The notes beneath the pieces were generated by a model. That model did not search any database. It had not been told where the DNA came from and saw only the letters and a list, made by a program, of their open reading frames with translations. A stretch of 64,000 bases of DNA. Source: a virus. This document shows positions 1 to 64,000 of the stretch, piece after piece. Made by a program: the position numbers and the translations under genes. Each line of letters begins with the position of its first letter. Positions within the stretch are counted from its first letter, which is position 1. The stretch lies in the IMG/VR virus record IMGVR_UViG_3300020194_001331, positions 43,497 to 107,496 of that record; one strand, written 5' to 3'.

Positions 1-645
1 ATTATCAACCTGCTCTATTACAGGTAGTTCACTACCATCCGCAGATGGGAAGTTTGGATTTGGAATAGGGATTGCGGGTGGTATTAAATATCCCGTCCAA
101 ATTATAACACCAGGAGCGGGTATTGGGGATGGTGCCGATGGATATAGTGAAGTTGTTTGTATAACACCACCTATCGAAAATAAATGCACAATAGCGGCAA
201 GTATAAACATATTTACTATTATCTCTTGTTTTTTAGCGGGTTTTAATGGTGGGTATAGAGGCCACACCCCCACATTAGTTACAATATTAGAATTTACTAC
301 TAAATTTTGAATTGAACCGGGTGCTGGAATTAGTGGAATTGGAAATGGGTTCATTTGGGCTCCGGCCCAATAAGCTTTTACACCATTCCCAAATTCATTT
401 GGTAATGAAAAATTTACGCCAGGTGGTGTTGCCAATCCTTTTAATAACGCAACTCTAAAAAGATTTTTCATTATTTCTTTATTACCAGCTTGTACTGATT
501 CTAAATTAATAAAATCTTTTCCTCTTTTTATCGCAGCATCATATTCATCAGCCCAAATAGTTGCAACCTTATTTATATCTAAAGAAGGATTGTTATTTGG
601 ATTTGTCTTTCGTATTACGTTTCTTTTAAATAATCCCCAAGACAT
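1..645 (-). CDS. Phage structural protein, partial (3' end outside window)
   Basis: The frame opens with ATG at 645 and stays open for 215 codons to the left edge, so its C-terminus is missing. The N-terminus (MSWGLFKRN) is followed by a soluble region and then a Pro/Ile-rich stretch with hydrophobic segments. The next upstream gene stops three bases before this start. Its place after a baseplate-like gene suggests a virion or tail-assembly role, but I do not recognise the family. Confidence 0.7.
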   Translation of the reverse strand, partial: MSWGLFKRNVIRKTNPNNNPSLDINKVATIWADEYDAAIKRGKDFINLESVQAGNKEIMKNLFRVALLKGLATPPGVNFSLPNEFGNGVKAYWAGAQMNPFPIPLIPAPGSIQNLVVNSNIVTNVGVWPLYPPLKPAKKQEIIVNMFILAAIVHLFSIGGVIQTTSLYPSAPSPIPAPGVIIWTGYLIPPAIPIPNPNFPSADGSELPVIEQVDN

Positions 646-648
646 TTT

Positions 649-1062
649 TTATCTTTTTAATAAATCCGATGGATTTGGTAAATTAATATCAGGTATTTTT
701 ACTTCAGGTACCTTTGGCAGTTCTATATTAGGTATTTTTGGAATATTTGGTACTTTAGGTACTACTGGTATTGGTGGTAGATTAGGTGGAGTTGGTAACT
801 TTGGTAATCCTTTTTTAAGTTTAGGATTTTCTTCTACTTTCTTTTTTCTAAACTTTGGAATAGGTGGAAGTTTAGGCAATCTAACCTTTGGTAACGCCGG
901 TAATTCTGGCTTAGGTGGAACTTTTGGTAATGCAGGTGGAGTTGGTAGTTCTGTAGTTATGCTACTTATCGTATCTTTAGGATTATTTGTAATATTAGAT
1001 ATATCAGCAACTTTTTTTATACTATCACTAGCACCACCCAATATGTTTTTATTTACTGCCAT
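649..1062 (-). CDS. Proline-rich repeat protein, probable virion component
   Basis: This 137-residue protein is dominated by short LPKxP/IPxVPKVP-type repeats from about residue 40 to 130, broken by a basic patch (KFRKKKVEE). The N-terminus is not repetitive. It lies between a spike-like gene and a partial structural gene with almost no spacing, so it is probably cotranscribed with them. The extended Pro-rich chain suggests a flexible linker or tape-like element; this is inference. Confidence 0.7.
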   Translation of the reverse strand: MAVNKNILGGASDSIKKVADISNITNNPKDTISSITTELPTPPALPKVPPKPELPALPKVRLPKLPPIPKFRKKKVEENPKLKKGLPKLPTPPNLPPIPVVPKVPNIPKIPNIELPKVPEVKIPDINLPNPSDLLKR

Positions 1063-1063
1063 A

Positions 1064-2290
1064 TTACTTTAGTTGTACATTATTACTTAACATTGTTTGT
1101 AATTTAGATTTCAATGTTGTAAATTGTGCTATATTTGTTGGGCCAGGTGAGGTTGGGCCAGCTGGTGTTAAATATATTTGTTGTGTTATTAAATCTATCA
1201 TTTCACCCAATAACTCTACCAAAGTTTCACCCTTTGGTGCAGCTTCCAACTCACCATCAGTTCCTAACATAATAGTACCATTACCAATATCTAAATTTAT
1301 ATCTCTATCCTGTGTATCAACAAATATATGATTATCTGTTGTGATGTTTATACCATCGGTTGCATCAATTGAAAATTGACCATCAGTTATAAAACCAATA
1401 TCTTTTTTTGCAGAAAAAATCATTTCGGCTGATTTAGCCGATATAATAACTCTATCTGAATTTAATAATATTTGATTTCCTTTTAGTTCTGATGGGTAAT
1501 TAAAAAATGATGGATATTCATTTTCAGTTGGTAATGTATATTCCAATAATCGTTCACCGCTACCTAAAAATATAATATTACCATCATCATTAATACTTTC
1601 TTCAGTAGATGTTCCTATATCCTTTGTTAGGGATTCTCCATTTTCACCATTTCTAATTATAATGTTTGGTGAAAAAATATTATCAGGGTTATTATAACCA
1701 CTAAATCTAATTGATTGACCAAATCTACTTTCAATTAAATAATCACCCTCATATAGTTTAAGTTTATGAATAGTACCATCTGGTTGGAAATATTGACCTA
1801 GCGAAGAAACATCAATCGAATCAGATGAACTTTCCGTTCTTGATATTCCAGTTGATTGTACGTTACCATAATTAGATGCGGTGTTTGATTGAGCTGATTT
1901 TTCTTTTTTCTGAGATGCATTTATTTCATCTATACTTGTATTTACATTTGGTAATGCCGAACTGATGATTCGTTCATACAAATATCCACCAGCTGGTGAA
2001 TTGGTAATAGCAACTGTTTCATTTATAGTTGGTAGAGAAACACATGTTTTATCTTTCGGTAATGCTAAAGTTAATCCTTCATCTTTTTTATTTTGACTAG
2101 TTGAAGCTCTGAACTGAATCGCTCCTATATATTTACCTTTTAGTGGTTCTTCTATTTCTAAATCAGAAAGAATATCATCATTAATATCCAATATAATCTT
2201 ATATACAGTACCCATAGACATAGTATCTTTATGCCTTCTAATATTAACACTTTGATTGGATTGTACATTACGATTTCTATCCCCAAACAT
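1064..2290 (-). CDS. Baseplate central spike-like protein (gp5/VgrG-type organisation)
   Basis: The 408-residue protein has an N-terminal region of about 110 residues compatible with the OB-fold of contractile-tail spikes (GKYIGAIQFRA, later PAGGYLYERI). A Ser/Asn-rich linker follows, then from about residue 165 repeated short beta strands (LYEGDYLIESRFGQSIRFSG, then IILNSDRVIISAK-like and DIGFITDGQFSIDAT-like strands) typical of beta-helical spikes. The order OB-fold then beta-helix matches gp5/VgrG-like proteins. No lysozyme domain is visible. The start overlaps the upstream stop by one base. Confidence 0.6.
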   Translation of the reverse strand: MFGDRNRNVQSNQSVNIRRHKDTMSMGTVYKIILDINDDILSDLEIEEPLKGKYIGAIQFRASTSQNKKDEGLTLALPKDKTCVSLPTINETVAITNSPAGGYLYERIISSALPNVNTSIDEINASQKKEKSAQSNTASNYGNVQSTGISRTESSSDSIDVSSLGQYFQPDGTIHKLKLYEGDYLIESRFGQSIRFSGYNNPDNIFSPNIIIRNGENGESLTKDIGTSTEESINDDGNIIFLGSGERLLEYTLPTENEYPSFFNYPSELKGNQILLNSDRVIISAKSAEMIFSAKKDIGFITDGQFSIDATDGINITTDNHIFVDTQDRDINLDIGNGTIMLGTDGELEAAPKGETLVELLGEMIDLITQQIYLTPAGPTSPGPTNIAQFTTLKSKLQTMLSNNVQLK

Positions 2291-2685
2291 TACTTTTCTA
2301 ATTTTTGTTTTACTTCTTCTATTTCGTTTTGTAAATCATCTACCCTACTAACCTCATCTTGAACTTGTTCAATTTCTGAAAGTAATTGTTCTCTCTCTGC
2401 TTCCGTGAGGAATCCAGTATCTCCTTCTGATTTTTGATTAGATGCTATAATTCTTTGTGCGATAGTTGCTAACTTAACCAATTGGTCATCGTTACGAACT
2501 GATGTATCAATTAAGTCTTTGATGACTGGACCTAAAATTCCCATATCACCATTATGCCTAATCATTTTTCTGATTTCAAAGATGACATCAGAAATATGTT
2601 TCTTTTTATTTATTTGATTGTTATAGATATCCTCAAACAACCCACTAAGGTTTTTGCCTGGGAATAATTCGAAATCTGTTGACAT
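2290..2685 (-). CDS. Coiled-coil protein, probable baseplate or tail accessory
   Basis: This 131-residue soluble protein has a helical N-terminal domain and a C-terminal coiled coil (about residues 95-131, heptads rich in Glu, Leu and Val). It overlaps the spike-like gene by one base, so translation is likely coupled. An ATATTTATA-type motif lies about 23 bases upstream of the start. The family is not recognised. Confidence 0.7.
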   Translation of the reverse strand: MSTDFELFPGKNLSGLFEDIYNNQINKKKHISDVIFEIRKMIRHNGDMGILGPVIKDLIDTSVRNDDQLVKLATIAQRIIASNQKSEGDTGFLTEAEREQLLSEIEQVQDEVSRVDDLQNEIEEVKQKLEK

Positions 2686-2740
2686 ACGTTTATCAATATT
2701 TGTTCAATATATAAATATCAATAAACAAAAAAGTGTAGGA

Positions 2741-2884
2741 TTATCTACCCTGCCCTCTATATGCCTTTTTGTAATTTCTACTATTTTTAGATTTTGAAGT
2801 TTTACTCTTAGCGTGAACACCAGGTCTCTTCTTACTTTGAGAACGATATAACGAAATACCAAAACCTCCCTTTGCTTTTGCCAT
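2741..2884 (-). CDS. Small basic protein (47 aa), conserved-looking phage protein
   Basis: A short frame MAKAKGGFGISLYR... ends in SRNYKKAYRGQGR and is rich in Lys, Arg and Ser. The composition and the RPGVHAKSKTSK core resemble a tiny basic protein I recall from marine T4-like phage genomes. A longer frame on the same strand (2704-2904) covers the same bases but has no recognisable character. A nucleic-acid-binding or virion role is plausible but unproven. Confidence 0.7.
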   Translation of the reverse strand: MAKAKGGFGISLYRSQSKKRPGVHAKSKTSKSKNSRNYKKAYRGQGR

Positions 2885-2936
2885 AATTTATTATTATATA
2901 CCAATAAGTATATTATACTAAATCAAACAAAAACAA

Positions 2937-3467
2937 TTACTTATTCTTATAAAAATATTCCAATATATCTTTCTCCAACATATAATCCATTACGAAGTTA
3001 TCCCCATACATAATGCTGGTAAATGTTCCATTACCCTCTTCGGTAATTTCAATTACATAATCCACCTCATTATAGGTAACTTCATAACTTTCGGATTTTC
3101 TAATTCGTTTAATACTTCTATGCTCATCAGTTCTTTCAATAACTTCCTTTCCACTTAAATCGGGAACATTAATCAGTTTGGTTACACACTTAGCATAATT
3201 CGTTTTAAGGGTGTCTACGAAGAAGATATCATTCATACTACTCATTAGATACAATCGTTGTTTAGAATCCAAGCCACCTGCCTTAAAATTACCTGTGAAC
3301 TGAACGATGGGTAGTTTTAATAAAAAATTTTGTGTATCTTCTCTTAGGGTCTTAAAATCTACGATAGAACTGATATGATGTGGTTCTGATACTTCCCTAT
3401 CAAATGGTATGGATAATACATCATAGTAAGTTTCCACACTAACTTTATCTATGATTTGAGGACTCAT
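2937..3467 (-). CDS. Hypothetical protein (176 aa)
   Basis: This soluble mixed alpha/beta protein has no signal peptide or membrane helix. It ends three bases from the neighbouring coiled-coil membrane gene region and is transcribed with it. Nothing in its motifs identifies a family. Its place among tail-region genes suggests a virion or assembly function at most. Confidence 0.65.
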   Translation of the reverse strand: MSPQIIDKVSVETYYDVLSIPFDREVSEPHHISSIVDFKTLREDTQNFLLKLPIVQFTGNFKAGGLDSKQRLYLMSSMNDIFFVDTLKTNYAKCVTKLINVPDLSGKEVIERTDEHRSIKRIRKSESYEVTYNEVDYVIEITEEGNGTFTSIMYGDNFVMDYMLEKDILEYFYKNK

Positions 3468-3469
3468 CT

Positions 3470-4063
3470 TTATTCTTTTTCAGTTGCATACTTTACACCC
3501 ATAATCGTACCAACGATTGAGAATGCGTTAGTTAGGAGAATACCAAACATATTACTCCAAGTAGAACCTATGATTTGTGTATCAGTACCAGAAATCAATG
3601 CTAACCCATACATAGCAGTTGTGAGAACACCAACTCCTATAATCACATAAAGTGCTACTTTAACAATTGTACTGATTAACTCAAATTGTGTTTTCTTTTG
3701 CATTAGTTCCAAATCTTCTAATGCTTTACCCATTCCTTTTTCGGCTTCTTGTCTTAATTGATTTGCTTCTTCTTCAGATTGTTTTGCAGATTCCAAAGCA
3801 TCTTGAAGTTCTATCATCAATTCATCGGTTTCCTTTTGTTTATCAACCAACTCTTTGTTTTGTTGTTGAACTTGCTTAGTTACTTGTAATCTTTTTCTAC
3901 GAGCAGTAGAATCTTTATCCTTACATATTTTAAGATATTCTTCAAACTCGGTATCCCCATCGGGTGCTTTTAAGAGTTTAAGAAAGTTTCCTTCAACATA
4001 AACTTTCCTTTTCTTAGCAACACCCAATAGGATATCTCTGGTATGTTTCGTAACCTCAATCAT
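3470..4063 (-). CDS. Coiled-coil membrane protein (197 aa)
   Basis: A long charged coiled coil (about residues 55-125, Gln/Glu/Lys rich) is followed by two hydrophobic segments (about 132-155 and 165-188), with the end KYATEKE in solution. This predicts a membrane-anchored protein with a large soluble coil. It starts nine bases after the response-regulator stop. The family is not recognised; a host-membrane function late in infection is possible. Confidence 0.65.
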   Translation of the reverse strand: MIEVTKHTRDILLGVAKKRKVYVEGNFLKLLKAPDGDTEFEEYLKICKDKDSTARRKRLQVTKQVQQQNKELVDKQKETDELMIELQDALESAKQSEEEANQLRQEAEKGMGKALEDLELMQKKTQFELISTIVKVALYVIIGVGVLTTAMYGLALISGTDTQIIGSTWSNMFGILLTNAFSIVGTIMGVKYATEKE

Positions 4064-4071
4064 TGTAAAAC

Positions 4072-4518
4072 TTATTTATAAATTTTGAATGGAGCGGTTC
4101 GGTTTAGATATCCTTCATAATCTTTTCTGAATTCTTCTAATCGAGGTTCAATATCATCGGATTTAATAATCCAAAATTGTGCACCTGCTGATTTTGCTTT
4201 TTCAATTTCTTGATTATCATCTGAAGATGAGATAATACCAATTACACATCCGTTACCATATTCAAAATTGATTTTACGAATAAGTTCAATACCATCATAT
4301 GAAGAACCGATAATATTCAAATCAACGAATACACATTCGGGTCTTTCATCTGCTGGGTTTTCTGGAAACCATTCTTTGAATTTTTCATCTGCTTCATCAG
4401 ATGAATTTAGTGCCTCTAAAGATAGAGTGATATCTAAGATACTACAAGCATCTTCAAATACCAAGTGGAATAAGTCCTCATCATCCACTAACAAGATTGA
4501 GTTAATCATTGTGTTCAT
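4072..4518 (-). CDS. Response regulator, stand-alone REC domain
   Basis: The 148-residue protein is essentially one receiver domain. The acidic pocket VDDE is at residues 11-14, the phospho-acceptor Asp66 sits in VFVDLN, a Ser run at 97-99 follows beta4, and the conserved Lys119 lies in WIIKSD. There is no DNA-binding output domain, so it would act by protein contact. Its start overlaps the stop of the histidine kinase by four bases (ATGA), a classic cognate-pair arrangement. Receiver proteins are rare in phage genomes. Confidence 0.9.
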   Translation of the reverse strand: MNTMINSILLVDDEDLFHLVFEDACSILDITLSLEALNSSDEADEKFKEWFPENPADERPECVFVDLNIIGSSYDGIELIRKINFEYGNGCVIGIISSSDDNQEIEKAKSAGAQFWIIKSDDIEPRLEEFRKDYEGYLNRTAPFKIYK

Positions 4519-5747
4519 TTTAATTTAATTTTTAATTTTGTACCAGAGTCTAACTTCTCTGCAGTTATCTTAAAACCATGTTCTTTCAAAATTGCGATAC
4601 AAATGTTTAATCCCAATCCTGAACCTCCTTCCTTTTGTCCTTCTTTTCTTGTATATGGTTTAGATAACTCAATGAACTCTTCATTAGTAATACCTCTACC
4701 ATTATCTTCCACACAAATTGTAAAATCATTTTCCATATAAATTTTAACCACCTTTGTACTACTATCATTATACTTTAATCCATTTCTGATTAAGTTATCT
4801 ATTGCAGTACAAAAGAGTGGTTCGTTTACTTGAGTGAATGGTAACCTATCTATTTTAACTTGTGAAACATAAGATGTAGAGGATAAGTAATTTCTCAATA
4901 TTTCTGATAAGTTACATTCCTTCATATCTAATTGTGCATCTTCCTTAACTAAGTTTGTAAACTCCTTAACACCAGCATAAACTTTTTGTGTGTGTTTCAA
5001 TCCTTCTGCTAACATCCTTAGTGGAGCATCAATTTTTAACTCTTTAATTTTTTCTTCAGATAATCTTCTTTGTAATGATGATAATCCTCTTGGCATATAT
5101 GTGTTGATACCACTATGCATATCGTGTCGGAGAATCTTCGCAGCGTGTTCTAAGTAAGAGTTTTTCTGATTTACCAACACTTCGGATTCGTGTTGAAGTG
5201 TAATATCAGTTGCTATCTTTAGAACTTTGTTGTAACTACCATCTGAACTTTGGATGGGAGTGTAGTTACCAAATAACCAACGAGATGTACCATCCTTTGC
5301 AATTCTTTCAAATTCACCAGTAATACTTTCACCTCTCTTTAACCTTTCCCAAAATTCGTGATACTCTAAACTATCACCATATTCTTTTGGGACCATTCTT
5401 TTATGTTGTTTGTACTTTAGTTCTTTTTCAGTACACATCATTGTGTTACAAAACTTTTTGTTTGCTGATAAGATGTACCCATCCATATCCAACATAACCA
5501 CCAAATTAGATTTATCAATAGCATTTAATTGTAAATCAATATTTGCTTCTTTTAATTTTGTAGTACGAATGAAATCATATACCACATAGAAGAATGGTGG
5601 CATGAATGCAATAACACAACCATATCCAAATTCGGCAAGAAAGTAAGAGGGTTCACACCATCTAAATACAATACAAGTTTGTACTGCAAAGAAAGTGAAC
5701 ATAATAGCACCTGCCATGCCTAAACATATTTTCGCAAACCGATTCAT
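4515..5747 (-). CDS. Membrane PAS-domain sensor histidine kinase
   Basis: The 410-residue protein has two N-terminal membrane helices (about 8-30 and 40-62). A PAS domain follows at about 75-190, ending in the PAC-like segment GTSRWLFGNYTPIQ. The H-box has LRHDMH with the phospho-His at 208. The ATPase domain has the N-box (318-322, DNLIRN), DNGRG at 348-352 and GSGLGL at 375-380, so all catalytic boxes are intact. It overlaps the response regulator by four bases and lies close to the late sigma gene. It probably phosphorylates the neighbouring receiver; the signal is unknown. Confidence 0.93.
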   Translation of the reverse strand: MNRFAKICLGMAGAIMFTFFAVQTCIVFRWCEPSYFLAEFGYGCVIAFMPPFFYVVYDFIRTTKLKEANIDLQLNAIDKSNLVVMLDMDGYILSANKKFCNTMMCTEKELKYKQHKRMVPKEYGDSLEYHEFWERLKRGESITGEFERIAKDGTSRWLFGNYTPIQSSDGSYNKVLKIATDITLQHESEVLVNQKNSYLEHAAKILRHDMHSGINTYMPRGLSSLQRRLSEEKIKELKIDAPLRMLAEGLKHTQKVYAGVKEFTNLVKEDAQLDMKECNLSEILRNYLSSTSYVSQVKIDRLPFTQVNEPLFCTAIDNLIRNGLKYNDSSTKVVKIYMENDFTICVEDNGRGITNEEFIELSKPYTRKEGQKEGGSGLGLNICIAILKEHGFKITAEKLDSGTKLKIKLK

Positions 5748-5756
5748 AAGTAACTT

Positions 5757-5945
5757 TTAAAGTTCTGATTTCTTTAATCCTAACTTTTCAAATAAAAACT
5801 TAGATGGACAAAATTTAGTCCATACACCGATTTGCAACATTGTTACTACAAATAATACTATCCACCAATTTTGTAGAAGTGTGGCGGATAAAAGTACGAG
5901 AGACATGAGTAGGTAAACTGCTCGTACCGAAGTCCATTTTTTCAT
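5757..5945 (-). CDS. Small membrane protein, DUF2892/YgaP-tail-like
   Basis: The 62-residue protein has two membrane helices (about 8-24 and 26-44) and a cysteine motif KFCPSKFLFEKLGLKK near the C-terminus, like the DUF2892 family found alone or fused to rhodanese domains. Its start overlaps the upstream micro-gene stop (TAATG). The role is unknown; the single Cys could be redox active. Confidence 0.6.
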   Translation of the reverse strand: MKKWTSVRAVYLLMSLVLLSATLLQNWWIVLFVVTMLQIGVWTKFCPSKFLFEKLGLKKSEL

Positions 5946-6055
5946 TACATTAATTCTAATAGTCCAAAAAATGCAACCTTAATTCTAATCCAAATTCGTT
6001 TATGAAGTGGTAACGATTTGAATTCTTTGGTCTTGAAAATATCTTCCAATTCCAT
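5945..6055 (-). CDS. Micro-protein (36 aa)
   Basis: The frame MELEDIFKTKEFKSLPLHKR... ends in FFGLLELM. Its TAA overlaps the ATG of the next gene by one base, which supports translation. An ATAAATATA motif (late-promoter candidate on the minus strand) lies about 39 bases upstream. The C-terminal half is amphipathic to hydrophobic. Function unknown. Confidence 0.5.
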   Translation of the reverse strand: MELEDIFKTKEFKSLPLHKRIWIRIKVAFFGLLELM

Positions 6056-6105
6056 TTGTATTTCTTTAAGTGAAGTATTATAACCTATTTAGAATAAATA
6101 TAGGA

Positions 6106-6825
6106 TTAGTAAGAAAAGAATTCATCTTCATCAGAATCTTCCTTTAACTCACCATAGTCTAAATAATCATTTAACATTTTTTTCTGATGCTCTTTCATTA
6201 CATTAACTACTTTTGTGATATAGTGAGTCTTGCAATCAGTCATTTCTCTGATTAAAAGATATAAATGCTTTTTATTAAAGTTTTCGATATATTGACTTCT
6301 TCTAAATAACTCTAAGATAGCATCTGCTATTTGAATATCTCTCTTCTTTGTGAATACTTTTGTAAGATTTTTATCCCAATATTGTAACATTAATTCTTTA
6401 AATTCAGAAAACTCATCCCCTTGTTGTTCGTGATAAAAATCATTTTCAGGATTCCAAGTTTGTGGCATCTGAGATAACAAATCTGTTTTTTTGTATCTTT
6501 TATAATTTGAGTTATTATTAAGGATAAGGTAGTTTTTTGCTACAATTGAAAAGTATGAAAATGCTTTTCCCTTACCTTCTTTAAACATATGAATTTTTTG
6601 AATAAGAATAGCTACCACTTCTTTTTGTACATCTTCTTTTGGTACATCAAAGTAAGAGAATTTAAATGTATTTAATATGTTTTCTGCTAATTTTTCAAAA
6701 GGATACTTTATCCGATTCCGATAAAGTTCATTTTTTTCTCTATCACTCTTTGATTTATTATACGCTATAATTGCATCTTGCGTATCTTGTGTAAAGTATT
6801 GTTTATTTTTTCTAGGTCTTGGCAT
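6106..6825 (-). CDS. Late-transcription sigma factor, T4 gp55-like
   Basis: The 239-residue protein has the shape of marine T4-like gp55 proteins. It has a basic N-terminus, a region-2-like core at about 75-120 (KGKAFSYFSIVAKNYLI followed by NNNSNYKRYKK), and a helical C-terminus ending in an acidic, aromatic tail (DSDEDEFFSY). An acidic hydrophobic tail is the part of T4 gp55 that contacts the sliding clamp. It would redirect host RNA polymerase to late promoters. Assignment rests on motif resemblance. Confidence 0.75.
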   Translation of the reverse strand: MPRPRKNKQYFTQDTQDAIIAYNKSKSDREKNELYRNRIKYPFEKLAENILNTFKFSYFDVPKEDVQKEVVAILIQKIHMFKEGKGKAFSYFSIVAKNYLILNNNSNYKRYKKTDLLSQMPQTWNPENDFYHEQQGDEFSEFKELMLQYWDKNLTKVFTKKRDIQIADAILELFRRSQYIENFNKKHLYLLIREMTDCKTHYITKVVNVMKEHQKKMLNDYLDYGELKEDSDEDEFFSY

Positions 6826-6826
6826 T

Positions 6827-7099
6827 TTATAATTTGTTTTGGTATTTTTGAATAATATCTTTTAACTCATTAAATACAACACCAACCTCATCATCTGATT
6901 CAAATGAACCTCTGATATCTATTTCTTTCATTTCTGATAACATTCTTTCCAAAACTATAAGTGTTTCATCGGTAACATTATCAGTTTCATTTACAGCATC
7001 TTCAACTTGTTTAACGAGTTGAGTTCCTTTCCAAATAAAGAATATATTTGAAAGTACTAATAATGCTATGATAACATATAATATATAAATTGATTCCAT
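6827..7099 (-). CDS. Single-pass membrane protein (90 aa)
   Basis: One membrane helix (about residues 5-23) is followed by an acidic, helical soluble domain. It sits directly upstream of the gp55-like gene, two bases apart, and is the first gene after a strong promoter at 7117-7148. Function unknown; the arrangement implies co-expression with the sigma factor. Confidence 0.65.
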   Translation of the reverse strand: MESIYILYVIIALLVLSNIFFIWKGTQLVKQVEDAVNETDNVTDETLIVLERMLSEMKEIDIRGSFESDDEVGVVFNELKDIIQKYQNKL

Positions 7100-7116
7100 G
7101 TAGTTAAAATATTTTA

Positions 7117-7148
7117 CTAATATACGAAATTATTTTGATAAAACCAAA
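7117..7148 (-). promoter_or_regulatory. Promoter for 6827-7099 and the sigma gene
   Basis: TTTG-N20-TATATTAG, with the conserved TTTCG just before the -7 box. Confidence 0.75.
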
Positions 7149-7367
7149 TTATGCTTCACCTTTTTCTCCCCAATAGGGAAAGTTAAGTAGTTCAATTTGT
7201 TTTTCTTCTTCTTTTACTTTATTAGATAACTCTTTTATTCTTTCTATAATCCTAGCATCTAAGGTTTCTCCATTAACCAATTTGGTTTCAATTAATTCTT
7301 CTACTATCGATTCTAATATAATTTCCAAAGTTGCTATTTTTTGTTCTAATATGTATAGTTTATTCAT
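7149..7367 (-). CDS. Coiled-coil hypothetical protein (72 aa)
   Basis: The protein is almost entirely a predicted coiled coil, with Leu/Ile heptads and many Glu and Lys. It follows the next gene by three bases. Family not recognised. Confidence 0.6.
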   Translation of the reverse strand: MNKLYILEQKIATLEIILESIVEELIETKLVNGETLDARIIERIKELSNKVKEEEKQIELLNFPYWGEKGEA

Positions 7368-7370
7368 TCA

Positions 7371-7622
7371 TTAGGGTGTAAGAGAACCAGTTAGTTGATT
7401 AACTGCTTCCATAAATTCTTTAAAATCTCTATCCGATTCCGTTTCGTAATCTAATTCACCAAACGCCTTCTTTACAGATTTGTGATGATAACCCATTGCA
7501 TGTGCCATTCGAACACACATAATCTTATACTCATAAATATTCATATCATCAGGAACATCGAATGAAATGTTCTTAGCTTCCCTATTTAGGGAATCTTCTG
7601 ATTCGTAACTAAAAATTCCCAT
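7371..7622 (-). CDS. Hypothetical protein (83 aa)
   Basis: A small soluble acidic protein with the segment MCVRMAHAMGYHHKSVKKAF. It is tightly spaced with genes on both sides (two to three bases). No family recognised. Confidence 0.6.
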   Translation of the reverse strand: MGIFSYESEDSLNREAKNISFDVPDDMNIYEYKIMCVRMAHAMGYHHKSVKKAFGELDYETESDRDFKEFMEAVNQLTGSLTP

Positions 7623-7624
7623 AA

Positions 7625-8203
7625 CTATACCAATTTATATCCTTTATCTAAAAGAGGTTGTGCTTTTTTGTATTTAACAAATTCCATATCTCCTTCAGGT
7701 GATTGTAACATTACTCTTTCGTTTCTACCTGGCTTCTTTTCTTTTTTGATTTCAGCTGTGTATCTACGAAGTGGTGAACTAATATCAATACCATCAATTG
7801 AATCGATTAATCTTTGTGCGGTAATACATTCGAATAAGCCCAAATCATTCATAAACTCATCTTGTGTTTTCCAACTATCGTTGTCCGATGAAAATTCTAC
7901 CAAACCTAAATTGTCTGTATCAACTGAAAAGGATTTATGTCTAATTGTTTTTCTTACTTTGTTTTTCTTGTGTAAATCTTTTTCAAAATATTGTACCATA
8001 GCATCTGATGTTTTTGTTATTGTTGGATTTACCAAAGTTAAATCATCGTAATCACCACCAAACTTAATGGTTACGATTCTCTTATCCATCCCAACATCTA
8101 ATGCAGTTACTGCAAACTCTTTATCTAATTTAGATATTCTTTCTTTATATAGGTTTAACTCTTCGTTTGTAACGGGAGTTTTTTCAACTCTTTTTACTAT
8201 CAT
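7625..8203 (-). CDS. Degenerate peptide-deformylase-like protein
   Basis: The 192-residue protein follows the deformylase plan: a TALDVGMDKRI segment in place of the GLAAPQVG-type motif, LVNPTITKTSD like the LVNP-I strand, and FECITAQRLIDSIDGIDI where active enzymes have the HEIDHLDG helix. Both metal-binding histidines of HExxH are missing (RLIDS), and no EGCLS cysteine is evident. If the relation is right it cannot be an active deformylase. A binding or decoy role is inference. Confidence 0.5.
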   Translation of the reverse strand: MIVKRVEKTPVTNEELNLYKERISKLDKEFAVTALDVGMDKRIVTIKFGGDYDDLTLVNPTITKTSDAMVQYFEKDLHKKNKVRKTIRHKSFSVDTDNLGLVEFSSDNDSWKTQDEFMNDLGLFECITAQRLIDSIDGIDISSPLRRYTAEIKKEKKPGRNERVMLQSPEGDMEFVKYKKAQPLLDKGYKLV

Positions 8204-8360
8204 AATATTTTTCTATTTCTTTAGTTAGGTAATCTACCGAATCTGAACTTCCAACAAATGCTCCATACTTTGAATAGTATTGAATCCATTTATCTTTATC
8301 AGACTCAAATTGTTCTTTTAATTGATATATTTCTGGTACGTGAACTTTTATGTAACTCAT
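8184..8360 (-). CDS. Hypothetical protein (58 aa)
   Basis: The frame MSYIKVHVPEIYQ... is soluble and rich in Lys and Tyr. It overlaps the upstream cupin gene by four bases (ATGA) and the downstream gene start by 20 bases. Those overlaps are the main evidence that it is translated. Family not recognised. Confidence 0.7.
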   Translation of the reverse strand: MSYIKVHVPEIYQLKEQFESDKDKWIQYYSKYGAFVGSSDSVDYLTKEIEKYYDSKKS

Positions 8361-8743
8361 AATAAATCCTCAGGTGTTTCTCTATAAACTCTGTAACTAT
8401 CCTCATCAAAGTGTTCAGTCGAAACTTCAAATACAATTGAGTTATCTTCTAATGAAATTAACTGATGAGGCAATCCTCTTTCAATTAAAACACTATCACC
8501 CTTCTCTAAAGTTTTACCTTCTAATTTTCCATCTTCTACATTCAACCAATTAAATTGGAATCTTCCTTCTTGCACATACCAACTTTCTTTTTTCTTTAAG
8601 TGGTAATGCATTGAGAATCTATTTCTTTCTTTTGTGAATACCAATAATTTCCCACAATACTCTTCATCGTTGTGAATCCATAATTCATATCCCCAATTCT
8701 TTTCTACTCTCTTAGGAGCTTTAATATCTACATCTATAATCAT
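8357..8743 (-). CDS. Cupin protein, mannose-6-phosphate isomerase type II-like
   Basis: The 128-residue protein is a single cupin barrel. The metal site is visible: His46 and His48 in MHYHLKKKE, Glu53, and His93 in GLPHQL. It resembles the C-terminal isomerase domain of GDP-mannose pyrophosphorylases, which also occurs alone in marine T4-like phages. It may isomerise a sugar phosphate or bind a small ligand. It overlaps the UvdE gene by four bases. Confidence 0.75.
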   Translation of the reverse strand: MIIDVDIKAPKRVEKNWGYELWIHNDEEYCGKLLVFTKERNRFSMHYHLKKKESWYVQEGRFQFNWLNVEDGKLEGKTLEKGDSVLIERGLPHQLISLEDNSIVFEVSTEHFDEDSYRVYRETPEDLL

Positions 8744-9693
8744 TCTGCGTAACTTTGTGTGTTTAACAATCCACTATAAGCACATACACTATCTTTATTA
8801 ATAAATGGTAGAATAGCAAGTTCTTTTGCTTTTGCTTCCACCATTACATCAACATCAGTACCATATAGTTCGGGTAATTCATTGATGTAATCTGAATGTG
8901 CTTGTGGTTTTAATTTTTCATTCTCCTCATGTAATGCTTTACTTTCAGAGTAATGAACAATGGGTTTAATTCCTTTTGGCCAAGTTGAGATTGCTAATTT
9001 TAGAGCTTCTTCTTCACTCAATCCACCTGTATTAAATTTGTGGTGGTGATAATCAAATACGATTGGGATACCAATTTTGTTGTGAATATACATTAAATCT
9101 TTTACCGAATACATTGATGCTTTATCATCATTCTCAACTGTCAAACGAGATTGAACCGATGGTGATAATCTTTGGAAGTTATCACAAAATCTATCCATAG
9201 CAGATTTCTTATCTCCATAAACACCATTGCAATGAATGTTGATTTTGTTATAATGTGATTTTTCTAATCCTAATAAATCAAAAACTTTACCATGTAGTTC
9301 TAAATCAGTAATAGTATTATCTACTACTTTTTTATGTGGTGAAGTAAGAACATTGAAAGGACCAGGGTGAGAAGTAATTCTAATTCCATTTGTTTTTGCA
9401 TAATGACCACACCCCTCTAATATTGTTTTAATTCTTAGGTAATGTGGTGCTGTTTCTAAATCATACTCAGAACCCCATGGAAACATTTCAGATGATAATC
9501 TAAATAGTTTGATTCCATTTTCATTATTCCATTTTAAAATATGAAACAAATCTCTTGCGTTTTGTAACCCTAATTCAGTTGCGTAACCAACACCCCTTTC
9601 TAAGAATGTTCTTTTAATCATTGAACGATTAGTAGTTACTTTTGGTTTTTGACCTGATAGAGTCATATTAATACAAGCGTATCCTAAATTCAT
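8740..9693 (-). CDS. uvsE: UV-damage endonuclease UvdE/UvsE
   Basis: The 317-residue protein has the full TIM-barrel motif set: GYACIN near the N-terminus, HPG (His109), HCNG (His154), VENDD (Glu187), DYHHHK (Asp214), HYSES (His247), AHSDYI (His266) and DVMVEAKAKE (Glu286). These match the three-metal site of UvdE, which nicks 5' of UV photoproducts and other distortions. It is the first gene after the promoter at 9723-9754. In a surface-ocean phage it would repair sunlight damage. Confidence 0.95.
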   Translation of the reverse strand: MNLGYACINMTLSGQKPKVTTNRSMIKRTFLERGVGYATELGLQNARDLFHILKWNNENGIKLFRLSSEMFPWGSEYDLETAPHYLRIKTILEGCGHYAKTNGIRITSHPGPFNVLTSPHKKVVDNTITDLELHGKVFDLLGLEKSHYNKINIHCNGVYGDKKSAMDRFCDNFQRLSPSVQSRLTVENDDKASMYSVKDLMYIHNKIGIPIVFDYHHHKFNTGGLSEEEALKLAISTWPKGIKPIVHYSESKALHEENEKLKPQAHSDYINELPELYGTDVDVMVEAKAKELAILPFINKDSVCAYSGLLNTQSYAE

Positions 9694-9722
9694 CTTTTGT
9701 ATGATTTCTTATTTGTTTATAA

Positions 9723-9754
9723 CAAATATACGAAATTATTTTCAAAAAACCAAA
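9723..9754 (-). promoter_or_regulatory. Promoter for UvdE
   Basis: TTTG-N20-TATATTTG, the canonical Bacteroidetes -33/-7 form. Confidence 0.75.
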
Positions 9755-9760
9755 TTATTT

Positions 9761-11164
9761 TTAATAAGTTTTAGAATCGAAGTCGGTTGGATAAGAAGTA
9801 TCTTTATCATTCTTTATGTAAGTCAACCAATAGTTTACCGCGTTTTGATTGTTTATCCACTTACTTCTATCTCCCCAATTAAAGTCAGGTCTAGCATAAT
9901 ATGGTTTTTCTCTCATTACATATTGTGCTCGTTGAGAAGATGATGGTTTTGGTTCATCAATTAATCCATCTCCTGTATTATCATATCCATCAATAGTACC
10001 ATCACCATCAATATCAACACCTCGTCTTTTTGTATCTTTTTTTAACTCAACACCATCAACGATTACAGCTTCATCAACTTTTTTTTTATCTTCCGTAGTA
10101 GTATTGTCAGTTTCAAACTTACTATCTTCATATGGAACATCATCTTCCTCGCCAAATAAATCTTCATTGAGTTCTTCCATATCCATATCGGATACCATAT
10201 CATTCATTACTTGGTCTAAGGCATGGTCTTCATCCCATTCTTCATCTTCTAACCCATCTGATAATGTGGTATCCCAATCCTTTAATTCACCTTCGGTGTA
10301 GATATCAGAGCCCTCTTCAGGTTCTTCACCATAGAGTTCTCTTTTCTCAACTACTTTCTTTTTATCCTTTTCACCTTTATCAACTTTCATTGCGTTGTTG
10401 AATGCGATTACAAGTGCAACTGCCAATGGGTCGAATACAAAGATAATAATAAGAATGAACCAGTTTATAATTTGGTCCATAGGTTTATCCAATAATCCAC
10501 TAAGGTATTGTAAAGGTCCTAACTCCGATGAAACACCTTCTGATGATTCAACATCTAATATTTTTAATTGAATGGATTGTAATGAATCGGCCGCTACTTC
10601 TCTTTTTCCTTGAACCTCTTTTCTGTTATCTTCTTCAACCGATATTCTTTGTTGTGATAATCTTAGTTCGGTTGTTGAGATTGTGTTTCTAAATCCAGTT
10701 GATGAAGTTGTATCTCTAACTTGGATTCCGGTTGCTTTAGCATTTGAAAGTGTTGAAATATTTTGTGAAATTCTTTCTAATTCAGTATCGTATCTTGCAA
10801 CGTCATCTGCCCAAAACTTTTCTTTTTGTTGTAGAAATGCTAGTTGTTTTTCTTGAACACTAAATTGATTAAATGTATCTTGAAATGCTGATGTTAGAAA
10901 TCCGTAAATACCTAATGATGTGATTAGTATTAATATAACCACTGCTCCACTTAGATAGATTCTAAATGTTTTGTTTATTTTTTCCCAATAATTATAAAGA
11001 TATCCAGCCGTAATTAATTTAGCTAATTCCAATGAACTTGCCATTATCATAACGGAAAATGCTGCTCCTGCAAATAGTTTAGATAAACCAGTTACGGAGA
11101 AGAATGCTGCGTTAAATGCTACGAACAACGCAGATAATCCCAATAATAAAGTTCTGAACTTCAT
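9761..11164 (-). CDS. Multi-pass membrane protein with coiled coil and Ca-binding-like loops
   Basis: The 467-residue protein has three to four N-terminal membrane helices (about 1-100), a long coiled coil (about 115-215), another membrane helix (about 232-258) and an acidic Asp/Glu-rich tail. Near residue 385 the tail has GVDIDGDGTIDGYDNTGDG, a pattern of DxDGDG calcium loops as in dockerin or thrombospondin-type repeats. It ends with an aromatic segment. Proteins of this layout occur in marine T4-like phages, but the function is unknown to me. Confidence 0.7.
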   Translation of the reverse strand: MKFRTLLLGLSALFVAFNAAFFSVTGLSKLFAGAAFSVMIMASSLELAKLITAGYLYNYWEKINKTFRIYLSGAVVILILITSLGIYGFLTSAFQDTFNQFSVQEKQLAFLQQKEKFWADDVARYDTELERISQNISTLSNAKATGIQVRDTTSSTGFRNTISTTELRLSQQRISVEEDNRKEVQGKREVAADSLQSIQLKILDVESSEGVSSELGPLQYLSGLLDKPMDQIINWFILIIIFVFDPLAVALVIAFNNAMKVDKGEKDKKKVVEKRELYGEEPEEGSDIYTEGELKDWDTTLSDGLEDEEWDEDHALDQVMNDMVSDMDMEELNEDLFGEEDDVPYEDSKFETDNTTTEDKKKVDEAVIVDGVELKKDTKRRGVDIDGDGTIDGYDNTGDGLIDEPKPSSSQRAQYVMREKPYYARPDFNWGDRSKWINNQNAVNYWLTYIKNDKDTSYPTDFDSKTY

Positions 11165-11174
11165 TTTACTCTTT

Positions 11175-11354
11175 CTATGCTAAGTCTACGAGATTTTTCG
11201 TAAGTTCGAGTAACCTTTCAATTTGATGTGTTAGTCTTAAAGCTTCTTTTTGGTCTGATGGTCTACTTCCATCTAACATACCTTTAATCACTTTGTTGTG
11301 ATTTTCTACTCCCTCAATATGAGATAATGCTTTTTGTTTATGTTCTGGTTTCAT
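11175..11354 (-). CDS. Helical hypothetical protein (59 aa)
   Basis: The frame MKPEHKQKALSHIEGVENHN... is a small helical protein ending LTKNLVDLA. It lies ten bases upstream of the large membrane protein gene and has a TATAAATATA palindromic motif about 23 bases before its start. It is probably cotranscribed with that gene. Family not recognised. Confidence 0.7.
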   Translation of the reverse strand: MKPEHKQKALSHIEGVENHNKVIKGMLDGSRPSDQKEALRLTHQIERLLELTKNLVDLA

Positions 11355-11394
11355 AATAACTCTATTTGTTAATATATATAAATATAAGAAAATG

Positions 11395-11425
11395 AAAAAA
11401 GGGAGATTTATTCAACCTCCCCTTT
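11395..11425 (-). terminator. Rho-independent terminator after hsp20
   Basis: On the minus strand a GGGAG/CTCCC stem is followed by a T run, just downstream of the Hsp20 stop codon. Confidence 0.7.
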
Positions 11426-11446
11426 ACTAAACTAACACCACTAAGA

Positions 11447-11812
11447 TTAAAATTTAATCTTTATCTTTTTACTTTTTCTCTCTTCTTTTTTATCCAAAAG
11501 AATGGTAAGTAGACCATTTTCAATTGATGCTTCTGCAGTAGTTCCATCGTAATCTTTTCCTACTTTGAACTTTAGATTTATATTGCCAACAACTGCATTC
11601 ACATTTTCAGTTTCTGCATTTACTGTAATTAAATCTTCAGTAACATCCACATTTACATCTTTTGGGTTGTGTCCTACAACACTTATAACAATACTTTGTT
11701 TTCCATCTTTAGTTGTATTGATGGAATAGTTTCCTTGTTGATGATTTATTTGCATCGGTTGAAATTTAGAATCAAATACCTCATCAAAGAATCTGTCAAA
11801 TGTTAAAATCAT
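11447..11812 (-). CDS. Small heat-shock protein (Hsp20/alpha-crystallin)
   Basis: The protein has the alpha-crystallin beta-sandwich: a core with DVNVDVTEDLITVNAE, and a C-terminal GLLTILLDKKEERKSKKIKIKF that includes the GxLTI-type strand and an IKI-like tail motif. I chose the ATG at 11812 (MILTFDRFF) because an AAAAAGG sequence precedes it and family members start this way; a start nine codons earlier at 11839 is possible. Hsp20 genes are common in marine T4-like phages. The palindrome TGACAACTTGTCA at 11881 lies upstream and a terminator follows. Confidence 0.88.
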   Translation of the reverse strand: MILTFDRFFDEVFDSKFQPMQINHQQGNYSINTTKDGKQSIVISVVGHNPKDVNVDVTEDLITVNAETENVNAVVGNINLKFKVGKDYDGTTAEASIENGLLTILLDKKEERKSKKIKIKF

Positions 11813-11880
11813 ATTTTTTCCTTTTTTTAAGTTAAACATACAATCTATATATTACCAAATCCATACCATTTCATTTTGTA

Positions 11881-11893
11881 TGACAACTTGTCA
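11881..11893. promoter_or_regulatory. 13-bp palindrome TGACAACTTGTCA
   Basis: A perfect inverted repeat TGACAA-C-TTGTCA lies upstream of hsp20, embedded in GTATGACAACTTGTCA. Two related copies (TGACRANTTGTCA) occur at 38934-38946 and 39024-39036 beside the candidate origin. Its form suggests a dimeric repressor or stress-regulator site. Confidence 0.55.
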
Positions 11894-11899
11894 GTTTAA

Positions 11900-12586
11900 T
11901 TAAAAGTTTTCGGAAATATTGTCATACATACCCGTTGATTTTCTATATTCTGAATTTTCTAATCTAGTACTCATATGGTCAGCCCAATGAATAATGTATG
12001 GTAAATCAGTTTTTACTTGGAAATCTTCATTATAAGAAATAAAGTATTTCTTAGTTGCATCGTTGTACAATCCATCAGCCATATGAATACCCAATTGTTC
12101 TTTCTGAGTATATTTGATTCCATATTGATTCAGTAACCAAAATGCTCTATCGGTTACATCAAAGTATTGTAACTTTGGATTGTGAGTAAAATATTCTTTT
12201 TTATTTTTTTGATGCCATTCCGATTCTTGTGGTAAATAATATGGTTCTTTACCATCACCCAACTTTCCTAAATCGTGGTGGAAAGCTGCGAAGAATAATT
12301 CTTCATCAGTAAAGTTAATAAACCCACCACTCTCTTCAAACATCTTTTTTAGTTTGTAAGCGTTTCTTGCTACATTCATTACGTGGTCGATATAACCACC
12401 AGGATATGCAGAGTGAAAATTAAGTTTACCACTTGCGGGTGCAATAGCAAGTTCAGTTCCCAATTCTTCTGGGGAATACATATGGAGAAGTTTTTCTAAT
12501 CGTTCTCCACTAAACACTTTTTTAATAGCTTCTATAAACTTATTATAGTTTGCTTCTATTTGTTCTTCTGTATAGTTTCTAATCAT
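11900..12586 (-). CDS. HD-domain phosphohydrolase
   Basis: The 228-residue protein has HD signature residues: His68 in YPGGYIDHVMNV, the pair His103/His104-Asp105 in FHHDLGK, a later histidine in GIHMADGL and IIHWADHMS. This is the metal-binding pattern of HD hydrolases, which cleave nucleotides or phosphate esters. The substrate cannot be read from sequence; YhaM-like exoribonuclease or nucleotidase activity is possible. The start overlaps the previous gene stop by four bases. Confidence 0.8.
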   Translation of the reverse strand: MIRNYTEEQIEANYNKFIEAIKKVFSGERLEKLLHMYSPEELGTELAIAPASGKLNFHSAYPGGYIDHVMNVARNAYKLKKMFEESGGFINFTDEELFFAAFHHDLGKLGDGKEPYYLPQESEWHQKNKKEYFTHNPKLQYFDVTDRAFWLLNQYGIKYTQKEQLGIHMADGLYNDATKKYFISYNEDFQVKTDLPYIIHWADHMSTRLENSEYRKSTGMYDNISENF

Positions 12587-12957
12587 TGTTCTATATATTT
12601 TCCAGTTAGTGACCTATATAATATTTCTAATTCTTCCTCAGTTGTACAAAATCCAAGTCCATCGAAATCTAAAATTTCAATAAAATATTGACCTGGCTTT
12701 AATCCCATATTTACCAACTCTGCATCATCATCGGATGAGTTGGTTACAAATCGGGGTGCATACTTATCATTTCTTTCTTTAGGTAGAGGGAGTGTCCAAA
12801 AATAAGGTTTGTCCAGTTCTTCATTATCATCTAAATCCTCCCTATTCTCAATAAAATCTCCAGTACCATTATAATCATTTGAAAGATGTTTTGACCAACC
12901 TTGCCTCTTAAAAGTTTCATCGGTTAGTGGTGTTGCTTGTAATCTTACCTTTCTCAT
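12583..12957 (-). CDS. Hypothetical protein (124 aa)
   Basis: This soluble acidic protein has ATGA overlaps with the genes on both sides. Segments LKPGQYFIEILDFDGLGF and FCTTEEELEILYRSL suggest a compact alpha/beta fold. No family recognised. Confidence 0.65.
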   Translation of the reverse strand: MRKVRLQATPLTDETFKRQGWSKHLSNDYNGTGDFIENREDLDDNEELDKPYFWTLPLPKERNDKYAPRFVTNSSDDDAELVNMGLKPGQYFIEILDFDGLGFCTTEEELEILYRSLTGKYIEQ

Positions 12958-13505
12958 TCTAATACGATTCTAATTGTTTCTTCTAAGTCTTGAAATGTTG
13001 CTTTTACAATAAGTGTATCGCCAACCATTTCATCTATTGGTGCAATTACTGTATTTATTTCTCCACCAGTTCCACTATATGAAAACTCATTTATAGTCGG
13101 TACAATGGTTCCAGCAAATCCAGTTACATAAGTTGTATCTACATCTACCCAATCACCTAATACATTTATAGTTCTTCGAATGAATACATAAGCAGTATCA
13201 TTTAAAGTCCATTGATGAGATGATTCCCATTCAACTAATTGTGGATATAATGGTTCTTCGTTGTGATTTAAAAGTTTACCTGTAATTCTATGAATTGTTT
13301 GAATAGAATTTTGTGTAGAGTTTAGTTCTAATTTATATAATCCTTCATTGGTTGTATCTAATCTACCATCTAATTCCATTGTGTAATTATCGGGTAAATC
13401 TGATAATGGGTCATCCGTACAAGATGTTAATGTTCCCAATAACATTAATGAATAAAGAACTAATGCAAACTTTAATAAAAAATTTATACTATCGAATTGT
13501 TTCAT
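12954..13505 (-). CDS. Secreted lipoprotein (183 aa)
   Basis: I chose ATG 13505 because it overlaps the upstream stop as ATGA. The N-terminus is a lipoprotein signal: basic start, hydrophobic stretch and lipobox LTSC with Cys29. The mature part is beta-rich with a possible immunoglobulin-like fold (repeated VDTTYVTGFAG-type strands). It would be anchored in the host envelope. A nine-codon longer start exists but is less likely. Confidence 0.75.
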   Translation of the reverse strand: MKQFDSINFLLKFALVLYSLMLLGTLTSCTDDPLSDLPDNYTMELDGRLDTTNEGLYKLELNSTQNSIQTIHRITGKLLNHNEEPLYPQLVEWESSHQWTLNDTAYVFIRRTINVLGDWVDVDTTYVTGFAGTIVPTINEFSYSGTGGEINTVIAPIDEMVGDTLIVKATFQDLEETIRIVLE

Positions 13506-13987
13506 AATAAATAATCTAAAATAGAATCCCAATCAGGATATTCATTAGGAGAATTGTTGTTTTCCCAATCATATCCAAATCTTAATAATTTACCTTTGAA
13601 CTCACCAGCTCCATTCTTTAATCTATCATCAATAAGGTAATCACCCATTAACAAATCTTTTCTGTGAGTAGTGAATAATCTTTTGTGAAAGATATTATCG
13701 AAGTAATCTTCTAACCAAAATCTTTTATCAGTAAGAGATTGAGGATTACCCCAAGGAGCAGAGGTGGCGATGAATAATTCATACTTACCACTATTGTGTA
13801 ATTTTTTAATAGCTTCAATAGCACCTTTAATGGGAGGTGCGATTCTGAATAAACCTTGAATGTGGTCAGGATGAGTTTTGTATCTTTCTTCTAAATGTGG
13901 ATGTTTTTCAAACCAATCTTTGATTGCTTTTCCGAAGTCAACGATGACTCCATCCATATCAATGTAAACTATTTTCTTTTTTATCAT
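13502..13987 (-). CDS. 5'(3')-deoxyribonucleotidase, HAD family
   Basis: The protein begins MIKKKIVYIDMDGVIVDFGK, the DxDGV nucleophile motif of HAD phosphatases. A Thr/Ser motif (FIATSAPWGNP) and the DDRLKNG acidic motif follow, as in the NT5C deoxyribonucleotidases. It would dephosphorylate deoxynucleotide monophosphates during host DNA recycling. ATG 13987 is preferred because the promoter -7 element at 14004-14011 rules out the longer frame from 14014; ATG 13996 is the alternative. Confidence 0.82.
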   Translation of the reverse strand: MIKKKIVYIDMDGVIVDFGKAIKDWFEKHPHLEERYKTHPDHIQGLFRIAPPIKGAIEAIKKLHNSGKYELFIATSAPWGNPQSLTDKRFWLEDYFDNIFHKRLFTTHRKDLLMGDYLIDDRLKNGAGEFKGKLLRFGYDWENNNSPNEYPDWDSILDYLL

Positions 13988-14003
13988 ATCACTCATTAGA
14001 GTA

Positions 14004-14035
14004 CTAATATACAAAATTTATTTGAAACATGCAAG
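14004..14035 (-). promoter_or_regulatory. Promoter for the deoxyribonucleotidase
   Basis: CTTG-N20-TATATTAG; it fixes the gene start to 13996 or 13987. Confidence 0.7.
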
Positions 14036-14046
14036 CTTTTTTTGAA

Positions 14047-14274
14047 TTAATTTAACCATAAATTGTAAACAAAATCATATGGTTTGTTTAGTTGTTTTGC
14101 TAGTTCTTCAAAACATCGTTCTCTGATGATACTATCACCAACACCAATATATTCGTAGATATCGCTCCCACCAAATAGTTCGGTAACCAAACCAACAAAG
14201 GTGGCTTTCTCGTTGATTTCAACTCCCAATTCATCGGTTGGGTAAGTGTTCAAATAAAATTCTTTAATATTCAT
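14047..14274 (-). CDS. Hypothetical protein (75 aa)
   Basis: A small acidic protein beginning MNIKEFYLNTYPTDELG. Its leader has the TAAACCTTAAAA-type sequence seen before many genes here. It is followed by a promoter for the deoxyribonucleotidase gene. Family not recognised. Confidence 0.65.
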   Translation of the reverse strand: MNIKEFYLNTYPTDELGVEINEKATFVGLVTELFGGSDIYEYIGVGDSIIRERCFEELAKQLNKPYDFVYNLWLN

Positions 14275-14297
14275 ATCGTTTATGTTTTAAGGTTTAA

Positions 14298-14609
14298 TTA
14301 AACTAAGTAATTTGGTCCGTAGTATTCCCACTTATCAGTACCATCAAAGATGTTACCACGAGAATGTTTAGCAGGTCCTTGCCAACCTTGTGGTTTCAAC
14401 AAATCACCTTTCTTAACTGGAACTCCTTTGTTAACTCCATCAACCATAGAAACAAATCCCCAAGCAGAACTACCATCCCACAAACGGATGTATTTTCTAC
14501 CTTTATCAACTCTTAGGGGTTCGTAGGGTTTGTAATTAAATTTACTTTCCCAATAGGTTTTTCTCTCTTCGTTAACTTTTTCGAGCCACAAATCAAATTT
14601 AGTTTTCAT
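14298..14609 (-). CDS. Hypothetical protein (103 aa)
   Basis: A soluble basic protein rich in Trp, Lys and Gly (EPLRVDKGRKYIRLWDGSSA). It is driven by the promoter at 14656-14687 and has the leader AAACCCTAAAAGATATG. Family not recognised, but the composition suggests a small beta-rich fold. Confidence 0.65.
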   Translation of the reverse strand: MKTKFDLWLEKVNEERKTYWESKFNYKPYEPLRVDKGRKYIRLWDGSSAWGFVSMVDGVNKGVPVKKGDLLKPQGWQGPAKHSRGNIFDGTDKWEYYGPNYLV

Positions 14610-14655
14610 ATCTTTTAGGGTTTAATCGTTTTAACTCTTACTCTCAATTACAGTA

Positions 14656-14687
14656 CTAACATACAAAATAATTTTGAATTATGCAAG
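14656..14687 (-). promoter_or_regulatory. Promoter for 14298-14609
   Basis: CTTG-N20-TATGTTAG followed by TACTGTAATTGAGA, the conserved initial transcribed sequence. Confidence 0.75.
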
Positions 14688-14698
14688 TCTTTTCTTAA

Positions 14699-15028
14699 TT
14701 ATTTTTGAACTTTTTCAATCAATTCTACCAACTCTTTAGCGAACATCTTTGTGTTCCAAGAGTAGTATGTGTCAGTTGAATTGATATTCAAATTGATTTG
14801 AGGAACTTTCAATCGGTAACCATTGTAATCACGAGTACCCCCCGAAGTGTTGTATCGGTAACCTGCCGCTGATGTCCATTTGGTACAACTCCAATTTGTT
14901 ACATCGTTTTCAATTCCTAACTCAGTTAGTAGTTCACCAACTTTGTTGAGGTTTGGCATTCTTGAATTTTCACAAATACCCAATCCGGCTTTCTTACGAA
15001 GGGCGTTTAATGTCTTTTGGTTTTTCAT
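14699..15028 (-). CDS. Hypothetical protein (109 aa)
   Basis: A soluble protein with a Gly/Tyr-rich centre (AAGYRYNTSGGTRDYNGYR) and a helical C-terminus. It has its own promoter at 15050-15081, about 25 bases upstream. Family not recognised. Confidence 0.65.
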   Translation of the reverse strand: MKNQKTLNALRKKAGLGICENSRMPNLNKVGELLTELGIENDVTNWSCTKWTSAAGYRYNTSGGTRDYNGYRLKVPQINLNINSTDTYYSWNTKMFAKELVELIEKVQK

Positions 15029-15049
15029 ATCTATCTCTCAATTACAGTA

Positions 15050-15081
15050 CTAACATACAAAAAAAAGTTGAGAAATCCAAG
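15050..15081 (-). promoter_or_regulatory. Promoter for 14699-15028, overlapping the phoH terminator hairpin
   Basis: CTTG-N20-TATGTTAG. The -33 to -7 spacer contains CTCAACTTTTTT, which pairs with AAAAAGTTGAG on the upstream side to form a terminator-like stem. Confidence 0.75.
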
Positions 15082-15119
15082 GGAAAACTCAACTTTTTTT
15101 AATTATTTTTAATTTATTT

Positions 15120-15782
15120 TTACTGATAATTACTCAACAATCGTAGTAGTTCATCCAATGCTTCATGTCTGTGATTATCTCTCAGATGAGTTGAATAAAC
15201 ATATTGTGAATCCTTTACTTTAGGAACTTCATGTATTGCCGAATCATTTGAAAACTTCAAATCGATTTGTTGTGGGTCTCCTGTTAAAATCATTGTTGAA
15301 CCCTTACCTAATCTACCTAATACCATTCCTAATTGTGGTTTAGTTAGGTTTTGAAATTCATCTACAATCACAATCGAGTGTTCAAATGTTCTTCCTCTGA
15401 AATGTGAAAGAGAAACTAATTCAATATCTTCGTTCTTTTCCATCTTCTCTAAAATCATAGGTTTGTTATAAACCTTTCTCATATTAGAACGAATTGGAAC
15501 TAACCAAGGTTCCATCTTTTCATTTAGTGAACCAGGCAGATATCCATTATCTTCGTTTGATACCGTTGGTCTTGTTATTACAATCTTATTTACCTGCCTC
15601 GTAAAAAACATATCTAATGCTATTTGTACTGCTAAAAGGGTTTTACCGGAACCTGCTTTTCCCATTATAAAATTGTAAGGATGATAAAGGATTGCTGTTT
15701 TTGCTAACTTTTGTTCTTCAGACAAGGTTATATCAAATTTGATTTTACCTTTTGGTGGAACTTTTGTAATGTTCTCTGCCAT
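15120..15782 (-). CDS. phoH: PhoH-like ATPase
   Basis: The 220-residue protein is a compact P-loop ATPase with Walker A GKAGSGKT (41-48), Walker B SIVIVDEFQN (DEFQN at 141-145) and the GDPQQ motif (about 168-172). These are diagnostic for PhoH, a common marine phage gene of uncertain role. Related PhoH proteins combine ATPase or helicase activity with RNA metabolism. It is followed by a hairpin that could terminate the transcript. Confidence 0.92.
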   Translation of the reverse strand: MAENITKVPPKGKIKFDITLSEEQKLAKTAILYHPYNFIMGKAGSGKTLLAVQIALDMFFTRQVNKIVITRPTVSNEDNGYLPGSLNEKMEPWLVPIRSNMRKVYNKPMILEKMEKNEDIELVSLSHFRGRTFEHSIVIVDEFQNLTKPQLGMVLGRLGKGSTMILTGDPQQIDLKFSNDSAIHEVPKVKDSQYVYSTHLRDNHRHEALDELLRLLSNYQ

Positions 15783-15787
15783 GTGTT

Positions 15788-16147
15788 TTAATTAAATGTA
15801 GTTATCTTATGCGATTTTTTAGTTGGGGTTTTAATCTTTGGTGGAATTGATTTCTGATACTTTACAATCTCAGCACAAATCTCATACTTTTCCAATCGTT
15901 CACACAAATTTAGTAATCGTTGTAAAACCAATAAGTAATCTTTCTTTTCCACAACCGAAACAACACCATCGATTGTAAATTCAATCAATACAACTGAGGG
16001 AAGATTTTGTTTGTGGGCTTGAATAACTAAAGAAAGGGATTGGTTAAGAAAATCATCTCCATAGGAATTTAAATACTCATTCAATGTGGTATTATTAAGA
16101 GAGAAGTATTTTCTCCATTCAACATTTGCTAAAGGTCTTTTTTTCAA
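15788..16147 (-). CDS. Hypothetical protein (119 aa), TTG start
   Basis: The frame starts with TTG at 16147; no in-frame ATG lies near the N-terminus. The protein is helical and basic at its C-terminus (KIKTPTKKSHK). A TATAAATATA motif sits at 16174-16183. It is five bases upstream of phoH and probably translated with it. Family not recognised. Confidence 0.6.
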   Translation of the reverse strand: MKKRPLANVEWRKYFSLNNTTLNEYLNSYGDDFLNQSLSLVIQAHKQNLPSVVLIEFTIDGVVSVVEKKDYLLVLQRLLNLCERLEKYEICAEIVKYQKSIPPKIKTPTKKSHKITTFN

Positions 16148-16196
16148 AGTGCGAAATGTTTAGTTGTTACTATTATAAATATAATAAAAATTAGAT

Positions 16197-17387
16197 TTAA
16201 CTTCTATCTCTAGGTCCACCACCACCAACATCACCATAGCCGCCAGAACCTCCAGAACCTCCAGAACCCCCAGAACCTCCAGAACCTCCAGAACCACCAT
16301 TGTTACCTCCACCAGGTAATGGTTCACCATTATCCCGATTTACCAAATTCCAAGATTCTTCTTCTTCGAACCAAGTCCAAGTTTTTCCATTATAGAAAAC
16401 TTCTTCTTCATCTTCTACACCCCTTCTACCAATTGGTGGATATAAGTTTGGATTTGGGTCAATTGGATTTCCATTGTTATCTAATTCTTCTTCAATCTTT
16501 TTAGATGGTTCATCATCACTAATATCAGCGTTTTGTGGAATATCTTTAAAAGTACCTAATTGTTCAGCTGGTATTAATCGTTCATCGAAATTATTAGATG
16601 GTTTCGCAACTGCCCAAGAAATATATCTTAATAGTTCGATATCAGTATATGTGGGATTAGCTTGTAATCCCTTTACTGCATCTTTTTCGTAATTGGAATG
16701 AACAAATAAATTTCTAATTACCTCTACATAACTCCTTTCAGATTCCTGAACCGATGTTAAATCTATATCTGTGTTTAACTCAGCTATCCTTAAAAGTTCT
16801 ACCTTTTCTTTTAAGGGTTTAATATCAATTACTATAATATTTTTTTCATCTATAATATCATTTACACCAAATGGGTTTCCAGTAGAGTAGTTATTTGTTA
16901 ATCTTTCGTAAAAGTTTTTTGTTACAAATAATCGGGGTAGTGATTCTTCACCATCTTTCAAACAAAGAATAAAATTGAAATCAACCTCCTCATCACTAAT
17001 TACATTTAGCTTTGATAAATCGTATTTAGGGATATCCACAAAGTTTTGGGGATATTCACCAAATAATCTTATTTTATCAATTTCTTCAAAATTACCAACT
17101 GTTTGTTTTTCAATAACATTTTCTACACTAATACGTTCTCTAATGTTTTTAGATGCTGGTTTTTTTGTTGGGGTTAATGGTTTAGATACAGAAGATACCT
17201 CATCCAAAGTAGTTTTTTGTGGTTTTGGTTGAGGTGGATTACTTTCTTTTGGTGGTGGTGTAGGAATTGGTGGGGGTGATTTGGGTGGACTTGGTGTATA
17301 ACCATTATTACCACTATTAGTGTTACCACCAGTAGTAGTTTCATTAAAACCAATAAGTCCTCCTGCGTTATATGCTGGTTCAGCCAT
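16197..17387 (-). CDS. Pro-rich and GGS-tailed protein, probable virion component
   Basis: The 396-residue protein has a Pro/Thr/Ser-rich N-terminus (about 25-75), a soluble core (about 95-285), then an acidic linker and a C-terminal (GGS)n run of about seven units ending in GGGGPRDRS. The two disordered ends around a folded core suggest a surface-displayed or flexible virion protein. AAAGGA precedes the ATG. Family not recognised. Confidence 0.65.
   Translation of the reverse strand: MAEPAYNAGGLIGFNETTTGGNTNSGNNGYTPSPPKSPPPIPTPPPKESNPPQPKPQKTTLDEVSSVSKPLTPTKKPASKNIRERISVENVIEKQTVGNFEEIDKIRLFGEYPQNFVDIPKYDLSKLNVISDEEVDFNFILCLKDGEESLPRLFVTKNFYERLTNNYSTGNPFGVNDIIDEKNIIVIDIKPLKEKVELLRIAELNTDIDLTSVQESERSYVEVIRNLFVHSNYEKDAVKGLQANPTYTDIELLRYISWAVAKPSNNFDERLIPAEQLGTFKDIPQNADISDDEPSKKIEEELDNNGNPIDPNPNLYPPIGRRGVEDEEEVFYNGKTWTWFEEEESWNLVNRDNGEPLPGGGNNGGSGGSGGSGGSGGSGGSGGYGDVGGGGPRDRS
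16230..16300. repeat. Trinucleotide-type tandem repeat coding for Gly-Gly-Ser
   Basis: About seven copies of a nine-base unit (CCAGAACCT type on the plus strand) encode the GGS tail of the minus-strand gene. Such runs expand and contract easily. Confidence 0.7.
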
Positions 17388-17427
17388 TATAATTCCTTTC
17401 TATATAAATATTCGAATTTAAGAAAGA

Positions 17428-17886
17428 TTAGATTCCGTTATTACCTTCATCATAAAACTGAACATTTACTCCAGCTTCTTCGAACATCTTCCAACTCCTT
17501 TCAGCGGATTCTTCCCACTTAGGTCCTTTTGCTCCACCACCTCTTTCACAAAAGATTCTTACGATTCCAGCATTGATAATTCCTCTAGCACAATCAGAGC
17601 AAGGGATACCACAACTTAGATACATTGTACATCCTTTAGTAGAAACTCCAATTCGAGCTGCGTTATATATGGCATTTCTTTCAGCGTGTTCAAACCAAAA
17701 ATATTTCTCTGGCCTTTCTTGTCTTTCTTTTATTGTATCATCAATACCTCTGGGAAATGAGTTGTAACCTGTTGATACAATTTCTTTATCTTTACCAACT
17801 ATTACTGCTCCAATCTGAGTTCTCTCATCTTTGGATTTGAGTTTAATTTGGTGTGCTAAATTTTGAAAGTATTCTACCCATCTCAT
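17428..17886 (-). CDS. dcd: dCMP deaminase
   Basis: The 152-residue protein has the zinc site of cytidine/dCMP deaminases: HAE at 67-69 with the catalytic Glu69, and PCSDC at 95-99. The N-terminal KSKDERTQIGAVIV and GYNSFPRG motifs match the phage T4-type family. It makes dUMP from dCMP for thymidylate synthesis. The neighbours are a metallophosphoesterase and other nucleotide enzymes. The gene symbol usage varies between phages. Confidence 0.92.
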   Translation of the reverse strand: MRWVEYFQNLAHQIKLKSKDERTQIGAVIVGKDKEIVSTGYNSFPRGIDDTIKERQERPEKYFWFEHAERNAIYNAARIGVSTKGCTMYLSCGIPCSDCARGIINAGIVRIFCERGGGAKGPKWEESAERSWKMFEEAGVNVQFYDEGNNGI

Positions 17887-17898
17887 AATAATAAGTAT

Positions 17899-18579
17899 TT
17901 ATAACTCAAAGATGTTTCCGTTTGAAGTTAATTTACCAAATCTACCATCTTTCATCACCGAACCATTTGAGAAGATAGTATCTAATCCACTCAACTTCAT
18001 TGTTCCCTGATTGATAATATCTTGGTGGTTGTGGATGTGTCCAAATAAACATAATTTTGGATTTACTTCCATTACTCTATTGAGAAGGGATTTATCACCA
18101 CACCTTTCTAAATTTCCAGCTCTATCAAATGATAAATCTAAGATACCCTTTGGAGGTCCGTGGGTGATAACAATATTCACATCTTCATCAATAGCTTTTC
18201 TCCAAATTCTTTCCAACTTAGTTCTATCTTTATTAAAAGCCCAACCATATCCAAATGTTGGAGTATGAGGTGAACCAAAGATTTTTAATCCTTCAATAGT
18301 GATACTTTCATTTTCCAAATAGATAATTTTGTGTCTTTCAAAATCTTCTTTGGTTACGAATTTGTTTTCAATAGAAGTATCGTGATTTCCAGCAACAAAT
18401 ATCTTTAAAGGTATCTTTAGTGAACGATACCAATCAATAAAACCTCTTACCTCAGCTTCGTTATTGTAAGGGTCTTTTGGATTAGAACAATCCCCACTAA
18501 AAATCACCATATCAATATCAGTTGGAACTTCCAACAAATTGTGATAAGTGTGTGTATCTGATATGTGCCAGATTCTCAT
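17899..18579 (-). CDS. Calcineurin-like metallophosphoesterase
   Basis: The 226-residue protein has the five phosphoesterase blocks: DxH (HISDTH), GD (FSGDCSN), GNHD (AGNHDTS), a THGPP block and GHIHNH. The metal ligands are all present. It would hydrolyse phosphomonoesters or diesters; the substrate cannot be read. It lies between dCMP deaminase and a micro-gene, 12 bases from the deaminase start. Confidence 0.88.
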   Translation of the reverse strand: MRIWHISDTHTYHNLLEVPTDIDMVIFSGDCSNPKDPYNNEAEVRGFIDWYRSLKIPLKIFVAGNHDTSIENKFVTKEDFERHKIIYLENESITIEGLKIFGSPHTPTFGYGWAFNKDRTKLERIWRKAIDEDVNIVITHGPPKGILDLSFDRAGNLERCGDKSLLNRVMEVNPKLCLFGHIHNHQDIINQGTMKLSGLDTIFSNGSVMKDGRFGKLTSNGNIFEL

Positions 18580-18580
18580 A

Positions 18581-18727
18581 TTAAATTCCGATTACCAATT
18601 CTTTATTTAACCAACCAATGATAAGTTCTAAATCACCATTGAGGTTTCTATTGTGTGTTAACTTAATATAGGGTAGGATGTAAATCTGCCCCCATACCAA
18701 GTAAGTATTAAATTTTATTTTGCCCAT
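18581..18727 (-). CDS. Small protein (48 aa)
   Basis: The frame MGKIKFNTYLVWGQIYILPY... has a hydrophobic C-terminus. Its start overlaps the upstream NTP-pyrophosphohydrolase-like gene stop by 13 bases, and it ends one base before the phosphoesterase start. Family not recognised. Confidence 0.55.
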   Translation of the reverse strand: MGKIKFNTYLVWGQIYILPYIKLTHNRNLNGDLELIIGWLNKELVIGI

Positions 18728-19074
18728 TTACCTCTTTGTACTAATTGAGAGATTATACCATAAACTGATAAATCCTCATAAGTATCTTGAATATTTTCAC
18801 CAACCTCATCGGGTTGACCTTTTACAACTAACTGAAGTAATCTTTGGATTTTATCATTCTTTCTAAACCACAAACCCGTCAATGCTACTTTAACATCTTC
18901 TTCGGTTTCCAAAGATGAACCAACTGAAATGTTGCCTGGTCCATAATTTCTTTGTTTCTTACAAAAGGTTTCATACATCTCATCTAAAATTAGTTTAAAC
19001 TCTTTACAAGTTTCTGGGTAGGTTCTTTCACAAAATTCTACTGCGGTTTCTCCGTAAGGTACTTTATCTTCCAT
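18715..19074 (-). CDS. Nucleotide modification associated domain 1 (DUF1599)-like protein
   Basis: The core KKQRNYGPGNI followed by GLWFRKNDKIQRLLQLV and ENIQDTYEDLSVYGII fits the all-alpha DUF1599/Nmad1 family, related to MazG-type NTP pyrophosphohydrolases. I use ATG 19074, because the longer frame would start with GTG inside the promoter at 19098-19129. It probably cleans or modifies nucleotides. Confidence 0.7.
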   Translation of the reverse strand: MEDKVPYGETAVEFCERTYPETCKEFKLILDEMYETFCKKQRNYGPGNISVGSSLETEEDVKVALTGLWFRKNDKIQRLLQLVVKGQPDEVGENIQDTYEDLSVYGIISQLVQRGKWAK

Positions 19075-19097
19075 ATATTCTATTTGATGTTTATCCA

Positions 19098-19129
19098 CAA
19101 ATATACGAAAAATATTTTACAATTCCAAA
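19098..19129 (-). promoter_or_regulatory. Promoter for 18715-19074
   Basis: TTTG-N20-TATATTTG; the -7 box overlaps a GTG codon that is therefore not the gene start. Confidence 0.75.
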
Positions 19130-19382
19130 CACTTTCAACTAAATTTTCAAAAAGTGAAAAAAGTTCAAATTTTTTTTATGTTTGGTGATTTTGGTCTATA
19201 TGTATTATACGAACATACGATACTCTAAGGTGAAGCTATGAGTCTAAACGCTTCCAAACTTCAATCAGAAACGATTGTTGGACCGAGCAAATATTCTTTT
19301 TGATTTTTCGGACACAGTGACACGGTGCAAGACAAGACAAGTGTTAAATAAAAAAATTAAAATAAAAATTTAGACAAGACAA
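19130..19382. other. Intergenic stretch, no gene seen
   Basis: Upstream of the promoter at 19098-19129 this 250-base stretch holds no convincing frame. It contains the related direct repeats AAGACAAGACAA and AGACAAGACAA near 19335 and 19375, and A/T tracts. It separates two leftward transcription units. Confidence 0.4.
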
Positions 19383-19619
19383 CTAAAGCACTTCATAGTT
19401 AAATTGGTCTATTCTTCTTACTACCCTATATACTCTACTTGTCGGGTCGTTAGAATCCAATTCATCTCTTTTTATTTCTGCTTCAGATTGAGTATCATAC
19501 TCATCAATAGTATCATCTCCATTTAATTTATAAACCCAAATCTGTCTTTTTGCCCAAGAAGGGTCTCCAGTATTAGTATCTACTGGTATTAATTGTTTTT
19601 GTACTGCAAATTCTTTCAT
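19383..19619 (-). CDS. Hypothetical protein (78 aa)
   Basis: A small soluble protein with segments KLNGDDTIDEYDTQSEAE and RVYRVVRRIDQ, suggesting a compact beta-rich domain. It overlaps the upstream gene by four bases (ATGA). Family not recognised. Confidence 0.65.
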   Translation of the reverse strand: MKEFAVQKQLIPVDTNTGDPSWAKRQIWVYKLNGDDTIDEYDTQSEAEIKRDELDSNDPTSRVYRVVRRIDQFNYEVL

Positions 19620-19816
19620 AGTTCTACTCCTCTTTTTTGAAGTTCTCTTTTAATCATTTGTTTTTTCTTCTTATAGGAAGGTGTGCCATATAACTTTATC
19701 AACTCTTCTGTTCCTGCCCCACTCAAAGTATAATGCTTCCAAAACCATTTATTGATTTGTCTGCCATTTTTATCTCTAAGATATTCCTTTGTACTTGGTT
19801 TTAATTTTGCTGGCAT
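19616..19816 (-). CDS. Small basic phage protein (66 aa)
   Basis: The sequence MPAKLKPSTKEYLRD...NKWFWKHYTLSG resembles a small basic protein I recall from marine T4-like phages; no function is known to me. It is Lys/Arg-rich. Both ends overlap neighbours (four and one bases). Confidence 0.7.
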   Translation of the reverse strand: MPAKLKPSTKEYLRDKNGRQINKWFWKHYTLSGAGTEELIKLYGTPSYKKKKQMIKRELQKRGVEL

Positions 19817-20472
19817 TATATTAATTTGTTTTCTTTTAAATAGTTGAACATATCGTTTCCAATCATTGAACCAAAATCTACATCCGATTGATAGTGAACT
19901 TTTGCAGTAACTCTACTCTTTGCTATATCTCTACCTAACCTCAAAATCTTTCCTCTATGTAAAGGATTTTTGTAAGCTAAATAATTGGATATCAGAATAC
20001 CTTGAGCTGCGTGTCCAGAAGGATAAGATGGTGAATCTGATGTTGTATCTTCGATTTCGTTAGTATCTAATTCTATATTAAGTAAAGGTGCTAATTTGTA
20101 AGGCCTCGGTCTATTGTAGTGATATTTTAAATCTAATATCACACCACTAGCAGCATCTTTTAAATCTTTTACCATTTCTTTTGGGAAATCAATATCTAAT
20201 TCTTCACATAAATTTTTAAAAGATTCTTTCACTTTATCCATCTTCAAAGTAAATTCATCATTAGATGGTATTTGTGATAATCTAATTAATTCCTGCATTG
20301 TTCTCATAGATTCGTTTTTATATGGAGGCATATTTTTATACCTCTCATACTTAAACCCAGAAAAAATAGATTTAGGAATTTCAGCAATACGGTCAGCATG
20401 TTTTGGTTCAACCGAATCATTATTGGTCAATCCATAAATCTTTCCCACATTTTTGAAATCATATACTAACAT
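19816..20472 (-). CDS. PAP2-family acid phosphatase
   Basis: The 218-residue protein has the three phosphatase motifs: KYHYNRPRP (about 116-124), PSGH (about 149-152) and SRVTAKVHYQSD (about 190-201). These bind phosphate and hold the catalytic histidines of PAP2 enzymes. There is no clear signal peptide or membrane helix, closer to soluble class-A phosphatases. It opens the envelope-gene region, so a lipid or sugar phosphate substrate is possible. Confidence 0.85.
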   Translation of the reverse strand: MLVYDFKNVGKIYGLTNNDSVEPKHADRIAEIPKSIFSGFKYERYKNMPPYKNESMRTMQELIRLSQIPSNDEFTLKMDKVKESFKNLCEELDIDFPKEMVKDLKDAASGVILDLKYHYNRPRPYKLAPLLNIELDTNEIEDTTSDSPSYPSGHAAQGILISNYLAYKNPLHRGKILRLGRDIAKSRVTAKVHYQSDVDFGSMIGNDMFNYLKENKLI

Positions 20473-20485
20473 ACCTATAAATATA

Positions 20486-20827
20486 TTATTCTATAATAAT
20501 AGTAGTTTTTTGGATTTCTTCTTTAGATAAAATTAATATTAAGTTTAATTCTCCTTTAGGTAAAGATTTTGTATAAAGGATTTTAGTATTCAATCCCATT
20601 GTTGGCATGAATGATTCTTTTGATATTACTGAACTATTTTGGTGTGATATAATCAACGTATATTCTTCAGTTGTTGATACCTCAAATGAGAACTCTTGTC
20701 CATCAACCACTTTAGATATTGATTCCTCAAATATCATTTCGTATTGTGGATATGGTTCAACAACCATTAACTCATCAGGTTGACAAGATACCAAAATTAA
20801 TAATATAAATAATAATATCTTTCTCAT
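20486..20827 (-). CDS. Small lipoprotein, partner of the PA14/dockerin protein
   Basis: The 113-residue protein has a lipoprotein signal with lipobox LVSC (Cys15), then a beta-rich mature domain. It overlaps the large PA14 gene by four bases. A second lipoprotein of like size and position (26516-26893) follows the other cohesin-like gene, so each large secreted protein has its own lipoprotein partner. It may anchor or receive its neighbour at the envelope. Confidence 0.75.
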   Translation of the reverse strand: MRKILLFILLILVSCQPDELMVVEPYPQYEMIFEESISKVVDGQEFSFEVSTTEEYTLIISHQNSSVISKESFMPTMGLNTKILYTKSLPKGELNLILILSKEEIQKTTIIIE

Positions 20828-22854
20828 TTTATAATTACATTTATTATATTAGCATTTACATCAACAACTTCTGATTTCTTAACCGATACCAATCCTAATG
20901 TTGATTCAAATGATTGTATTGGTTTAAAATAAATTTTATATTGAACGCCGCTGTTTAAGGTTAGAGAACCATCAGTTGATATAGAACCCACCTTAACATA
21001 AGAACTCCTCTTAGCATCAAAGCTATTCATCATTGTATTAGTTTCTAACTTATCATATTCTACTCGTTCATTATCAAACCCAATTCTAAATTCAGAACCA
21101 ATTAGATTAAAATTATTCTCAGGCAAATCTAATGTAATGATTATATGTTCTTCAGTTTTTTCAATATCTAAATCAACCTCTAACGAAGTATTGTTTTGAG
21201 TAGATGAATTTCTTACACTCATCATTCTTGAAGATATAGTAGATTGGGTAGCGGGTGAAGTACCTGTTTGGGGAGCAGAATGTGAAAGGTTTACATCACC
21301 TATAAAAGAAACCTTATACTCTAAAGTTTGTATCGTATCTATAAGACTAAACGTAAACGATGTTGATGGTGATTTATTTGTTTGTGTTTTCCAATTAGTA
21401 GTTGTAGTATTATCATATTCTGATTTAGGAACTATTCTCATTATATCATATAAACTTCCATCAAACGGAGTATCACCACCAGTCAAAAAAGATAATCCTA
21501 TTTGACTATCTTGAAAATCAAATTCACCATCTTGGTTAACATCTGAGTTTTGTAATTGGACTCCATTCAAATCTCCTTTTAATCCACCATTAATTCCACC
21601 ACCAGCTAATTCGTTAAATCCTGCAACTACATCTGCAACTGTAATATAATCATCCATAAATTCTTCTGCTGTCCATCCTTCTATATTGGTAGATGGATTC
21701 ATAAATGATACTTTATGTCCTTTGTATATTTCAACATCTTCAAATGAGAAATCTGCTTTTATTCCATAGAATCCATTTGCATCTCTTATATAAGATGAAA
21801 AGGTTGAACTTGTGAAATCAAATTGAGTATCAGTATAGATGTAATAATTTGCCCAATAGATATCATCTGACATATAAGTTATTTCACCATCCCATAAATC
21901 AAACAACTTTAATTGTTTCAAATCAGTAAAAGTAAATCCACTTGGAAATTCTCTTTTATCAATACCAACCCTGTATCGTTTGTTAGTTGTATCATAATCA
22001 TAAACCACACACCACTCCGTCCAACCACCAGTTGTAGTTGCCTTCTTACCATCTGCCATTTTGACTAAATTTAGATAATCAGTAATATCCTTACTACCAT
22101 CATCATCTAAATAATAAGAAGAGTTCATTGTAGATGTATTCAACCATTCAGTTCCATCTTGTGCAGAAGTTCCATCATAGTAAACTCTGAATCTATATTC
22201 TTCTGGTGCTAATTGAGAATGGAATTCTAAATCTAAATCTACTTCAGGACTTATTGGTTCTTCTTCTGGTTCTATATTAGTTACTTTAAGATACTGTGTT
22301 TGGTCACCAACATAAAACACATTAGCATTACTTGGAGGTGAGTACATAAAGTACATATAATCACCACCTGTATATTCTTGCCATTTTGTTTCAAAGAAGT
22401 ACCATTGTCCTGATGTTAAGGAAACATCCACAGAGGATGCACCACAACAAGGTCTAAATAGTTTTAAGTCTCCATCTATCCATAAACCACTACCATCATC
22501 TGATTGTAGGGTAAATCTGTAAGTTCCTGTTTCTTGTGGTTGAAACCAACCATAGTGATAAACGGCATAAAAATCATTCCCCCATCTGGAAGGTCTACCT
22601 CCTTTTAATCCTTCACTTGAATTAGCTACTGCTTCACCTTCATGTGTTAAAGATGTACCAGGGTGATTTACATCTAACATTGCTTGTAACTCGGTTGCGT
22701 TATCAGCTAATCCACTATATGTGTATCCATTATAGGTTGAACTATAACCATTCCCATAGTGAGTTTTATAGGATTTGTAATTTACATATCCTTCACCACT
22801 TTGTCCAAAAACTAAAGTGGGTAAAAATAATAATATGTAAAGAAGTTTTTTCAC
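20824..22854 (-). CDS. Secreted PA14-dockerin-cohesin-like protein
   Basis: The 676-residue protein has a signal peptide (1-17). A PA14-like domain follows at about 20-200 (GWFQPQETGTYRFTLQSDDG, SGLWIDG), usually carbohydrate binding. A central region leads to a dockerin-like segment near 420-465 with the EF-hand loop DVNQDGEFDFQD. A C-terminal cohesin-like beta domain (about 540-676) contains the strand pattern ...GSEFRIGFDNERVEYDKL. It overlaps neighbours on both sides. Dockerin and cohesin in one chain suggest self-assembly; this is inference. It shares its C-terminal architecture with 26896-28572. Confidence 0.75.
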   Translation of the reverse strand: MKKLLYILLFLPTLVFGQSGEGYVNYKSYKTHYGNGYSSTYNGYTYSGLADNATELQAMLDVNHPGTSLTHEGEAVANSSEGLKGGRPSRWGNDFYAVYHYGWFQPQETGTYRFTLQSDDGSGLWIDGDLKLFRPCCGASSVDVSLTSGQWYFFETKWQEYTGGDYMYFMYSPPSNANVFYVGDQTQYLKVTNIEPEEEPISPEVDLDLEFHSQLAPEEYRFRVYYDGTSAQDGTEWLNTSTMNSSYYLDDDGSKDITDYLNLVKMADGKKATTTGGWTEWCVVYDYDTTNKRYRVGIDKREFPSGFTFTDLKQLKLFDLWDGEITYMSDDIYWANYYIYTDTQFDFTSSTFSSYIRDANGFYGIKADFSFEDVEIYKGHKVSFMNPSTNIEGWTAEEFMDDYITVADVVAGFNELAGGGINGGLKGDLNGVQLQNSDVNQDGEFDFQDSQIGLSFLTGGDTPFDGSLYDIMRIVPKSEYDNTTTTNWKTQTNKSPSTSFTFSLIDTIQTLEYKVSFIGDVNLSHSAPQTGTSPATQSTISSRMMSVRNSSTQNNTSLEVDLDIEKTEEHIIITLDLPENNFNLIGSEFRIGFDNERVEYDKLETNTMMNSFDAKRSSYVKVGSISTDGSLTLNSGVQYKIYFKPIQSFESTLGLVSVKKSEVVDVNANIINVIIK

Positions 22855-23402
22855 TATTTGTTTGGATTATCAATTCTAAAATATATAGAACCTCCAATGT
22901 AAGGTCTTAATCTTCCTACATTAGTTTCTTTATCTAACAAATCATTTCTGAAACCAACATCTAAACTAAACATTTTATCTTTAGGTGTTTTGTGAATTAA
23001 CTTTATATTTGCTCCACTAAAATAATTTTCAAAATCGTATTGATAACCAAACCCTAAAAATAGTTTTTTCTCGTTGACGGGAACTTCAACAAGTCTATCT
23101 ACTACTTTATCCACATATACTTTTTTAGTAATTGGTATTTGTTTTTCAACAATTACTTCTACTGGTACTTCTACTTTAATTGTATCTCTTTCGATTTGTG
23201 TAATGTATTTTGGTACATATATTTTTTCTTCTATGATTTTATCTACATAGATTGTATCAGTAACAACTACTTCTACTTCTTTTACTACTTCTACATATTC
23301 TATTTTAGCTGGTCTTTGGTATTGTGTAGTATATCCAATAAACCAAAATCCGATTACTAATAAACAAAGTAACCATACAGAAATTTCTATTTTTTTATTC
23401 AT
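22854..23402 (-). CDS. Membrane-anchored repeat protein with beta-rich C-terminus
   Basis: The 182-residue protein has one N-terminal membrane helix (about 9-27). A Val/Glu/Lys repeat region follows (about 35-112) with recurring VEV-E-IYVDK-type units. The C-terminal domain reads like beta strands (FLGFGYQYDFENYF...GGSIYF) as in outer-membrane proteins. The middle could span the periplasm, linking inner and outer membranes much as spanins do. Family not recognised. Confidence 0.6.
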   Translation of the reverse strand: MNKKIEISVWLLCLLVIGFWFIGYTTQYQRPAKIEYVEVVKEVEVVVTDTIYVDKIIEEKIYVPKYITQIERDTIKVEVPVEVIVEKQIPITKKVYVDKVVDRLVEVPVNEKKLFLGFGYQYDFENYFSGANIKLIHKTPKDKMFSLDVGFRNDLLDKETNVGRLRPYIGGSIYFRIDNPNK

Positions 23403-23404
23403 AA

Positions 23405-25015
23405 TTAAAATGGTATTTTAGAACCTATCATAAACGAGTTTAATATCGGTAGATATTCACTCGTACTCATTATAACTGTCCACCCTACATTGAACGAAAA
23501 TCTATTAGTTAATTGTATTGTGAATGGGTTTGCTACTATAACCATTAAATCTTTATTGATTGTAGAAAAATCTACAATATCAGTTTCTTGCATTTGTGTA
23601 TATGATAATGGAGAACTAACTCCAACCAATGCTGGTGAATACATTATTCTATCAGTTATTTTTATCATATTAGAATAAACAACATTATATCCTAACATCC
23701 AAGACTTAGGAAGTTGTTGCCCTAATTGGTCTTTACCCGTCATATAAGAATAGTTAATACCCACACCAACAGTTCCCCACTTACCTAATGGTTTCATTCT
23801 ACTTGCTGATGCTGATATAGCATTCATCTTATAGTTTCTCATATAAGAAACCGAAACACCATCTACCCATGTTACTTCGTAATTATCATTCATAGTAACA
23901 CCTGATGTGTTAAGTGAAATGTTTGCTTGTTTAAGATTATCATATATCATAAGATTAGCACCATAACTTCTATCACCAAAAATAGAACTCATAGAAGCAC
24001 CGATATTAAGAACCGCATTATAATCCAAAGTAAGAGCTTGTTGAGCCATCATATCCGCCTTTAATTGAATAGGCATAAACTTTTTTTCCTTTTCATCTTC
24101 CTCATCTTCTTCATCTTCACCATCACTTTCTTCGGATTCTTCTTCATCATCCTCATCAGATTCTTCCTCATCTTCCTCAGATTCTTCTTCACTCTCTTCT
24201 TCTTCTGATTCCTCCTCACTCTCTTCTTCGGATTCTTCTTCTGAACTTTCTTCTTCCGATTCTTCTGATGATTCCTCTTCACTTGATTCTTCCTCTGAAC
24301 TTTCTTCAGATGACTCTTCTTCACCTTCTCCTTCACCTTCACCAGAACCTTCTCCTTCTCCTTCACCAGAACCTTCTCCTTCACCTTCACCCTCTCCACT
24401 ACCTTCTCCTTCACCTTCACCTTCACCGGAACCTTCACCAGAACCTTCACCTTCTCCACTACCTTCTCCACTACCTTCTCCACTTCCTTCGCCAGAACCT
24501 TCTCCACTACCTTCTCCACTACCTTCTCCACTACCTTCTGAACCACCTGATGAACTACTTCCATCACCACCACCGTCTGAACCACCTGACGAACTTGAAG
24601 ATGAACTACCAGAATCCCCTCCAGACGAACTTGATGATGAACTACTACTTGATGAAGATGTGTTGCTAGTTGATGAGGTATTTGTATTGGTTGTGTTTGT
24701 AGTGTTATTTGTGGCGTTATTCGCTGCGTTTTGTGCGTTGGTAGTTTGAGTTTGTGCAGCTGAACATGGGGAGAGTGCTTGCCACCAAGCATAAGTAGTC
24801 ATCAACCATTGGTGTAATTCTCCGTTTACATATTCTTGATATGTAAATACTCTAACTTTATTATAAAATGAAACAACTGCCGAACCCGTTTGAAAGTTGG
24901 CAGTTACTACTTGTACTTCACCAGTACATCTATCTACAAAGGTTTGTGTAAATGTCTGTCCGTAACTAACTTGTGTTACGAATATAAAAAATAGTATCGA
25001 TAGTAGTTTTTTCAT
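23405..25015 (-). CDS. Secreted outer-membrane protein with long Ser/Gly/Glu low-complexity region
   Basis: The 536-residue protein has a signal peptide (1-19) and a short N-terminal domain (about 20-95) with two cysteines. A low-complexity stretch (about 100-315) changes from Ser/Thr/Asn to GSGEGEG repeats, then to Ser/Glu and Glu/Asp. The C-terminal 215 residues have alternating strands ending in MIGSKIPF, as in outer-membrane barrels with a terminal Phe. The acidic linker may bind cations or project from the surface. It follows the CsgG-like gene by three bases. Confidence 0.7.
24075..24665. repeat. Low-complexity tandem repeat region
   Basis: Short units such as CCTTCTCCA and TCTTCT (plus strand) repeat for nearly 600 bases within the low-complexity part of the barrel protein. 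Long frames in other phases here are by-products of this repeat. Confidence 0.75.
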
Positions 25016-25018
25016 CCA

Positions 25019-25735
25019 TTAGTTTGGGAAGATTCCTTTTCGTATCATTCTTGCCACAATTCTTGCTGAAGCTGTTTCTAATGCTTTACGAGTTGCAACT
25101 CCGATACCTGATTCTCTAAATGCGATTTCATCTACATCTAAACCAATTAAACCTTCTTGAGTTTTAACAGTCTTAGCATCTCCTAAACCAGAACCTACCA
25201 AGTATCTACCAGTTTCAGCATCGGTAAATCTTACTTGTAATCCTAAACGAGTTGTTTGAGTTTGTTTAGAACCTTCTTTAAGTGAAAGTACTTCATCTTC
25301 CGATACTGAGAAATCGTATATCTCAATAGTTACAAAGTATTCAGCAAGAGTAATCTTACCCATACCATAAACTTTATTTTCAGATACACCTTTACGAGAA
25401 GCAACCCATTGTGATTTCATTCTATCTTTGATTGCAGATTTTTCTTCAACAAATTCAAATCTATTTGTCCAATCCAAATATTCGATTACAATGTTTGTAA
25501 GTCCTAAACCCACTCTACCATCCCTTAATTCAGGATAAGTTTCGTAGAGAGCATCTGAGATACCTACATCGAGTAGTGCAACAGGCAACATATCACCATC
25601 ATAATCCGAAACATCATCAATTGATTTTTTCTTTTCGAATTCAGCAACATATTCTTCTGCTTTAATACTTCCAACTTGCGCAAATGTGGTTTGTGTTAAA
25701 AATACACATACCAACAATAGTAATAATTTTTTCAT
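25019..25735 (-). CDS. CsgG-like secretion protein
   Basis: The 238-residue protein has a signal peptide (1-20) and the CsgG-type core: a strand with LPVALLDVGI, the NIVIEYLDWTNRFEFVEEKS helix-strand unit, the YFVTIEIYDFSVSEDEVLSL strands, and a C-terminal helix ASARIVARMI. CsgG forms an oligomeric outer-membrane export pore in curli systems. CsgG-like genes occur in some marine phages. No lipobox cysteine is placed as in canonical CsgG. A chain of tiny membrane genes is coupled upstream. Confidence 0.65.
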   Translation of the reverse strand: MKKLLLLLVCVFLTQTTFAQVGSIKAEEYVAEFEKKKSIDDVSDYDGDMLPVALLDVGISDALYETYPELRDGRVGLGLTNIVIEYLDWTNRFEFVEEKSAIKDRMKSQWVASRKGVSENKVYGMGKITLAEYFVTIEIYDFSVSEDEVLSLKEGSKQTQTTRLGLQVRFTDAETGRYLVGSGLGDAKTVKTQEGLIGLDVDEIAFRESGIGVATRKALETASARIVARMIRKGIFPN

Positions 25736-25833
25736 TATTCTTCCTTATCAAATATTTTCATTAATTGTCCGATTACAACGGACATACCTATAACGATTGC
25801 AGATGTTATTATAAACACATCTAATAATCCCAT
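25735..25833 (-). CDS. Tiny membrane protein (32 aa)
   Basis: The frame MGLLDVFIITSAIVIG... is one membrane helix with a charged C-terminus. Its stop overlaps the CsgG-like ATG (TAATG), and its ATG overlaps the stop of the next micro-gene in the same way. The double coupling supports translation. Confidence 0.6.
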   Translation of the reverse strand: MGLLDVFIITSAIVIGMSVVIGQLMKIFDKEE

Positions 25834-25934
25834 TATTTTTCCCTCATATGTTTTGTAAGATTAGGGTATAAATTTAATAGTTGATTATATACCCAACTAT
25901 CAATCTTACTCAATATATCAATTATTTTTTTCAT
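25833..25934 (-). CDS. Tiny amphipathic protein (33 aa)
   Basis: The frame MKKIIDILSKIDSWVYNQLL... is amphipathic helical. Its TAA overlaps the ATG of the next membrane micro-gene, and it begins two bases after the upstream stop. Function unknown; it is small enough to be a holin-like or membrane-associated peptide, which is speculation. Confidence 0.55.
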   Translation of the reverse strand: MKKIIDILSKIDSWVYNQLLNLYPNLTKHMREK

Positions 25935-25936
25935 AA

Positions 25937-26173
25937 TTAACAACAATAATCAAAGATACCAAATGTTGCATTTGCTACATCTGCTTCTCCTGATATTAAT
26001 CCGTATAATAATCCCGTCATTCCTACATAAAACAATACCAACAATATAGCAATCCAAATGCTAAAAAATACTGCTACTATTTTTTCATTAACAGTTTCGG
26101 CATCATTCCACATATCCACCATCGGCATAGTGTTTAGTTCCCAAAAATTTCTAAAGAATTTTAACATAATCAT
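25937..26173 (-). CDS. Small membrane protein (78 aa)
   Basis: One long or two short membrane helices lie at about residues 30-60, with the C-terminus ending FDYCC. A start two codons later is equally likely. It belongs to the chain of small membrane genes upstream of the CsgG-like gene. The paired terminal cysteines are unusual. Confidence 0.6.
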   Translation of the reverse strand: MIMLKFFRNFWELNTMPMVDMWNDAETVNEKIVAVFFSIWIAILLVLFYVGMTGLLYGLISGEADVANATFGIFDYCC

Positions 26174-26202
26174 TTAATTTAATATTAACAATATATAACT
26201 TA

Positions 26203-26505
26203 TTACCAATCTATTTCTTCTTCTTTTTCCTTCTTTTCTTTAACAGGAACTTCTTTAATAATTGTTTTAGTTTCTGTTTTTTGTTCAGGAATATTGATAA
26301 TGATTTCAGGTCCACTTACATTGACCTCTTGCTTTTGTTCAACTTGAACTTGTTCTGTTTTGGTTTCTTCTTCATCTCCAATACCAATGAATGTTTTTAC
26401 TTCATCCATAAACATTGTACCCAAACCAGTTAGGATAACCCCTGCACCAGTTATGATTTGATTTTTCAATTGTCCGAAGAACCCTACTTCTTTTTCTTCA
26501 CTCAT
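26203..26505 (-). CDS. Small membrane-associated protein with charged tail (100 aa)
   Basis: An N-terminal hydrophobic stretch (about 12-33) is followed by a Glu/Lys/Val-rich tail with coiled-coil character (about 45-100). It resembles a membrane-tethered adaptor. It lies between the second lipoprotein gene and the small membrane genes. Family not recognised. Confidence 0.6.
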   Translation of the reverse strand: MSEEKEVGFFGQLKNQIITGAGVILTGLGTMFMDEVKTFIGIGDEEETKTEQVQVEQKQEVNVSGPEIIINIPEQKTETKTIIKEVPVKEKKEKEEEIDW

Positions 26506-26515
26506 AATTTTATAT

Positions 26516-26893
26516 TTAGTTGTTTACTACGATTGAAGTTATACCTATGATATCGTGATTATCATCGGTCAACTCTAAAGTATAACCATCGTTTGATAAA
26601 GAAGAAACATATACTTTAAGAATATTATCTCCTTCGTTTGCTTGTAACTTTTCTTGAGATATAAGTTCTTTTCCTATATCTCTAATTTTAACTCTATAAG
26701 TTCCCGTATAAGGAAGTTTGATATTCATCTTAACTTCATCGGTTACGATTGTTGATTCTACTTTAATACCTTGTAAATCACCAATAACCAATGATTCAGG
26801 AACCTCTACTGTATTATCAATAGGAGAAAGGATTTCATCCTTAACACATCCCATTAATAAAACCAAAGATAATAATACTAATACTTTTTTCAT
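26516..26893 (-). CDS. Small lipoprotein, partner of the second cohesin-like protein
   Basis: The 125-residue protein has a lipoprotein signal with lipobox LMGC (Cys16) and a beta-rich mature domain (YTGTYRVKIRDIGK). It sits two bases after the cohesin-like gene and mirrors 20486-20827 in size, topology and position. The two likely descend from a duplicated module. Confidence 0.75.
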   Translation of the reverse strand: MKKVLVLLSLVLLMGCVKDEILSPIDNTVEVPESLVIGDLQGIKVESTIVTDEVKMNIKLPYTGTYRVKIRDIGKELISQEKLQANEGDNILKVYVSSLSNDGYTLELTDDNHDIIGITSIVVNN

Positions 26894-26895
26894 AT

Positions 26896-28572
26896 TTACT
26901 CCATTATAAATTTAATTTGTGTACCATCTGCTTTAACACCTTCATTAACTTTGAAAGTAATTAAACCTGATGTGTTTTGTAACTGTACGGTTGGTGTAAA
27001 GATTAACTTATAAGGAGTACCTGTCTTAACAGTTGCCTCAAAGTTTTGGTCAAAAGAACCTATATTTATTTTTCCATTTTCTTCAATGTGATTTGAGAAG
27101 TTGGTCATTGTATTACCAGTATCAAATATTACATCATCTAATACTAATCTCGTTCTATCGTAAACAATGTTAAACTGAGCACCAATCATTTCCTCAACCT
27201 CCGAACCTATTGTGAAGATTACTTGACCATCTTTTAATTCAGATGTTAAATCTAAATTAGCAGTTTCAGGATTAAGTTTTGCACCCCTTGCCATCATACT
27301 TCTTTGAGTAGTAGTTGATTGTGCTGAGGTTGGTATATCCGCATTAGTTGATGTTGGTTCAAATCCATGTGAGAAGTTTACATCACCAGAAATTGCATGA
27401 GCAAATTGGAACGATTTATCACTATCAGTTGGTTTGAATGTTGGTGAAACGGTTGCTATACCATTTACTTCATCACCAAAAGTAGATTTGATACCACTTA
27501 CATTATACACTTCACCTGTTTTTGAAATGAATGTTGTATTGGTAGATGTTACACCTTGTAGATAAGCAAGTATCTCATACGAATCATCAAAGTTTATATC
27601 ACCACCATTTGGAATAGAAGTACCTACAACATTCGCTAAAATACTTTGAATGTAATAATCAAATGTAGTTGAAATACCATTTGGAGAATCGCCTGCTCCT
27701 ATTGCTTCTGCAAACACCAATGATAAATCAGATACAGTTACTACATTATCTAAATACTCTTTAGATGAATCAATTGAAACATATAAATCATACTCAACAT
27801 CATTTTCCAAACCAGTTACAGTTGCATCACCAGCAGCATCAAAGTTACCACTTGCTATTGGATTAGTATTTTCACCTTTGTTATAAATTGTATAAGAGAA
27901 ATCACCACCATCACCAATATTATTTGTGATTACATTCGATGATACTGAAATAGAAACATTACCAGCATCACCACCTTGAATACCTGTTAACCCTATATTA
28001 GATTGACCAGTTACATCAATCTGAGTACCATCTGCTTCTTTATAGTTTGCCCAATTCACATTGATTAAATTAGTATAATCAGTATAGTTTGAATTTGCCT
28101 TATCTTTAATCTTATAAGATACCTTCATAATCTCATCACCATTTTCCAATGAAGTTACATCTTGATAAGTTACCCTTTGTACTGACCAATCAGCATTTGT
28201 TCCATAGGTAGCATCTCCACTTAACCAACTTAGATATTGCCCATCAAAATCAGTTTGGTCTTTTTCAGAATCAATAGTAAACTTATATCCATTCCAAGTG
28301 TTTACTGCTTTTTGTGAAGAGTTAGATGTTGGTTGCCAATCATTTTCAATAACATCCAATAACTTATTGTTATGTTGTATATCAAACTGATAAAGTGTCG
28401 CATCTGGCATATCATTACCATTAACATCAGTTCCTTTAAAGTATTGATATTTTACAATTAAAGTATCCCCTACTTGGGTTACTGTATTTACTCTCGAATA
28501 ATCCATACGAGATTGTCCAAAGACACTTAGTGTACACAATACACTAACTAATAATGTTAAAATTTTTTTCAT
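26896..28572 (-). CDS. Secreted dockerin-cohesin-like protein
   Basis: The 558-residue protein has a signal peptide (1-19) and beta-rich N-terminal domains. One stretch near 205-285 looks like a fibronectin/Ig-type repeat (DVEYDLYVSIDSS). A dockerin-like segment near 320-345 has GGDINFDDSYEILAYL. A C-terminal cohesin-like domain (about 430-558) has IGAQFNIVYDRTRLVLDDV. The C-terminal half is a paralogue of the 20824-22854 protein (both have GDVN-SH, MM-R, then the cohesin strands). It overlaps the next gene by four bases. Confidence 0.75.
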   Translation of the reverse strand: MKKILTLLVSVLCTLSVFGQSRMDYSRVNTVTQVGDTLIVKYQYFKGTDVNGNDMPDATLYQFDIQHNNKLLDVIENDWQPTSNSSQKAVNTWNGYKFTIDSEKDQTDFDGQYLSWLSGDATYGTNADWSVQRVTYQDVTSLENGDEIMKVSYKIKDKANSNYTDYTNLINVNWANYKEADGTQIDVTGQSNIGLTGIQGGDAGNVSISVSSNVITNNIGDGGDFSYTIYNKGENTNPIASGNFDAAGDATVTGLENDVEYDLYVSIDSSKEYLDNVVTVSDLSLVFAEAIGAGDSPNGISTTFDYYIQSILANVVGTSIPNGGDINFDDSYEILAYLQGVTSTNTTFISKTGEVYNVSGIKSTFGDEVNGIATVSPTFKPTDSDKSFQFAHAISGDVNFSHGFEPTSTNADIPTSAQSTTTQRSMMARGAKLNPETANLDLTSELKDGQVIFTIGSEVEEMIGAQFNIVYDRTRLVLDDVIFDTGNTMTNFSNHIEENGKINIGSFDQNFEATVKTGTPYKLIFTPTVQLQNTSGLITFKVNEGVKADGTQIKFIME

Positions 28573-29048
28573 AATAAATCTTTAATTATTTCTACTAAAA
28601 CCTTTTTTACAGCACTTGATGCCGTTTGTTGATTAAACGAACCATCTGATGCTACCACCAAAGTGGAGTTAGATATTTCTTTACTCACTCCTTTTTTAGT
28701 AACTCGTTTCTTTACTTTCTTACCAACTTGTAATTCTCCTATTGCAATGATTTGAGTTGCTGATACCTTATTATGATATACACCAATACTCTTACCAATA
28801 TTCTTTACATCAAAGAATACAAGTCTTATATTAATTTGTGTTTCTGCGTATGGGGATAAATCGTAATCCAAATCCATAAGAAGTTCTTCGGTAATATTAC
28901 GAACTCCCATAGCAAGATTTGCATTACCAGCGAAAGGTCCTAATCGGATTTCGTTTGTAACATCTCCTACCTTTATTTCTTGTGCGGATATACTTGATAC
29001 ACCCAATATTAAGAATAAAACAATTCCTAAAAATCTTAACGCATACAT
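28569..29048 (-). CDS. Secreted protein, possible CsgG/assembly-factor relative
   Basis: The 159-residue protein has a signal peptide (1-22) and a mature domain with GVRNITEELLMDLDYDLS, FFDVKNIGKS and a C-terminal helix that echo the second half of CsgG-like folds, but the match is weak. It is the first gene of the second envelope module and overlaps the cohesin-like gene by four bases. It may assist export or assembly of that protein. Confidence 0.6.
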   Translation of the reverse strand: MYALRFLGIVLFLILGVSSISAQEIKVGDVTNEIRLGPFAGNANLAMGVRNITEELLMDLDYDLSPYAETQINIRLVFFDVKNIGKSIGVYHNKVSATQIIAIGELQVGKKVKKRVTKKGVSKEISNSTLVVASDGSFNQQTASSAVKKVLVEIIKDLL

Positions 29049-29214
29049 AAAATGCCTACTTTATAGTTAAAGTAACCAATTGTATAACTTAATAATAAAA
29101 CGATTTATAAAACACCAGAGGAGAACCCTCCGATAAACTTAATTGAGATAACGATTATACTCGTTGAGTATTAGATACTATACAATGAGTATTTGTTATA
29201 AATATAAGTAAGTA

Positions 29215-30594
29215 TTAAATACCAATAGATTTTAGTCTTAGAATTTCATCCTTAATCTTTTGGTTAAATGGAGTCCAATTAAAATTGGTCAACATCCACT
29301 CTCTATAATGAGCAGGAATCTCTCTAACCTCTCTACCAGCATATTTACCAAACGGCATCTTAACTGATGGTGATGCAGCGGCTTTTTCATATGGTGATGG
29401 TTCACCTTCTATATGCAAACCAATCTCTTTTATAGGGATACCTGTTAGTAGTTTCTTTCCTTCACCATACATACTCCACCTTCCCTTATCTTCTTTGAAG
29501 TAGATATCTTCAACCTTTCCAAACTTTGGAACTGCTCCTACGAAATCTACAACCAATCCTTCTGATTTGTTTGGATGGATACGAGTAACTCTACCAACAA
29601 ATTGATACCACCAACTCAAAGAAGCAGTAGGTCTACCAGTTATGATACAATCTAATTCTGGATAATCAAATCCAACTGATAAGATATTAACTTGAGCGAT
29701 GCATCTTAACCTACCAGCTTTGAAATCTTCAATAATCTCTTTTCTTTCCGAAGTTGGCATATCAGAGTAAACTGCTTTACAACTTGGAATCATTGTAGTT
29801 AATTCTTTAGCCTCATCGATTGAAGGAACTGCTATTAAGATTGATTTTCTATTGTATAGTTCTTCAACCTTCTTTACAATCTTAGAAGATATCTTTTGAT
29901 TCTTATATGCTCTTTTTATAGATGAATTAGAATACTCAGCACCAGTTGTATTGTAAACCAAATCACCAGTATTGAAATCATAGGATTGATATTCTAATCT
30001 ACTCCAAAACTTTGATTCAACCATTTGTTGAATTTGGGCAACATGAATAATCTTTTTAAAGAAGTTACCTTTCTTAGAACGATTAGTTAACATAACCAAC
30101 TTAGAGAAAGGTTTACCATCTTCACCCATATTGGTTTGAAGTTTGAGAGGGGTAGCAGTTAGACCTAAAGTATGGATGATACCAGCTCCCTTTAAGAATC
30201 TTCTTAACATTCCATTTGGTTCTCTGGGAAACCTATCGCACTCATCGATGATTACTTTAGATATTCCATACTCTTTGAATTTATATGCTATATTAACAAT
30301 AGAACCAATAGTAGCATATGTTACATCACCAATCTCTTTTTCACCCATTGAAGCGGAATAGATAGTTGCTTCACCACCTAAGTTAGTAAACTTCTCATAG
30401 TTTTGTTCTAATAATTCTTTTGATGGTTGAATAACAAGTACCTTCTCTCCCACACCTTTTGCTATATGAGCAATAACAATTGATTTACCGAAAGCAGTAG
30501 GTGCTACGATAATTGATGGAACGGGTTTATTTTCAGAAAAATATTCAATACCCTTTCTAACAGGTTCTATTTGATTATTTCGTAATGTTAACAT
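29215..30594 (-). CDS. SF2 helicase, T4 UvsW-like
   Basis: The 459-residue protein has Walker A APTAFGKS (31-38), the DECD box (117-120), LTATP (about 145-149) and a motif VI QFVGRVTR. This is the core of the superfamily 2 helicases to which phage UvsW belongs, which remodels recombination and replication forks. The C-terminal 70 residues add a small domain (MPFGKYAGREVREIPAHY) also seen in other nucleic-acid proteins. It has its own promoter at 30637-30668 and is divergent from the TonB receptor gene. Confidence 0.88.
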   Translation of the reverse strand: MLTLRNNQIEPVRKGIEYFSENKPVPSIIVAPTAFGKSIVIAHIAKGVGEKVLVIQPSKELLEQNYEKFTNLGGEATIYSASMGEKEIGDVTYATIGSIVNIAYKFKEYGISKVIIDECDRFPREPNGMLRRFLKGAGIIHTLGLTATPLKLQTNMGEDGKPFSKLVMLTNRSKKGNFFKKIIHVAQIQQMVESKFWSRLEYQSYDFNTGDLVYNTTGAEYSNSSIKRAYKNQKISSKIVKKVEELYNRKSILIAVPSIDEAKELTTMIPSCKAVYSDMPTSERKEIIEDFKAGRLRCIAQVNILSVGFDYPELDCIITGRPTASLSWWYQFVGRVTRIHPNKSEGLVVDFVGAVPKFGKVEDIYFKEDKGRWSMYGEGKKLLTGIPIKEIGLHIEGEPSPYEKAAASPSVKMPFGKYAGREVREIPAHYREWMLTNFNWTPFNQKIKDEILRLKSIGI

Positions 30595-30636
30595 TCGTAA
30601 TACTTATATATGTATATACATAAATATACAATTTTA

Positions 30637-30668
30637 CTAATATACGAAAAAAAATTGACATATACAAA
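30637..30668 (-). promoter_or_regulatory. Promoter for the SF2 helicase
   Basis: TTTG-N20-TATATTAG, divergent from the TonB receptor promoter. Confidence 0.75.
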
Positions 30669-30708
30669 TATTTTTTATTAACATTTTTTTAATATTTTCC
30701 AAATATTA

Positions 30709-30740
30709 TTTGGATATTAAGAAATTTATTCGTATCTTAG
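30709..30740 (+). promoter_or_regulatory. Promoter for the TonB receptor
   Basis: TTTG-N20-TATCTTAG on the plus strand, same spacing and TTCG extension as the phage minus-strand promoters. Confidence 0.75.
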
Positions 30741-30799
30741 TATCAAAATATGTACAAGTGAAATTTTGTTTTTCAAAGTTCATTATACATATTCAAAGA

Positions 30800-30816
30800 A
30801 ACCCCTTTATGGGGTT
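30800..30816 (+). promoter_or_regulatory. Hairpin in the 5' leader of the TonB receptor gene
   Basis: AACCCC-TTTAT-GGGGTT forms a six-base-pair stem in the roughly 90-base leader between the promoter and ATG 30844. It has no T run, so it is more likely an mRNA stabiliser or protein site than a terminator. Confidence 0.5.
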
Positions 30817-30843
30817 AAGTTATATTAATTAGTTATATTATTT

Positions 30844-33564
30844 ATGAACAAAAATCAAGCAATTATGAAGCAATTTTTGATTGGGTTATTGATGGTTTTC
30901 ACCTCAATGACCGGTTTCGCACAAATCACTGGAACAGTGGTAGATGCAGAAACGAATGAACCCCTACCAGGCGCAACGGTAGTAATCAAAGGGACCCAAA
31001 ATGGTACAACAACCGATTTTGATGGTCTCTTTTCTATTTCTGGGGCATCCGCTGGTAACACTTTAGTAATTTCTTTTATTGGTTTCCAAACAACTGAGGT
31101 TGTTGCTGTGAACGATATGATTGTAAATTTACCAACTGCATTAAATCAGTTAGCTGAAGTGGTGGTTACATCAGGGGTAATTGATGTAGCAAAAGTAAGA
31201 GAAACTCCAGTAGCGGTATCATCGATATCACCAGCTGAGATTTCTCTAAAGGTTGGTAACCAAGAATTCCCTGAAATTATGAATAAAACTCCAGGGGTTT
31301 ATGCTACTAAACAAGGTGGTGGTTATGGTGATTCAAGAATCTCTCTTAGAGGATTTGACCAAAGAAATACATCTTTCCTTATTAACGGACAACCCGTTAA
31401 CGATATGGAGAACGGATGGGTATATTGGAGTAACTGGCAAGGTTTAACCGATGTAGCATCAGGTATCCAAATCCAAAGAGGTTTAGGTGCATCTAAGTTG
31501 GCAGTTCCTTCAGTTGGGGGAACTGTTTCCATTTTTACTAAAGCCGCACAGAAAACTGAAGGTGGTAAAGTAATTCAAATGGTTGGTAACGATGGATACA
31601 CCAAAACAGGAGTTTCTTACAACACAGGTAAGAATGATAAAGGATGGGCATCATCTTTCTTATTATCTAAGTGGGCTGGTAACGGATATGTTTACAACAC
31701 TTCAGGTGAAGGATGGACTTACTTCGCTGCAGTTGGTTACGCACCGGAAGGTTCAGACCATGAATTGAACTTTTCATTCTTAGGTGCAGGTCAATGGCAC
31801 CATCAAAGAGATGTTTGGGTATCTATTAGAGATTACCAAAACTTTGGTGAAGAAGGAATTGACCAGAGATGGAATTCTAATGGTGGTACACTAAATGGAG
31901 AAGAGTATTCTTTAAGAAGAAACTTCTACAACAAACCATTAGCAACTTTCAACTGGGATTGGAACATTTCAGATAACCTTAAATTAGCAACATCATTATA
32001 TGGTTCTGCTGGTAGAGGTGGTGGTACAGGTCCTCGTGGTAACAACTATCGTGCAGCTGCAACTGATATCTTACCTTTCAGAAAAGACCTTACAGAACAC
32101 TACTTAGAAAATGGTAGAGGTTCAAGAGATGCAAATGGATTCATCGATTTCGATGCAATCGTTGCAGCTAACCAATCAACTACTGAAGGATATACAGGTG
32201 ATATCTCAGCATTCCAAGGACAACTTATTGGTTCGAATGGATTCAGAGATTCTAATGTAAATAGAACAGTATTAGTAAGAAGAGCATCTATGAACTCACA
32301 CAATTGGGTTGGTGGTATCTCAAACTTAGAAGGACAATTTGGTAAATTCAAAACTTCTATTGGTGTTGATTTAAGAAGCTATACTGGTTATCATTATAGA
32401 GTTCTTAATGATTTAATGGGATTAGATGGTTATTACTCAACGGGTAACAAAAACTCTAACGGTCAAATCATCAATACTTTAGTTGAAGCAAATCCTTTTC
32501 AGAATACAGGTCTAAACGGTCCGAAGATTGATTACTACAATGTTGGTAAAGTTGGATGGCAAGGTCTTAATGGTTTAGTAGAATATCAGGGAGATAAATT
32601 AACTGCAGTAGTACAAGCAGGTTTATCTAACCAAGCATTCCAAAGAATCGATTATTTTGACCAACCAGGTAACCCAGAATCAGATGTTCAAAACCAAGGT
32701 GGTGGATATGTAAAGGGTGGTGCTAACTACAATATCGATGAGAAATCAAATGTGTTCTTTAACGCAGGTGTAATTTCAAGACAACCTCAGTTTGATGCAG
32801 TATTCCCTAACTTTGCTAATGAAATTAATCCAGATTTACAAAACGAAGAAATTCGTTCATTTGAATTGGGTTATGGTTTTATTGGTTCAGATGTATCGTT
32901 TAACATTAACGCTTACACAACAACTTGGGGTAATAGATTTGTTAGTAGAAGTTTATCTAACCAACAAGGTGTAGATGGATTTGCACAATTCAGAGATATC
33001 GATGTAGTACATAATGGTATCGAATTTGAAGGTAAGTATCAATTATCAAACGCAACGAGATTCAGAGGTATGTTATCAATCGGTGATTGGAGATATACTA
33101 AAGATTTCGAAGCAGAATTATTTGATGATAACCAACAATCAATCGGAACAGGTACTCTTTACCTTAAAGATGCTAAAGTTGGTGATGCTGCACAATTCGT
33201 AGCTGTTTTAGGAGTAGACCAGAAGTTAGGTAAAAGATTTAATGTTGATGTAGATTATAGATTTGTAGATGGATTATACGCTGACTACTCTATTACTGAT
33301 TCGGAGTTTACACAACCTGATAACTTAGGTGCGATGAAATTACCATCGTATGGTTTAGTTGATTTAGGATTGACTGGTAAGTTTGGTAAATTTACTGCGA
33401 GAGCTAATATCAACAACTTATTCGATGCTGTTTATATTGCAGAATCTAACTCTAACATTCATGCAGATGCTAGTTCAACTACATGGAATGGTGTTGATGT
33501 TAGAAACTCAGTATGGTTCGGATTTGGTAGAACTTGGAACGCAAGTTTAACTTATAGATTCTAA
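30844..33564 (+). CDS. TonB-dependent outer-membrane receptor
   Basis: The 906-residue protein has a signal peptide (ends near 26), a carboxypeptidase-regulatory-like domain (about 28-105, ITGTVVDAETNEPLPGATV) and a TonB plug (about 115-235, with ISLRGFDQRNTSFLINGQPV). A long beta barrel follows and ends in LTYRF, with a terminal Phe. This is the usual Bacteroidetes layout and appears complete. It is the only plus-strand gene and has its own phage-type promoter at 30709-30740 and a terminator after it. Its cargo is unknown. It could feed the infected cell, alter phage adsorption or replace a host receptor. Confidence 0.95.
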   Translation: MNKNQAIMKQFLIGLLMVFTSMTGFAQITGTVVDAETNEPLPGATVVIKGTQNGTTTDFDGLFSISGASAGNTLVISFIGFQTTEVVAVNDMIVNLPTALNQLAEVVVTSGVIDVAKVRETPVAVSSISPAEISLKVGNQEFPEIMNKTPGVYATKQGGGYGDSRISLRGFDQRNTSFLINGQPVNDMENGWVYWSNWQGLTDVASGIQIQRGLGASKLAVPSVGGTVSIFTKAAQKTEGGKVIQMVGNDGYTKTGVSYNTGKNDKGWASSFLLSKWAGNGYVYNTSGEGWTYFAAVGYAPEGSDHELNFSFLGAGQWHHQRDVWVSIRDYQNFGEEGIDQRWNSNGGTLNGEEYSLRRNFYNKPLATFNWDWNISDNLKLATSLYGSAGRGGGTGPRGNNYRAAATDILPFRKDLTEHYLENGRGSRDANGFIDFDAIVAANQSTTEGYTGDISAFQGQLIGSNGFRDSNVNRTVLVRRASMNSHNWVGGISNLEGQFGKFKTSIGVDLRSYTGYHYRVLNDLMGLDGYYSTGNKNSNGQIINTLVEANPFQNTGLNGPKIDYYNVGKVGWQGLNGLVEYQGDKLTAVVQAGLSNQAFQRIDYFDQPGNPESDVQNQGGGYVKGGANYNIDEKSNVFFNAGVISRQPQFDAVFPNFANEINPDLQNEEIRSFELGYGFIGSDVSFNINAYTTTWGNRFVSRSLSNQQGVDGFAQFRDIDVVHNGIEFEGKYQLSNATRFRGMLSIGDWRYTKDFEAELFDDNQQSIGTGTLYLKDAKVGDAAQFVAVLGVDQKLGKRFNVDVDYRFVDGLYADYSITDSEFTQPDNLGAMKLPSYGLVDLGLTGKFGKFTARANINNLFDAVYIAESNSNIHADASSTTWNGVDVRNSVWFGFGRTWNASLTYRF

Positions 33565-33585
33565 GAGAAACCTTTATAAAATAAG

Positions 33586-33617
33586 AAAGGGGATGAAATT
33601 AATCATCCCCTTTTTTT
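33586..33617 (+). terminator. Rho-independent terminator after the TonB receptor
   Basis: GGGGATGA and TCATCCCC form an eight-base-pair stem with loop AATTAA, followed by a run of seven T. The preceding A run makes it partly bidirectional, so it may also end minus-strand transcription from 33998. Confidence 0.9.
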
Positions 33618-33635
33618 ATGCTCTTTATTTTTTGG

Positions 33636-33998
33636 TTAAGATAACTGTGATAATTTGTAATGTGTGGAACGAAGTAATACATCTATATCATCATAGATGT
33701 TAGTTAAGAAATTATCTTGTGGAAGTTTCTCTCTTTTTAATTCACAATATCTTGCTATCTTTTCAATATAGTTTGTGATATCTCCTTCATCACTCATATC
33801 TTCTAATGTACCAATCATTTTATACCCAGTTATGATTTCGTACTTACCTTGATATGCTTCTACTAATCCATCAATCAAATCAATGATTCCTTCATAGTAT
33901 TCTTGTAACGCTACATGCTTAGCGTAAGATGTTGTTTGTAAGTGAAAGATGTGAGTTTGGTTTCTACTCTGCATCAAAGTTCCTACATATTCGTTCAT
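33636..33998 (-). CDS. Helical protein, DUF5856-like
   Basis: This 120-residue protein is all helical with the pattern QTHIFHLQTTSYAKHVALQEYYEGIIDLIDGLVE, split between helices as in Dps/ferritin-like phage proteins (DUF5856). His/Glu ligands might bind metal. It ends near the shared terminator. Function unknown. Confidence 0.65.
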   Translation of the reverse strand: MNEYVGTLMQSRNQTHIFHLQTTSYAKHVALQEYYEGIIDLIDGLVEAYQGKYEIITGYKMIGTLEDMSDEGDITNYIEKIARYCELKREKLPQDNFLTNIYDDIDVLLRSTHYKLSQLS

Positions 33999-34007
33999 AA
34001 TAATTCC

Positions 34008-34295
34008 TTATTTTAATTTTTTAGCAATAGAATATAAATCAAATTTAAATCCAAATCCTGCTCCTCTATATCCATAATCCACTTCAACAGGTAAGTTTAA
34101 TTTCTTTTCAATTGCCCTAGCAATAATTACACCAATTGCTTCCTCACCATGTTCTCTATTGATAATCGCAGTTTTCAATTTATCTAATTCTACTGATGTT
34201 TTAGCCATTGCCGTAAGGTGTGTATCACCTCTACCTGGTCCGATTGTGAATTCTATTTGGTATCCTTTACCATGTGATTTAATACCGATTTTCAT
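34008..34295 (-). CDS. Hypothetical protein (95 aa)
   Basis: A small alpha/beta protein (IGIKSHGKGYQIEF, VEVDYGYRGAGFGFKF). TAGGAG-like sequence precedes the ATG, and a TATAAATATA motif lies at 34319-34328, 23 bases upstream. Family not recognised. Confidence 0.65.
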   Translation of the reverse strand: MKIGIKSHGKGYQIEFTIGPGRGDTHLTAMAKTSVELDKLKTAIINREHGEEAIGVIIARAIEKKLNLPVEVDYGYRGAGFGFKFDLYSIAKKLK

Positions 34296-34329
34296 ATCTA
34301 TACTCCTTTAGTTGTGTATATAAATATAA

Positions 34330-34629
34330 TTATTTTTCCTTTAACAATTCTAAATTATCTATATGATTATTTTCAAAGTGAATGATATCACCTAAGTGAA
34401 GTTCCCATCTATCGGTGATTTCTACCTTCTTACATTCCACAACCATATGTGTGGGGTTCTTATGATACGCATATTGAAAGAAAATCCATTTGATATCCTT
34501 TCCCCATAATCTTCTATTCCAATAATCAGTTCGTTCTCTATATTCGATTTTCTTCACACCCTTTGCTATTCTTTCGAAAGGGTCTTTCATTAGAACTAAA
34601 TGTAAACACTCTCTATCTTTCCAAATCAT
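34330..34629 (-). CDS. ASCH/PUA-like domain protein
   Basis: The protein from ATG 34629 has the ASCH pattern: HLVLMKDPFERIAKGVKKIEYRERTDYW, then strands HMVVECKKVEI and ELHLGDIIHF. ASCH proteins bind RNA or modified nucleotides. A longer frame begins with TTG at 34668 but is less likely. It is 21 bases upstream of the next gene. Confidence 0.65.
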   Translation of the reverse strand: MIWKDRECLHLVLMKDPFERIAKGVKKIEYRERTDYWNRRLWGKDIKWIFFQYAYHKNPTHMVVECKKVEITDRWELHLGDIIHFENNHIDNLELLKEK

Positions 34630-34716
34630 AATATATTCCAAAGACGTGGTTTGGGGATTGGAAACCAAATCTTAACGGTCTTTCCAACCAACCACATTTT
34701 AAATTTTATTTTTAAT

Positions 34717-35007
34717 TTATCGATAAAGGTATAATCCATATCCTACCAATAGATTTAAGTTGATTACCACTAAGTTCCATTGTTTGGCAAGGAATACTTG
34801 TGGTATAGATAGAACGGCTCCAATTAAATATGTGTAAGCGCCTAAGTTATCGTAAGGAAGTAAATATGGAGACATCATAATAAATGCCGAACCCATATAA
34901 CCCATTCTATTTCCTAATCGTTCCGCAGCAGTTAACCTACGATTGAAAACCAACCACTCTCCTATTTTTCTTCCTAATCCTTTTTTGATTTTCTTTTTCT
35001 TTCCCAT
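34717..35007 (-). CDS. Small membrane protein (96 aa)
   Basis: From ATG 35007 (MGKKKKIKKGLGRK) the protein has a basic N-terminus and two to three membrane helices (about 36-95). AAGGG lies six bases before this ATG. A longer frame begins with TTG at 35079, overlapping the upstream stop, and cannot be ruled out. Family not recognised. Confidence 0.6.
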   Translation of the reverse strand: MGKKKKIKKGLGRKIGEWLVFNRRLTAAERLGNRMGYMGSAFIMMSPYLLPYDNLGAYTYLIGAVLSIPQVFLAKQWNLVVINLNLLVGYGLYLYR

Positions 35008-35075
35008 ATAACCCTTATTGTTGTTTGAGGGGCCCCGTTCTACCCCAGTCTTTTTAAAATTTTTTACGGTGTCGG

Positions 35076-35228
35076 TCAAAACGAATTTTCCGTCGTCGTT
35101 ATTTGATTCCTATTGATAGTTCTTAGCCTCAACCAAGCTCGTCCTCTTTGAGTTAGAATTCTCACCAATTCTCCAGATGGGTTATGGGCAATGTGTTTTA
35201 ATCTACTCTTTTGTTCTATCGCTCTCAT
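35076..35228 (-). CDS. Small basic protein (50 aa)
   Basis: The frame MRAIEQKSRLKHIAHN...RTINRN is rich in Arg. Its ATG overlaps the upstream stop as ATGA, which strongly suggests translation. DNA or RNA binding is plausible from charge alone. Confidence 0.6.
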   Translation of the reverse strand: MRAIEQKSRLKHIAHNPSGELVRILTQRGRAWLRLRTINRNQITTTENSF

Positions 35229-35482
35229 CTTCGGATTCGTTTAGAAGGTGGTACAACCTTCGTTACACCAGCCCTTATCCCTTTAGAAGGTTTCACATCA
35301 TGTGGTTCTTCGAAATCAATCCAACGAAGGCCAAAGAAAAACCTAGCCATCATCCTATGAAACCAATGGGGTTTTTGTTTTAAAGCAAAGGAAATGAAAT
35401 CCGTATCATCTCCTATCTTCCATTCCCCTATGGGTAAATTAGAAGAGTTGTTTGTATATTCCTTTTTTCTCATGTTCTTCAT
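35225..35482 (-). CDS. Hypothetical protein (85 aa)
   Basis: A soluble basic protein with HWFHRMMARFFFGLRW and a Lys/Arg-rich tail ending KRIRR. It overlaps the upstream gene by 44 bases, though a start three codons later (35473) is equally good. Family not recognised. Confidence 0.6.
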   Translation of the reverse strand: MKNMRKKEYTNNSSNLPIGEWKIGDDTDFISFALKQKPHWFHRMMARFFFGLRWIDFEEPHDVKPSKGIRAGVTKVVPPSKRIRR

Positions 35483-35726
35483 ATAAATTCATTATATCCC
35501 ATACAACCTTACAATCCTCATATCTTTCTTCCGATTCCAATTCGGAAAGCAATTGAGATAAGGATGGATAAGGTATGAGTTCTATTATTGTCTTTCTTCG
35601 TATAGAACCTGAATTAGAAGATAAGTTATCCCATACCCAATATAAGGAGGATATACGAACCTCCCTCATATTCTTAAAGTATTGGTTATTGAACTTATCT
35701 AAGTAATGGTATTCTTCAGGCCCCAT
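35439..35726 (-). CDS. Hypothetical protein (95 aa)
   Basis: A soluble helical protein with SLSQLLSELESEERYEDC and a charged C-terminus. A GATAAATAT motif lies 20 bases upstream. Family not recognised. Confidence 0.6.
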   Translation of the reverse strand: MGPEEYHYLDKFNNQYFKNMREVRISSLYWVWDNLSSNSGSIRRKTIIELIPYPSLSQLLSELESEERYEDCKVVWDIMNLYEEHEKKGIYKQLF

Positions 35727-35779
35727 AATTCATTTAATCCTTTATAGATAAATATCACCTTATAGGGAATACTGAGTAA

Positions 35780-35911
35780 CTACCCAACATCCAACTTCCT
35801 TCTTAACTCTTCTATTAAATCCAATACCCTTTCTCTATCCGATGTAATGCCACAACACTCATCGCATTCATAGGTCAACTCATCAAGGATATCTTTTATA
35901 CTTCTATCCAT
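35780..35911 (-). CDS. Small cysteine-containing protein (43 aa)
   Basis: The frame MDRSIKDILDELTYECDECC... has three closely spaced cysteines and a Glu/Leu-rich helix. Its ATG overlaps the upstream stop (TAATG). A metal-binding or disulfide role is possible. Confidence 0.6.
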   Translation of the reverse strand: MDRSIKDILDELTYECDECCGITSDRERVLDLIEELRRKLDVG

Positions 35912-36201
35912 TACTTAATGAAATTCTTTCCCTTTAAGATATTCTCTCTAATCCAATTGAGAACTTCTTTATCTTCTTCATAGTAATATCCTCTCTCATA
36001 TACTCTTTTAAGAACCTTTCTATCATTAGCCCTTAGTATAAAGTATTCATCGGATAGAGCCCATTCCAACATCTTCATTTGTTTTTTCTTTAAGGGAATC
36101 TCATTTCCTAACTCCGAAGAACTCATAGCTAAGATTTGTTCTTGCCACCCTTGTAACTCCAAAAGAGCTTCTCTTTGATTACTTAATGTTTCGGTTTCCA
36201 T
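35911..36201 (-). CDS. Helical hypothetical protein (96 aa)
   Basis: A soluble, mostly helical protein (NQREALLELQGWQEQILAM). It overlaps the micro-gene upstream by 19 bases and the one downstream by one base. Family not recognised. Confidence 0.6.
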   Translation of the reverse strand: METETLSNQREALLELQGWQEQILAMSSSELGNEIPLKKKQMKMLEWALSDEYFILRANDRKVLKRVYERGYYYEEDKEVLNWIRENILKGKNFIK

Positions 36202-36320
36202 TTCTTATCTATCTCTTTCTTTAATTCTACTAATCTCTTTAACCTAAGTTTATCCTTTAGGGGAGTAGAGTGTCCTTCGTTATCTCTACTTCTTTTTAAT
36301 CTTTTCTTTAACTGATTCAT
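36183..36320 (-). CDS. Small basic protein (45 aa)
   Basis: The frame MNQLKKRLKRSRDNEG...KKWKPKH is highly basic and helical. It overlaps the next gene start by 19 bases. Nucleic-acid binding is plausible from charge. Confidence 0.5.
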   Translation of the reverse strand: MNQLKKRLKRSRDNEGHSTPLKDKLRLKRLVELKKEIDKKWKPKH

Positions 36321-36333
36321 TTTATGAACCTTC

Positions 36334-36546
36334 TTACCAAAATCCTTGCTCATTCTTTTCTTCTACTTCTTTTAACCAACCGAACATCAATCCATTGGTT
36401 ATTCGATTCTTAATAGTTATCCAATCCTTTGTTTCTTCACAATGAAGGAAATCCCTAAGTAGCTGTTTCGCTCTTTGAGGTTCTTCCCTTATCTCATAAG
36501 TGATTCCCTTAAAGGTATATCTATACTCTTCGAAAATCTTCTTCAC
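36334..36546 (-). CDS. Hypothetical protein (70 aa), GTG start
   Basis: The frame starts with GTG at 36546 and overlaps the upstream gene by 26 bases. It has FEEYRYTFKGITYEIREE and a helical C-terminus. Family not recognised. Confidence 0.55.
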   Translation of the reverse strand: MKKIFEEYRYTFKGITYEIREEPQRAKQLLRDFLHCEETKDWITIKNRITNGLMFGWLKEVEEKNEQGFW

Positions 36547-36679
36547 CTCTTACTGAATCATAATAGGTTATTCCATGAATTACTACCCACTCTTTAGAGA
36601 AGTACTTTCCGCCCAATGAATAATGATAAAATTGCTTACCTCCAATGTTGATTGTTTCTTTTAATGTCAATGCTTGCAT
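36521..36679 (-). CDS. Hypothetical protein (52 aa)
   Basis: The frame MQALTLKETINIGGKQFYHY... is beta-rich with several Tyr. It is the first gene after the promoter at 36703-36734. Family not recognised. Confidence 0.6.
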   Translation of the reverse strand: MQALTLKETINIGGKQFYHYSLGGKYFSKEWVVIHGITYYDSVRGEEDFRRV

Positions 36680-36702
36680 ATCTTCTTAAATTTTAGTTTA
36701 TA

Positions 36703-36734
36703 CAAATATACAAAAAATAAATGAGAATTCCAAA
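36703..36734 (-). promoter_or_regulatory. Promoter for 36521-36679 and followers
   Basis: TTTG-N20-TATATTTG. Confidence 0.75.
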
Positions 36735-36740
36735 TAAAAT

Positions 36741-36963
36741 GAGGTAAAATAAAAATGGCTCCCTTCACAAATCCGAGTTTGATATCCTCTTAGGATACAC
36801 CGAAGGGGTATCAAAGGGTATTTTTTCTATACCGGAAAAAACCGGGCTCGAGGCGAAAACGGACCAGACCCGGCTTGAGAGCGTTTCCAAATCCGGTAGC
36901 AACAAGAAACCTGTCTAAGGGGGGTGGGGGGTCTCCCCTGTCTCCTCCGCTCGCTTACGCTCG
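36741..36963 (-). ncRNA. GC-richer structured non-coding segment, candidate RNA
   Basis: This stretch has no convincing gene but many stems when read on the minus strand. GATAC(CC)-UUCG-G...GTATC is a stem closed by a UUCG tetraloop, CCGG-TTTTTT-CCGG is another, and a GGGGAGACCCCCC-type segment is G/C rich. It lies between the zinc-ribbon gene and the promoter at 36703-36734. Its composition differs from the AT-rich neighbours. Confidence 0.35.
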
Positions 36964-37113
36964 CTAGAGCTTGGAAATACCTTCAGCCACTTTTCCACAA
37001 TGGGGGCATTCGTATAGGGTTAAAGCCCCACTCTCCCATTCCCAATTACAATGGTAACACTTTATAGTGTTCTGAGTGTTGTGGTATATACTATGTGTTT
37101 TCTTTGTTGTCAT
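36964..37113 (-). CDS. Zinc-ribbon protein (49 aa)
   Basis: The frame MTTKKTHSIYHNTQNTIKCY... has CYHC (about 19-22) and CPHC (about 36-39), a clear four-cysteine zinc ribbon with 13 residues between the pairs. Such small ribbons in phages often bind nucleic acids or RNA polymerase. The upstream leader shares a repeat with 39447-39602. Confidence 0.75.
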   Translation of the reverse strand: MTTKKTHSIYHNTQNTIKCYHCNWEWESGALTLYECPHCGKVAEGISKL

Positions 37114-37158
37114 AGTGAGTATAAGTATAGTATATATTCTCTTATGTATAGTATAGGG

Positions 37159-37215
37159 ATTCTTAGCTATTTTATTTTTAGCTTATTTGTCCAGCTTCGG
37201 TTTGAGATTTGCGCA
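37159..37215 (-). repeat. Leader repeat, copy 1
   Basis: This stretch matches 39699-39760 closely (plus strand ATTCTTAGCTATWTTATTTTTA...CCARCTTCG...TTTG-GCGCA). Each copy lies between a terminator and a tiny minus-strand gene, so it may carry that gene's promoter or leader. Confidence 0.6.
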
Positions 37216-37245
37216 TAAAAAAAGGGAGCGATTCCTCACTCCCTT
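37215..37245 (-). terminator. Rho-independent terminator
   Basis: AAGGGAG and CTCCCTT form a seven-base-pair stem, followed on the minus strand by seven T. It lies just after the stop of 37277-37447. Confidence 0.8.
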
Positions 37246-37276
37246 AGTAACCTCAACCCACTACTATAACCCTTAT

Positions 37277-37447
37277 TTAGTAAACCCTTTGTAGGAGTAT
37301 CTCATTATAGGCCATTTCATATGCATCTTTAAATGGGATATTAGCTCCAGGTTCCGATAGTTGAAGTTGTAACTGCTTAGCTAACTCTCTGACTTCCAGT
37401 GACTTACCTGATTCTTCTACTTTCTTCCGTATCTGATAATAAGTCAT
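37277..37447 (-). CDS. Helical small protein (56 aa)
   Basis: The frame MTYYQIRKKVEESGKSLEVR... is soluble and helical. Its ATG overlaps the upstream stop (TAATG) and a terminator follows. Family not recognised. Confidence 0.65.
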   Translation of the reverse strand: MTYYQIRKKVEESGKSLEVRELAKQLQLQLSEPGANIPFKDAYEMAYNEILLQRVY

Positions 37448-37734
37448 TACTTCCATTCACTAACCTCAGCAGTTAATCCTCTTAGTACTTCCAACCTCTC
37501 ATTAGCTTTTTCACACACCTTTTCCGAATCTGATATAAGTGCGGATAGTAGTACCTCAGCAGCTTTCTTCCTTCCCCACTTCTTAGGATATACAAGCCGA
37601 TTGCCAATAGGTAAGTATTCCTTCTTCACCAGGCCAGGTGATTTAGGTTCGGATAGGATGTACCACTTTCCATCTTCTTGGCGGAGATACATCACTTCCT
37701 GCATTTCTCTATTGTTTGCTACTTGTTCTCCCAT
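37447..37734 (-). CDS. Hypothetical protein (95 aa)
   Basis: A soluble protein with MYLRQEDGKWYILSEPKS then a basic segment WGRKKAAEVLLSAL. It is the first gene after a structured leader (37735-37926) and promoter 37927-37958. Family not recognised. Confidence 0.65.
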   Translation of the reverse strand: MGEQVANNREMQEVMYLRQEDGKWYILSEPKSPGLVKKEYLPIGNRLVYPKKWGRKKAAEVLLSALISDSEKVCEKANERLEVLRGLTAEVSEWK

Positions 37735-37800
37735 AATATGTGTTTGATGATGCTACCTCCCCATTCGGAGCCGAGTTATCCTTAATCTCATCATCAGTTG

Positions 37801-37872
37801 AGCGGGAGGATGGAACCGCCCCACCTTCTCCGAGCTGGAAGCCCGGCACGTTTCTCTTAACGCTTCTCCCGC
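37801..37872 (-). ncRNA. tRNA-like cloverleaf in an mRNA leader
   Basis: On the minus strand 72 bases fold into a cloverleaf. The acceptor is GCGGGAG/CTCCCGC (7 perfect pairs), the D-stem GCGT/ACGT, the anticodon stem CCGGG/CTCGG with loop CTTCCAG, and the T-stem GGTGG/CCATC. The loop would read UCC (Gly), but the T-loop is GGCGGTT, not TTCRANN, and the D-loop lacks GG. It may be a degenerate tRNA-Gly, a tRNA mimic or a cis-acting element in the leader of 37447-37734. Confidence 0.4.
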
Positions 37873-37926
37873 AAATTTGTTAGTTAGGGCTAGAGTACAT
37901 CTCAATCACCTCAACCAATTACACTA

Positions 37927-37958
37927 CTAATATACGAAATAAAAATGATATATCCAAA
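37927..37958 (-). promoter_or_regulatory. Promoter upstream of the tRNA-like leader
   Basis: TTTG-N20-TATATTAG. Transcription would run through the cloverleaf at 37801-37872 into 37447-37734. Confidence 0.75.
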
Positions 37959-37984
37959 TTTATTTCAAACTTTTTTCAATTTTT

Positions 37985-38137
37985 TTATCCGTACACCTCT
38001 TTTTGGCGTTGGACAAAGTAAGTTAACTTATCCAAACACTTCAACATCGCTGAATTATTTCCAGCTTCCTTAGCCAAATCGTATTGGGATTGCCAATACT
38101 GAATCTTAGGTAGATACCCATTCTCATACTTACTCAT
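37985..38137 (-). CDS. Small phage protein (50 aa)
   Basis: The frame MSKYENGYLPKIQYWQSQYD... is a helical protein that looks like small conserved proteins in marine T4-like phages. It starts one base after the previous stop. Function unknown. Confidence 0.7.
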   Translation of the reverse strand: MSKYENGYLPKIQYWQSQYDLAKEAGNNSAMLKCLDKLTYFVQRQKEVYG

Positions 38138-38138
38138 A

Positions 38139-38714
38139 TTATATCAATTTTAGAGCTTTGTTAATATTATTCTCACTAGCGCCGAAACTCTTAGCATGTT
38201 CAATAGCTTTTTCAACACTTACTTTTCCAAACACATAGTTCTCAGTAGTTGTCATCTCAACCAACATTCTACATACATCAGGAAGAGATGCGTGCTTCGC
38301 ACGATTCTGAACGTGAAGGTATTTGATGTTACCAGTGATAGTAGTACCACTTTCAGAGGTAGCACCACACTCTTTGTGTTCATACATATCAATCATTCCG
38401 TTGAACTGACCATAAACAAATTGGTTACCGAAAGCTTGAACATCTTCTACAATAGATTTATCAACTGGATTACCAACCTCATCAGTAATATACACATCAA
38501 CTGAGTTACCCATAGAGAAGATAGATGATGAAACCATCACCGTAACTTTGGGATACTTCGCTTTCACATATTGTTTCAGAAGGTTTGACCCAGCTGAGTG
38601 GTTAATCGAAATCTCAGGCTTGGTAGGGTTACCATTCCAATCAGTTGTCTTTAGGTGTTTAATAGGAAGGGAGAACTCCATTCCGTTTAATTTAAATTTG
38701 AATTTCTTACTCAT
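38139..38714 (-). CDS. LPD29-like domain protein
   Basis: The protein from ATG 38714 (MSKKFKFKLNGMEF) has SVDVYITDEVGNPVDKS then VYGQFNGMIDMYEH, like the LPD29 domain of phage and plasmid polyvalent proteins. The longer frame from 38744 would start within the promoter-proximal leader. It is driven by the promoter at 38753-38784. A role in host takeover or DNA protection is suggested by the family. Confidence 0.6.
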   Translation of the reverse strand: MSKKFKFKLNGMEFSLPIKHLKTTDWNGNPTKPEISINHSAGSNLLKQYVKAKYPKVTVMVSSSIFSMGNSVDVYITDEVGNPVDKSIVEDVQAFGNQFVYGQFNGMIDMYEHKECGATSESGTTITGNIKYLHVQNRAKHASLPDVCRMLVEMTTTENYVFGKVSVEKAIEHAKSFGASENNINKALKLI

Positions 38715-38752
38715 ATTTGTTTTAGGTTTTAACTTATCTCTCAATTACAGTA

Positions 38753-38784
38753 CTAATATACGAAATTAATTTGAATCATGCAAG
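38753..38784 (-). promoter_or_regulatory. Promoter for 38139-38714
   Basis: CTTG-N20-TATATTAG followed by TACTGTAATTGAGA. Confidence 0.75.
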
Positions 38785-38822
38785 CCTTTTCTCACTTTTT
38801 TTTAATATTTTTTTTGTCGTGA

Positions 38823-38850
38823 CTGCCGGTGAATCTAATTCCTGCGGCAG
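38823..38850. ncRNA. Hairpin downstream of a minus-strand promoter
   Basis: CTGCCG and CGGCAG form a strong stem with a 16-base loop. It lies about 45 bases downstream of the minus-strand promoter at 38893-38924 and upstream of the next promoter. It could be the core of a small RNA or part of a long leader; strand of action is not settled. Confidence 0.4.
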
Positions 38851-38892
38851 TATTCGCTGTTTTCCCCTATACTACTCCCACCCAGCCACCCT

Positions 38893-38924
38893 TAAAGATA
38901 CGAAAAATAAATGATATATCCAAA
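38893..38924 (-). promoter_or_regulatory. Promoter left of the DnaA boxes
   Basis: TTTG-N20-TATCTTTA, a weaker -7 box, pointing away from the candidate origin. Confidence 0.6.
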
Positions 38925-39046
38925 TTATTTGTATGACAATTTGTCAAATCAAGCTAAAAAGTTATCAACAGCCGCTTGAAAAGTTATCCACATTTTGGTG
39001 TTAATAAAAAAAGTTATCCACAATGACGAATTGTCAGGCCATATGG

Positions 39047-39078
39047 CTTGTATATCTCATTTCTTTTTTGTATATTAG
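39047..39078 (+). promoter_or_regulatory. Plus-strand promoter right of the DnaA boxes
   Basis: CTTG-N20-TATATTAG with a CTCATT/TTTTTTG spacer like the minus-strand set. No plus-strand gene follows. Confidence 0.65.
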
Positions 39079-39233
39079 CTCTTACAGCCCAATTTCCAAG
39101 CTCTCTCAGGGATTGTCTCTAAGCGCTTATGGGATTTAGGGGTTAAAGGGGTAAGGTGGCTCGGAGATAGTATCAGAATCAGGGCCAGGAAAATTTGCAG
39201 CGATACCAACACACACACAAGCCCCTCTACCAT

Positions 39234-39446
39234 GGTGATAGAGTACTTTTCTTAGCTAATTATTTAGTAGTATGTTATTAGGTGGGGAAAAGTGGGGGAA
39301 AGTGGTAGGTAGTGGGATAGAGATAGAAATAAACCTATTTGTATATAAGTATTAGAATATATGCTTATAGGTGTATATCGGTATAGTTAATTATATGGGG
39401 GTGTCATTATCCTAACTCTTATGGTAAAAGAGTGTTGATGGTTTGA
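39234..39446. other. Intergenic stretch, no gene seen
   Basis: This stretch holds only very short frames. It has purine runs (GGGGAAAAGTGGGGGAAAG), a stem AACTCTT/AAGAGT near 39412-39432, and a short segment at 39249-39268 like the leader repeat (TTCTTAGCTA). Confidence 0.4.
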
Positions 39447-39602
39447 TTATTTAGGAGCTTCATCTACTCTATTGATGATAGTCTTTTTTAAATCTTCGGT
39501 CAGGAGGAGTATCTTATCGTTGGGGAAGGGGTTAACATACAATTCCTCTTCTATATCACATATCTTATAGTACATATGGATGAGTTCTTTCTGAGTTATC
39601 AT
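39447..39602 (-). CDS. Small acidic protein (51 aa)
   Basis: The frame MITQKELIHMYYKICDIEEE... is helical and acidic. Its leader contains the repeat shared with the zinc-ribbon gene. Family not recognised. Confidence 0.55.
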   Translation of the reverse strand: MITQKELIHMYYKICDIEEELYVNPFPNDKILLLTEDLKKTIINRVDEAPK

Positions 39603-39698
39603 AGCTGGGTGGTATTTGGGGTTATTTAATATAACTATTATATCTTCTTATTCTTTATCTTATATATCTTCTATACCTATACTATATTGATTACTACT

Positions 39699-39760
39699 AT
39701 TCTTAGCTATATTATTTTTATCTTGGTTTTCCAACTTCGAGTTCATTTGGATTTGGCGCA
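39699..39760 (-). repeat. Leader repeat, copy 2
   Basis: It matches 37159-37215 and lies between a terminator and the tiny gene 39447-39602. On the minus strand both copies place a GTTG/GCTG block 20 bases before a WATAGCTA block, similar in spacing to the phage promoter. Confidence 0.6.
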
Positions 39761-39790
39761 AAAGAAAACCCACCTTTTTGGGGTGGATTC
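39758..39790 (-). terminator. Rho-independent terminator after the HNH gene
   Basis: CCACC and GGTGG form a stem around a C2A5-type loop, followed on the minus strand by TTTTCTTTT, just past the stop of 39795-40571. Confidence 0.75.
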
Positions 39791-39794
39791 TTTA

Positions 39795-40571
39795 CTATTG
39801 GTTTTGAATCAATTGTTGAATTCTCTCATTAGTGTAATGCCATTCATTTAATTGAGAAGGTTCGATTCTATTTTTAAGAGCTGCGTTCTCAGAAAAACCC
39901 CACGGCATTAAGTTCTTATAATAGTTCAATAGATATGCATCAGATTCTACTTCAGCCCAATCTCTTGGAATGATATGTTGAATGACCCATTCCGTTCCGT
40001 AATTATCCATATTCCAATGAGGTTCACATTGTTCTAAAATATAATCTAAAAATGCCTGCTTACTCAATCCAACAGTTTCTTCCCATGTTTCATCTCTTAT
40101 CTTATCAAATTTATTATTTAAGATATGATTGATATGAGCTTTTATAACAGAACCAATTCTATGTATTGGGTCTGAATGATATCTTTCTCTCATTGAATTT
40201 CGTTCTTTTTCAGCGTAATTATCTCTTCGATATTGTTTAGCACATGGAGTACATATTGAAGTACCCCTAACTTCAGATTGTGGTTTTTCATCTCTACAAT
40301 ACCTACACCAAAAATGATTCTCTTTTGGTTCTATTGGTGGTAACGCTGTACGGACTTGGTATTCATAGTACATGATATATTTGTATTCATACTCATACTC
40401 AAATGCATCGTACTTTCTAAGATACTTTATATCATTCTTTATAGCCCATTCGGATAATTTCTGGTGGTTTCTCCATTCTTCATTTTTAAAGAATTCTTCT
40501 ACTCTCTCCTTTCGAATATCCAATTTACTCTTAACTTGAGATACCTCATTTTTCCATTCCCAAAAAGTCAT
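39795..40571 (-). CDS. Zinc-finger HNH-type endonuclease
   Basis: The 258-residue protein has a helical N-terminus and a zinc finger CRYCRDEKP...CTPC (about 88-108). A C-terminal HNH-like unit has EWVIQHIIPRDWA, then LLNYYKNLMPWGFSENAALKN. The HxxP and N-x8-N spacing match phage homing-type HNH enzymes. It is a stand-alone gene with its own promoter and terminator close to the candidate origin, as expected for a mobile gene. Confidence 0.75.
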   Translation of the reverse strand: MTFWEWKNEVSQVKSKLDIRKERVEEFFKNEEWRNHQKLSEWAIKNDIKYLRKYDAFEYEYEYKYIMYYEYQVRTALPPIEPKENHFWCRYCRDEKPQSEVRGTSICTPCAKQYRRDNYAEKERNSMRERYHSDPIHRIGSVIKAHINHILNNKFDKIRDETWEETVGLSKQAFLDYILEQCEPHWNMDNYGTEWVIQHIIPRDWAEVESDAYLLNYYKNLMPWGFSENAALKNRIEPSQLNEWHYTNERIQQLIQNQ

Positions 40572-40586
40572 ACTATTATTTTAGCA

Positions 40587-40618
40587 CTAATATAAGAAAA
40601 ATATTTGAATCATGCAAA
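40587..40618 (-). promoter_or_regulatory. Promoter for the HNH gene 39795-40571
   Basis: TTTG-N20-TATATTAG. Confidence 0.75.
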
Positions 40619-40619
40619 T

Positions 40620-40814
40620 TTATTCGGTTCTAAATCTCCACAAAGGAATATAGACCCAATGGATTAAATCGGAATATTCCTCTAGCATCTCTTCTACATC
40701 TTCAATAGGGTTTCGTTCCTTATGTAAGAAAGTTTCATCAAAGAATCCACTCTTTAAAAATACAGGAGTAGATACTCCATTTTCGTTTTCTAATACTTCG
40801 GGTTCTCTAAACAT
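40620..40814 (-). CDS. Hypothetical protein (64 aa)
   Basis: A small acidic protein (FREPEVLENENGVSTPVFLK) ending LIHWVYIPLWRFRTE. It overlaps the zincin gene by eight bases. Family not recognised. Confidence 0.6.
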   Translation of the reverse strand: MFREPEVLENENGVSTPVFLKSGFFDETFLHKERNPIEDVEEMLEEYSDLIHWVYIPLWRFRTE

Positions 40815-41199
40815 AATAAGTTAAGAGCGCTTCCTCTCTTTGTTTATGGAATCTATTTGAATCAACATCCAAGTCCAACATTTCAATCAATTCCTCACCT
40901 CTATTCCAAGCATCCAACTCATTCATAAATTGGTACATATTGTACTCTTTGGGATTTTCCATATCATCCACATTTTTGTAATGATTACACACTCCATTAT
41001 CATTGGATTGTAATACATGTCCAGCTTCGTGAAGTAGGGTAATTAATCCGTTTTTCTCTAAGTTATAATTGTGGTGAATGCAAATGGTTTGTTCATCATC
41101 GGTTTTAATATAACAACTAACTGAATCAATCATTACATTCACATCGTAGTATTTTAAGAAATCTACTACTTTTTGGAAATCGGTAGGAAAGGTACTCAT
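40807..41199 (-). CDS. ImmA/IrrE-type zincin metallopeptidase
   Basis: The 130-residue protein has HEAGH at 57-61 within GLITLLHEAGHVLQS, the zinc site of ImmA/IrrE-like peptidases, and a third acidic ligand candidate in FMNELDAWNRGEEL. These peptidases often cleave repressors. It overlaps neighbours by four and eight bases. Confidence 0.75.
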   Translation of the reverse strand: MSTFPTDFQKVVDFLKYYDVNVMIDSVSCYIKTDDEQTICIHHNYNLEKNGLITLLHEAGHVLQSNDNGVCNHYKNVDDMENPKEYNMYQFMNELDAWNRGEELIEMLDLDVDSNRFHKQREEALLTYYV

Positions 41200-41378
41200 T
41201 GAGATTTTTGGTTTAATCTTTCCAATTGAACTTGAGCTCTTCTTCTATGAATCACTCTCATTTGTTGTTGGTTTCTCCAACTTCTATCTTCATGAGCCAA
41301 TTCGGCTCTCATTTCTCTTTCTTTCCAAAGTCTATCTTTCATTCGTTGGTCCATATTAGTAAGGGGTTTAATTATCAT
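41196..41378 (-). CDS. Arg/Gln-rich helical protein (60 aa)
   Basis: A small, strongly basic, helical protein (RSWRNQQQMRVIHRRRAQVQ). It is the first gene after the promoter at 41392-41423. Nucleic-acid binding is plausible from charge. Family not recognised. Confidence 0.6.
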   Translation of the reverse strand: MIIKPLTNMDQRMKDRLWKEREMRAELAHEDRSWRNQQQMRVIHRRRAQVQLERLNQKSQ

Positions 41379-41391
41379 TAACTCAACACCT

Positions 41392-41423
41392 CTAATCTAA
41401 TAAGAATTTTTATAAAAGTCAAG
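41392..41423 (-). promoter_or_regulatory. Promoter for 41196-41378 and the zincin
   Basis: CTTG-N20-TAGATTAG. Confidence 0.65.
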
Positions 41424-41446
41424 CCTTTTTACAATTATTTTCAAAT

Positions 41447-41475
41447 AAAAAACCCACCGAATTGGGGTGTATTTT
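41447..41475 (-). terminator. Probable terminator
   Basis: CACCCC-AATTC-GGTGGG (minus strand) forms a short stem followed by TTTTTTATTT, just downstream of the stop of 41483-41683. Confidence 0.65.
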
Positions 41476-41482
41476 ATTAAAG

Positions 41483-41683
41483 TTAATTATTTTTAAAAAA
41501 ATTGTTGATGTGATTTATGAATCCAATAATGAAGCCAATCACAAAAGCTCCAGCGGGTATAATCCAAAAAATCATTTGACGGATTCTATCGGAATTACTC
41601 ATTTGTTTCGGATTTACTGCATATTCAAAGTACATAGTCCATAGTGTTCCTAAAAGGAAATAAGTTAGAATAAAATCTATCAT
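41483..41683 (-). CDS. Small membrane protein (66 aa)
   Basis: It has two membrane helices (about 1-19 and 38-58) and overlaps the upstream gene by four bases. Family not recognised. Confidence 0.65.
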   Translation of the reverse strand: MIDFILTYFLLGTLWTMYFEYAVNPKQMSNSDRIRQMIFWIIPAGAFVIGFIIGFINHINNFFKNN

Positions 41684-41859
41684 ATATATTTTTTCTTTTC
41701 AGTTTCGATTTTTCTTTGAGTATATTTTAAATGTTCGGTTAAATAGTGTTTAGCATATTCTTCCATTATACTATCCATTGTTGTATGATGAGACCAAGCA
41801 ACAGATTCTACGAATTTGTTTTCCCATTCTTGCTTATCTAACCACTCTTTTGCTGTCAT
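41680..41859 (-). CDS. Hypothetical protein (59 aa)
   Basis: I chose ATG 41859 (MTAKEWLDKQEWENKF), which overlaps the upstream stop as ATGA; a longer frame to 41958 would run through the previous gene. The protein is soluble and helical. Family not recognised. Confidence 0.65.
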   Translation of the reverse strand: MTAKEWLDKQEWENKFVESVAWSHHTTMDSIMEEYAKHYLTEHLKYTQRKIETEKKKYI

Positions 41860-42200
41860 TTCCAAGGTAACATTGTTAATCCTATCATATTTAGAACGAA
41901 TTCTAAAACAATTACAAATACAAGTCCAACTCCTATTTGCCATGCCCACCATTTCCAACCTTTTAGATTATCAACCCATTTTCTACTTTTAGAGTTTCTT
42001 GCTTTTTCATACATTCCACTCTTTTCACCTATCTCACCAGCCCAATAGTTCGGGTCAACCCAATCTTTTAGTTTTATTAATGGATAAAATATGAAAGTTA
42101 ATACTTTGTGTATTTTAGTATTTCTAATTATTATGCTTAATACTACTGCAACTATCAAAGTTCCAGCTGCAAGTAGGTTTATAATTGTATCTTCACTCAT
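41856..42200 (-). CDS. Membrane protein (114 aa)
   Basis: Two membrane helices lie at about 6-25 and 88-108, around a Trp-rich soluble middle (DWVDPNYWAGEIGEKSG). It starts four bases after the cytidylyltransferase-like gene. Family not recognised. Confidence 0.65.
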   Translation of the reverse strand: MSEDTIINLLAAGTLIVAVVLSIIIRNTKIHKVLTFIFYPLIKLKDWVDPNYWAGEIGEKSGMYEKARNSKSRKWVDNLKGWKWWAWQIGVGLVFVIVLEFVLNMIGLTMLPWK

Positions 42201-42204
42201 TCTA

Positions 42205-42627
42205 TTATTTCAATAACCAACTTGAGGATTGGATTTTGTTTCCTAATCCATCGATTAATTCAATACCATTTTCTTTACAAACCTCAACTTCTGGGATTGT
42301 ATCATTATTTTGGTCACCACCATTAGCGAATGCCAAATCATAAATCTCACCAAACATTTCTGAAAATTGTTTGAGGGTTTCACATTGTGTTTTATCAGTA
42401 TCTTGAGAAATTAGAGCATAATCTACATATCTAATTGCTTTTACGATTTGTAATCTTTCATCCTCATCCATAAAGTACTCAGAACCTTTCAGTTCTCTTT
42501 GCTTATCTGAATTTACAATCACCCAAAGTTTATCAGCGTGTTGTTTTGCTAACTCAAATAATTCTAAGTGTCCTTTATGAAGCGGATTGAAATATCCACT
42601 AACTATAACAGCTTTTTTCTTACTCAT
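42205..42627 (-). CDS. Cytidylyltransferase-like protein (HxGH family)
   Basis: The 140-residue protein has VSGYFNPLHKGHLELF with HKGH at 17-20, the nucleotide-binding signature of TagD/RfaE-type transferases. The C-terminus has IQSSSWLLK in place of the usual ISST motif. It likely activates a small alcohol or sugar phosphate with CTP or ATP. A second member lies at 54602-55102. Confidence 0.8.
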   Translation of the reverse strand: MSKKKAVIVSGYFNPLHKGHLELFELAKQHADKLWVIVNSDKQRELKGSEYFMDEDERLQIVKAIRYVDYALISQDTDKTQCETLKQFSEMFGEIYDLAFANGGDQNNDTIPEVEVCKENGIELIDGLGNKIQSSSWLLK

Positions 42628-42628
42628 A

Positions 42629-42814
42629 TTATTTATTTTTTAAGTAAACTTCTTTGTAGTATCTCTCATCCATAAGGATGCCCTCCAATGAAGATTTCAT
42701 AGCTTCCTCTTTGGTTTGGAAATGGAGCGCATGTTCTCTCCCATCTCTCTTACCTACTACTACCCACCCATACATTTGGTGGATATCTCTGGGTTTATGT
42801 TGTTCTTGACTCAT
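42629..42814 (-). CDS. Hypothetical protein (61 aa)
   Basis: A small soluble protein (HQMYGWVVVGKRDGREHALH). AAAAAGGA lies before the start, and a TATAAATATT motif lies 16 bases upstream. Family not recognised. Confidence 0.6.
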   Translation of the reverse strand: MSQEQHKPRDIHQMYGWVVVGKRDGREHALHFQTKEEAMKSSLEGILMDERYYKEVYLKNK

Positions 42815-42842
42815 AATTTTTCCTTTTTAGTATAAATATTCT

Positions 42843-43019
42843 TTAATATTTCTTTTTCATTTCTATATCCCACAACATTTCAAGCTCACGGATTTGCTTT
42901 TTCAAGCTCAAAATCTCTTTATTTTGAACCGCAAAATGGTCTTGCATGAGACGGATTTGGTGTTCTAATCTACCAATCTCAGTTTCGAGTTCTTTATTTG
43001 TTCTCCACCATTTTATCAT
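42843..43019 (-). CDS. Coiled-coil protein (58 aa)
   Basis: The frame MIKWWRTNKELETEIGRLEH... is one coiled coil. Its ATG overlaps the IMPDH-family stop as ATGA. Family not recognised. Confidence 0.65.
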   Translation of the reverse strand: MIKWWRTNKELETEIGRLEHQIRLMQDHFAVQNKEILSLKKQIRELEMLWDIEMKKKY

Positions 43020-44086
43020 AAAAGATGCGGTTTAGCTTCATTCTGTCCAGCATTGGTAACTACTACATATTTTGGATTATAATTTTTTAAATCACTAGCC
43101 CCAGCATAACTTAGGGCTGATTTCACTCCATCCAATAATCCATTGATAATAAATTTAACTCCACCTTTATATGGAATTGTTGTTGCTTCACCTTCAACAT
43201 TTCTCGCAGCTTGTCCGTGAGTTACTTTAGTTTCCAATGATGCTGAACCTCTATATCTTTTGTACAATCCGTTTGGAGTTTCAACAATTTGACCAGGCGC
43301 TTCATCAGTTCCAGCTAATAGTGAACCCAACATTACACAATCAGCTCCAACTGCTAGTGCTTTTGAGATATCACCAGAAGTTCTCAAACCACCATCAGCC
43401 ATAATAGGTACATTCGATACCTAGCGAATATCCTCTAATGAAGTTACATTTGGAACACCAAACCCAGTTTTAATTCTCGTTGTACAAAGTGAACCTCCAC
43501 CAATTCCAACTCTCAAACCATGTACTCCATAAGTTTGGAGTAACTCTGCTGCCTCTGCAGTTGCAATATTTCCAGCTATGATATCTACATTTTGAAAATC
43601 ATCTTGAGTTACACACCAATGAATCATATCTAACACATTTTGGTGGTCTCCATGAGCCACATCAATCAGTAAAACATTTGCACCAGCTTCAACCAATGCC
43701 GAAGCTCTATCCTTATCTTCATTTTGAACTCCAATAGCAGCCATGATAGGTACGGCTTTGATTTCACCATGCCAATCATCGTACATTACACCCCATTGTT
43801 CAGCAATACCAAATTCATCGGCATAGATTGCTTCATACAACCTCTCTACGATATCTCTTTGTTCTTTGATACTCATAAATCGGTGAATACACCCAACTCC
43901 ACCCAATTCAGCCATTTTGTAAGCCATTTCAAACTCACAAACTGTATCCATTGGTGAAGCTACGATAGGATTTAATAATCCATATCTTTCACTCAACATC
44001 GTATGAAGTTTGATATTTTGTCTTGATTTGATATTCGAAAAAGCTGGTACTAATTGAATATCATCGTAAGTTAGTGCGTAATTCAT
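43016..44086 (-). pseudogene. IMP dehydrogenase/GMP reductase family gene with in-frame amber codon
   Basis: Read as one frame the gene gives about 356 residues with the IMPDH/GMPR barrel: N-terminal YDDIQLVPAFSNIKSR, SPMDTV, the catalytic Cys loop GGGSLCTTRIKTGFG, and after the stop [17 protein letters not shown] and [18 protein letters not shown] at 43421-43423 interrupts it in frame after LEDIR; relatives often have Gln there, so a CAG-to-TAG change is likely. There are no CBS domains, and the size is near GMP reductase. It may be a pseudogene, a sequencing error or a read-through gene. Confidence 0.8.
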
Positions 44087-44311
44087 TTATTTTTGTTTTT
44101 GTGATTTAGTTTTATATACCAATACATCATTATCAGTAAATGGTGCGTTCATCATTTTTTTGTAAACCATACAACCATACTTTCCAGCTCTAGCAGTGGT
44201 TTCATTATCAGCATATCTCTGAGCAATAAAATGTGAATCACAAACTGCTACCAAATATGAGTGTTCATTGATATCACCCCATCGATATGCTATTACTACA
44301 TAAGTTTCCAT
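44087..44311 (-). CDS. Hypothetical protein (74 aa)
   Basis: A small soluble protein (TYVVIAYRWGDINEHSYLVA) immediately upstream of the IMPDH-family gene. It is driven by the promoter at 44352-44383. Family not recognised. Confidence 0.65.
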   Translation of the reverse strand: METYVVIAYRWGDINEHSYLVAVCDSHFIAQRYADNETTARAGKYGCMVYKKMMNAPFTDNDVLVYKTKSQKQK

Positions 44312-44351
44312 TACATTACTTGATTTTGTTCATCTTTAAGTTTTGTTAATA

Positions 44352-44383
44352 CAAATATACGAAAAATAAATGAGAATTACAAA
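44352..44383 (-). promoter_or_regulatory. Promoter for 44087-44311 and the IMPDH-family gene
   Basis: TTTG-N20-TATATTTG. Confidence 0.75.
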
Positions 44384-44463
44384 TCTTTATACTCCGAATA
44401 TCTTAAATATCCAGATAAAAGTCCTCCAATCACAATAATTACTATAATTGCTATATCACTCAT
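44377..44463 (-). CDS. Tiny membrane protein (28 aa)
   Basis: The frame MSDIAIIVIIVIGGLLSGYL... is one membrane helix. Its ATG overlaps the sulfotransferase stop as ATGA. It ends within the next promoter region. Confidence 0.55.
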   Translation of the reverse strand: MSDIAIIVIIVIGGLLSGYLRYSEYKDL

Positions 44464-45011
44464 CCTTTGTTTCTATATGGTATTTTTAAGTTACTAAACT
44501 TTAATTCTGGTAAAAAAGATTGAATATCCTCACCATTATTTTTTTCAATATCAAAAATCAATAATCGTTTAGCCATATTTCCCACAAAAAACTCTTCAAT
44601 AACTTTTTTGTGATAAAACCATTCGGATTTCCAATAATCAATTCTATCAATTCCATTTTCAATAGTAAATCCATATCCATCTGTAAAGGAAAGTGGATGT
44701 TTTTTATATTGTCTAATTCTACTATCTAACCACTTTTCTAAAGGTCTGATATTGTATATGAATTTAGAATTGGGATATTGTTCAGCAAATATTTGAAAGT
44801 TCCTTTGTATAAATCCAATATCAGTCCACATTACAATATCATTAGCTCCTTCACAAAGTAGGTTACCTTCACTTTGATTTTTTTTAAAATGATTAGCCCA
44901 TTTTCCTTCACCCCAATGTACGGATTTATATCCATTTTGAAGAAAAAAATCACAAAGAGATTGTGTTCCACATTTGTTAAATCCAATTTGAAATACTTTT
45001 ATCTTCTCCAT
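44460..45011 (-). CDS. Sulfotransferase-family protein
   Basis: The 183-residue protein has the PAPS 5'-phosphosulfate loop QIGFNKCGTQSL (8-19), and a later SKFIYNIRPLEKWLDSRIRQ segment like the 3'-phosphate-binding motif. It would move sulfate from PAPS to a sugar or other hydroxyl. It ends a cassette of sugar-type enzymes and overlaps the acyltransferase by 13 bases. Confidence 0.78.
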   Translation of the reverse strand: MEKIKVFQIGFNKCGTQSLCDFFLQNGYKSVHWGEGKWANHFKKNQSEGNLLCEGANDIVMWTDIGFIQRNFQIFAEQYPNSKFIYNIRPLEKWLDSRIRQYKKHPLSFTDGYGFTIENGIDRIDYWKSEWFYHKKVIEEFFVGNMAKRLLIFDIEKNNGEDIQSFLPELKFSNLKIPYRNKG

Positions 45012-45820
45012 TTTGGCATTCCATTTAATTTACCTTTGGATTCTTTTATCCATTTAGCAGGTACACCAACATAAACCCCACTCTTATCTATGTTTTTATT
45101 AACAACAGCACCAGCTCCGATAATTACATCATTTGAAGTAACGTTAACACCAGCTCTAAAAACTACACCACTTCCTACAAAGTTATAACCAGCAATTTTT
45201 GTTGAACCACCAGTTGATATATTGTTAGCGAAATGTACATACTCACCTATTTCAGTTCCATGCCCAATACAACATCCTGGCGCTAAGTTAGAACCCTCTC
45301 TAATAATCGTAAGTTCATTAGCTGAACCTCTAACTATAACACAATTACTACAAATCCTAACATTATTTTCAATTAAAACTCCACCTAACTGTCTGAGATA
45401 TACTTTTTTATTATTATCCCACACCCACATCATTCCTTCAGTTCCAATTGTACAATTGGAATCTATTGTTACATTATCACCAATTTTAGTATGAGAATAA
45501 ATTACAACATTTGGTCCAATAGTTACATTATCACCAATTTCTACTCCCACTCCAATTGTAGCAGTATTATGAATATCACAATTTTTACCCTTACTATACC
45601 CTTCATTTTCATTAAAAATGTAAGTATTTGATACTTTATTTGATAATTTGTAAAAATGTAGCTGAGGGTCCTCTACAACTATTTGCTCAACCGATTCATC
45701 AATATTGAATCTTTTTTTACATATTAACTTACAATTTTTTAAGTGAGATAGGTGATTTACATCATCACCATCATAATAGGTTGTAGAACCAAAACCAGCA
45801 TTTGGAAGAATTGATAACAT
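44999..45820 (-). CDS. LpxD-like hexapeptide-repeat acyltransferase
   Basis: The 273-residue protein has an N-terminal domain (about 1-75) then a left-handed beta-helix with many [LIV]GxxxxI hexapeptides (about 85-250: VGVEIGDNVTIGPNVVIYSH, and IGHGTEIGEYVHFANN). The layout matches LpxD-type N-acyltransferases, which acylate amino sugars. It is coupled to a second hexapeptide gene by one base. Confidence 0.8.
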   Translation of the reverse strand: MLSILPNAGFGSTTYYDGDDVNHLSHLKNCKLICKKRFNIDESVEQIVVEDPQLHFYKLSNKVSNTYIFNENEGYSKGKNCDIHNTATIGVGVEIGDNVTIGPNVVIYSHTKIGDNVTIDSNCTIGTEGMMWVWDNNKKVYLRQLGGVLIENNVRICSNCVIVRGSANELTIIREGSNLAPGCCIGHGTEIGEYVHFANNISTGGSTKIAGYNFVGSGVVFRAGVNVTSNDVIIGAGAVVNKNIDKSGVYVGVPAKWIKESKGKLNGMPKWRR

Positions 45821-46311
45821 TATTTTATTTTTTTAACGGGCAATCCTACATATATTCCCTTTTCATTTATATCTTTATTTACAAATCCCAAAGCACCAAC
45901 TACAATATCATCACCGATTTTAGTATCAGCAGCTATTTTCGAACCAGCTCCAATGTAGGTATTTTTACCGATTACAGTTCCATGTTTGGTTATCCTTTCA
46001 TGTGTTGAACCCAATGTAATAGTATGAGGACCTAAAAAACATCCTTCTTTTAGTAGTACATCTGAAGTTAGAATTGTACCATATTTTATAGTTACATTTT
46101 TTTCTATAATACACCCACTAGCAGTTCTAACTCTACCTTGAACAATCGAGTTTTCACCGATATCATTATTTTCACCTATTTCACAATAGTTACCAACTAC
46201 AGTTCCCTTTCGGATTATAGTTCCAGCTCCTATGATATTGAAGTTTCCAATTTCAACACCATCTTCGATAATTACATCATCTGCGATTATATTATACTTT
46301 CCTACTTTCAT
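45820..46311 (-). CDS. Hexapeptide-repeat acetyl/acyltransferase
   Basis: The 163-residue protein is a left-handed beta-helix (DVIIEDGVEIGNFNIIGAGT, TYIGAGSKIAADTKIG) ending VGLPVKKIK, as in sugar O- or N-acetyltransferases of glycan clusters. It overlaps the acyl-CoA dehydrogenase gene by 20 bases. Confidence 0.8.
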   Translation of the reverse strand: MKVGKYNIIADDVIIEDGVEIGNFNIIGAGTIIRKGTVVGNYCEIGENNDIGENSIVQGRVRTASGCIIEKNVTIKYGTILTSDVLLKEGCFLGPHTITLGSTHERITKHGTVIGKNTYIGAGSKIAADTKIGDDIVVGALGFVNKDINEKGIYVGLPVKKIK

Positions 46312-47434
46312 TGTTTATTTTTCTAAAAATTACTAATTTTTGAATTTCAGTAGTTCCTTCACCGATTGTACATAGTTTGGAATCTCTTAAAAACCTTTCT
46401 ACTGGATATTCACCTTTTACAAATCCATATCCACCCAAAATCTGCATAGCTTCATTAGTTATCTTAACACAAACTTCAGATGCATACATCTTACACATAG
46501 CTGATAACTTAGTGCTCTTTTCAATAGATGCTTTCTGAATCAGTAATTCCGATGCTTCTATTTCGGTAGCCATATCAGCTAATTTAAATCCAACGGATTG
46601 GAATGAACTAATTGGTTTACCAAATTGTACTCTTTTATTTGAGTAATTTAAAGCACATTCATAAGCCCCTTTAGCTATCCCCAAAGATAGTGCAGCTATT
46701 GATATTCTACCACCATCTAATATTTTCATTGATTGGATAAACCCCTCACCGATTTCTCCCAATCTATTTTCATCAGAAATCCAACAATCTTTAAATACCA
46801 TTTCAGCAGTTTCAGATGCTCTCATTCCCATTTTTGTTTCTACTTTACCTGAGGAAAACCCTCTAATTCCTCTTTCAACCACAAATGCAGTCATTCCATG
46901 CGAATCTCCTCTATCACCAGTTCTCACAACTACCACTGTAATATCGGATGATTTACCATGTGTAATAAATTTCTTTACACCATTTATCAGCCAACCATCT
47001 CCATCCTTTACAGCTACACAATCCATATTTCCAGCATCAGAACCAGTATTTTCTTCAGTCAATCCCCAACTACCAATCCACTTACCAGAAGCTAGTTTTG
47101 GTAACCACTTTTCTTTTTGTTCTTTTGTACCAAATTTGTAAATATGTTGTGATGGTAATGAATTATGAGCTGCTATGGATAATCCAATAGATGGGTCTAC
47201 TTTGGATATCTCTTCTATTACATCAGCATATTCAATATACCCCAATCCCAATCCACCATATTCTTTTGGAATTAAAATACCCATAAACCCCAACTCACCA
47301 GCATTATGTAGTAACTCCTTTGGAAAGATTTCATTATTATCCCAATAATAAGCGTTTGGTTTAATATAAGTTTCGGCAAATATTCTTGCTGATTTCTTTA
47401 TCGTTAATTGTTCTTTGGTTTTTTTGAAGTTCAT
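46292..47434 (-). CDS. Acyl-CoA dehydrogenase
   Basis: The 380-residue protein is full length for the family. FAD-binding WGLTEENTGSDAG (about 133-145), VNGVKKFITH-type and the C-terminal GEGTTEIQK with the catalytic Glu are all present. It would form a double bond in an acyl-CoA or acyl-carrier chain. Such an enzyme is very unusual in a phage and sits in the sugar-type cassette beside two acyltransferases, so it may tailor the acyl group added to a sugar. Confidence 0.92.
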   Translation of the reverse strand: MNFKKTKEQLTIKKSARIFAETYIKPNAYYWDNNEIFPKELLHNAGELGFMGILIPKEYGGLGLGYIEYADVIEEISKVDPSIGLSIAAHNSLPSQHIYKFGTKEQKEKWLPKLASGKWIGSWGLTEENTGSDAGNMDCVAVKDGDGWLINGVKKFITHGKSSDITVVVVRTGDRGDSHGMTAFVVERGIRGFSSGKVETKMGMRASETAEMVFKDCWISDENRLGEIGEGFIQSMKILDGGRISIAALSLGIAKGAYECALNYSNKRVQFGKPISSFQSVGFKLADMATEIEASELLIQKASIEKSTKLSAMCKMYASEVCVKITNEAMQILGGYGFVKGEYPVERFLRDSKLCTIGEGTTEIQKLVIFRKINNESRKV

Positions 47435-47454
47435 TGATAAATCTAACTATATAT

Positions 47455-48093
47455 TTATTGTTTATATATTTCAAATTTACTTAAATCAGGATACGATAAT
47501 TCTAAATCATCGTTAACCTTTTTCTTACCACCTTCATAGAATTGTCCCATAAGTAACAATCCCCTGGCGGCAAGTTCGGGCATCATATAAAAATTCCACC
47601 CTAACATATCAAAGTTATCTTCGTGATATGAACATTCTCTTCTTCCACTATATCTAGCTCTTTTGAACCAAAGATATGCATCATAATCATCGGTTAGAAT
47701 CGCACCACCTTTTGAAAGTTTAAAATGTTTGTAAGGACCTGTAAACGAAACACACATATGTGTATTTGGTTTGTACATATCAGCTGTAAAAGTTAGAGCT
47801 GAATCCCATACATTAGAACCCTCTAATTGGTATGCTCCTTTGATAGTCTTTCCTTTAACTTTACGAAAGTTCACTTTAAGACCTGCATGAATGATTTCAC
47901 AAGGTACTGATGGATATGTACGACTTGGTATCGTAAGAATATCTTCAGTTCTATTCATTACATTGTGTTCATAATATAACGCTAGAAATAGAGCGTTACT
48001 CATATTATCTACCGTTACTGCAAATCTAGCTCCAGTATAATGAGCCAATTTATCTTCAAATTCTTCAGTAATTTTATAAACTCCCTTACCCAT
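47455..48093 (-). CDS. DegT/DnrJ/EryC1-type aminotransferase-like protein, short
   Basis: The 212-residue protein matches the N-terminal PLP domain of sugar aminotransferases: GARFAVTVDNMSNALFLAL, TIPSRTYPSVPCEIIHAGLK and SFTGPYKHFKLSKGGAI with the PLP-binding Lys. Usual members are near 370 residues, so the C-terminal domain is largely missing. It could work as a truncated but active enzyme, or pair with another protein. It overlaps the upstream gene by eight bases. Confidence 0.75.
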   Translation of the reverse strand: MGKGVYKITEEFEDKLAHYTGARFAVTVDNMSNALFLALYYEHNVMNRTEDILTIPSRTYPSVPCEIIHAGLKVNFRKVKGKTIKGAYQLEGSNVWDSALTFTADMYKPNTHMCVSFTGPYKHFKLSKGGAILTDDYDAYLWFKRARYSGRRECSYHEDNFDMLGWNFYMMPELAARGLLLMGQFYEGGKKKVNDDLELSYPDLSKFEIYKQ

Positions 48094-49015
48094 TTCTTAA
48101 ACCATTTATATAGTTTTTATATTGTTGAGAAACATCTCCACGACCCGCAGGTGAAATCCAACAATCACCTTTTGGCATTGTAGGTTCTTTACTTTGATGT
48201 TCTCTGATATCCCAATCTAAACTTCTACCAATATCAATACCAATGATATTTTCATCTTTTAACTTATCAGCTATATAACAAGAACTTATAGTTCCAACCG
48301 ATGTAAGTAATATGTTATGTTGATTTTGGTTAATAGCATTTTTAATATCTGAAATATATTCATCCATAAAATCAACAGCACCTTTGGTTGGTATAGAAAT
48401 CATATTGAAATTTTGAATGTTATATTTGGATTTTAGTAATCTCAAATAATTAGGTCCTATTACAATTACACCATAGTTTAATTGATTGGCAACTTCAAAG
48501 AATTTAAACATATCACCCATAACTGAAAAATGCCTGAAAATACCAGAATGGAAATAATCACCATTTGTTATAGTTACAATATCTTTAATAACTTTATTTC
48601 TGTTTATCTGAATTGGATAATCGGGTGCATATGTTCCAAATATATAACCCATCCCAACACCACTTGATATACCAACTTCCAATTTAGGTATGTATAATTT
48701 GAGTTCAAAAAATATCTTTACAAAAGATTTGATTTTATCAATCGTAGTCTCTGATTGTAAATTGTAATAATTAAATCCCCATTGTGAATTCTTATACCCA
48801 TCATATATCGTTTGAGATATTGTATCATATTTTTTAGATTCTATATCTTTTTTAAGAATATCATAATTATCATACGCGTCAACAAAAGAATCAATAATAC
48901 CATGATTAAATCTTAAAAAGTGATATGGTTGACCACTTTTAAGTTTATCAATAAAATAATCAATTGATGGGTATTTTATAGGAATATCAGTATGTTCTAA
49001 TGTAACCTTTTTCAC
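48086..49015 (-). CDS. GT-D fold (DUF1792)-like glycosyltransferase
   Basis: The 309-residue protein has YHFLRFNHGIIDSF near the N-terminus, like the VRFGDGE motif of GT-D enzymes, and NIIGIDIGRSLDWDI near the C-terminus. Overall similarity is modest. It begins the cassette and is coupled to the aminotransferase-like gene. It would transfer a sugar onto a glycan or lipid carrier. Confidence 0.5.
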   Translation of the reverse strand: MKKVTLEHTDIPIKYPSIDYFIDKLKSGQPYHFLRFNHGIIDSFVDAYDNYDILKKDIESKKYDTISQTIYDGYKNSQWGFNYYNLQSETTIDKIKSFVKIFFELKLYIPKLEVGISSGVGMGYIFGTYAPDYPIQINRNKVIKDIVTITNGDYFHSGIFRHFSVMGDMFKFFEVANQLNYGVIVIGPNYLRLLKSKYNIQNFNMISIPTKGAVDFMDEYISDIKNAINQNQHNILLTSVGTISSCYIADKLKDENIIGIDIGRSLDWDIREHQSKEPTMPKGDCWISPAGRGDVSQQYKNYINGLRNG

Positions 49016-49018
49016 AAT

Positions 49019-49426
49019 CTATTTGAACCAACCGATTTTTTTACCCTCTTTTACTCTTTTATCATACTCCTCAACTGAACCAGGATATCTAAATGCCCAA
49101 ATAATAATTAGTATAAATGTAATTCCTGCATATCCTACAACTCTAAGTGGAACTGTAAAATACATTGAAATTAATGAAATACACATAACACCCACCATAG
49201 CCCATCTACCTCTATTTGGATAGATTTTTTTGGTTTCCCAATTGGTAAGATACTTTCCGAACAAAGGATGTTCGTGTAACCACCTATTAAATTTCTCAGA
49301 AGATTTACTAAATGCCCATGCAGCTAGTATCACAAAAAATGTGGTTGGTACTCCAGGAAGAAGTACTCCGATGTAGGCACAACCTACAAAAAATAGGCCT
49401 AACCCTATCCATAACGATTTTCTCAT
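49019..49426 (-). CDS. DUF454 (YbaN-like) membrane protein
   Basis: The 135-residue protein has the YbaN pattern: GVLLPGVPTTFFVILAAWAF, FNRWLHEHPLFGKYL and two to three membrane helices. Family function is unknown. It lies three bases upstream of the glycosyltransferase-like gene. Confidence 0.88.
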   Translation of the reverse strand: MRKSLWIGLGLFFVGCAYIGVLLPGVPTTFFVILAAWAFSKSSEKFNRWLHEHPLFGKYLTNWETKKIYPNRGRWAMVGVMCISLISMYFTVPLRVVGYAGITFILIIIWAFRYPGSVEEYDKRVKEGKKIGWFK

Positions 49427-49434
49427 ATCCTTTA

Positions 49435-50022
49435 TTAATTTAAATTAATGTCATATCCACTAAACTGGTTCATATAAGATGTAATTTTAGTTCCGTTCCC
49501 ATCTTTAAAAACTTTTCCATTCTTAAAGTATCTTCGTACAGAACCTTGTCCTCCTAAATGGGCAGCTGCGAGAATACCACTCTCAGTAATATATATTCCA
49601 TTTATCGTTTTACCATCGTAAATGTCAATATATGTTTGTAGTTTCTCTTTATTATGGTTTAATAAAGATAACATTGCTTCTTCTTGTAGGTCTGGATTGT
49701 TTAGAAACTCATTTCTACTTACATTGTATCCTAAGCCTTTTAAGGTAGATTTACCAAATTGGTACTTACCCATATAACCAAATGTATTGGTTACATTATA
49801 TCTATTTCCACTTTCTCTAAATCCGATAGCATCTAAGTATCTATCTAATTCATCTTTGTGGTACTGATTGATACTATCTTGGATAGCAATTTCTTTCAGT
49901 TTTCGTTCTTCTTCCATTTGTTCAATCGTTGGAAGGTTTAGCTCTTTGTCTTTAGAATCACTCATTCCAAAGGATAGTAGAGCTACAACTATCAATATTC
50001 CAAAAATAATGTGTTTTCTCAT
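49435..50022 (-). CDS. Lytic transglycosylase-like protein
   Basis: The 195-residue protein has an N-terminal membrane or signal segment (5-20), and a transglycosylase-type core with DAIGFRESGNRYNVTN (catalytic Glu70) and FGYMGKYQFGKSTLKGLG. It probably cuts peptidoglycan during release or entry. A TATAAATATA motif lies at 50075-50084, so it may be a late gene. Confidence 0.75.
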   Translation of the reverse strand: MRKHIIFGILIVVALLSFGMSDSKDKELNLPTIEQMEEERKLKEIAIQDSINQYHKDELDRYLDAIGFRESGNRYNVTNTFGYMGKYQFGKSTLKGLGYNVSRNEFLNNPDLQEEAMLSLLNHNKEKLQTYIDIYDGKTINGIYITESGILAAAHLGGQGSVRRYFKNGKVFKDGNGTKITSYMNQFSGYDINLN

Positions 50023-50087
50023 AGGTTTCCCTTTAGTTAAACAACAAAACCGATTTACAAAACAATTCGGTTTCTATAAATATAAGG

Positions 50088-50327
50088 TTATTCAGATTTA
50101 CTTTTTAAGTCCTCCAAATACTGATACCTTAACTCATTTAAGAGTTCTTTTTCGCCTGTATCATAGTAACCTTTATCTTCAATTTTGGTGATTCTTTCTC
50201 TTAATTGCATCACCATATTTTCTGCTTCACTACCCTGTGTTAACATATTATCCATTAACCAAACATCCAATTGTTTTAGAAGTTTGGCTTGTTCTTTATC
50301 TAATGGATAGTGAACTGAGGTTTTCAT
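50088..50327 (-). CDS. Helical hypothetical protein (79 aa)
   Basis: A soluble helical protein (YPLDKEQAKLLKQLDVWLMD). It overlaps the upstream gene by four bases. Family not recognised. Confidence 0.6.
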   Translation of the reverse strand: MKTSVHYPLDKEQAKLLKQLDVWLMDNMLTQGSEAENMVMQLRERITKIEDKGYYDTGEKELLNELRYQYLEDLKSKSE

Positions 50328-50497
50328 AGATTTTCTAAGTAATCATACAACTTTTCGTAGGTTTCTTGTCCGCTGGTACTCATTCTTTGATGTTCCCATC
50401 CCAAATCATCTACCATATCAATGATTTCTTTTAGAATATCTTTCACCTCATCTTGGGTGAAGATTTTTTCGGTATATCCACTTACTTTTCCACTCAT
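50324..50497 (-). CDS. Hypothetical protein (57 aa)
   Basis: The frame MSGKVSGYTEKIFTQDEVKD... is helical and acidic. Its TGA overlaps the downstream ATG (ATGA). Family not recognised. Confidence 0.65.
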   Translation of the reverse strand: MSGKVSGYTEKIFTQDEVKDILKEIIDMVDDLGWEHQRMSTSGQETYEKLYDYLENL

Positions 50498-50501
50498 AAC
50501 T

Positions 50502-50807
50502 TTATGCTGTTACCCAATCAATATCTTCTTTAAATAGGAAAGATTCAGCACCATCGTACTCTTCAATGATGAACTTTGTACCCTCATCAATCCAAGCCAC
50601 TCTTAAATCTTGAACACCACCAGAGTAACCATCGGTCCAAGTCTTTTCACAATAATCAATGGCTTCCTGCCACTTTTCGTTTTCTACCAACTCAATCAAA
50701 GTTGGGTCAAAGATTGCTTCTTCGGGGTAACCCCAAGTGTAGAATCCTGCTCCAAAACCAGGTGAAATCAATACACCCACTTTACCATCTTTAATAACTT
50801 TTTCCAT
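50502..50807 (-). CDS. Hypothetical protein (101 aa)
   Basis: A soluble protein with GKVGVLISPGFGAGFYTWGY and an acidic C-terminus. It is the first gene after the promoter at 50812-50843. Similar sequences occur in other phages, but I cannot name a family. Confidence 0.65.
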   Translation of the reverse strand: MEKVIKDGKVGVLISPGFGAGFYTWGYPEEAIFDPTLIELVENEKWQEAIDYCEKTWTDGYSGGVQDLRVAWIDEGTKFIIEEYDGAESFLFKEDIDWVTA

Positions 50808-50811
50808 AATA

Positions 50812-50843
50812 CAAATATACGAAATTTATTTGAGAAAACCTAA
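50812..50843 (-). promoter_or_regulatory. Promoter for 50502-50807
   Basis: TTAG-N20-TATATTTG, a weaker -33 box. Confidence 0.65.
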
Positions 50844-50844
50844 T

Positions 50845-51150
50845 TTAGGCAACCTCTTTATAAAGTTTTTCCAACTCCGTTTCCAAACCTTCAACCAAAG
50901 TAGGTTCAGAAGTTACCAACTCATGTTCGATATATTCGAACTTCGCAGCAATCGAATTCTGAGATTCCACCAAATTTTTGATGGCTTGAATGAGTTTATC
51001 CTCATCCGCATAAAATACCGTGTCTGAATCAACAGGCATTGTAAAGGTGTGTCCACCTTTAGGTTTCCAATATGGAACTTCACCAAATCCATTGGAATCC
51101 ACATTATAGTTTTCGTAATACTGACAATGTACTAATAAATTAGCTTTCAT
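50845..51150 (-). CDS. Hypothetical protein (101 aa)
   Basis: A soluble protein beginning MKANLLVHCQYYENYNVDSN. Its leader has the AAACCCTTAAAA-type sequence. It overlaps the upstream micro-gene by 11 bases. Family not recognised. Confidence 0.65.
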   Translation of the reverse strand: MKANLLVHCQYYENYNVDSNGFGEVPYWKPKGGHTFTMPVDSDTVFYADEDKLIQAIKNLVESQNSIAAKFEYIEHELVTSEPTLVEGLETELEKLYKEVA

Positions 51151-51274
51151 AACTTCCGTTTTTAAGGGTTTCTATCTCTTTTTTAAGTTTTTTTATCTCT
51201 CTATCTCTACTCATTAGGTATTTTACCAAAGTACCTTTGTGGATTGCTTCGTATAATGATTTTGAATATGCCAT
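51140..51274 (-). CDS. Small coiled-coil protein (44 aa)
   Basis: The frame MAYSKSLYEAIHKGTLVKYL... has a basic coiled-coil end. It starts one base after the upstream stop and overlaps the next start by 11 bases. Confidence 0.6.
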   Translation of the reverse strand: MAYSKSLYEAIHKGTLVKYLMSRDREIKKLKKEIETLKNGSYES

Positions 51275-51275
51275 A

Positions 51276-51476
51276 TTATTTAATTAACCAATTCCACAAT
51301 CCTTTCCAATTCCAAGCAAACAACGACATGAATCCCATTGTTGAAGCAAGGATAAATACAGCCATCTCATTCAGTTCACCAGCAAAGTGAACATATTCTT
51401 GTGCGATTCCAAACAATACCGAATAAGCGATAAAGAAGGAAATGATGGTTGTTAAAACGATTTGATAATTTTTCAT
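51276..51476 (-). CDS. Small membrane protein (66 aa)
   Basis: From ATG 51476 (MKNYQIVLTT) it has two membrane helices (about 6-24 and 38-58). A longer frame from 51497 would begin about ten bases from the promoter -7 box, so it is unlikely. Family not recognised. Confidence 0.65.
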   Translation of the reverse strand: MKNYQIVLTTIISFFIAYSVLFGIAQEYVHFAGELNEMAVFILASTMGFMSLFAWNWKGLWNWLIK

Positions 51477-51505
51477 AGTATTAGGTTTTATTCTCAATTA
51501 CAGTA

Positions 51506-51537
51506 CTAACATACGAAATATTCCTGAGAATTCCAAA
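51506..51537 (-). promoter_or_regulatory. Promoter for 51276-51476
   Basis: TTTG-N20-TATGTTAG followed by TACTGTAATTGAGA. Confidence 0.75.
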
Positions 51538-51666
51538 TTATTTCTTACTTTTTTTTGATTTTTTTTGAAGATTTTTTACTACCTCTTTAAGAGAACTATG
51601 ACCAATACCTTGTTTAGCCATAGTGTTCAAAGTTCGGATTGAAAGTTTGAATTCTTTCTTATTCAA
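51538..51666 (-). CDS. Small basic protein (42 aa), TTG start
   Basis: A TTG start at 51666 is preceded by AAGGAGG, the strongest Shine-Dalgarno-like site I saw. The protein (NKKEFKLSIRTLNTMAK...KKSKKSKK) is very basic. It ends just before the promoter for the next gene. Family not recognised. Confidence 0.55.
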   Translation of the reverse strand: MNKKEFKLSIRTLNTMAKQGIGHSSLKEVVKNLQKKSKKSKK

Positions 51667-51676
51667 AAGTACCTCC

Positions 51677-51910
51677 TTAGTTTAGTTTATATGAATATTT
51701 CCAACCACAATCATCATCGTACCAATCATCTTCGATTGCGGTAGCATGATAACCTAAGATTTCGTTGAGTTTCACAACATCAACTCGATTCCAATATCCG
51801 AATCGTAGGTAAATGGGATTACCACCACCATGAACTTGTCCGATTTCAAAGTTACCGAACTCTTTCTCAACTTTACTTAGGGTTAGAAAATCAATCTTTC
51901 CGTTTAACAT
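51677..51910 (-). CDS. Hypothetical protein (77 aa)
   Basis: A soluble protein with GGGNPIYLRFGYWNRVD and an acidic C-terminus. The leader AAACCCTAAAAGATATG precedes it. Family not recognised. Confidence 0.65.
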   Translation of the reverse strand: MLNGKIDFLTLSKVEKEFGNFEIGQVHGGGNPIYLRFGYWNRVDVVKLNEILGYHATAIEDDWYDDDCGWKYSYKLN

Positions 51911-51922
51911 ATCTTTTAGGGT

Positions 51923-52252
51923 TTAAATTACACTTTCCATTCGTTGAACCATATTGTGGTGTTCAGCTTCTGAATACTCCACTATTGAAAGTGAAGGAGT
52001 AAATTTGGTTTCCAACTTACCACTAGCGAATTTCCAAATTACATTATCAATAAAGTTCTTAATCATATAGGTCATATCTGAAGAACCGAATCCTTCATCT
52101 TCAGGCCAATCTTCGGTCCACTCTTCAGCAACTTCTTGTGCGATATCCAATAAATCCCATTGATGAATTTTTAAATCACCAATCATTTTGGTGAATCCCT
52201 CAATTCGGTGAGAGTTGAAAAGAAGGGAAGTGGGGTCAATCAAATAATTCAT
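51923..52252 (-). CDS. Hypothetical protein (109 aa)
   Basis: A soluble acidic protein (EEWTEDWPEDEGFGSSDMTY). It is the first gene after the promoter at 52287-52318. Family not recognised. Confidence 0.65.
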   Translation of the reverse strand: MNYLIDPTSLLFNSHRIEGFTKMIGDLKIHQWDLLDIAQEVAEEWTEDWPEDEGFGSSDMTYMIKNFIDNVIWKFASGKLETKFTPSLSIVEYSEAEHHNMVQRMESVI

Positions 52253-52286
52253 ATCAATACTTTTAGGTTATCTCTCAATTACAGTA

Positions 52287-52318
52287 CTAACATACGAAAA
52301 AAAGTTGAGAAATCCAAA
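52287..52318 (-). promoter_or_regulatory. Promoter for 51923-52252, with terminator-like hairpin
   Basis: TTTG-N20-TATGTTAG followed by TACTGTAATTGAGA. GTTG and CAAC arms around it form a stem with T runs, as at 15050-15081. Confidence 0.75.
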
Positions 52319-52364
52319 TGTTTTCCCAACTTTTTTCAAAAAAATTTAACCCTAAAATATTCTA

Positions 52365-52700
52365 TTAATAAGGAATAGTACCTGCTTTTTTTCTATCCTC
52401 TTCTGAGTTAGCTCCCCAATAATCATTGATGGATGCAGTTTGGTGATATTCAACTACACATCCCAATCTACTTTCTAATGTTGTTTTGATAACTTCCAAT
52501 CTATCAGCATCATAGATATTTGGAATATCTGGATTATATGTATTACCCTTGCCACCTCCACATTTTATTTCTAACCAATCGGATAGTTTGTCTGGGTTTC
52601 TATATTCCAATGAATTTCTATCATTACTTAAATCACCCTCATACAGCCTACCTCTCCAAAAATTACCATCAGATAGATATCCTAAAACTATTTTATTCAT
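52365..52700 (-). CDS. Hypothetical protein (111 aa)
   Basis: A soluble protein with LEIKCGGGKGNTYNPDIPN. It overlaps the micro-gene upstream by eight bases and is followed by the composite hairpin and promoter near 52287-52338. Family not recognised. Confidence 0.6.
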   Translation of the reverse strand: MNKIVLGYLSDGNFWRGRLYEGDLSNDRNSLEYRNPDKLSDWLEIKCGGGKGNTYNPDIPNIYDADRLEVIKTTLESRLGCVVEYHQTASINDYWGANSEEDRKKAGTIPY

Positions 52701-52830
52701 TGCCTTTTCCTTTATTGATTAAATCATCCAATTCTAGTTGTAACTTTTGAATATAAGATTTAGCGTGTTTAGTTGCTTTATTCAATTTTGTCTCTAAGAT
52801 TTTCTTAGCAAGTTTTTCTTTAATGTTCAT
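52693..52830 (-). CDS. Small helical protein (45 aa)
   Basis: The frame MNIKEKLAKKILETKLNKAT... is a basic coiled coil. A CATAAATATA motif lies about 18 bases upstream. Family not recognised. Confidence 0.6.
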   Translation of the reverse strand: MNIKEKLAKKILETKLNKATKHAKSYIQKLQLELDDLINKGKGNE

Positions 52831-52863
52831 AGTTGAATGTATATTTACCATAAATATATAGTT

Positions 52864-53427
52864 TTATTGATAATCCTCAGGATTTTCCTTTACATCTTCC
52901 AAAGTATTTTGGTATGCCCCTTTGTGGTCTTGTAGAATTTGGTAAAGTTCGTTATGATATTCTTCTCTAACATCATCATCTTCCCAAATTTTATCTACTT
53001 CATACTCATCCATATCTACCCACTCACAATCATCGTAATATTTTGCTACAAAGTAAACACCAGCAAAGTTGTATCCCTCATCTTCAAAGGTATTGTGAAC
53101 TACAACATCCTCTTTGATTTTTTGTAGGTTCTCAGCGAATCGTTCAATCCAACCATTAACCGGGTCCCATGCTGAAGTGATTCGGACGGTTTGTTCTTCC
53201 TCAGAATCATCTTCAATAGAACCATACAACCACTTAGCACCAAGAGTATCACAATACCAAGTTCTATCGTATTCTTCGGGAGCATCCTCACCAAATACTC
53301 TCTTTGCTAAATCTTCTGAATGAACTTCCCATTGACCTTCTTCGGTTTGGAATATTCGCTGAACTTCCTTTTGAACTTCTTCATTTGAGTTCTCAATTAC
53401 AATGTAATTTTCAATATCATTTGCCAT
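52864..53427 (-). CDS. Api92/DUF1281-like protein
   Basis: The 187-residue acidic protein has DTLGAKWLYGSIE and TSAWDPVNGWIERFA, similar to the WGTKWD and TAWSPP motifs of the Api92-like ferredoxin-fold family. The match is partial. It overlaps nothing but sits in a run of small genes. Function unknown. Confidence 0.5.
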   Translation of the reverse strand: MANDIENYIVIENSNEEVQKEVQRIFQTEEGQWEVHSEDLAKRVFGEDAPEEYDRTWYCDTLGAKWLYGSIEDDSEEEQTVRITSAWDPVNGWIERFAENLQKIKEDVVVHNTFEDEGYNFAGVYFVAKYYDDCEWVDMDEYEVDKIWEDDDVREEYHNELYQILQDHKGAYQNTLEDVKENPEDYQ

Positions 53428-53428
53428 T

Positions 53429-53620
53429 TTAATCTAATTTATATGATGTTGGTTCGGTTTCATCCGTTGGTTCTTCACCAATCAAATTCATTTGAATATT
53501 GGAACGATTTCTCATATACTGAGATTCAGTCCAACTTGCGGTTCTATCGGTGATAAATTCCATTGAATAAGTTTCACCATTTTCGGTTATAAGATACGTT
53601 AATTTATTCATATTAGTCAA
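53429..53620 (-). CDS. Hypothetical protein (63 aa)
   Basis: A small soluble protein (LTYLITENGETYSMEFITDR) with a beta-hairpin look. It overlaps the upstream gene by eight bases. Family not recognised. Confidence 0.6.
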   Translation of the reverse strand: MTNMNKLTYLITENGETYSMEFITDRTASWTESQYMRNRSNIQMNLIGEEPTDETEPTSYKLD

Positions 53621-54017
53621 TTTGTACTATTCGTTTTACTCTTTCTGATGTTAGTTTCTTTTTCTTTTGTGAAGAAGGTCCTTCACCAATTCCATTAGCC
53701 ATCCAACTTTTGATTTCCATCTCATCCAAAAAATCAGATACATTTGGAATGAATCTTTTACCATAATCCTCTAAGATATGATATTCGCAGATATCCTTAA
53801 CTGATACTACTTTACCATCTGAGTTAGTAATATATTCACCAAAGATAGGAATCATTACCTCAAAGATAAAAAACATATTGTGAGTCAATGCTCTATGTCT
53901 ATTATCTGAAAAGTATTTCTTACTACAATCCATTTTATTGTGGAGAGGAAGATAATCTTCTTCAGTACCTCCCCACAATCTAACAGATGATTGAGAATGT
54001 TTTAATGGATTTGCCAT
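53613..54017 (-). CDS. Hypothetical protein (134 aa)
   Basis: A soluble protein with HNKMDCSKKYFSDNRHRALTHNMFF, a helical segment with several His, and a basic C-terminus. The pattern DCSKKYFSDNRHRA-THN is one I recall from phage proteins of unknown function. Its neighbours are small genes. Confidence 0.65.
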   Translation of the reverse strand: MANPLKHSQSSVRLWGGTEEDYLPLHNKMDCSKKYFSDNRHRALTHNMFFIFEVMIPIFGEYITNSDGKVVSVKDICEYHILEDYGKRFIPNVSDFLDEMEIKSWMANGIGEGPSSQKKKKLTSERVKRIVQID

Positions 54018-54018
54018 A

Positions 54019-54366
54019 TTATTCTACTTCACCAAAGTATTCATCAGATACACAGGTTTCAACATCTAATCGTTGTTCACCATCATCGTAGTTATACTGA
54101 AATTTACCAGTAGTACCAGCATTATTCCAATTGTAACCAACATCAGATGCATCTAAGATTTCAAACAATAGGTCATAATGTTCATCTAAATTCAAATCAC
54201 CTTCATGTTTGAATGAATAATCTTCATTTCTGAATAAATCTATTGAATAAAAAGAACCGAAAGAATCACCTCCACCTTCAAATTCAATTTCAAATCCATC
54301 TTTTTCTTGGTCAAAATCAGGATAACCTGATTTAATTACATCTAATAATTTTTGTTTTAATCCCAT
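54019..54366 (-). CDS. Hypothetical protein (115 aa)
   Basis: A soluble acidic protein (FEIEFEGGGDSFGSFYSIDL). It lies one base from the next gene. Family not recognised. Confidence 0.65.
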   Translation of the reverse strand: MGLKQKLLDVIKSGYPDFDQEKDGFEIEFEGGGDSFGSFYSIDLFRNEDYSFKHEGDLNLDEHYDLLFEILDASDVGYNWNNAGTTGKFQYNYDDGEQRLDVETCVSDEYFGEVE

Positions 54367-54369
54367 AAC

Positions 54370-54615
54370 TTATTTAATTAATTTCCAATATAATTGTCTA
54401 ACTTTTTTACCTAACTCCATATCATTTGGAGTATCTTTAATGATTTTTTCAGCAATCATTAATACTTTATCATCATCTTCGAAGTAATCATTCCAACATT
54501 CTTTACAAAGTTGTCCTGCTCCTTCTACATAATGAGAACGATATTCAATATCAGTACTGATATGATATGGTGTTTCTTTTTTACAAGTAATACAAGTTTC
54601 TCTACTCATCTCCAT
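54370..54615 (-). CDS. Zinc-finger protein (81 aa)
   Basis: Two cysteine pairs, CITCKKE (about 7-10) and CKECW (about 37-40), make a likely treble-clef or zinc ribbon. The C-terminus is helical. It overlaps the nucleotidyltransferase-like gene by 14 bases. Family not recognised. Confidence 0.65.
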   Translation of the reverse strand: MEMSRETCITCKKETPYHISTDIEYRSHYVEGAGQLCKECWNDYFEDDDKVLMIAEKIIKDTPNDMELGKKVRQLYWKLIK

Positions 54616-55102
54616 CGTATTTTAGTTGTTTGATTTCATTTAACAAATCAGGTTGTGTAAGTAACAACTCTTTGTTATCTTTTAAAGTTTGAATACAAAT
54701 ATCGTTTTTCAACTTAGTTGTACTCCAACCATGTGCTCTTGAAGTATAGATAATTTTAGGTGGTAAATCATCACCAGTAAATCGTTTACCAATGTAATCT
54801 TCACCCAAAATTCTAACATCTGGTTTAAAGAATTGAATTAATCCATATAATTCTTCCTCAGTTTGATAACAATAAACTGCATCAACTGATTCCATTTCCA
54901 TTAATGTGTTATACCTTTCAGCTCTTGGTACTACTGGACTGTATTTGTTTGCCCTATCTAATGAAGGGTCATTCTGAAGAAACACCATAAAATAATCACA
55001 ATGTTTCTTAGCAGTTTGAAAGGTGTACACATAACCAGGATGAATAATATCAAAATTCCCAGCGGTAAACCCTACAATCTTTTTATCTCCGTTTATCATC
55101 AT
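54602..55102 (-). CDS. Cytidylyltransferase-like protein (RfaE/TagD type)
   Basis: From ATG 55102 the protein has VGFTAGNFDIIHPGYVYTFQ with HPGY in place of HxGH, FLQNDPS and the C-terminal RAHGWSTTKLK, like the ISST-K motif. These are features of the nucleotidyltransferases that activate small sugar or glycerol phosphates. The last His of HxGH is replaced, so activity is uncertain. A longer frame from 55120 would begin inside the promoter at 55110-55141. Confidence 0.75.
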   Translation of the reverse strand: MMINGDKKIVGFTAGNFDIIHPGYVYTFQTAKKHCDYFMVFLQNDPSLDRANKYSPVVPRAERYNTLMEMESVDAVYCYQTEEELYGLIQFFKPDVRILGEDYIGKRFTGDDLPPKIIYTSRAHGWSTTKLKNDICIQTLKDNKELLLTQPDLLNEIKQLKYDGDE

Positions 55103-55109
55103 AATTTTA

Positions 55110-55141
55110 CAAATATACAAAAAATATTTTAATTATCCAAA
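55110..55141 (-). promoter_or_regulatory. Promoter for the cytidylyltransferase-like gene 54602-55102
   Basis: TTTG-N20-TATATTTG. Confidence 0.75.
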
Positions 55142-55366
55142 TTAATGAGTAACTATTATTTCACCTACATTCCAACTTGGAATATACCAATTAAACTCAT
55201 GTGATTCTAACATCTCTACTACCTTCTTAGATAACCTATTTGAGTTACCTGTAATGATTCTACATTGGAATATCCTATCTTGTGATTGTAACAAAACAAA
55301 ATCCTCAGCTTTTATCAAAGCTTCATCGTGTGTTAATCCATGTAAATCTATTTCTTTCATTTCCAA
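55142..55366 (-). CDS. Smr-domain protein
   Basis: The 74-residue protein has IDLHGLTHDEAL and IITGNSN, the DLHG and TGxG motifs of the Smr nuclease domain. It is one isolated domain. Smr proteins nick DNA or RNA, some clearing stalled ribosomes. It overlaps the upstream membrane gene by ten bases. Confidence 0.8.
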   Translation of the reverse strand: MEMKEIDLHGLTHDEALIKAEDFVLLQSQDRIFQCRIITGNSNRLSKKVVEMLESHEFNWYIPSWNVGEIIVTH

Positions 55367-55701
55367 AAGATTTGTATTCCTATTAGAATTGCTGCAAGAA
55401 TCAAAGATACCATCGTTTTAGATGTAATACCTTCATTCAGAAAAAACCAAGTCATCCATGCAAATATTAGGATACCAGTTGCTTGTCCTATAAATCTACC
55501 AGGCCAAAGTTGTCCATCAAAGTGTTCTGCAACTAACCATGTTCCTTTAATGAAAACATATGATATCAAAGTTCCACCAGCTAATGATACTAAAAATGGA
55601 TTCTTTTTAAACCAAGGCCAAACAAATTGTCCATTGGTTTGAATCCATATAATTGATTGGGCTAATGTAAACAATAGTACACCATAAATTAAATTTCTCA
55701 T
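55357..55701 (-). CDS. Four-helix membrane protein
   Basis: The 114-residue protein has four membrane helices (about 4-22, 34-56, 70-88 and 92-112), about the size and layout of small multidrug or DMT-type transporters. The substrate is not evident. It is one base from the NTase-fold gene. Confidence 0.65.
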   Translation of the reverse strand: MRNLIYGVLLFTLAQSIIWIQTNGQFVWPWFKKNPFLVSLAGGTLISYVFIKGTWLVAEHFDGQLWPGRFIGQATGILIFAWMTWFFLNEGITSKTMVSLILAAILIGIQIFWK

Positions 55702-55702
55702 A

Positions 55703-56314
55703 TTAAGTTACAAAATTAAAATTTGTTGTTTTTAGATTTACATTAACTCCTTTGTAAATGTTAGAGTTAATCTTATCTAAAACTTTTTTTTCTAGCTCTT
55801 CCCAACATCCCTCTACTTTATACAAACCATCATATACTTCTTTTATATAAGTGTGAGTTTTAGTTAAATCATTGTCTATTTCAACTACACCATCTATTAT
55901 CTTTGTAAATTTAGTCCAATTAAAATAAGATATACTATTTTTACCCACCCACCAATCCTTTGATGGGGCCTCACCGCTGTGTAAATATTCAAAGTAATTC
56001 CAAGTATCTTTATTTACACATTTAGCATCAACCAATGATTCATATTTAAAACTCATTTTTAGTATATCATCTAAAATAGATTTAATCTCAGAGTAGTTAG
56101 GGTTATCATTTACAAAACATATATCCATATCCCAAGTAAGAGGTAGATTGGGGTTATGTAAATACTCAGCAAATCCACCAGCTAAATAAACTTCATAATT
56201 TTCTAAATTATATTTGGAATTTAGTTCTTTCCAAATATTAATTAAGGCATAAAGTGAAGGTCTACTCCAGGGATTATTTGTAGAAATATTATCCCAACTA
56301 GCGTAAAATTCCAT
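55703..56314 (-). CDS. Nucleotidyltransferase-fold protein
   Basis: The 203-residue protein has YLAGGFAEYLHNPNLPLTWDMDICF, the GG...DxD pattern of NTase-fold enzymes such as aminoglycoside or MNT-type transferases. The metal-binding Asp pair is present. The target cannot be read. Confidence 0.65.
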   Translation of the reverse strand: MEFYASWDNISTNNPWSRPSLYALINIWKELNSKYNLENYEVYLAGGFAEYLHNPNLPLTWDMDICFVNDNPNYSEIKSILDDILKMSFKYESLVDAKCVNKDTWNYFEYLHSGEAPSKDWWVGKNSISYFNWTKFTKIIDGVVEIDNDLTKTHTYIKEVYDGLYKVEGCWEELEKKVLDKINSNIYKGVNVNLKTTNFNFVT

Positions 56315-56317
56315 TTA

Positions 56318-56485
56318 CTATTTTTTTTTCTTCCGTAACCTACTAACGTATGTACCATTTTCTACTGATTCTAATACACCTTTAAGTTTAGCAACCAATT
56401 CCATATTACCATCACGTCTAGCTGATTCGGTTTCAATTGTGTGTGTAAGATTTCTTATTACTTCTTCTCTTTTCTTTTTACTCAT
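56318..56485 (-). CDS. Small basic protein (55 aa)
   Basis: The frame MSKKKREEVIRNLTHTIETE... is basic at both ends and helical between. It overlaps the upstream gene by eight bases. Family not recognised. Confidence 0.65.
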   Translation of the reverse strand: MSKKKREEVIRNLTHTIETESARRDGNMELVAKLKGVLESVENGTYVSRLRKKKK

Positions 56486-56813
56486 TTGATTTATTTAGAT
56501 ATTCGAATATTTTTTCAAAAAGAAGTCTATTATAAACTTCCTTTCCAACCTCTTCAGGTTCAATGATAATAGATTTTGCTGCATATTGTAATGAATCTAC
56601 TAAATCACCATCACTATGTTTTGGTTTGGTGATATCAATCTCATCATTCACAAATGCTACATACCCTTCTGAGTTTTCCCATTCCTTATATTCCATATCA
56701 TACCTCAAATCAGGATTAAAAAACCATTCGTGGTTAGGCATCCAATCATCTCCAGTTTTCCAATCGTTGAACCCATCGGGTCCATCGTACAATAGTTCCT
56801 TAACCCTTCCCAT
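56478..56813 (-). CDS. Hypothetical protein (111 aa)
   Basis: A soluble protein rich in Trp and Asp (DGPDGFNDWKTGDDWMPNHE) with a helical C-terminus. It overlaps neighbours by 14 and eight bases. Family not recognised. Confidence 0.65.
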   Translation of the reverse strand: MGRVKELLYDGPDGFNDWKTGDDWMPNHEWFFNPDLRYDMEYKEWENSEGYVAFVNDEIDITKPKHSDGDLVDSLQYAAKSIIIEPEEVGKEVYNRLLFEKIFEYLNKSNE

Positions 56814-56913
56814 TTTTCTTATCTTTAAGACTTCCGATTAACAAACTAGCTAACTCATAACCTACCCATCCAAAAAAGATTGTAGTTATCCCATAAGCAA
56901 CATATCCCATCAT
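56800..56913 (-). CDS. Tiny membrane protein (37 aa)
   Basis: The frame MMGYVAYGITTIFFGWVGYE... has one membrane helix and a basic tail. It overlaps the next gene start by 14 bases. Confidence 0.6.
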   Translation of the reverse strand: MMGYVAYGITTIFFGWVGYELASLLIGSLKDKKNGKG

Positions 56914-56919
56914 AATTTT

Positions 56920-57135
56920 TTATTTATATAAAGTTACAAAACTACCGAAGTACTTATCGAAAGTCTGAATAAGATTTTCATAATCACTACTTTTCATCTC
57001 TTCCATAATCTCAACTCCGTTTAATCCAAGTTGATTAGCAAGATTCTTAGCAGTTCCTAAAAGGTAAAAAGCGTTACCTTGTGGTCCAGTCAAATCAATA
57101 GTGATTCCGTTAGTTTTTGGTTTTTCTTTTATCAT
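56920..57135 (-). CDS. Hypothetical protein (71 aa)
   Basis: A soluble helical protein (GPQGNAFYLLGTAKNLANQL). It is the first gene after the promoter at 57172-57203. Small proteins with this pattern occur in other phages; function unknown. Confidence 0.7.
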   Translation of the reverse strand: MIKEKPKTNGITIDLTGPQGNAFYLLGTAKNLANQLGLNGVEIMEEMKSSDYENLIQTFDKYFGSFVTLYK

Positions 57136-57171
57136 TTTTGTTTTATTTAGGGTTTCTCATCAATTACAGTA

Positions 57172-57203
57172 CTAACATACGAAAAATAAATGAGAAATCC
57201 AAA
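57172..57203 (-). promoter_or_regulatory. Promoter for 56920-57135
   Basis: TTTG-N20-TATGTTAG followed by TACTGTAATTGATGAGA. Confidence 0.75.
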
Positions 57204-57250
57204 TAAAAAGTGAATTATTTTTACAATTTTAATGTGTTTTTTAAAATTAG

Positions 57251-57322
57251 TAGCCCGTCCGGGACTCGAACCCGAGTGACCACCGTGAAAGGGTGGCATC
57301 CTAACCGCTAGATGAACGGGCC
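57251..57322 (-). tRNA. tRNA-Glu (TTC)
   Basis: A full cloverleaf: acceptor GGCCCGT/ACGGGCT, anticodon stem CCACC/GGTGG with loop CTTTCAC, and T-loop TTCGAGT. No CCA is encoded. Confidence 0.95.
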
Positions 57323-57330
57323 ATTTTTTG

Positions 57331-57404
57331 TGGAGAATATCGGAGTCGAACCGATGACCTCTACGGTGCAAGCGTAGCGCTCTAGCCAGCTGAGCTAATT
57401 CCCC
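57331..57404 (-). tRNA. tRNA-Ala (TGC)
   Basis: Acceptor GGGGAAT/ATTCTCC, anticodon stem CTACG/CGTAG with loop CTTGCAC, and T-loop TTCGACT. It lies eight bases from tRNA-Glu. Confidence 0.95.
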
Positions 57405-57474
57405 TTAAAAAGGGTTTGGTGTAAATATATTGGCTCGCTTCATCTTCAATCAATTTACACCTCCCACCTTTCGG
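57405..57474 (-). ncRNA. tRNA spacer hairpin S1
   Basis: GGTGTAAAT (57418-57426) and ATTTACACC (57453-57461) form a perfect nine-base-pair helix with a 26-base loop, between tRNA-Arg(CCG) and tRNA-Ala. Confidence 0.5.
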
Positions 57475-57545
57475 TGGAGTGTGCGGGACTCGAACCCGCC
57501 TTGGTTTCTTCGGAGGAAACCGTCCTACCCCTGAACGAACACCCC
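57475..57545 (-). tRNA. tRNA-Arg (CCG)
   Basis: Acceptor GGGGTGT/ACACTCC, anticodon stem GTTTC/GAAAC with loop CTCCGAA, and T-loop TTCGAGT. Confidence 0.93.
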
Positions 57546-57711
57546 ATGCAAATACTGACGACCATTGTTTTTACTTCACACGATTCACTCCTACACTTGT
57601 ATCGGTAGAATCACTCGCTGCACATAAAATGTATAGCCGATTTCATTACACGTGGTTTTTTCGTCAGTAGTTTATACTCTGAATTCAGAGTTTTAGTATT
57701 TCAATGAACTT
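57546..57711 (-). ncRNA. tRNA spacer structure S2
   Basis: ACTGACGA (57554-57561) and TCGTCAGT (57661-57668) form a perfect eight-base-pair closing helix around about 100 bases with further short stems. A 16-base palindrome ACTCTGAATTCAGAGT follows at 57676-57691. No gene is seen. Confidence 0.45.
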
Positions 57712-57897
57712 TTACAAGTTAGAATCTGAATGCCAATCATCAAAGGTATCCCTATTCTTATGTTTTGGTTTTCTTCTATAATCTTTTTTGGATTTATGAA
57801 CTTTTTCGGTAGTTTTCTTACCAATATGGTGAGATGCCTCACCATAACTCATATCATCCCAATCGAGTTTTTCTTTATATCTCCCCTTCTTTGCCAT
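57712..57897 (-). CDS. Basic hypothetical protein (61 aa)
   Basis: The protein MAKKG...is very basic with a DYRRKPKHKNRDTFDDWHSD C-terminus. It is the only protein gene between tRNA-Met/Ile and tRNA-Arg(CCG) and has its own promoter at 57915-57946. Family not recognised. Confidence 0.7.
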   Translation of the reverse strand: MAKKGRYKEKLDWDDMSYGEASHHIGKKTTEKVHKSKKDYRRKPKHKNRDTFDDWHSDSNL

Positions 57898-57914
57898 TTC
57901 TCAATTAATAAATA

Positions 57915-57946
57915 CAAATATACGAAATATTTTTTAATTATACAAA
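57915..57946 (-). promoter_or_regulatory. Promoter for 57712-57897
   Basis: TTTG-N20-TATATTTG. Confidence 0.75.
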
Positions 57947-57968
57947 TTTTTTTTGATGTTTCCATCGG

Positions 57969-58042
57969 TGGACCTAGAGGGACTCGAACCCACGACCATC
58001 TCATTATGAGTGAGGTGCTCTAACCAACTGAGCTATAAGTCC
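57969..58042 (-). tRNA. tRNA-Met or tRNA-Ile2 (CAT)
   Basis: Acceptor GGACTTA/TAGGTCC, anticodon loop CTCATAA and T-loop TTCGAGT. CAT may be elongator Met or lysidine-modified Ile; the sequence alone does not decide. Confidence 0.92.
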
Positions 58043-58050
58043 GTATTTAG

Positions 58051-58122
58051 AGGTGGAGGGTAGAATCGAACTACCGAATAGTGGATTTGCAATCCATTCC
58101 CTTACCACTTGGGTACTCCACC
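58051..58122 (-). tRNA. tRNA-Cys (GCA)
   Basis: Acceptor GGTGGAG/CTCCACC with discriminator T, as expected for Cys, anticodon loop TTGCAAA and T-loop TTCGATT. Confidence 0.92.
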
Positions 58123-58260
58123 AAATATAGAATAGGTATTGGTTTATCAGGAATCTCGGTCTCGTGCCTTCACACACCATTAGAGATTTGTGCTTAGTGT
58201 GTACCCTTGCGACAGTGTTCTCCCACTTTCCAATACTACGCTTCCTCTATTCTATAATTG
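58123..58260 (-). ncRNA. tRNA spacer structure S3
   Basis: AGAATAG/CTATTCT (58129-58135 and 58247-58253) and GTATTGG/CCAATAC (58136-58142 and 58230-58236) nest into two perfect seven-base-pair helices around a 90-base loop region. It lies between tRNA-Cys and tRNA-Thr. Confidence 0.55.
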
Positions 58261-58333
58261 AGCCTTTGGAGGGACTCGAACCCACGCTCTATTGATTACA
58301 AATCAATTGCTTTACCAACTAAGCTACAAAGGC
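58261..58333 (-). tRNA. tRNA-Thr (TGT)
   Basis: Acceptor GCCTTTG/CAAAGGC, anticodon stem ATTGA/TCAAT with loop TTTGTAA, and T-loop TTCGAGT. Confidence 0.94.
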
Positions 58334-58357
58334 AAACTATCGTTCTTTATTGTTTAT

Positions 58358-58735
58358 TTATTGATTTTGATAAGTTCTAATGAACTCGTTTAATTTATTT
58401 TTAAGAATCTGAATTTCTTCTAATGCTTCTTTGACAGCAACACCAGAGGCAATCTGATTCTTAAACTTATTTTCTAATTTATCTAATCTGGAATCTAATT
58501 GAGCTTGTAAATCTCTTTCAGTATCCTTTATATAATCATTTAGATTATTAACTTCTTGGTCAATCCTATAAGAATTGTCCTTTTCAAATTCTGATATTCT
58601 CATATCAGTTGAATCAATGTATTTTTCCAAATCATCAATTCTCTTTTTACCTGTAAATACACCCGCTGCCGAATACCCCAAAAGGAATATACCAACCGAC
58701 AGGACTGCACCTAAAATAATATCAAGTGTTTCCAT
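58358..58735 (-). CDS. Membrane-anchored coiled-coil protein (125 aa)
   Basis: I chose ATG 58735 (METLDIILGAVL), since the longer frame from 58858 runs through tRNA-Ser. One membrane helix (about 5-26) is followed by a long coiled coil. It lies between tRNA-Ser and tRNA-Thr. Family not recognised. Confidence 0.7.
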   Translation of the reverse strand: METLDIILGAVLSVGIFLLGYSAAGVFTGKKRIDDLEKYIDSTDMRISEFEKDNSYRIDQEVNNLNDYIKDTERDLQAQLDSRLDKLENKFKNQIASGVAVKEALEEIQILKNKLNEFIRTYQNQ

Positions 58736-58779
58736 AATTTTTAATTTTAATGTTAATATTTCAAAGAACGATAGTTTTG

Positions 58780-58864
58780 CAGAGGAGACTGGATTCGAAC
58801 CAGCGGATGCTTTCACATCTCCAGTTTTCAAGACTGGTGCATTAAACCGCTCTGCCACTCCTCT
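58780..58864 (-). tRNA. tRNA-Ser (TGA)
   Basis: Acceptor AGAGGAG/CTCCTCT, anticodon stem CCAGT/ACTGG with loop CTTGAAA, a long variable arm as in Ser, and T-loop TTCGAAT. Confidence 0.94.
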
Positions 58865-59099
58865 AAATAAAGTGAAAAAGAAGGAAGCTACCCTTATGAG
58901 ATGATACGTCTATCATTTTTTCTCCCTTTCGGGAACTCAGTTACGGCCAAACCTTATAGTAGCTGCAGACTACAAGGAGTTTACTTTTACCTCAACCTTC
59001 TTTTTCGTTGTGTAGTGCTACCTCCATTTTCTGGAGCCGCCTATCTCCTTTTTCTCACTACACATTTTACTTTCAGTTTTTTGAGTAACTTACACTCTG
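58865..59099 (-). ncRNA. tRNA spacer structure S4, two domains
   Basis: GAAAAAGAAGG (58874-58884) and CCTTCTTTTTC (58996-59006) form an 11-base-pair helix. Right beside it TGTGTAGTG (59009-59017) and CACTACACA (59056-59064) form a nine-base-pair helix. The 235 bases have no gene on the minus strand and lie between tRNA-Arg(TCT) and tRNA-Ser. Confidence 0.55.
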
Positions 59100-59173
59100 T
59101 ACACCCAAAAGGATTCGAACCTTTGACCGTCTGCTTAGAAGGCAGATGCTCTATCCAGCTGAGCTATGGGTGC
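59100..59173 (-). tRNA. tRNA-Arg (TCT)
   Basis: Acceptor GCACCCA/TGGGTGT, anticodon stem TCTGC/GCAGA with loop CTTCTAA, and T-loop TTCGAAT. Confidence 0.94.
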
Positions 59174-59328
59174 ATTCAATATGTTGGAGAGGGGCTACCT
59201 ACTCTTCGTAGCCGAACCTTTAGGTATGAGTTTTATTGTGTGTTCCTCTATTGCTACCCTATGTGAATCAGAACTCATACGATGGGGGTACAAACCATCA
59301 AAGGCCCTCATTCTCCCCTCTCCTTTTG
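59174..59328 (-). ncRNA. tRNA spacer structure S5
   Basis: GGAGAGGGG (59186-59194) and CCCCTCTCC (59315-59323) form a nine-base-pair closing helix, with an inner nine-base-pair helix GTATGAGTT/AACTCATAC (59224-59232 and 59272-59280). It lies between tRNA-Leu and tRNA-Arg(TCT). Confidence 0.55.
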
Positions 59329-59414
59329 TACCAGAGGCCGGACTCGAACCGGCACGAACATTACTGTTCAAGGGATTTTAAGTCCCTCATGTCTACCAAT
59401 TTCATCACTCTGGC
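59329..59414 (-). tRNA. tRNA-Leu (TAA)
   Basis: Acceptor GCCAGAG/CTCTGGT, anticodon stem AGGGA/TCCCT with loop CTTAAAA, a long variable arm, and T-loop TTCGAGT. It is the first gene after the promoter at 59461-59492. Confidence 0.94.
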
Positions 59415-59460
59415 ATTCTATACTAACTATGTCAATGAACTTTTGTTCCTTATTAGAGTA

Positions 59461-59492
59461 CTAATATACGAAATAATTTGTTAAATTCCAAA
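59461..59492 (-). promoter_or_regulatory. Promoter for the tRNA array
   Basis: TTTG-N20-TATATTAG, about 45 bases before tRNA-Leu. Confidence 0.75.
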
Positions 59493-59497
59493 TTTCT

Positions 59498-60040
59498 TTA
59501 AATATTTTTTCGCAATCTTAATTCAGGTGATAAATACTTTTTATCTAATTTTATTGTTTTATCATGTAAACCCATATTATTGAGATATATATCTTCATAA
59601 TAATCTACTTTGGTATCAAATGATTCTGCACCCCCCTCCCCATAAAATTTTGTAAGAACATAAAATTGTCTAGCTTTCTCAATTCTTTCCATATCGGTAT
59701 TTTTATATTCATATGGAAGTTCCCAAGCTTTGAATTTTCTATCATAATTCCATTTTTTACCCAAATCCATAGAACTAACTAAGGATTCAGCCATAGCTAA
59801 TTCATCCATTCTACTTAAAAAGATAACTTTATCAAAGTTAGGTATAAGTTTTTTATATTCATCAATGTGCATGTGATTTATCAAAGTTTTTATAACTACA
59901 TTATCACCAATCGGCACATCAGTAACTTTAGTTTTATAATATGGTTCAAAAATATATGTTAAGTTATTAGCAGATGCTATACTCTTCATTAAGTTTGTTG
60001 AACCACTTCTAGAATTACTGACTATAATGATTTTCATCAA
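59498..60040 (-). CDS. Sulfotransferase-like protein (second copy)
   Basis: The 180-residue protein starts MMKIIIVSNSRSGSTNLMKS, the PAPS-binding loop of sulfotransferases of the Stf0/NodH type, and has NFDKVIFLSRMDELAMAESL in the 3'-phosphate-binding region. It is not closely similar to the 44460-45011 protein. It overlaps the upstream gene by four bases. Confidence 0.75.
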   Translation of the reverse strand: MMKIIIVSNSRSGSTNLMKSIASANNLTYIFEPYYKTKVTDVPIGDNVVIKTLINHMHIDEYKKLIPNFDKVIFLSRMDELAMAESLVSSMDLGKKWNYDRKFKAWELPYEYKNTDMERIEKARQFYVLTKFYGEGGAESFDTKVDYYEDIYLNNMGLHDKTIKLDKKYLSPELRLRKNI

Positions 60041-60264
60041 TCAAACTTTACTCCATTCTCAAACATCAACTCTCGTAGATGTTCTCTACACTTTTCATAG
60101 GTTTCATATTTGTCCTTACTATATTCAGTATCGGGCATATATTTGTATTGTGCTCTCAACCATTGGTCCATTTCCCACAATACGGAATGCATTGATGCAC
60201 CTTGGGTTGCCATATCGAACTCATGTGAATCTTCCGGTAAATCAAAAGTTAAAGTTGCTTTCAT
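60037..60264 (-). CDS. Hypothetical protein (75 aa)
   Basis: A soluble protein with LTFDLPEDSHEFDMATQGA and a helical C-terminus. Small proteins with this HEFD pattern occur in many phages. It begins with the repeated junction TTTAACACCAAAGAGAGATG. Confidence 0.7.
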   Translation of the reverse strand: MKATLTFDLPEDSHEFDMATQGASMHSVLWEMDQWLRAQYKYMPDTEYSKDKYETYEKCREHLRELMFENGVKFD

Positions 60265-60410
60265 CTCTCTTTGGTGTTAAAGGTTTCTTCTTTGTAGTTC
60301 TTAATACACTCCTCTTCAATTAGGTCAACCCATTTTGAGTAGGAGATTTCTTCTCTGTTGAGTTTCCATTCCAACGCTCTTACAAATCCTTGCTTTAAGT
60401 ATTTACCCAT
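60261..60410 (-). CDS. Small protein ending FNTKER (49 aa)
   Basis: The frame MGKYLKQGFVRALEWKLNRE... has a helical core and ends EETFNTKER. Its ATG overlaps the upstream stop (TAATG) and its TGA overlaps the next ATG. The same C-terminal six residues end two other genes. Confidence 0.7.
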   Translation of the reverse strand: MGKYLKQGFVRALEWKLNREEISYSKWVDLIEEECIKNYKEETFNTKER

Positions 60411-60616
60411 TACTTCTTAATTTTAACCACATAATTTATGTACTCTGGCTGATGTGGCTCATACCTATGGTAGGTAATGTATGAATTGATTATTTCAGTA
60501 CCACTTTCATTTACCCAATCTATAAACTCACTATGTTTCTTCATTCCATCAGTTCCCGTATGGAAAGACACCTCTTTGATTTGTGATTTAGTAAACAATC
60601 GTTTTAGCCAATTCAT
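60410..60616 (-). CDS. Hypothetical protein (68 aa)
   Basis: A soluble protein (FHTGTDGMKKHSEFIDWVNE). Its start overlaps the upstream stop by four bases within the repeated junction sequence. Family not recognised. Confidence 0.65.
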   Translation of the reverse strand: MNWLKRLFTKSQIKEVSFHTGTDGMKKHSEFIDWVNESGTEIINSYITYHRYEPHQPEYINYVVKIKK

Positions 60617-60852
60617 CTCTCTTTGGTGTTAAAGGTTTCTAATTTTTTATCAATCCAAACTCTATCTAAAACAAAGTACCAAACACCATTGAGAATAGGT
60701 TCAACAATAGCATCAGTCATACTTGTCATAAAATCAGCACCTGTGAAATACATTACACAACTTGCTGCAATAATAAAGTGTCCAATAGTATAAATAAGAG
60801 TTCTTAACAAAGTACCCTTCAATACATTATAACTTTCTAATAGTTCACTCAT
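60613..60852 (-). CDS. DUF2061-like membrane protein
   Basis: The 79-residue protein has two membrane helices (RTLIYTIGHFIIAASCVMYF and MTDAIVEPILNGVWYFVLDR) in the DUF2061 layout and ends FNTKER. It is the first gene after the promoter at 60874-60905. Confidence 0.75.
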   Translation of the reverse strand: MSELLESYNVLKGTLLRTLIYTIGHFIIAASCVMYFTGADFMTSMTDAIVEPILNGVWYFVLDRVWIDKKLETFNTKER

Positions 60853-60873
60853 TTAGTTTTATCTTAAACTTTA

Positions 60874-60905
60874 CAAATATACGAAATATATTTTAATTAA
60901 ACAAA
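60874..60905 (-). promoter_or_regulatory. Promoter for 60613-60852
   Basis: TTTG-N20-TATATTTG. Confidence 0.75.
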
Positions 60906-61387
60906 TTATCTTTAAAGTTTGTCCAAATCACTTCAACCTCTTCAGAAATAACTGCTGAGAATATAGTTGGTTCGTATGGTTTAGTTTTTAATTTTAATCC
61001 AACCTCTTCAGGTGTCTTATCATCCTTTAAGTTGTTACATTTATTACAACAGGTAACCAAATTACCCCAACTATTATCACCACCTTTACATTTTGGTATA
61101 ATGTGGTCAATAGTTAAATTCTTTTTAGAACCACAATATCCACATTGATAACCATCTCGTTTCATTACTCTTCGCCTACCAACTTTGATTGCGTTTCTTC
61201 TAAAACGAACATAGTTAACTAACCTAATGATAAGTGGTTTTACAAACTCACCAATAGTAGTTACAATCTTATTTACATCTTCTTTAACAATTTCAGCTTT
61301 CCCCTTCATCACTAAAATAAAACCTCTACGAGTATCGGTAACATTTAGTGGAGTATAATCTGAATTCAAAACTAATACTCTATCCAT
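60893..61387 (-). CDS. HNH endonuclease
   Basis: The 164-residue protein has CGYC (82-85), TIDHIIPKCKGGDNSWGNL with DH at 94-95 and N110, and CCNKC (113-117): a complete zinc-ribbed HNH unit. Such stand-alone enzymes are often homing endonucleases or packaging factors. The N-terminus has VLVLNSDYTPLNVTDTRRGF, as in bacterial and phage HNH proteins of this length. Confidence 0.9.
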   Translation of the reverse strand: MDRVLVLNSDYTPLNVTDTRRGFILVMKGKAEIVKEDVNKIVTTIGEFVKPLIIRLVNYVRFRRNAIKVGRRRVMKRDGYQCGYCGSKKNLTIDHIIPKCKGGDNSWGNLVTCCNKCNNLKDDKTPEEVGLKLKTKPYEPTIFSAVISEEVEVIWTNFKDNLFN

Positions 61388-61403
61388 TCATAAATTGTTT
61401 TTG

Positions 61404-61475
61404 TAGTCCCAGAAGGATTCGAACCCTCACCGTCAGAGCCGAAATCTGAAGTTCTATCCGTTAAACTATGGGACT
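61404..61475 (-). tRNA. tRNA-Arg (TCG)
   Basis: Acceptor AGTCCCA/TGGGACT, anticodon stem TCAGA/TCTGA with loop TTTCGGC, and T-loop TTCGAAT. It stands apart from the main cluster, between a hypothetical gene and the HNH gene. Confidence 0.93.
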
Positions 61476-61481
61476 ATGTTG

Positions 61482-62051
61482 TTACCAAATTTCAAATCCA
61501 CCACACTCTCGAAGGAATGAGATAAACTTATTAACATGTCTTAATGGTGCTGAGTGAGATGGTTGTGCTAAAGTTCCATTTTCCATTACAACACTACCAT
61601 ATAGAATTGAACCATAAGGATATTGTTCGTTTAGTTCTTCACTAATTTCTTCACCTAAGAATTTTCCATCCATACTTGTCCAACTTCCTAAGTTGAGGTA
61701 AATAGTATCTACATCCTCTTCTAATTCAGTTTGAGTGGTAATAATCTCTTCCAATGCATCAGCAAGTTTGTTACAATCCTCTTGATTATCTAAACCAGCT
61801 CCATCGTTTGAACCCCAATACTCTAAATCAAATCCCAACTCTTTATCATCATTGGCGAACCCACACATCATTACGATAGGTCTCCATCCCCACCAATTAC
61901 TTCTAAAGTAATCACCAGGATTTTCATTGTGCCACTTTTCATCCATCTCAAACCAAGCATCTTTTTCTGCTTGAGTCATCTCATTCCAATTTGGATAATC
62001 GTGCTTTGGTGAACGAATAATTGGGTTTTTACCCGAAATATCTACTCCCAT
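61482..62051 (-). CDS. Hypothetical protein (189 aa)
   Basis: A soluble acidic protein with GYxN-like motifs (WWGWRPIVMMCGFANDDKE) and a C-terminal FISFLRECGGFEIW. The patterns are ones I recall from phage proteins of unknown function. It is near tRNA-Arg(TCG). Confidence 0.7.
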   Translation of the reverse strand: MGVDISGKNPIIRSPKHDYPNWNEMTQAEKDAWFEMDEKWHNENPGDYFRSNWWGWRPIVMMCGFANDDKELGFDLEYWGSNDGAGLDNQEDCNKLADALEEIITTQTELEEDVDTIYLNLGSWTSMDGKFLGEEISEELNEQYPYGSILYGSVVMENGTLAQPSHSAPLRHVNKFISFLRECGGFEIW

Positions 62052-62054
62052 AAT

Positions 62055-62252
62055 TTATATTGCTAAATGTGTTAATTTTTCGTTTAATCTTTTCATATGT
62101 TTACAAGGTGTATGTCTACGAAACTCCCTTGCCTTACATTCACAATCTGATATTTTCCAATCAGTAACTGTTACATCATAGTAGGATAACTTACCAGTCT
62201 TTTTATTCCTACTACCCATTTCTCTATATTTCCAACTCGCCATATTAATCAA
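62055..62252 (-). CDS. SWIM-type zinc-finger protein (65 aa)
   Basis: The motif CECKAREFRRHTPCKHM is a CxC-x(n)-CxH arrangement, the SWIM zinc finger. SWIM fingers bind DNA or proteins. A start three codons later (MASWKYREM) is likely too. It overlaps the upstream gene by eight bases. Confidence 0.7.
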   Translation of the reverse strand: MINMASWKYREMGSRNKKTGKLSYYDVTVTDWKISDCECKAREFRRHTPCKHMKRLNEKLTHLAI

Positions 62253-62607
62253 ACCATTGAGACCTGTGGGTCTTTATATTCTTCACACCCAAACTACCAC
62301 TCTTTAACATATGGTGTTTCTTATCAATCCACTCTTTATGTTTCTCTTCATCAAATGATTCAGCTTCATTTTTCTCACCTAACTTTTGAAGTTCTTTGAT
62401 TTCTTCGGTAGTTAGAGATTCACCAGTTGAATCTTTCTTAGCTTGAGATGCGAACCTTTTAAGGTGATATGCATCTAATGGTTTTGTGAATTTTTTTAGA
62501 TATGCAGTTTTTCCATCTAAATACTCTAAGAACATTTCAAAATCTTTCTCAGCTAACTCATCTAACTCTTTATCAGATAAGGGATTTTCTGGGTCATACT
62601 TTACCAT
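62245..62607 (-). CDS. Helical hypothetical protein (120 aa)
   Basis: A soluble charged helical protein (DKELDELAEKDFEMFLEYLD). It overlaps the upstream gene by seven bases. Family not recognised. Confidence 0.65.
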   Translation of the reverse strand: MVKYDPENPLSDKELDELAEKDFEMFLEYLDGKTAYLKKFTKPLDAYHLKRFASQAKKDSTGESLTTEEIKELQKLGEKNEAESFDEEKHKEWIDKKHHMLKSGSLGVKNIKTHRSQWFD

Positions 62608-62828
62608 GCATAATCATTTTCAGCGATTAAACCAATAGAACTCAATTCGTTCTTTACCTTTTTAGAACCTTTTACAATCAAAGATTCTGCAGCAACTGCC
62701 TCAATCCATGCAATTGCTTTCTTTTCAGTAATAAACTTTTTAGTTATCTTCTTACCTTTGGTAACCAAAACCATCTCAGGAAAGTTCTCAGATGGTGATG
62801 GTTCTATTTTATATCCTTTGTATCTCAT
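62601..62828 (-). CDS. Hypothetical protein (75 aa)
   Basis: A small basic protein (MRYKGYKIEPSPSENFPEMV) resembling short phage proteins with a KGKKITKKF strand pattern. Family not recognised. Confidence 0.65.
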   Translation of the reverse strand: MRYKGYKIEPSPSENFPEMVLVTKGKKITKKFITEKKAIAWIEAVAAESLIVKGSKKVKNELSSIGLIAENDYAW

Positions 62829-62832
62829 ATAA

Positions 62833-63105
62833 TTATCCGTTTAATTCTATCATTGAAAGTGGAACTGTGTAACCACCAAACCCATTAAGGACTTTAAGAA
62901 CAGCTTTAGTTCGGTTGATTTTCTCAACTACTAATTGTTTACCAGCTAATTTGGGGTGATTTACTTTTACATTAGCACCAACATAGAGTTCATCTTTTTT
63001 CTCTAATGCTAATATTGATTTCTTTGATTTGATTGTTTCTACAACCATAGAGTTGAGGTTTCGTAACTCTTCGATGGTCATTCCATTTAATTGTGAATAA
63101 GTCAT
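62833..63105 (-). CDS. Hypothetical protein (90 aa)
   Basis: A helical N-terminus is followed by a small beta barrel-like domain (LYVGANVKVNHPKLAGKQLV) reminiscent of KOW/SH3 folds. It is the first gene after the promoter at 63160-63191. Family not recognised. Confidence 0.65.
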   Translation of the reverse strand: MTYSQLNGMTIEELRNLNSMVVETIKSKKSILALEKKDELYVGANVKVNHPKLAGKQLVVEKINRTKAVLKVLNGFGGYTVPLSMIELNG

Positions 63106-63159
63106 ATTTTAAATTTTAAGGTTTAACTTTTGGGGTTCTATCCCCACTCAATTACTTTA

Positions 63160-63191
63160 CTAACATACGAAAAATATCTGATATATCCAAA
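63160..63191 (-). promoter_or_regulatory. Promoter for 62833-63105
   Basis: TTTG-N20-TATGTTAG. Confidence 0.75.
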
Positions 63192-63194
63192 TAT

Positions 63195-63398
63195 TTATTC
63201 AATTATTTTTGCATCATCTACTTTATCACAAAGGTAAAAATATCCATCTCTACCTTTGAGTACAGTTTCACAATGATATGCCTCACAAACTGTTTTGGCA
63301 CCAAAGTGTTTTAAAACTTTTTCAAAGTTCTCTATTTTGAACTTCCTTTTTATAACAAAAAGGTCATTCCCAACAGGTAAAAGTTGCCTATTCAACAT
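63195..63398 (-). CDS. Hypothetical protein (67 aa)
   Basis: A small soluble protein (MLNRQLLPVGNDLFVIKRKF). Its start overlaps the upstream stop (TAATG). Family not recognised. Confidence 0.65.
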   Translation of the reverse strand: MLNRQLLPVGNDLFVIKRKFKIENFEKVLKHFGAKTVCEAYHCETVLKGRDGYFYLCDKVDDAKIIE

Positions 63399-63577
63399 TA
63401 TTGAATTTGAGATTGGTGATGAGCTCTGAACCCTAATACAGGTTTGATACCAGTAATTTGAATCTCTCTATTCTTCAACATTTGTGAAGTCAATTGGATT
63501 GTTTCCAAATCAGTTTCATTCTTTACCCAATCGGTAAATAAATAAGTAAGTAGTTTTGATTTAATTTTCTTTATCAT
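63398..63577 (-). CDS. Hypothetical protein (59 aa)
   Basis: The frame MIKKIKSKLLTYLFTDWVKN... is helical then beta-like, ending AHHQSQIQ. The leader TTTAAACCTTAAAAG lies just before its ATG. Family not recognised. Confidence 0.65.
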   Translation of the reverse strand: MIKKIKSKLLTYLFTDWVKNETDLETIQLTSQMLKNREIQITGIKPVLGFRAHHQSQIQ

Positions 63578-63587
63578 CTTTTAAGGT

Positions 63588-63974
63588 TTAAATAAATAGT
63601 TTATAATCTTTTTCGTAACTAATAGCTTCCTTCTCATATGGGTGAGATACATAATCATGCCCCATATTGTAGTATCTTTTGAACCAAGAAGGAGATTGTA
63701 AGTAGTGAATGTATTCGTGAATCAAAGTTTGAATAACCATCTTTCTACTTTTCATCTGAGGATAGTAGATTGTAATTTCATTCATCATTGAACAATACTC
63801 AGCATGACATTTATCTTCTTCACCCTCAGCACCCTCTTCACCACTATACTTTTCGTAGATGTTTTTGTGAAGTTCTATATAAGGAGTACATTCTTGGAAT
63901 TTAGAGAAGCCATAATGCTTCTCAATCTTTGGAAGGATTTCTTCAACGATTTTTTTAACGGATTCTAATTTCAT
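63588..63974 (-). CDS. Zincin metallopeptidase-like protein
   Basis: The 128-residue protein has HEYIH at 86-90 in VIQTLIHEYIHYLQSP and a downstream Glu (EKEAISYEKDY), a gluzincin-like layout. It resembles SprT-like or phage zincins. It starts with the repeated junction shared with 60264 and 60616. Confidence 0.75.
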   Translation of the reverse strand: MKLESVKKIVEEILPKIEKHYGFSKFQECTPYIELHKNIYEKYSGEEGAEGEEDKCHAEYCSMMNEITIYYPQMKSRKMVIQTLIHEYIHYLQSPSWFKRYYNMGHDYVSHPYEKEAISYEKDYKLFI

Positions 63975-64000
63975 CTCTCTTTGGTGTTAAAGGTTTGGTC
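63971..64000 (-). CDS. Partial gene, C-terminal DQTFNTKER
   Basis: The last nine codons of a gene entering from the right end with FNTKER and a TGA that overlaps the zincin ATG. It is the third copy of this C-terminus and junction. Confidence 0.6.
   Translation of the reverse strand, partial: DQTFNTKER

Follow-up and report, generated by a model that had tools for sequence, protein, structure and literature searches.

What does a large Bacteroidota phage gain from a tight run of genes that encode mostly exported proteins? The question is raised by the minus strand of the window, i.e., the whole stretch of 64,000 nucleotides that was analysed, between positions 29048 and 19816. The original prediction described a one-direction run of almost only exported proteins, and the open reading frames are found at its coordinates, all on the minus strand, with intergenic gaps of -4 to +29 bases and a single larger gap of 201 bases before the CsgG-like gene. 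Export holds for most of the products, the exception being 19816-20472, a PAP2-type phosphatase without evident signal peptide. Signal peptides of the module proteins were judged by eye; a crude signal-peptide count discriminates poorly, as 252 of 794 other open reading frames also pass. From upstream to downstream the features are:

29113 to 29135, minus strand: terminator-like stem-loop at the boundary of the upstream helicase gene and the module (consensus scan, a consensus match only)
28569 to 29048, minus strand: the run opens with this gene for a mini-CsgG-like exported protein of 159 aa, whose family profile also matches CsgG-like proteins
26896 to 28572, minus strand: 558-aa scaffold with signal peptide, N-terminal cohesin-like part (by eye), linker, degenerate dockerin, GDVN segment and C-terminal cohesin
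27536 to 27759, minus strand: dockerin-like segment of the scaffold, calcium loop degenerate (columns of alignment A2, boundaries approximate)
26947 to 27198, minus strand: C-terminal cohesin of the scaffold (Pfam Cohesin E 2.2e-4, below cut-off)
26516 to 26893, minus strand: 125-aa lipoprotein with C-V-K-D-E at the lipobox cysteine; once mature, it resembles a T9SS sorting domain
26203 to 26505, minus strand: small protein of 100 aa with a single hydrophobic segment; its charged tail has Trp as the last residue
25937 to 26173, minus strand: small membrane protein, 78 aa, no Pfam match
25019 to 25735, minus strand: CsgG-like protein, 238 aa, signal peptide without lipobox, CsgG fold by model
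23405 to 25015, minus strand: 536-aa outer-membrane-type protein with exported N-terminal domain carrying a conserved Cys, Ser/Gly/Glu linker and barrel-like C-terminal part ending in Phe
22854 to 23402, minus strand: 182-aa protein combining a membrane segment at the N terminus with a charged repeat region; it resembles a spanin only by eye and has no Pfam family
20824 to 22854, minus strand: 676-aa head protein with signal peptide, PA14, dockerin with canonical loop and C-terminal cohesin-like segment
20486 to 20827, minus strand: 113-aa lipoprotein, the second of the two, with C-Q-P-D-E at the lipobox cysteine; its gene overlaps the 676-aa gene by 4 bases
19816 to 20472, minus strand: PAP2-family phosphatase, directly downstream (Pfam PAP2, 42.7 bits)

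The CsgG-like protein is encoded by hundreds of viral stretches. A first scan gave 82 loci, 35 of them non-redundant with enough flank, and a core composed of the cohesin scaffold, the small Trp-ended protein, the CsgG-like protein, the low-complexity barrel and the mini-CsgG is common to all 35; the small protein, the barrel and the mini protein were each counted in 35 and the scaffold in 34. In locus L017, where the scaffold is absent in place, it lies 6.4 kb upstream. The second scan, with 58 flanked loci, found the barrel in 58, the scaffold in 57, the mini protein in 55, the small protein in 48, the lipoprotein in 40 and a fused sorting domain in 9. Many divergent phage contigs have kept this gene set, so the module is not due to chance. 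Across the 82 loci, the small family occurs in 79 (terminal Trp in 79/79) and the barrel family in 76 (alignment A6; barrel nature by eye), the linker of the window's barrel-type protein being 42% acidic over 202 residues. The place of the 78-aa protein is taken in related loci by other small membrane proteins, and the 182-aa protein is present in 11 of the 82, ten of these with a window-type scaffold. The PAP2 phosphatase gene, found in 10 to 12 of the 82 loci, probably stands outside the module proper.

No phage record was matched by tblastn with the 558-aa and 676-aa proteins, PADLOC reported no defence family, and the promoter scan stayed at chance level. PHROGs gave no confident match for the module proteins, the weak ones being a head protease against the low-complexity linker (E 0.0006), an unknown family against a small membrane protein (E 0.0014) and a Zot-like profile against the small protein (E 0.002). 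Among 296 Bacteroidota genomes the scaffold profile found none at E 1e-25, with at most four candidates per genome scored and no positive control.

The presence of cohesin-like and dockerin-like segments in both large proteins, and of PA14 in one, had been proposed earlier and is confirmed at the level of profiles. Pfam Cohesin matches 33 of 35 related records, 24 over cut-off, and the aligned big proteins match a PDB cohesin (E 0.0013); PA14 in the 676-aa protein passes the Pfam cut-off (25.5 vs 24 bits), and the C-terminal half of this protein is a profile match to the 558-aa type. For dockerin the Pfam evidence is weak (E 0.007 at window positions 21505-21618, within the 676-aa gene), and matches lie somewhere in 28 of the 35 records, partly outside the module and only 3 over cut-off. 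Strict DxNxDxxxxxxD loops are enriched, occurring in 37/50 head proteins and 7/11 PA14-type proteins vs 2/261 other open reading frames above 300 aa; they are present in only 4 of 24 window-type scaffolds. The window's own cohesin, dockerin and sorting-like matches each fall below the Pfam cut-off. Taken with one structure model described below, these profiles support the predicted envelope module and the domain types assigned to it (cohesin, dockerin-like, PA14, CsgG).

Dockerin-based heads of C-type lectin, LamG, Ig or PA14 type occur in 28 of the 35 non-redundant loci. Heads are exchanged between near-identical modules while the dockerin-type base is kept: loci L046 and L047 share the CsgG-like protein at 99.6%, the scaffold at 93% and the barrel at 96%, and their heads align over only 37% of the length; the near-identical modules of L056 and L062 likewise have heads that align over only 31%. 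In the second set, heads like the window's N-terminal part were found at 14 of 58 loci, and the three scanned gave two Lectin_C and one PA14, all over cut-off. The heads scanned carry lectin, LamG, Ig, PA14 or no known family, with no enzyme family and no glycoside hydrolase among them, and the sorting domain was not found in head proteins. A reverse transcriptase able to diversify lectin heads was sought in 17 records and found in none; three isolates of Flavobacterium phage immuto differ at 84 sites across a 15-kb stretch, not in the lectin gene alone. Because 7 of the 35 first-set loci have no dockerin-based head, and the dockerin-head profile of the first set matches 0/58 second-set loci (PA14-type heads fall outside this profile), the core may have functions besides head display.

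How would such a scaffold be held at the cell? A T9SS sorting domain is found in 27 of the 35 records, 22 of them over cut-off; in the window's own record no type A sorting domain passes it. The window's two small lipoproteins resemble these domains in sequence. The 125-aa protein matches DUF3244 at E 0.0017 and Por_Secre_tail at E 0.0036, neither of which reaches the cut-off; hhalign of the lipoprotein families with fused sorting domains gave probabilities of 89 to 92 (E 2e-6 to 6e-7), and the profile of the first lipoprotein family matches 11/11 members of the second (best E 3e-16). The lipoprotein of L082 reaches the Por_Secre_tail cut-off (27.0). The 558-aa scaffold is related to a 640-aa scaffold with fused T9SS domain (profile-profile probability 98.9, E 3e-17), and in relative L048 the sorting domain (38.3 bits) is still joined to a body of the window type (E 4e-54). 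It appears that in the window's clade the fused sorting domain became a separate lipoprotein with a surface-export motif. Surface lipoproteins of Bacteroidota carry, after the cysteine, the export signal C-X-K-(D/E)2 or Q-A-(D/E)2 (PMC5080379); CVKDE fits this signal and CQPDE is near the second form. The motif C-X-(K/R)-(D/E)2 is present in 16/33 called lipoproteins of the module families vs 1/73 others called the same way; in its strict form it occurs in 13/19, 3/11 and 0/4 members of the three lipoprotein families and in 0/38 second-set lipoproteins, 27/38 of which have at least two acidic residues near the cysteine.

The CsgG-like pore candidate of the original prediction is borne out as to its fold, and the refuting outcome named there, confident models without the expected folds, did not arise for CsgG. 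The AlphaFold model of the 25019-25735 protein (alignment of 40 sequences, pLDDT 70.6, pTM 0.62) is that of a CsgG fold: the top 18 PDB matches in Foldseek are CsgG or curli-complex chains, 4uv2 being the best (E 4.5e-8), and VIA-align with CsgG gave Z 12.5 (rmsd 3.3, 166 aligned), against Z 9.5 for PelC and about 8.9 for LptE. Pfam CsgG (PF03783) matched 0/13 phage records, and neither profile A1 nor a bacterial relative in a KSB1 genome found a PDB sequence. That relative passes the Pfam CsgG cut-off (25.7 vs 20.8 bits), and the phage CsgG-like profile finds bacterial proteins that are CsgG by Pfam (L091 and L094, E 1e-8 and 6e-6). A second, shorter CsgG-like protein is encoded at 28569-29048, as the mini-CsgG family profile matches 54 of 82 CsgG-like proteins (best E 3e-9). 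The phage protein differs from the E. coli curli channel, with which it has the fold in common. The lipobox is absent in the window copy and in 62/82 relatives (20/82 have a permissive one), and of the two hairpins that form the pore in CsgG the first is short and barely amphipathic and the second shorter than in E. coli, as judged by a weak profile alignment (E 0.031) with what we take to be the E. coli hairpin positions.

CsgE, CsgF and curlin have no Pfam match among the window's module proteins, and the module was rejected as a curli system on this ground. A CsgG/LptE-like fold beside a barrel-type gene is likewise found in the PelC ring with the PelB barrel and in LptE/LptD, which are polysaccharide or LPS exporters. 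The combination of a cohesin scaffold with dockerin-bearing partners is that of cellulosomes (the window's own matches being below Pfam cut-offs); however, the module is phage-encoded, its partners carry glycan-binding domain types instead of enzymes, and the dockerin loops are degenerate in most scaffolds. With no enzyme family in the heads scanned, a cellulosome was rejected, as was plain T9SS cargo, for which the window's record has no sorting-domain match over cut-off. For Bacteroidetes cryophages, genes were described that carry T9SS type A sorting domains, in one case together with PA14, and that differ from variant to variant (PMC7468147); a word search of the main text of that paper gives no cohesin or curli, and no such module was seen there. 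The same module is present in immuto (MW353175 and two sister isolates), with a C-type lectin head, a cohesin-dockerin scaffold with T9SS domain and, as in the window, the small protein, the CsgG-like protein, the barrel and the mini protein. Its domain string is that of the window's scaffold cut at another point, and the scaffold is split after the GDVN segment. The cohesin keeps the sorting domain, and lipoproteins of the kind present in the window were not seen. These genes were deposited separately, mostly as hypothetical. The literature searched, with few subscription journals, holds precedents for parts only and neither a description of the module nor a phage-encoded cellulosome-like display system.

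Other explanations have to be weighed. The CsgG-like protein, the barrel and the small membrane proteins might open the outer membrane late in infection, the cohesin proteins being secondary. In 16/35 loci the same strand encodes an endolysin, either a GH19 protein with peptidoglycan-binding domain or an M15 peptidase, no farther than 5 to 6 kb away, and immuto has a gene annotated as glucosaminidase 5.7 kb downstream of the module, so a lysis-linked role fits too; by eye, several of the small membrane proteins encoded next to the CsgG-like gene resemble holins, and the 125-aa lipoprotein weakly matches an Rz-like spanin in PHROGs (E 0.02). We nevertheless regard a lysis module as unlikely: neither endolysin family is near the module in 19/35 loci, the annotated chitinase and holin of immuto are about 28 kb away and its lysozyme gene at 146 kb, the five small membrane proteins scanned gave no Pfam family, and lysis has no obvious need for exchangeable lectin heads or a T9SS signal. 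Tail-fibre heads, too, are swapped while their base stays constant, and phage adhesins commonly have C-type lectin folds. That lectin and PA14 heads serve the particle as receptor-binding proteins, whose swapping alters host range, is still very improbable, as these proteins would be routed out of the cell in which virions assemble by their signal peptides (judged by eye), T9SS sorting domains and lipoboxes, and in immuto the upstream side of the module holds replication genes, the annotated virion genes being at 82-101 and 119-154 kb. If the immuto genome is permuted, its tail genes lie about 17 kb from the module.

The original prediction also held that the large proteins polymerise head to tail and leave through the CsgG-type pore as a fibre or coat, which is now improbable. 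It draws on the dockerin-like and cohesin segments in one chain of both large proteins, on the canonical loop of the 676-aa protein, which could dock to itself, and, for the pore, on the CsgG fold. Yet the strict loop is missing in 20/24 window-type and 43/54 fused-type scaffolds, and six non-PA14 first-set heads scanned have no cohesin. (One second-set head, L155, has a cohesin match below cut-off.) Canonical loops are found mainly in heads and the 558-aa loop is degenerate, therefore head-to-scaffold docking fits better than polymerisation, which is left unsupported; so is fibre export through a CsgG pore, given the apparently shortened hairpins, the window copy without lipobox and the T9SS signal on the scaffolds of many relatives. 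Least credible is that the heads, which are of glycan-binding types, gather polysaccharide for the infected cell together with a neighbouring TonB-dependent receptor. Such a gene adjoins the module in 6/82 loci and was not found at the other 76, the window copy is on the opposite strand, and the heads scanned include no glycoside hydrolase.

The reading that we favour, if only by somewhat better than an even chance, is that the phage encodes a module for surface display on the infected Bacteroidota cell, with glycan-binding heads on a cohesin scaffold. The gene set, the folds, the sorting domain with its likely split into a lipoprotein, and the head swapping were computed; from them we infer the docking, the surface location, the role of ring and barrel, and the purpose. 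The secreted scaffold with its C-terminal cohesin would be fixed to the cell exterior, in many relatives by the type IX secretion system of the host acting on the fused sorting domain, and in the window's clade with the help of the separate surface lipoprotein, whose domain would descend from the sorting domain. Exported heads, of PA14 type in the window and of C-type lectin, LamG or Ig type in other loci, would dock through the dockerin-type base onto the scaffold cohesin, and the CsgG-like protein, together with its mini paralogue and the low-complexity barrel, may form an outer-membrane ring-and-barrel complex that releases or holds them. Host surface glycans would thereby be covered or occupied, which would prevent adsorption both of other phages and of the phage's own progeny, or the adhesion of the infected cell would change; masking of receptors or altered adhesion is probably the purpose. 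Of the phage-directed surface coat proposed originally, action at the host surface thus stays likely, and the polymerised fibre does not. More tentatively, with the balance slightly against it, one may see a portable display machine, in which a scaffold placed by T9SS or lipoprotein flipping, a CsgG-like ring with barrel and swappable dockerin-based lectins recode the glycan surface of the host cell while it is infected. If true, lytic phages would rebuild the cell exterior with exchangeable lectins through host secretion routes, an activity beyond lysis, and a gene set common among viral contigs, yet without a confident PHROGs match, would gain a function. Phage control of cell-surface glycans would be testable with immuto and its Flavobacterium host, and the modules would be a source of natural, swappable cohesin-dockerin pairs.

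The gene run at 29048-19816, in one transcription direction as the original prediction had it, comprises eleven genes, all on the minus strand. The intergenic gaps within it range from -4 to +29 bases; only the CsgG-like gene is preceded by a longer one, of 201 bases. The following parts of this module are discussed here:

26896-28572, minus strand: 558-aa scaffold protein
26516-26893, minus strand: first lipoprotein (125 aa)
26203-26505, minus strand: small protein ending in tryptophan
25019-25735, minus strand: CsgG-like protein
20824-22854, minus strand: 676-aa head protein with PA14
20486-20827, minus strand: second lipoprotein (113 aa)

Between the module and the upstream helicase gene lies a terminator-like stem-loop, located within a leader (29040-29230, minus strand) that folds better than shuffled sequence (z -2.68). 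Signal peptides were called by eye; nearly all module proteins pass a crude signal-peptide count, but so do 252 of 794 other ORFs. The window covers bases 43497-107496 of a virus record of 107,496 bases, in which a terminase gene is found about 60 kb from the module. Since another viral contig, of 252,603 bases, encodes module proteins that are 100% identical, the window probably comes from a phage with a genome size near 250 kb.

The module is adjoined, on the opposite strand, by a gene for a TonB-dependent receptor of 906 aa (30844-33564, plus strand), with plug and barrel over the Pfam cut-offs. At 60 to 100% identity, this gene turns up next to the module in 6 of 82 viral loci, among them one from the same phage and one that is a fragment, and it therefore appears to be resident in the phage; only two phage records, with 34 to 35% identity, have a match covering more than 80% of its length. 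Ten tRNA genes lie within about 4.2 kb (57250-61475). Sulfotransferase-like and sugar aminotransferase-like genes were recognized by eye at 44460-48093 and 59498-60040, and glycosyltransferase-like genes stand immediately upstream of the module in two related loci, L004 and L006, which suggests additional surface-glycan work by these phages.

When the gene order was sought in other viruses, a shared core was found in 35 non-redundant flanked loci. The small Trp-ended protein, the barrel protein and the mini-CsgG protein are each present in all 35, and the scaffold lies within 5 kb in 34 and at 6.4 kb in the remaining one. Of the 35 loci, 28 encode a head built on a dockerin-type base, 13 encode a lipoprotein, and 16 have an endolysin from one of two families no more than 5 to 6 kb away. 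A second set of 58 flanked loci, obtained with a divergent query, with redundancy kept in and five contigs common to both sets, contains the scaffold in 57, the barrel in 58, the mini protein in 55, the small protein in 48, the lipoprotein in 40 and a fused sorting domain in 9. The dockerin-head profile of the first set matches none of these 58 loci, and 14 encode a protein resembling the 676-aa head of the window in its N-terminal half; three such heads were scanned, giving Lectin_C in two and PA14 in one, over the cut-off, and three other large downstream proteins gave no family match. Tryptophan is the last residue of the small protein in all 79 family members of the first set, the remaining sequence being divergent, and this residue is perhaps a docking tag for another part of the module.

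PA14 in the 676-aa protein is over the Pfam cut-off, and the window's own cohesin and dockerin matches are weak taken alone. Across the 35 related records, Cohesin matches are found in 33 (over the cut-off in 24), matches to Por_Secre_tail, the sorting domain of the type IX secretion system (T9SS), in 27 (over the cut-off in 22), and Dockerin_1 matches, part of them outside the module, in 28 (over the cut-off in 3 records only). In the Flavobacterium phage immuto (MW353175 and two sister isolates) the counterpart gene matches both Cohesin (5.9e-9) and Por_Secre_tail (2.4e-8), and a C-type lectin protein (3e-15) is encoded nearby. The scaffold is a single fused protein of about 640 aa in 54 of the 82 first-set loci, in the order cohesin-like part, linker, dockerin, GDVN segment, cohesin and T9SS sorting domain. 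In immuto it is split after the GDVN segment into proteins of 363 and 243 aa (profile positions 1-370 and 405-633), and in the window type (24 loci) the break follows the cohesin. Here a profile match links the 558-aa protein to the fused scaffold minus its sorting domain (probability 98.9, E 3e-17), and the fused sorting domain matches the lipoprotein encoded after the 558-aa gene (probability 89 to 92, E 2e-6 to 6e-7). The latter link is strengthened by two loci: L048, where the sorting domain is still fused to a window-type body, and L082, whose lipoprotein lies at the Por_Secre_tail cut-off.

The scaffold profile at about 170-365 also matches the heads (E about 1e-20 to 1e-27), and therefore the heads consist of a domain of lectin type joined to the linker-dockerin-GDVN base that the scaffold also has. 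Lectin_C, Laminin_G_3, Ig_7 and PA14 are the Pfam families found in heads, with one head lacking any match, and no sorting domain was found in them. Heads are also exchanged between near-identical modules: loci L046 and L047 share 99.6% identity in the CsgG-like protein, 93% in the scaffold and 96% in the barrel, whereas their heads belong to different families and are alignable over only 37% of their length (79% identity); the same pattern is seen between L056 and L062, with heads alignable over 31%. It had been proposed that the large proteins chain head to tail through dockerin and cohesin. However, the strict calcium loop DxNxDxxxxxxD is present in 37 of 50 heads, as well as in 7 of 11 PA14-type proteins. 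Among scaffolds it occurs in 4 of 24 of the window type and 11 of 54 of the fused type, and among other ORFs longer than 300 aa in 2 of 261. As the loops reside mainly in heads and are rare in scaffolds, their distribution points to docking of heads on scaffolds, not to scaffold-to-scaffold chains.

The first window lipoprotein starts C-V-K-D-E and the second C-Q-P-D-E; the former fits C-X-K-(D/E)2 and the latter is near Q-A-(D/E)2, the surface-export signal forms given in PMC5080379. Under one uniform calling rule, the strict motif (K or R allowed) is carried by 16 of 33 family lipoproteins vs. 1 of 73 other called lipoproteins of the same loci. In the second set it is found in 0 of 38, and at least two acidic residues stand near the cysteine in 27 of 38.

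The Pfam CsgG model gave no match in 13 of the phage records, and the same model matches CsgG in control genomes. The AlphaFold model of the CsgG-like protein (40-sequence alignment; pLDDT 70.6, pTM 0.62) retrieved with Foldseek only CsgG or curli-complex chains among the top 18 PDB matches (best E 4.5e-8), and VIA-align superposed 166 of its residues on CsgG (Z 12.5, 3.3 A), PelC (Z 9.5) and LptE (Z about 8.9) being next in likeness. The CsgG fold anticipated for this protein is thus upheld by the modelling, and pore formation is a candidate role. Its hairpins look shorter than the pore hairpins of CsgG, and the first one is barely amphipathic. A permissive lipobox occurs in 20 of 82 copies and is absent from the window's.

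The CsgG-like family is, within reach of these searches, mainly a phage family, as follows from the scan counts. Relatives are carried by at least 375 of 599 candidate viral-contig stretches in the first scan and by 243 of 281 in the divergent-query scan, which overlap (the best 80 being kept from each); among 50,697 phage records only immuto isolates (4 records) encode the protein. When 84,980 genomes of bacteria and archaea were scanned for its conserved peptides, three loci emerged, one in the KSB1 phylum and two (L086, L087) on Bacteroidetes-bin contigs that carry the phage module plus its phage neighbours. These two contigs are phage DNA binned as bacterial, in two genome bins. The only match among 395 Bacteroidota genomes, with at most 7 candidates scored per genome, is in a bin holding a phage contig, and 6 of 82 KSB1 genomes match, mostly weakly. 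The KSB1 relative shows 36% identity and is over the CsgG Pfam cut-off. In its locus (L088, 787-3591) this CsgG-like lipoprotein is followed by a 414-aa protein that is laid out like the phage barrel and has a low-complexity linker, and then by another CsgG-like protein; no cohesin genes were seen on this 6.7-kb metagenome-bin contig, which is possibly a bacterial version of the core.

We propose that the scaffold would be brought to the cell surface by the host T9SS or, in the window's clade, along with a flipped lipoprotein. From here on we infer each step: heads would dock through dockerin and cohesin on either side of the outer membrane, the CsgG-like ring, the mini protein and the barrel would provide the outer-membrane step for heads, which showed no sorting domain, and the gain would likely be receptor masking or altered adhesion. 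In immuto the module lies at 10.5-16.4 kb among replication and nucleotide-metabolism genes; the virion genes annotated there occupy 82-101 and 119-154 kb, and if the genome is permuted, the tail genes would lie some 17 kb upstream of the module. An annotated glucosaminidase is found at 22.1 kb, 5.7 kb downstream of the module, and other lysis-type genes at 43.7-44.8 kb (chitinase and holin) and 146 kb (lysozyme).

Single parts were known before: the deposited immuto genes are labelled as cohesin and lectin, csgG is among the virulence genes of marine phages listed in PMC7003362, and T9SS cargo is known from Cryophage (PMC7468147). No description of the whole module was found in the literature searched, most subscription journals being outside its coverage. 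The module appears to be a new arrangement of known parts, and if a display role is shown, it would represent a new kind of phage system.
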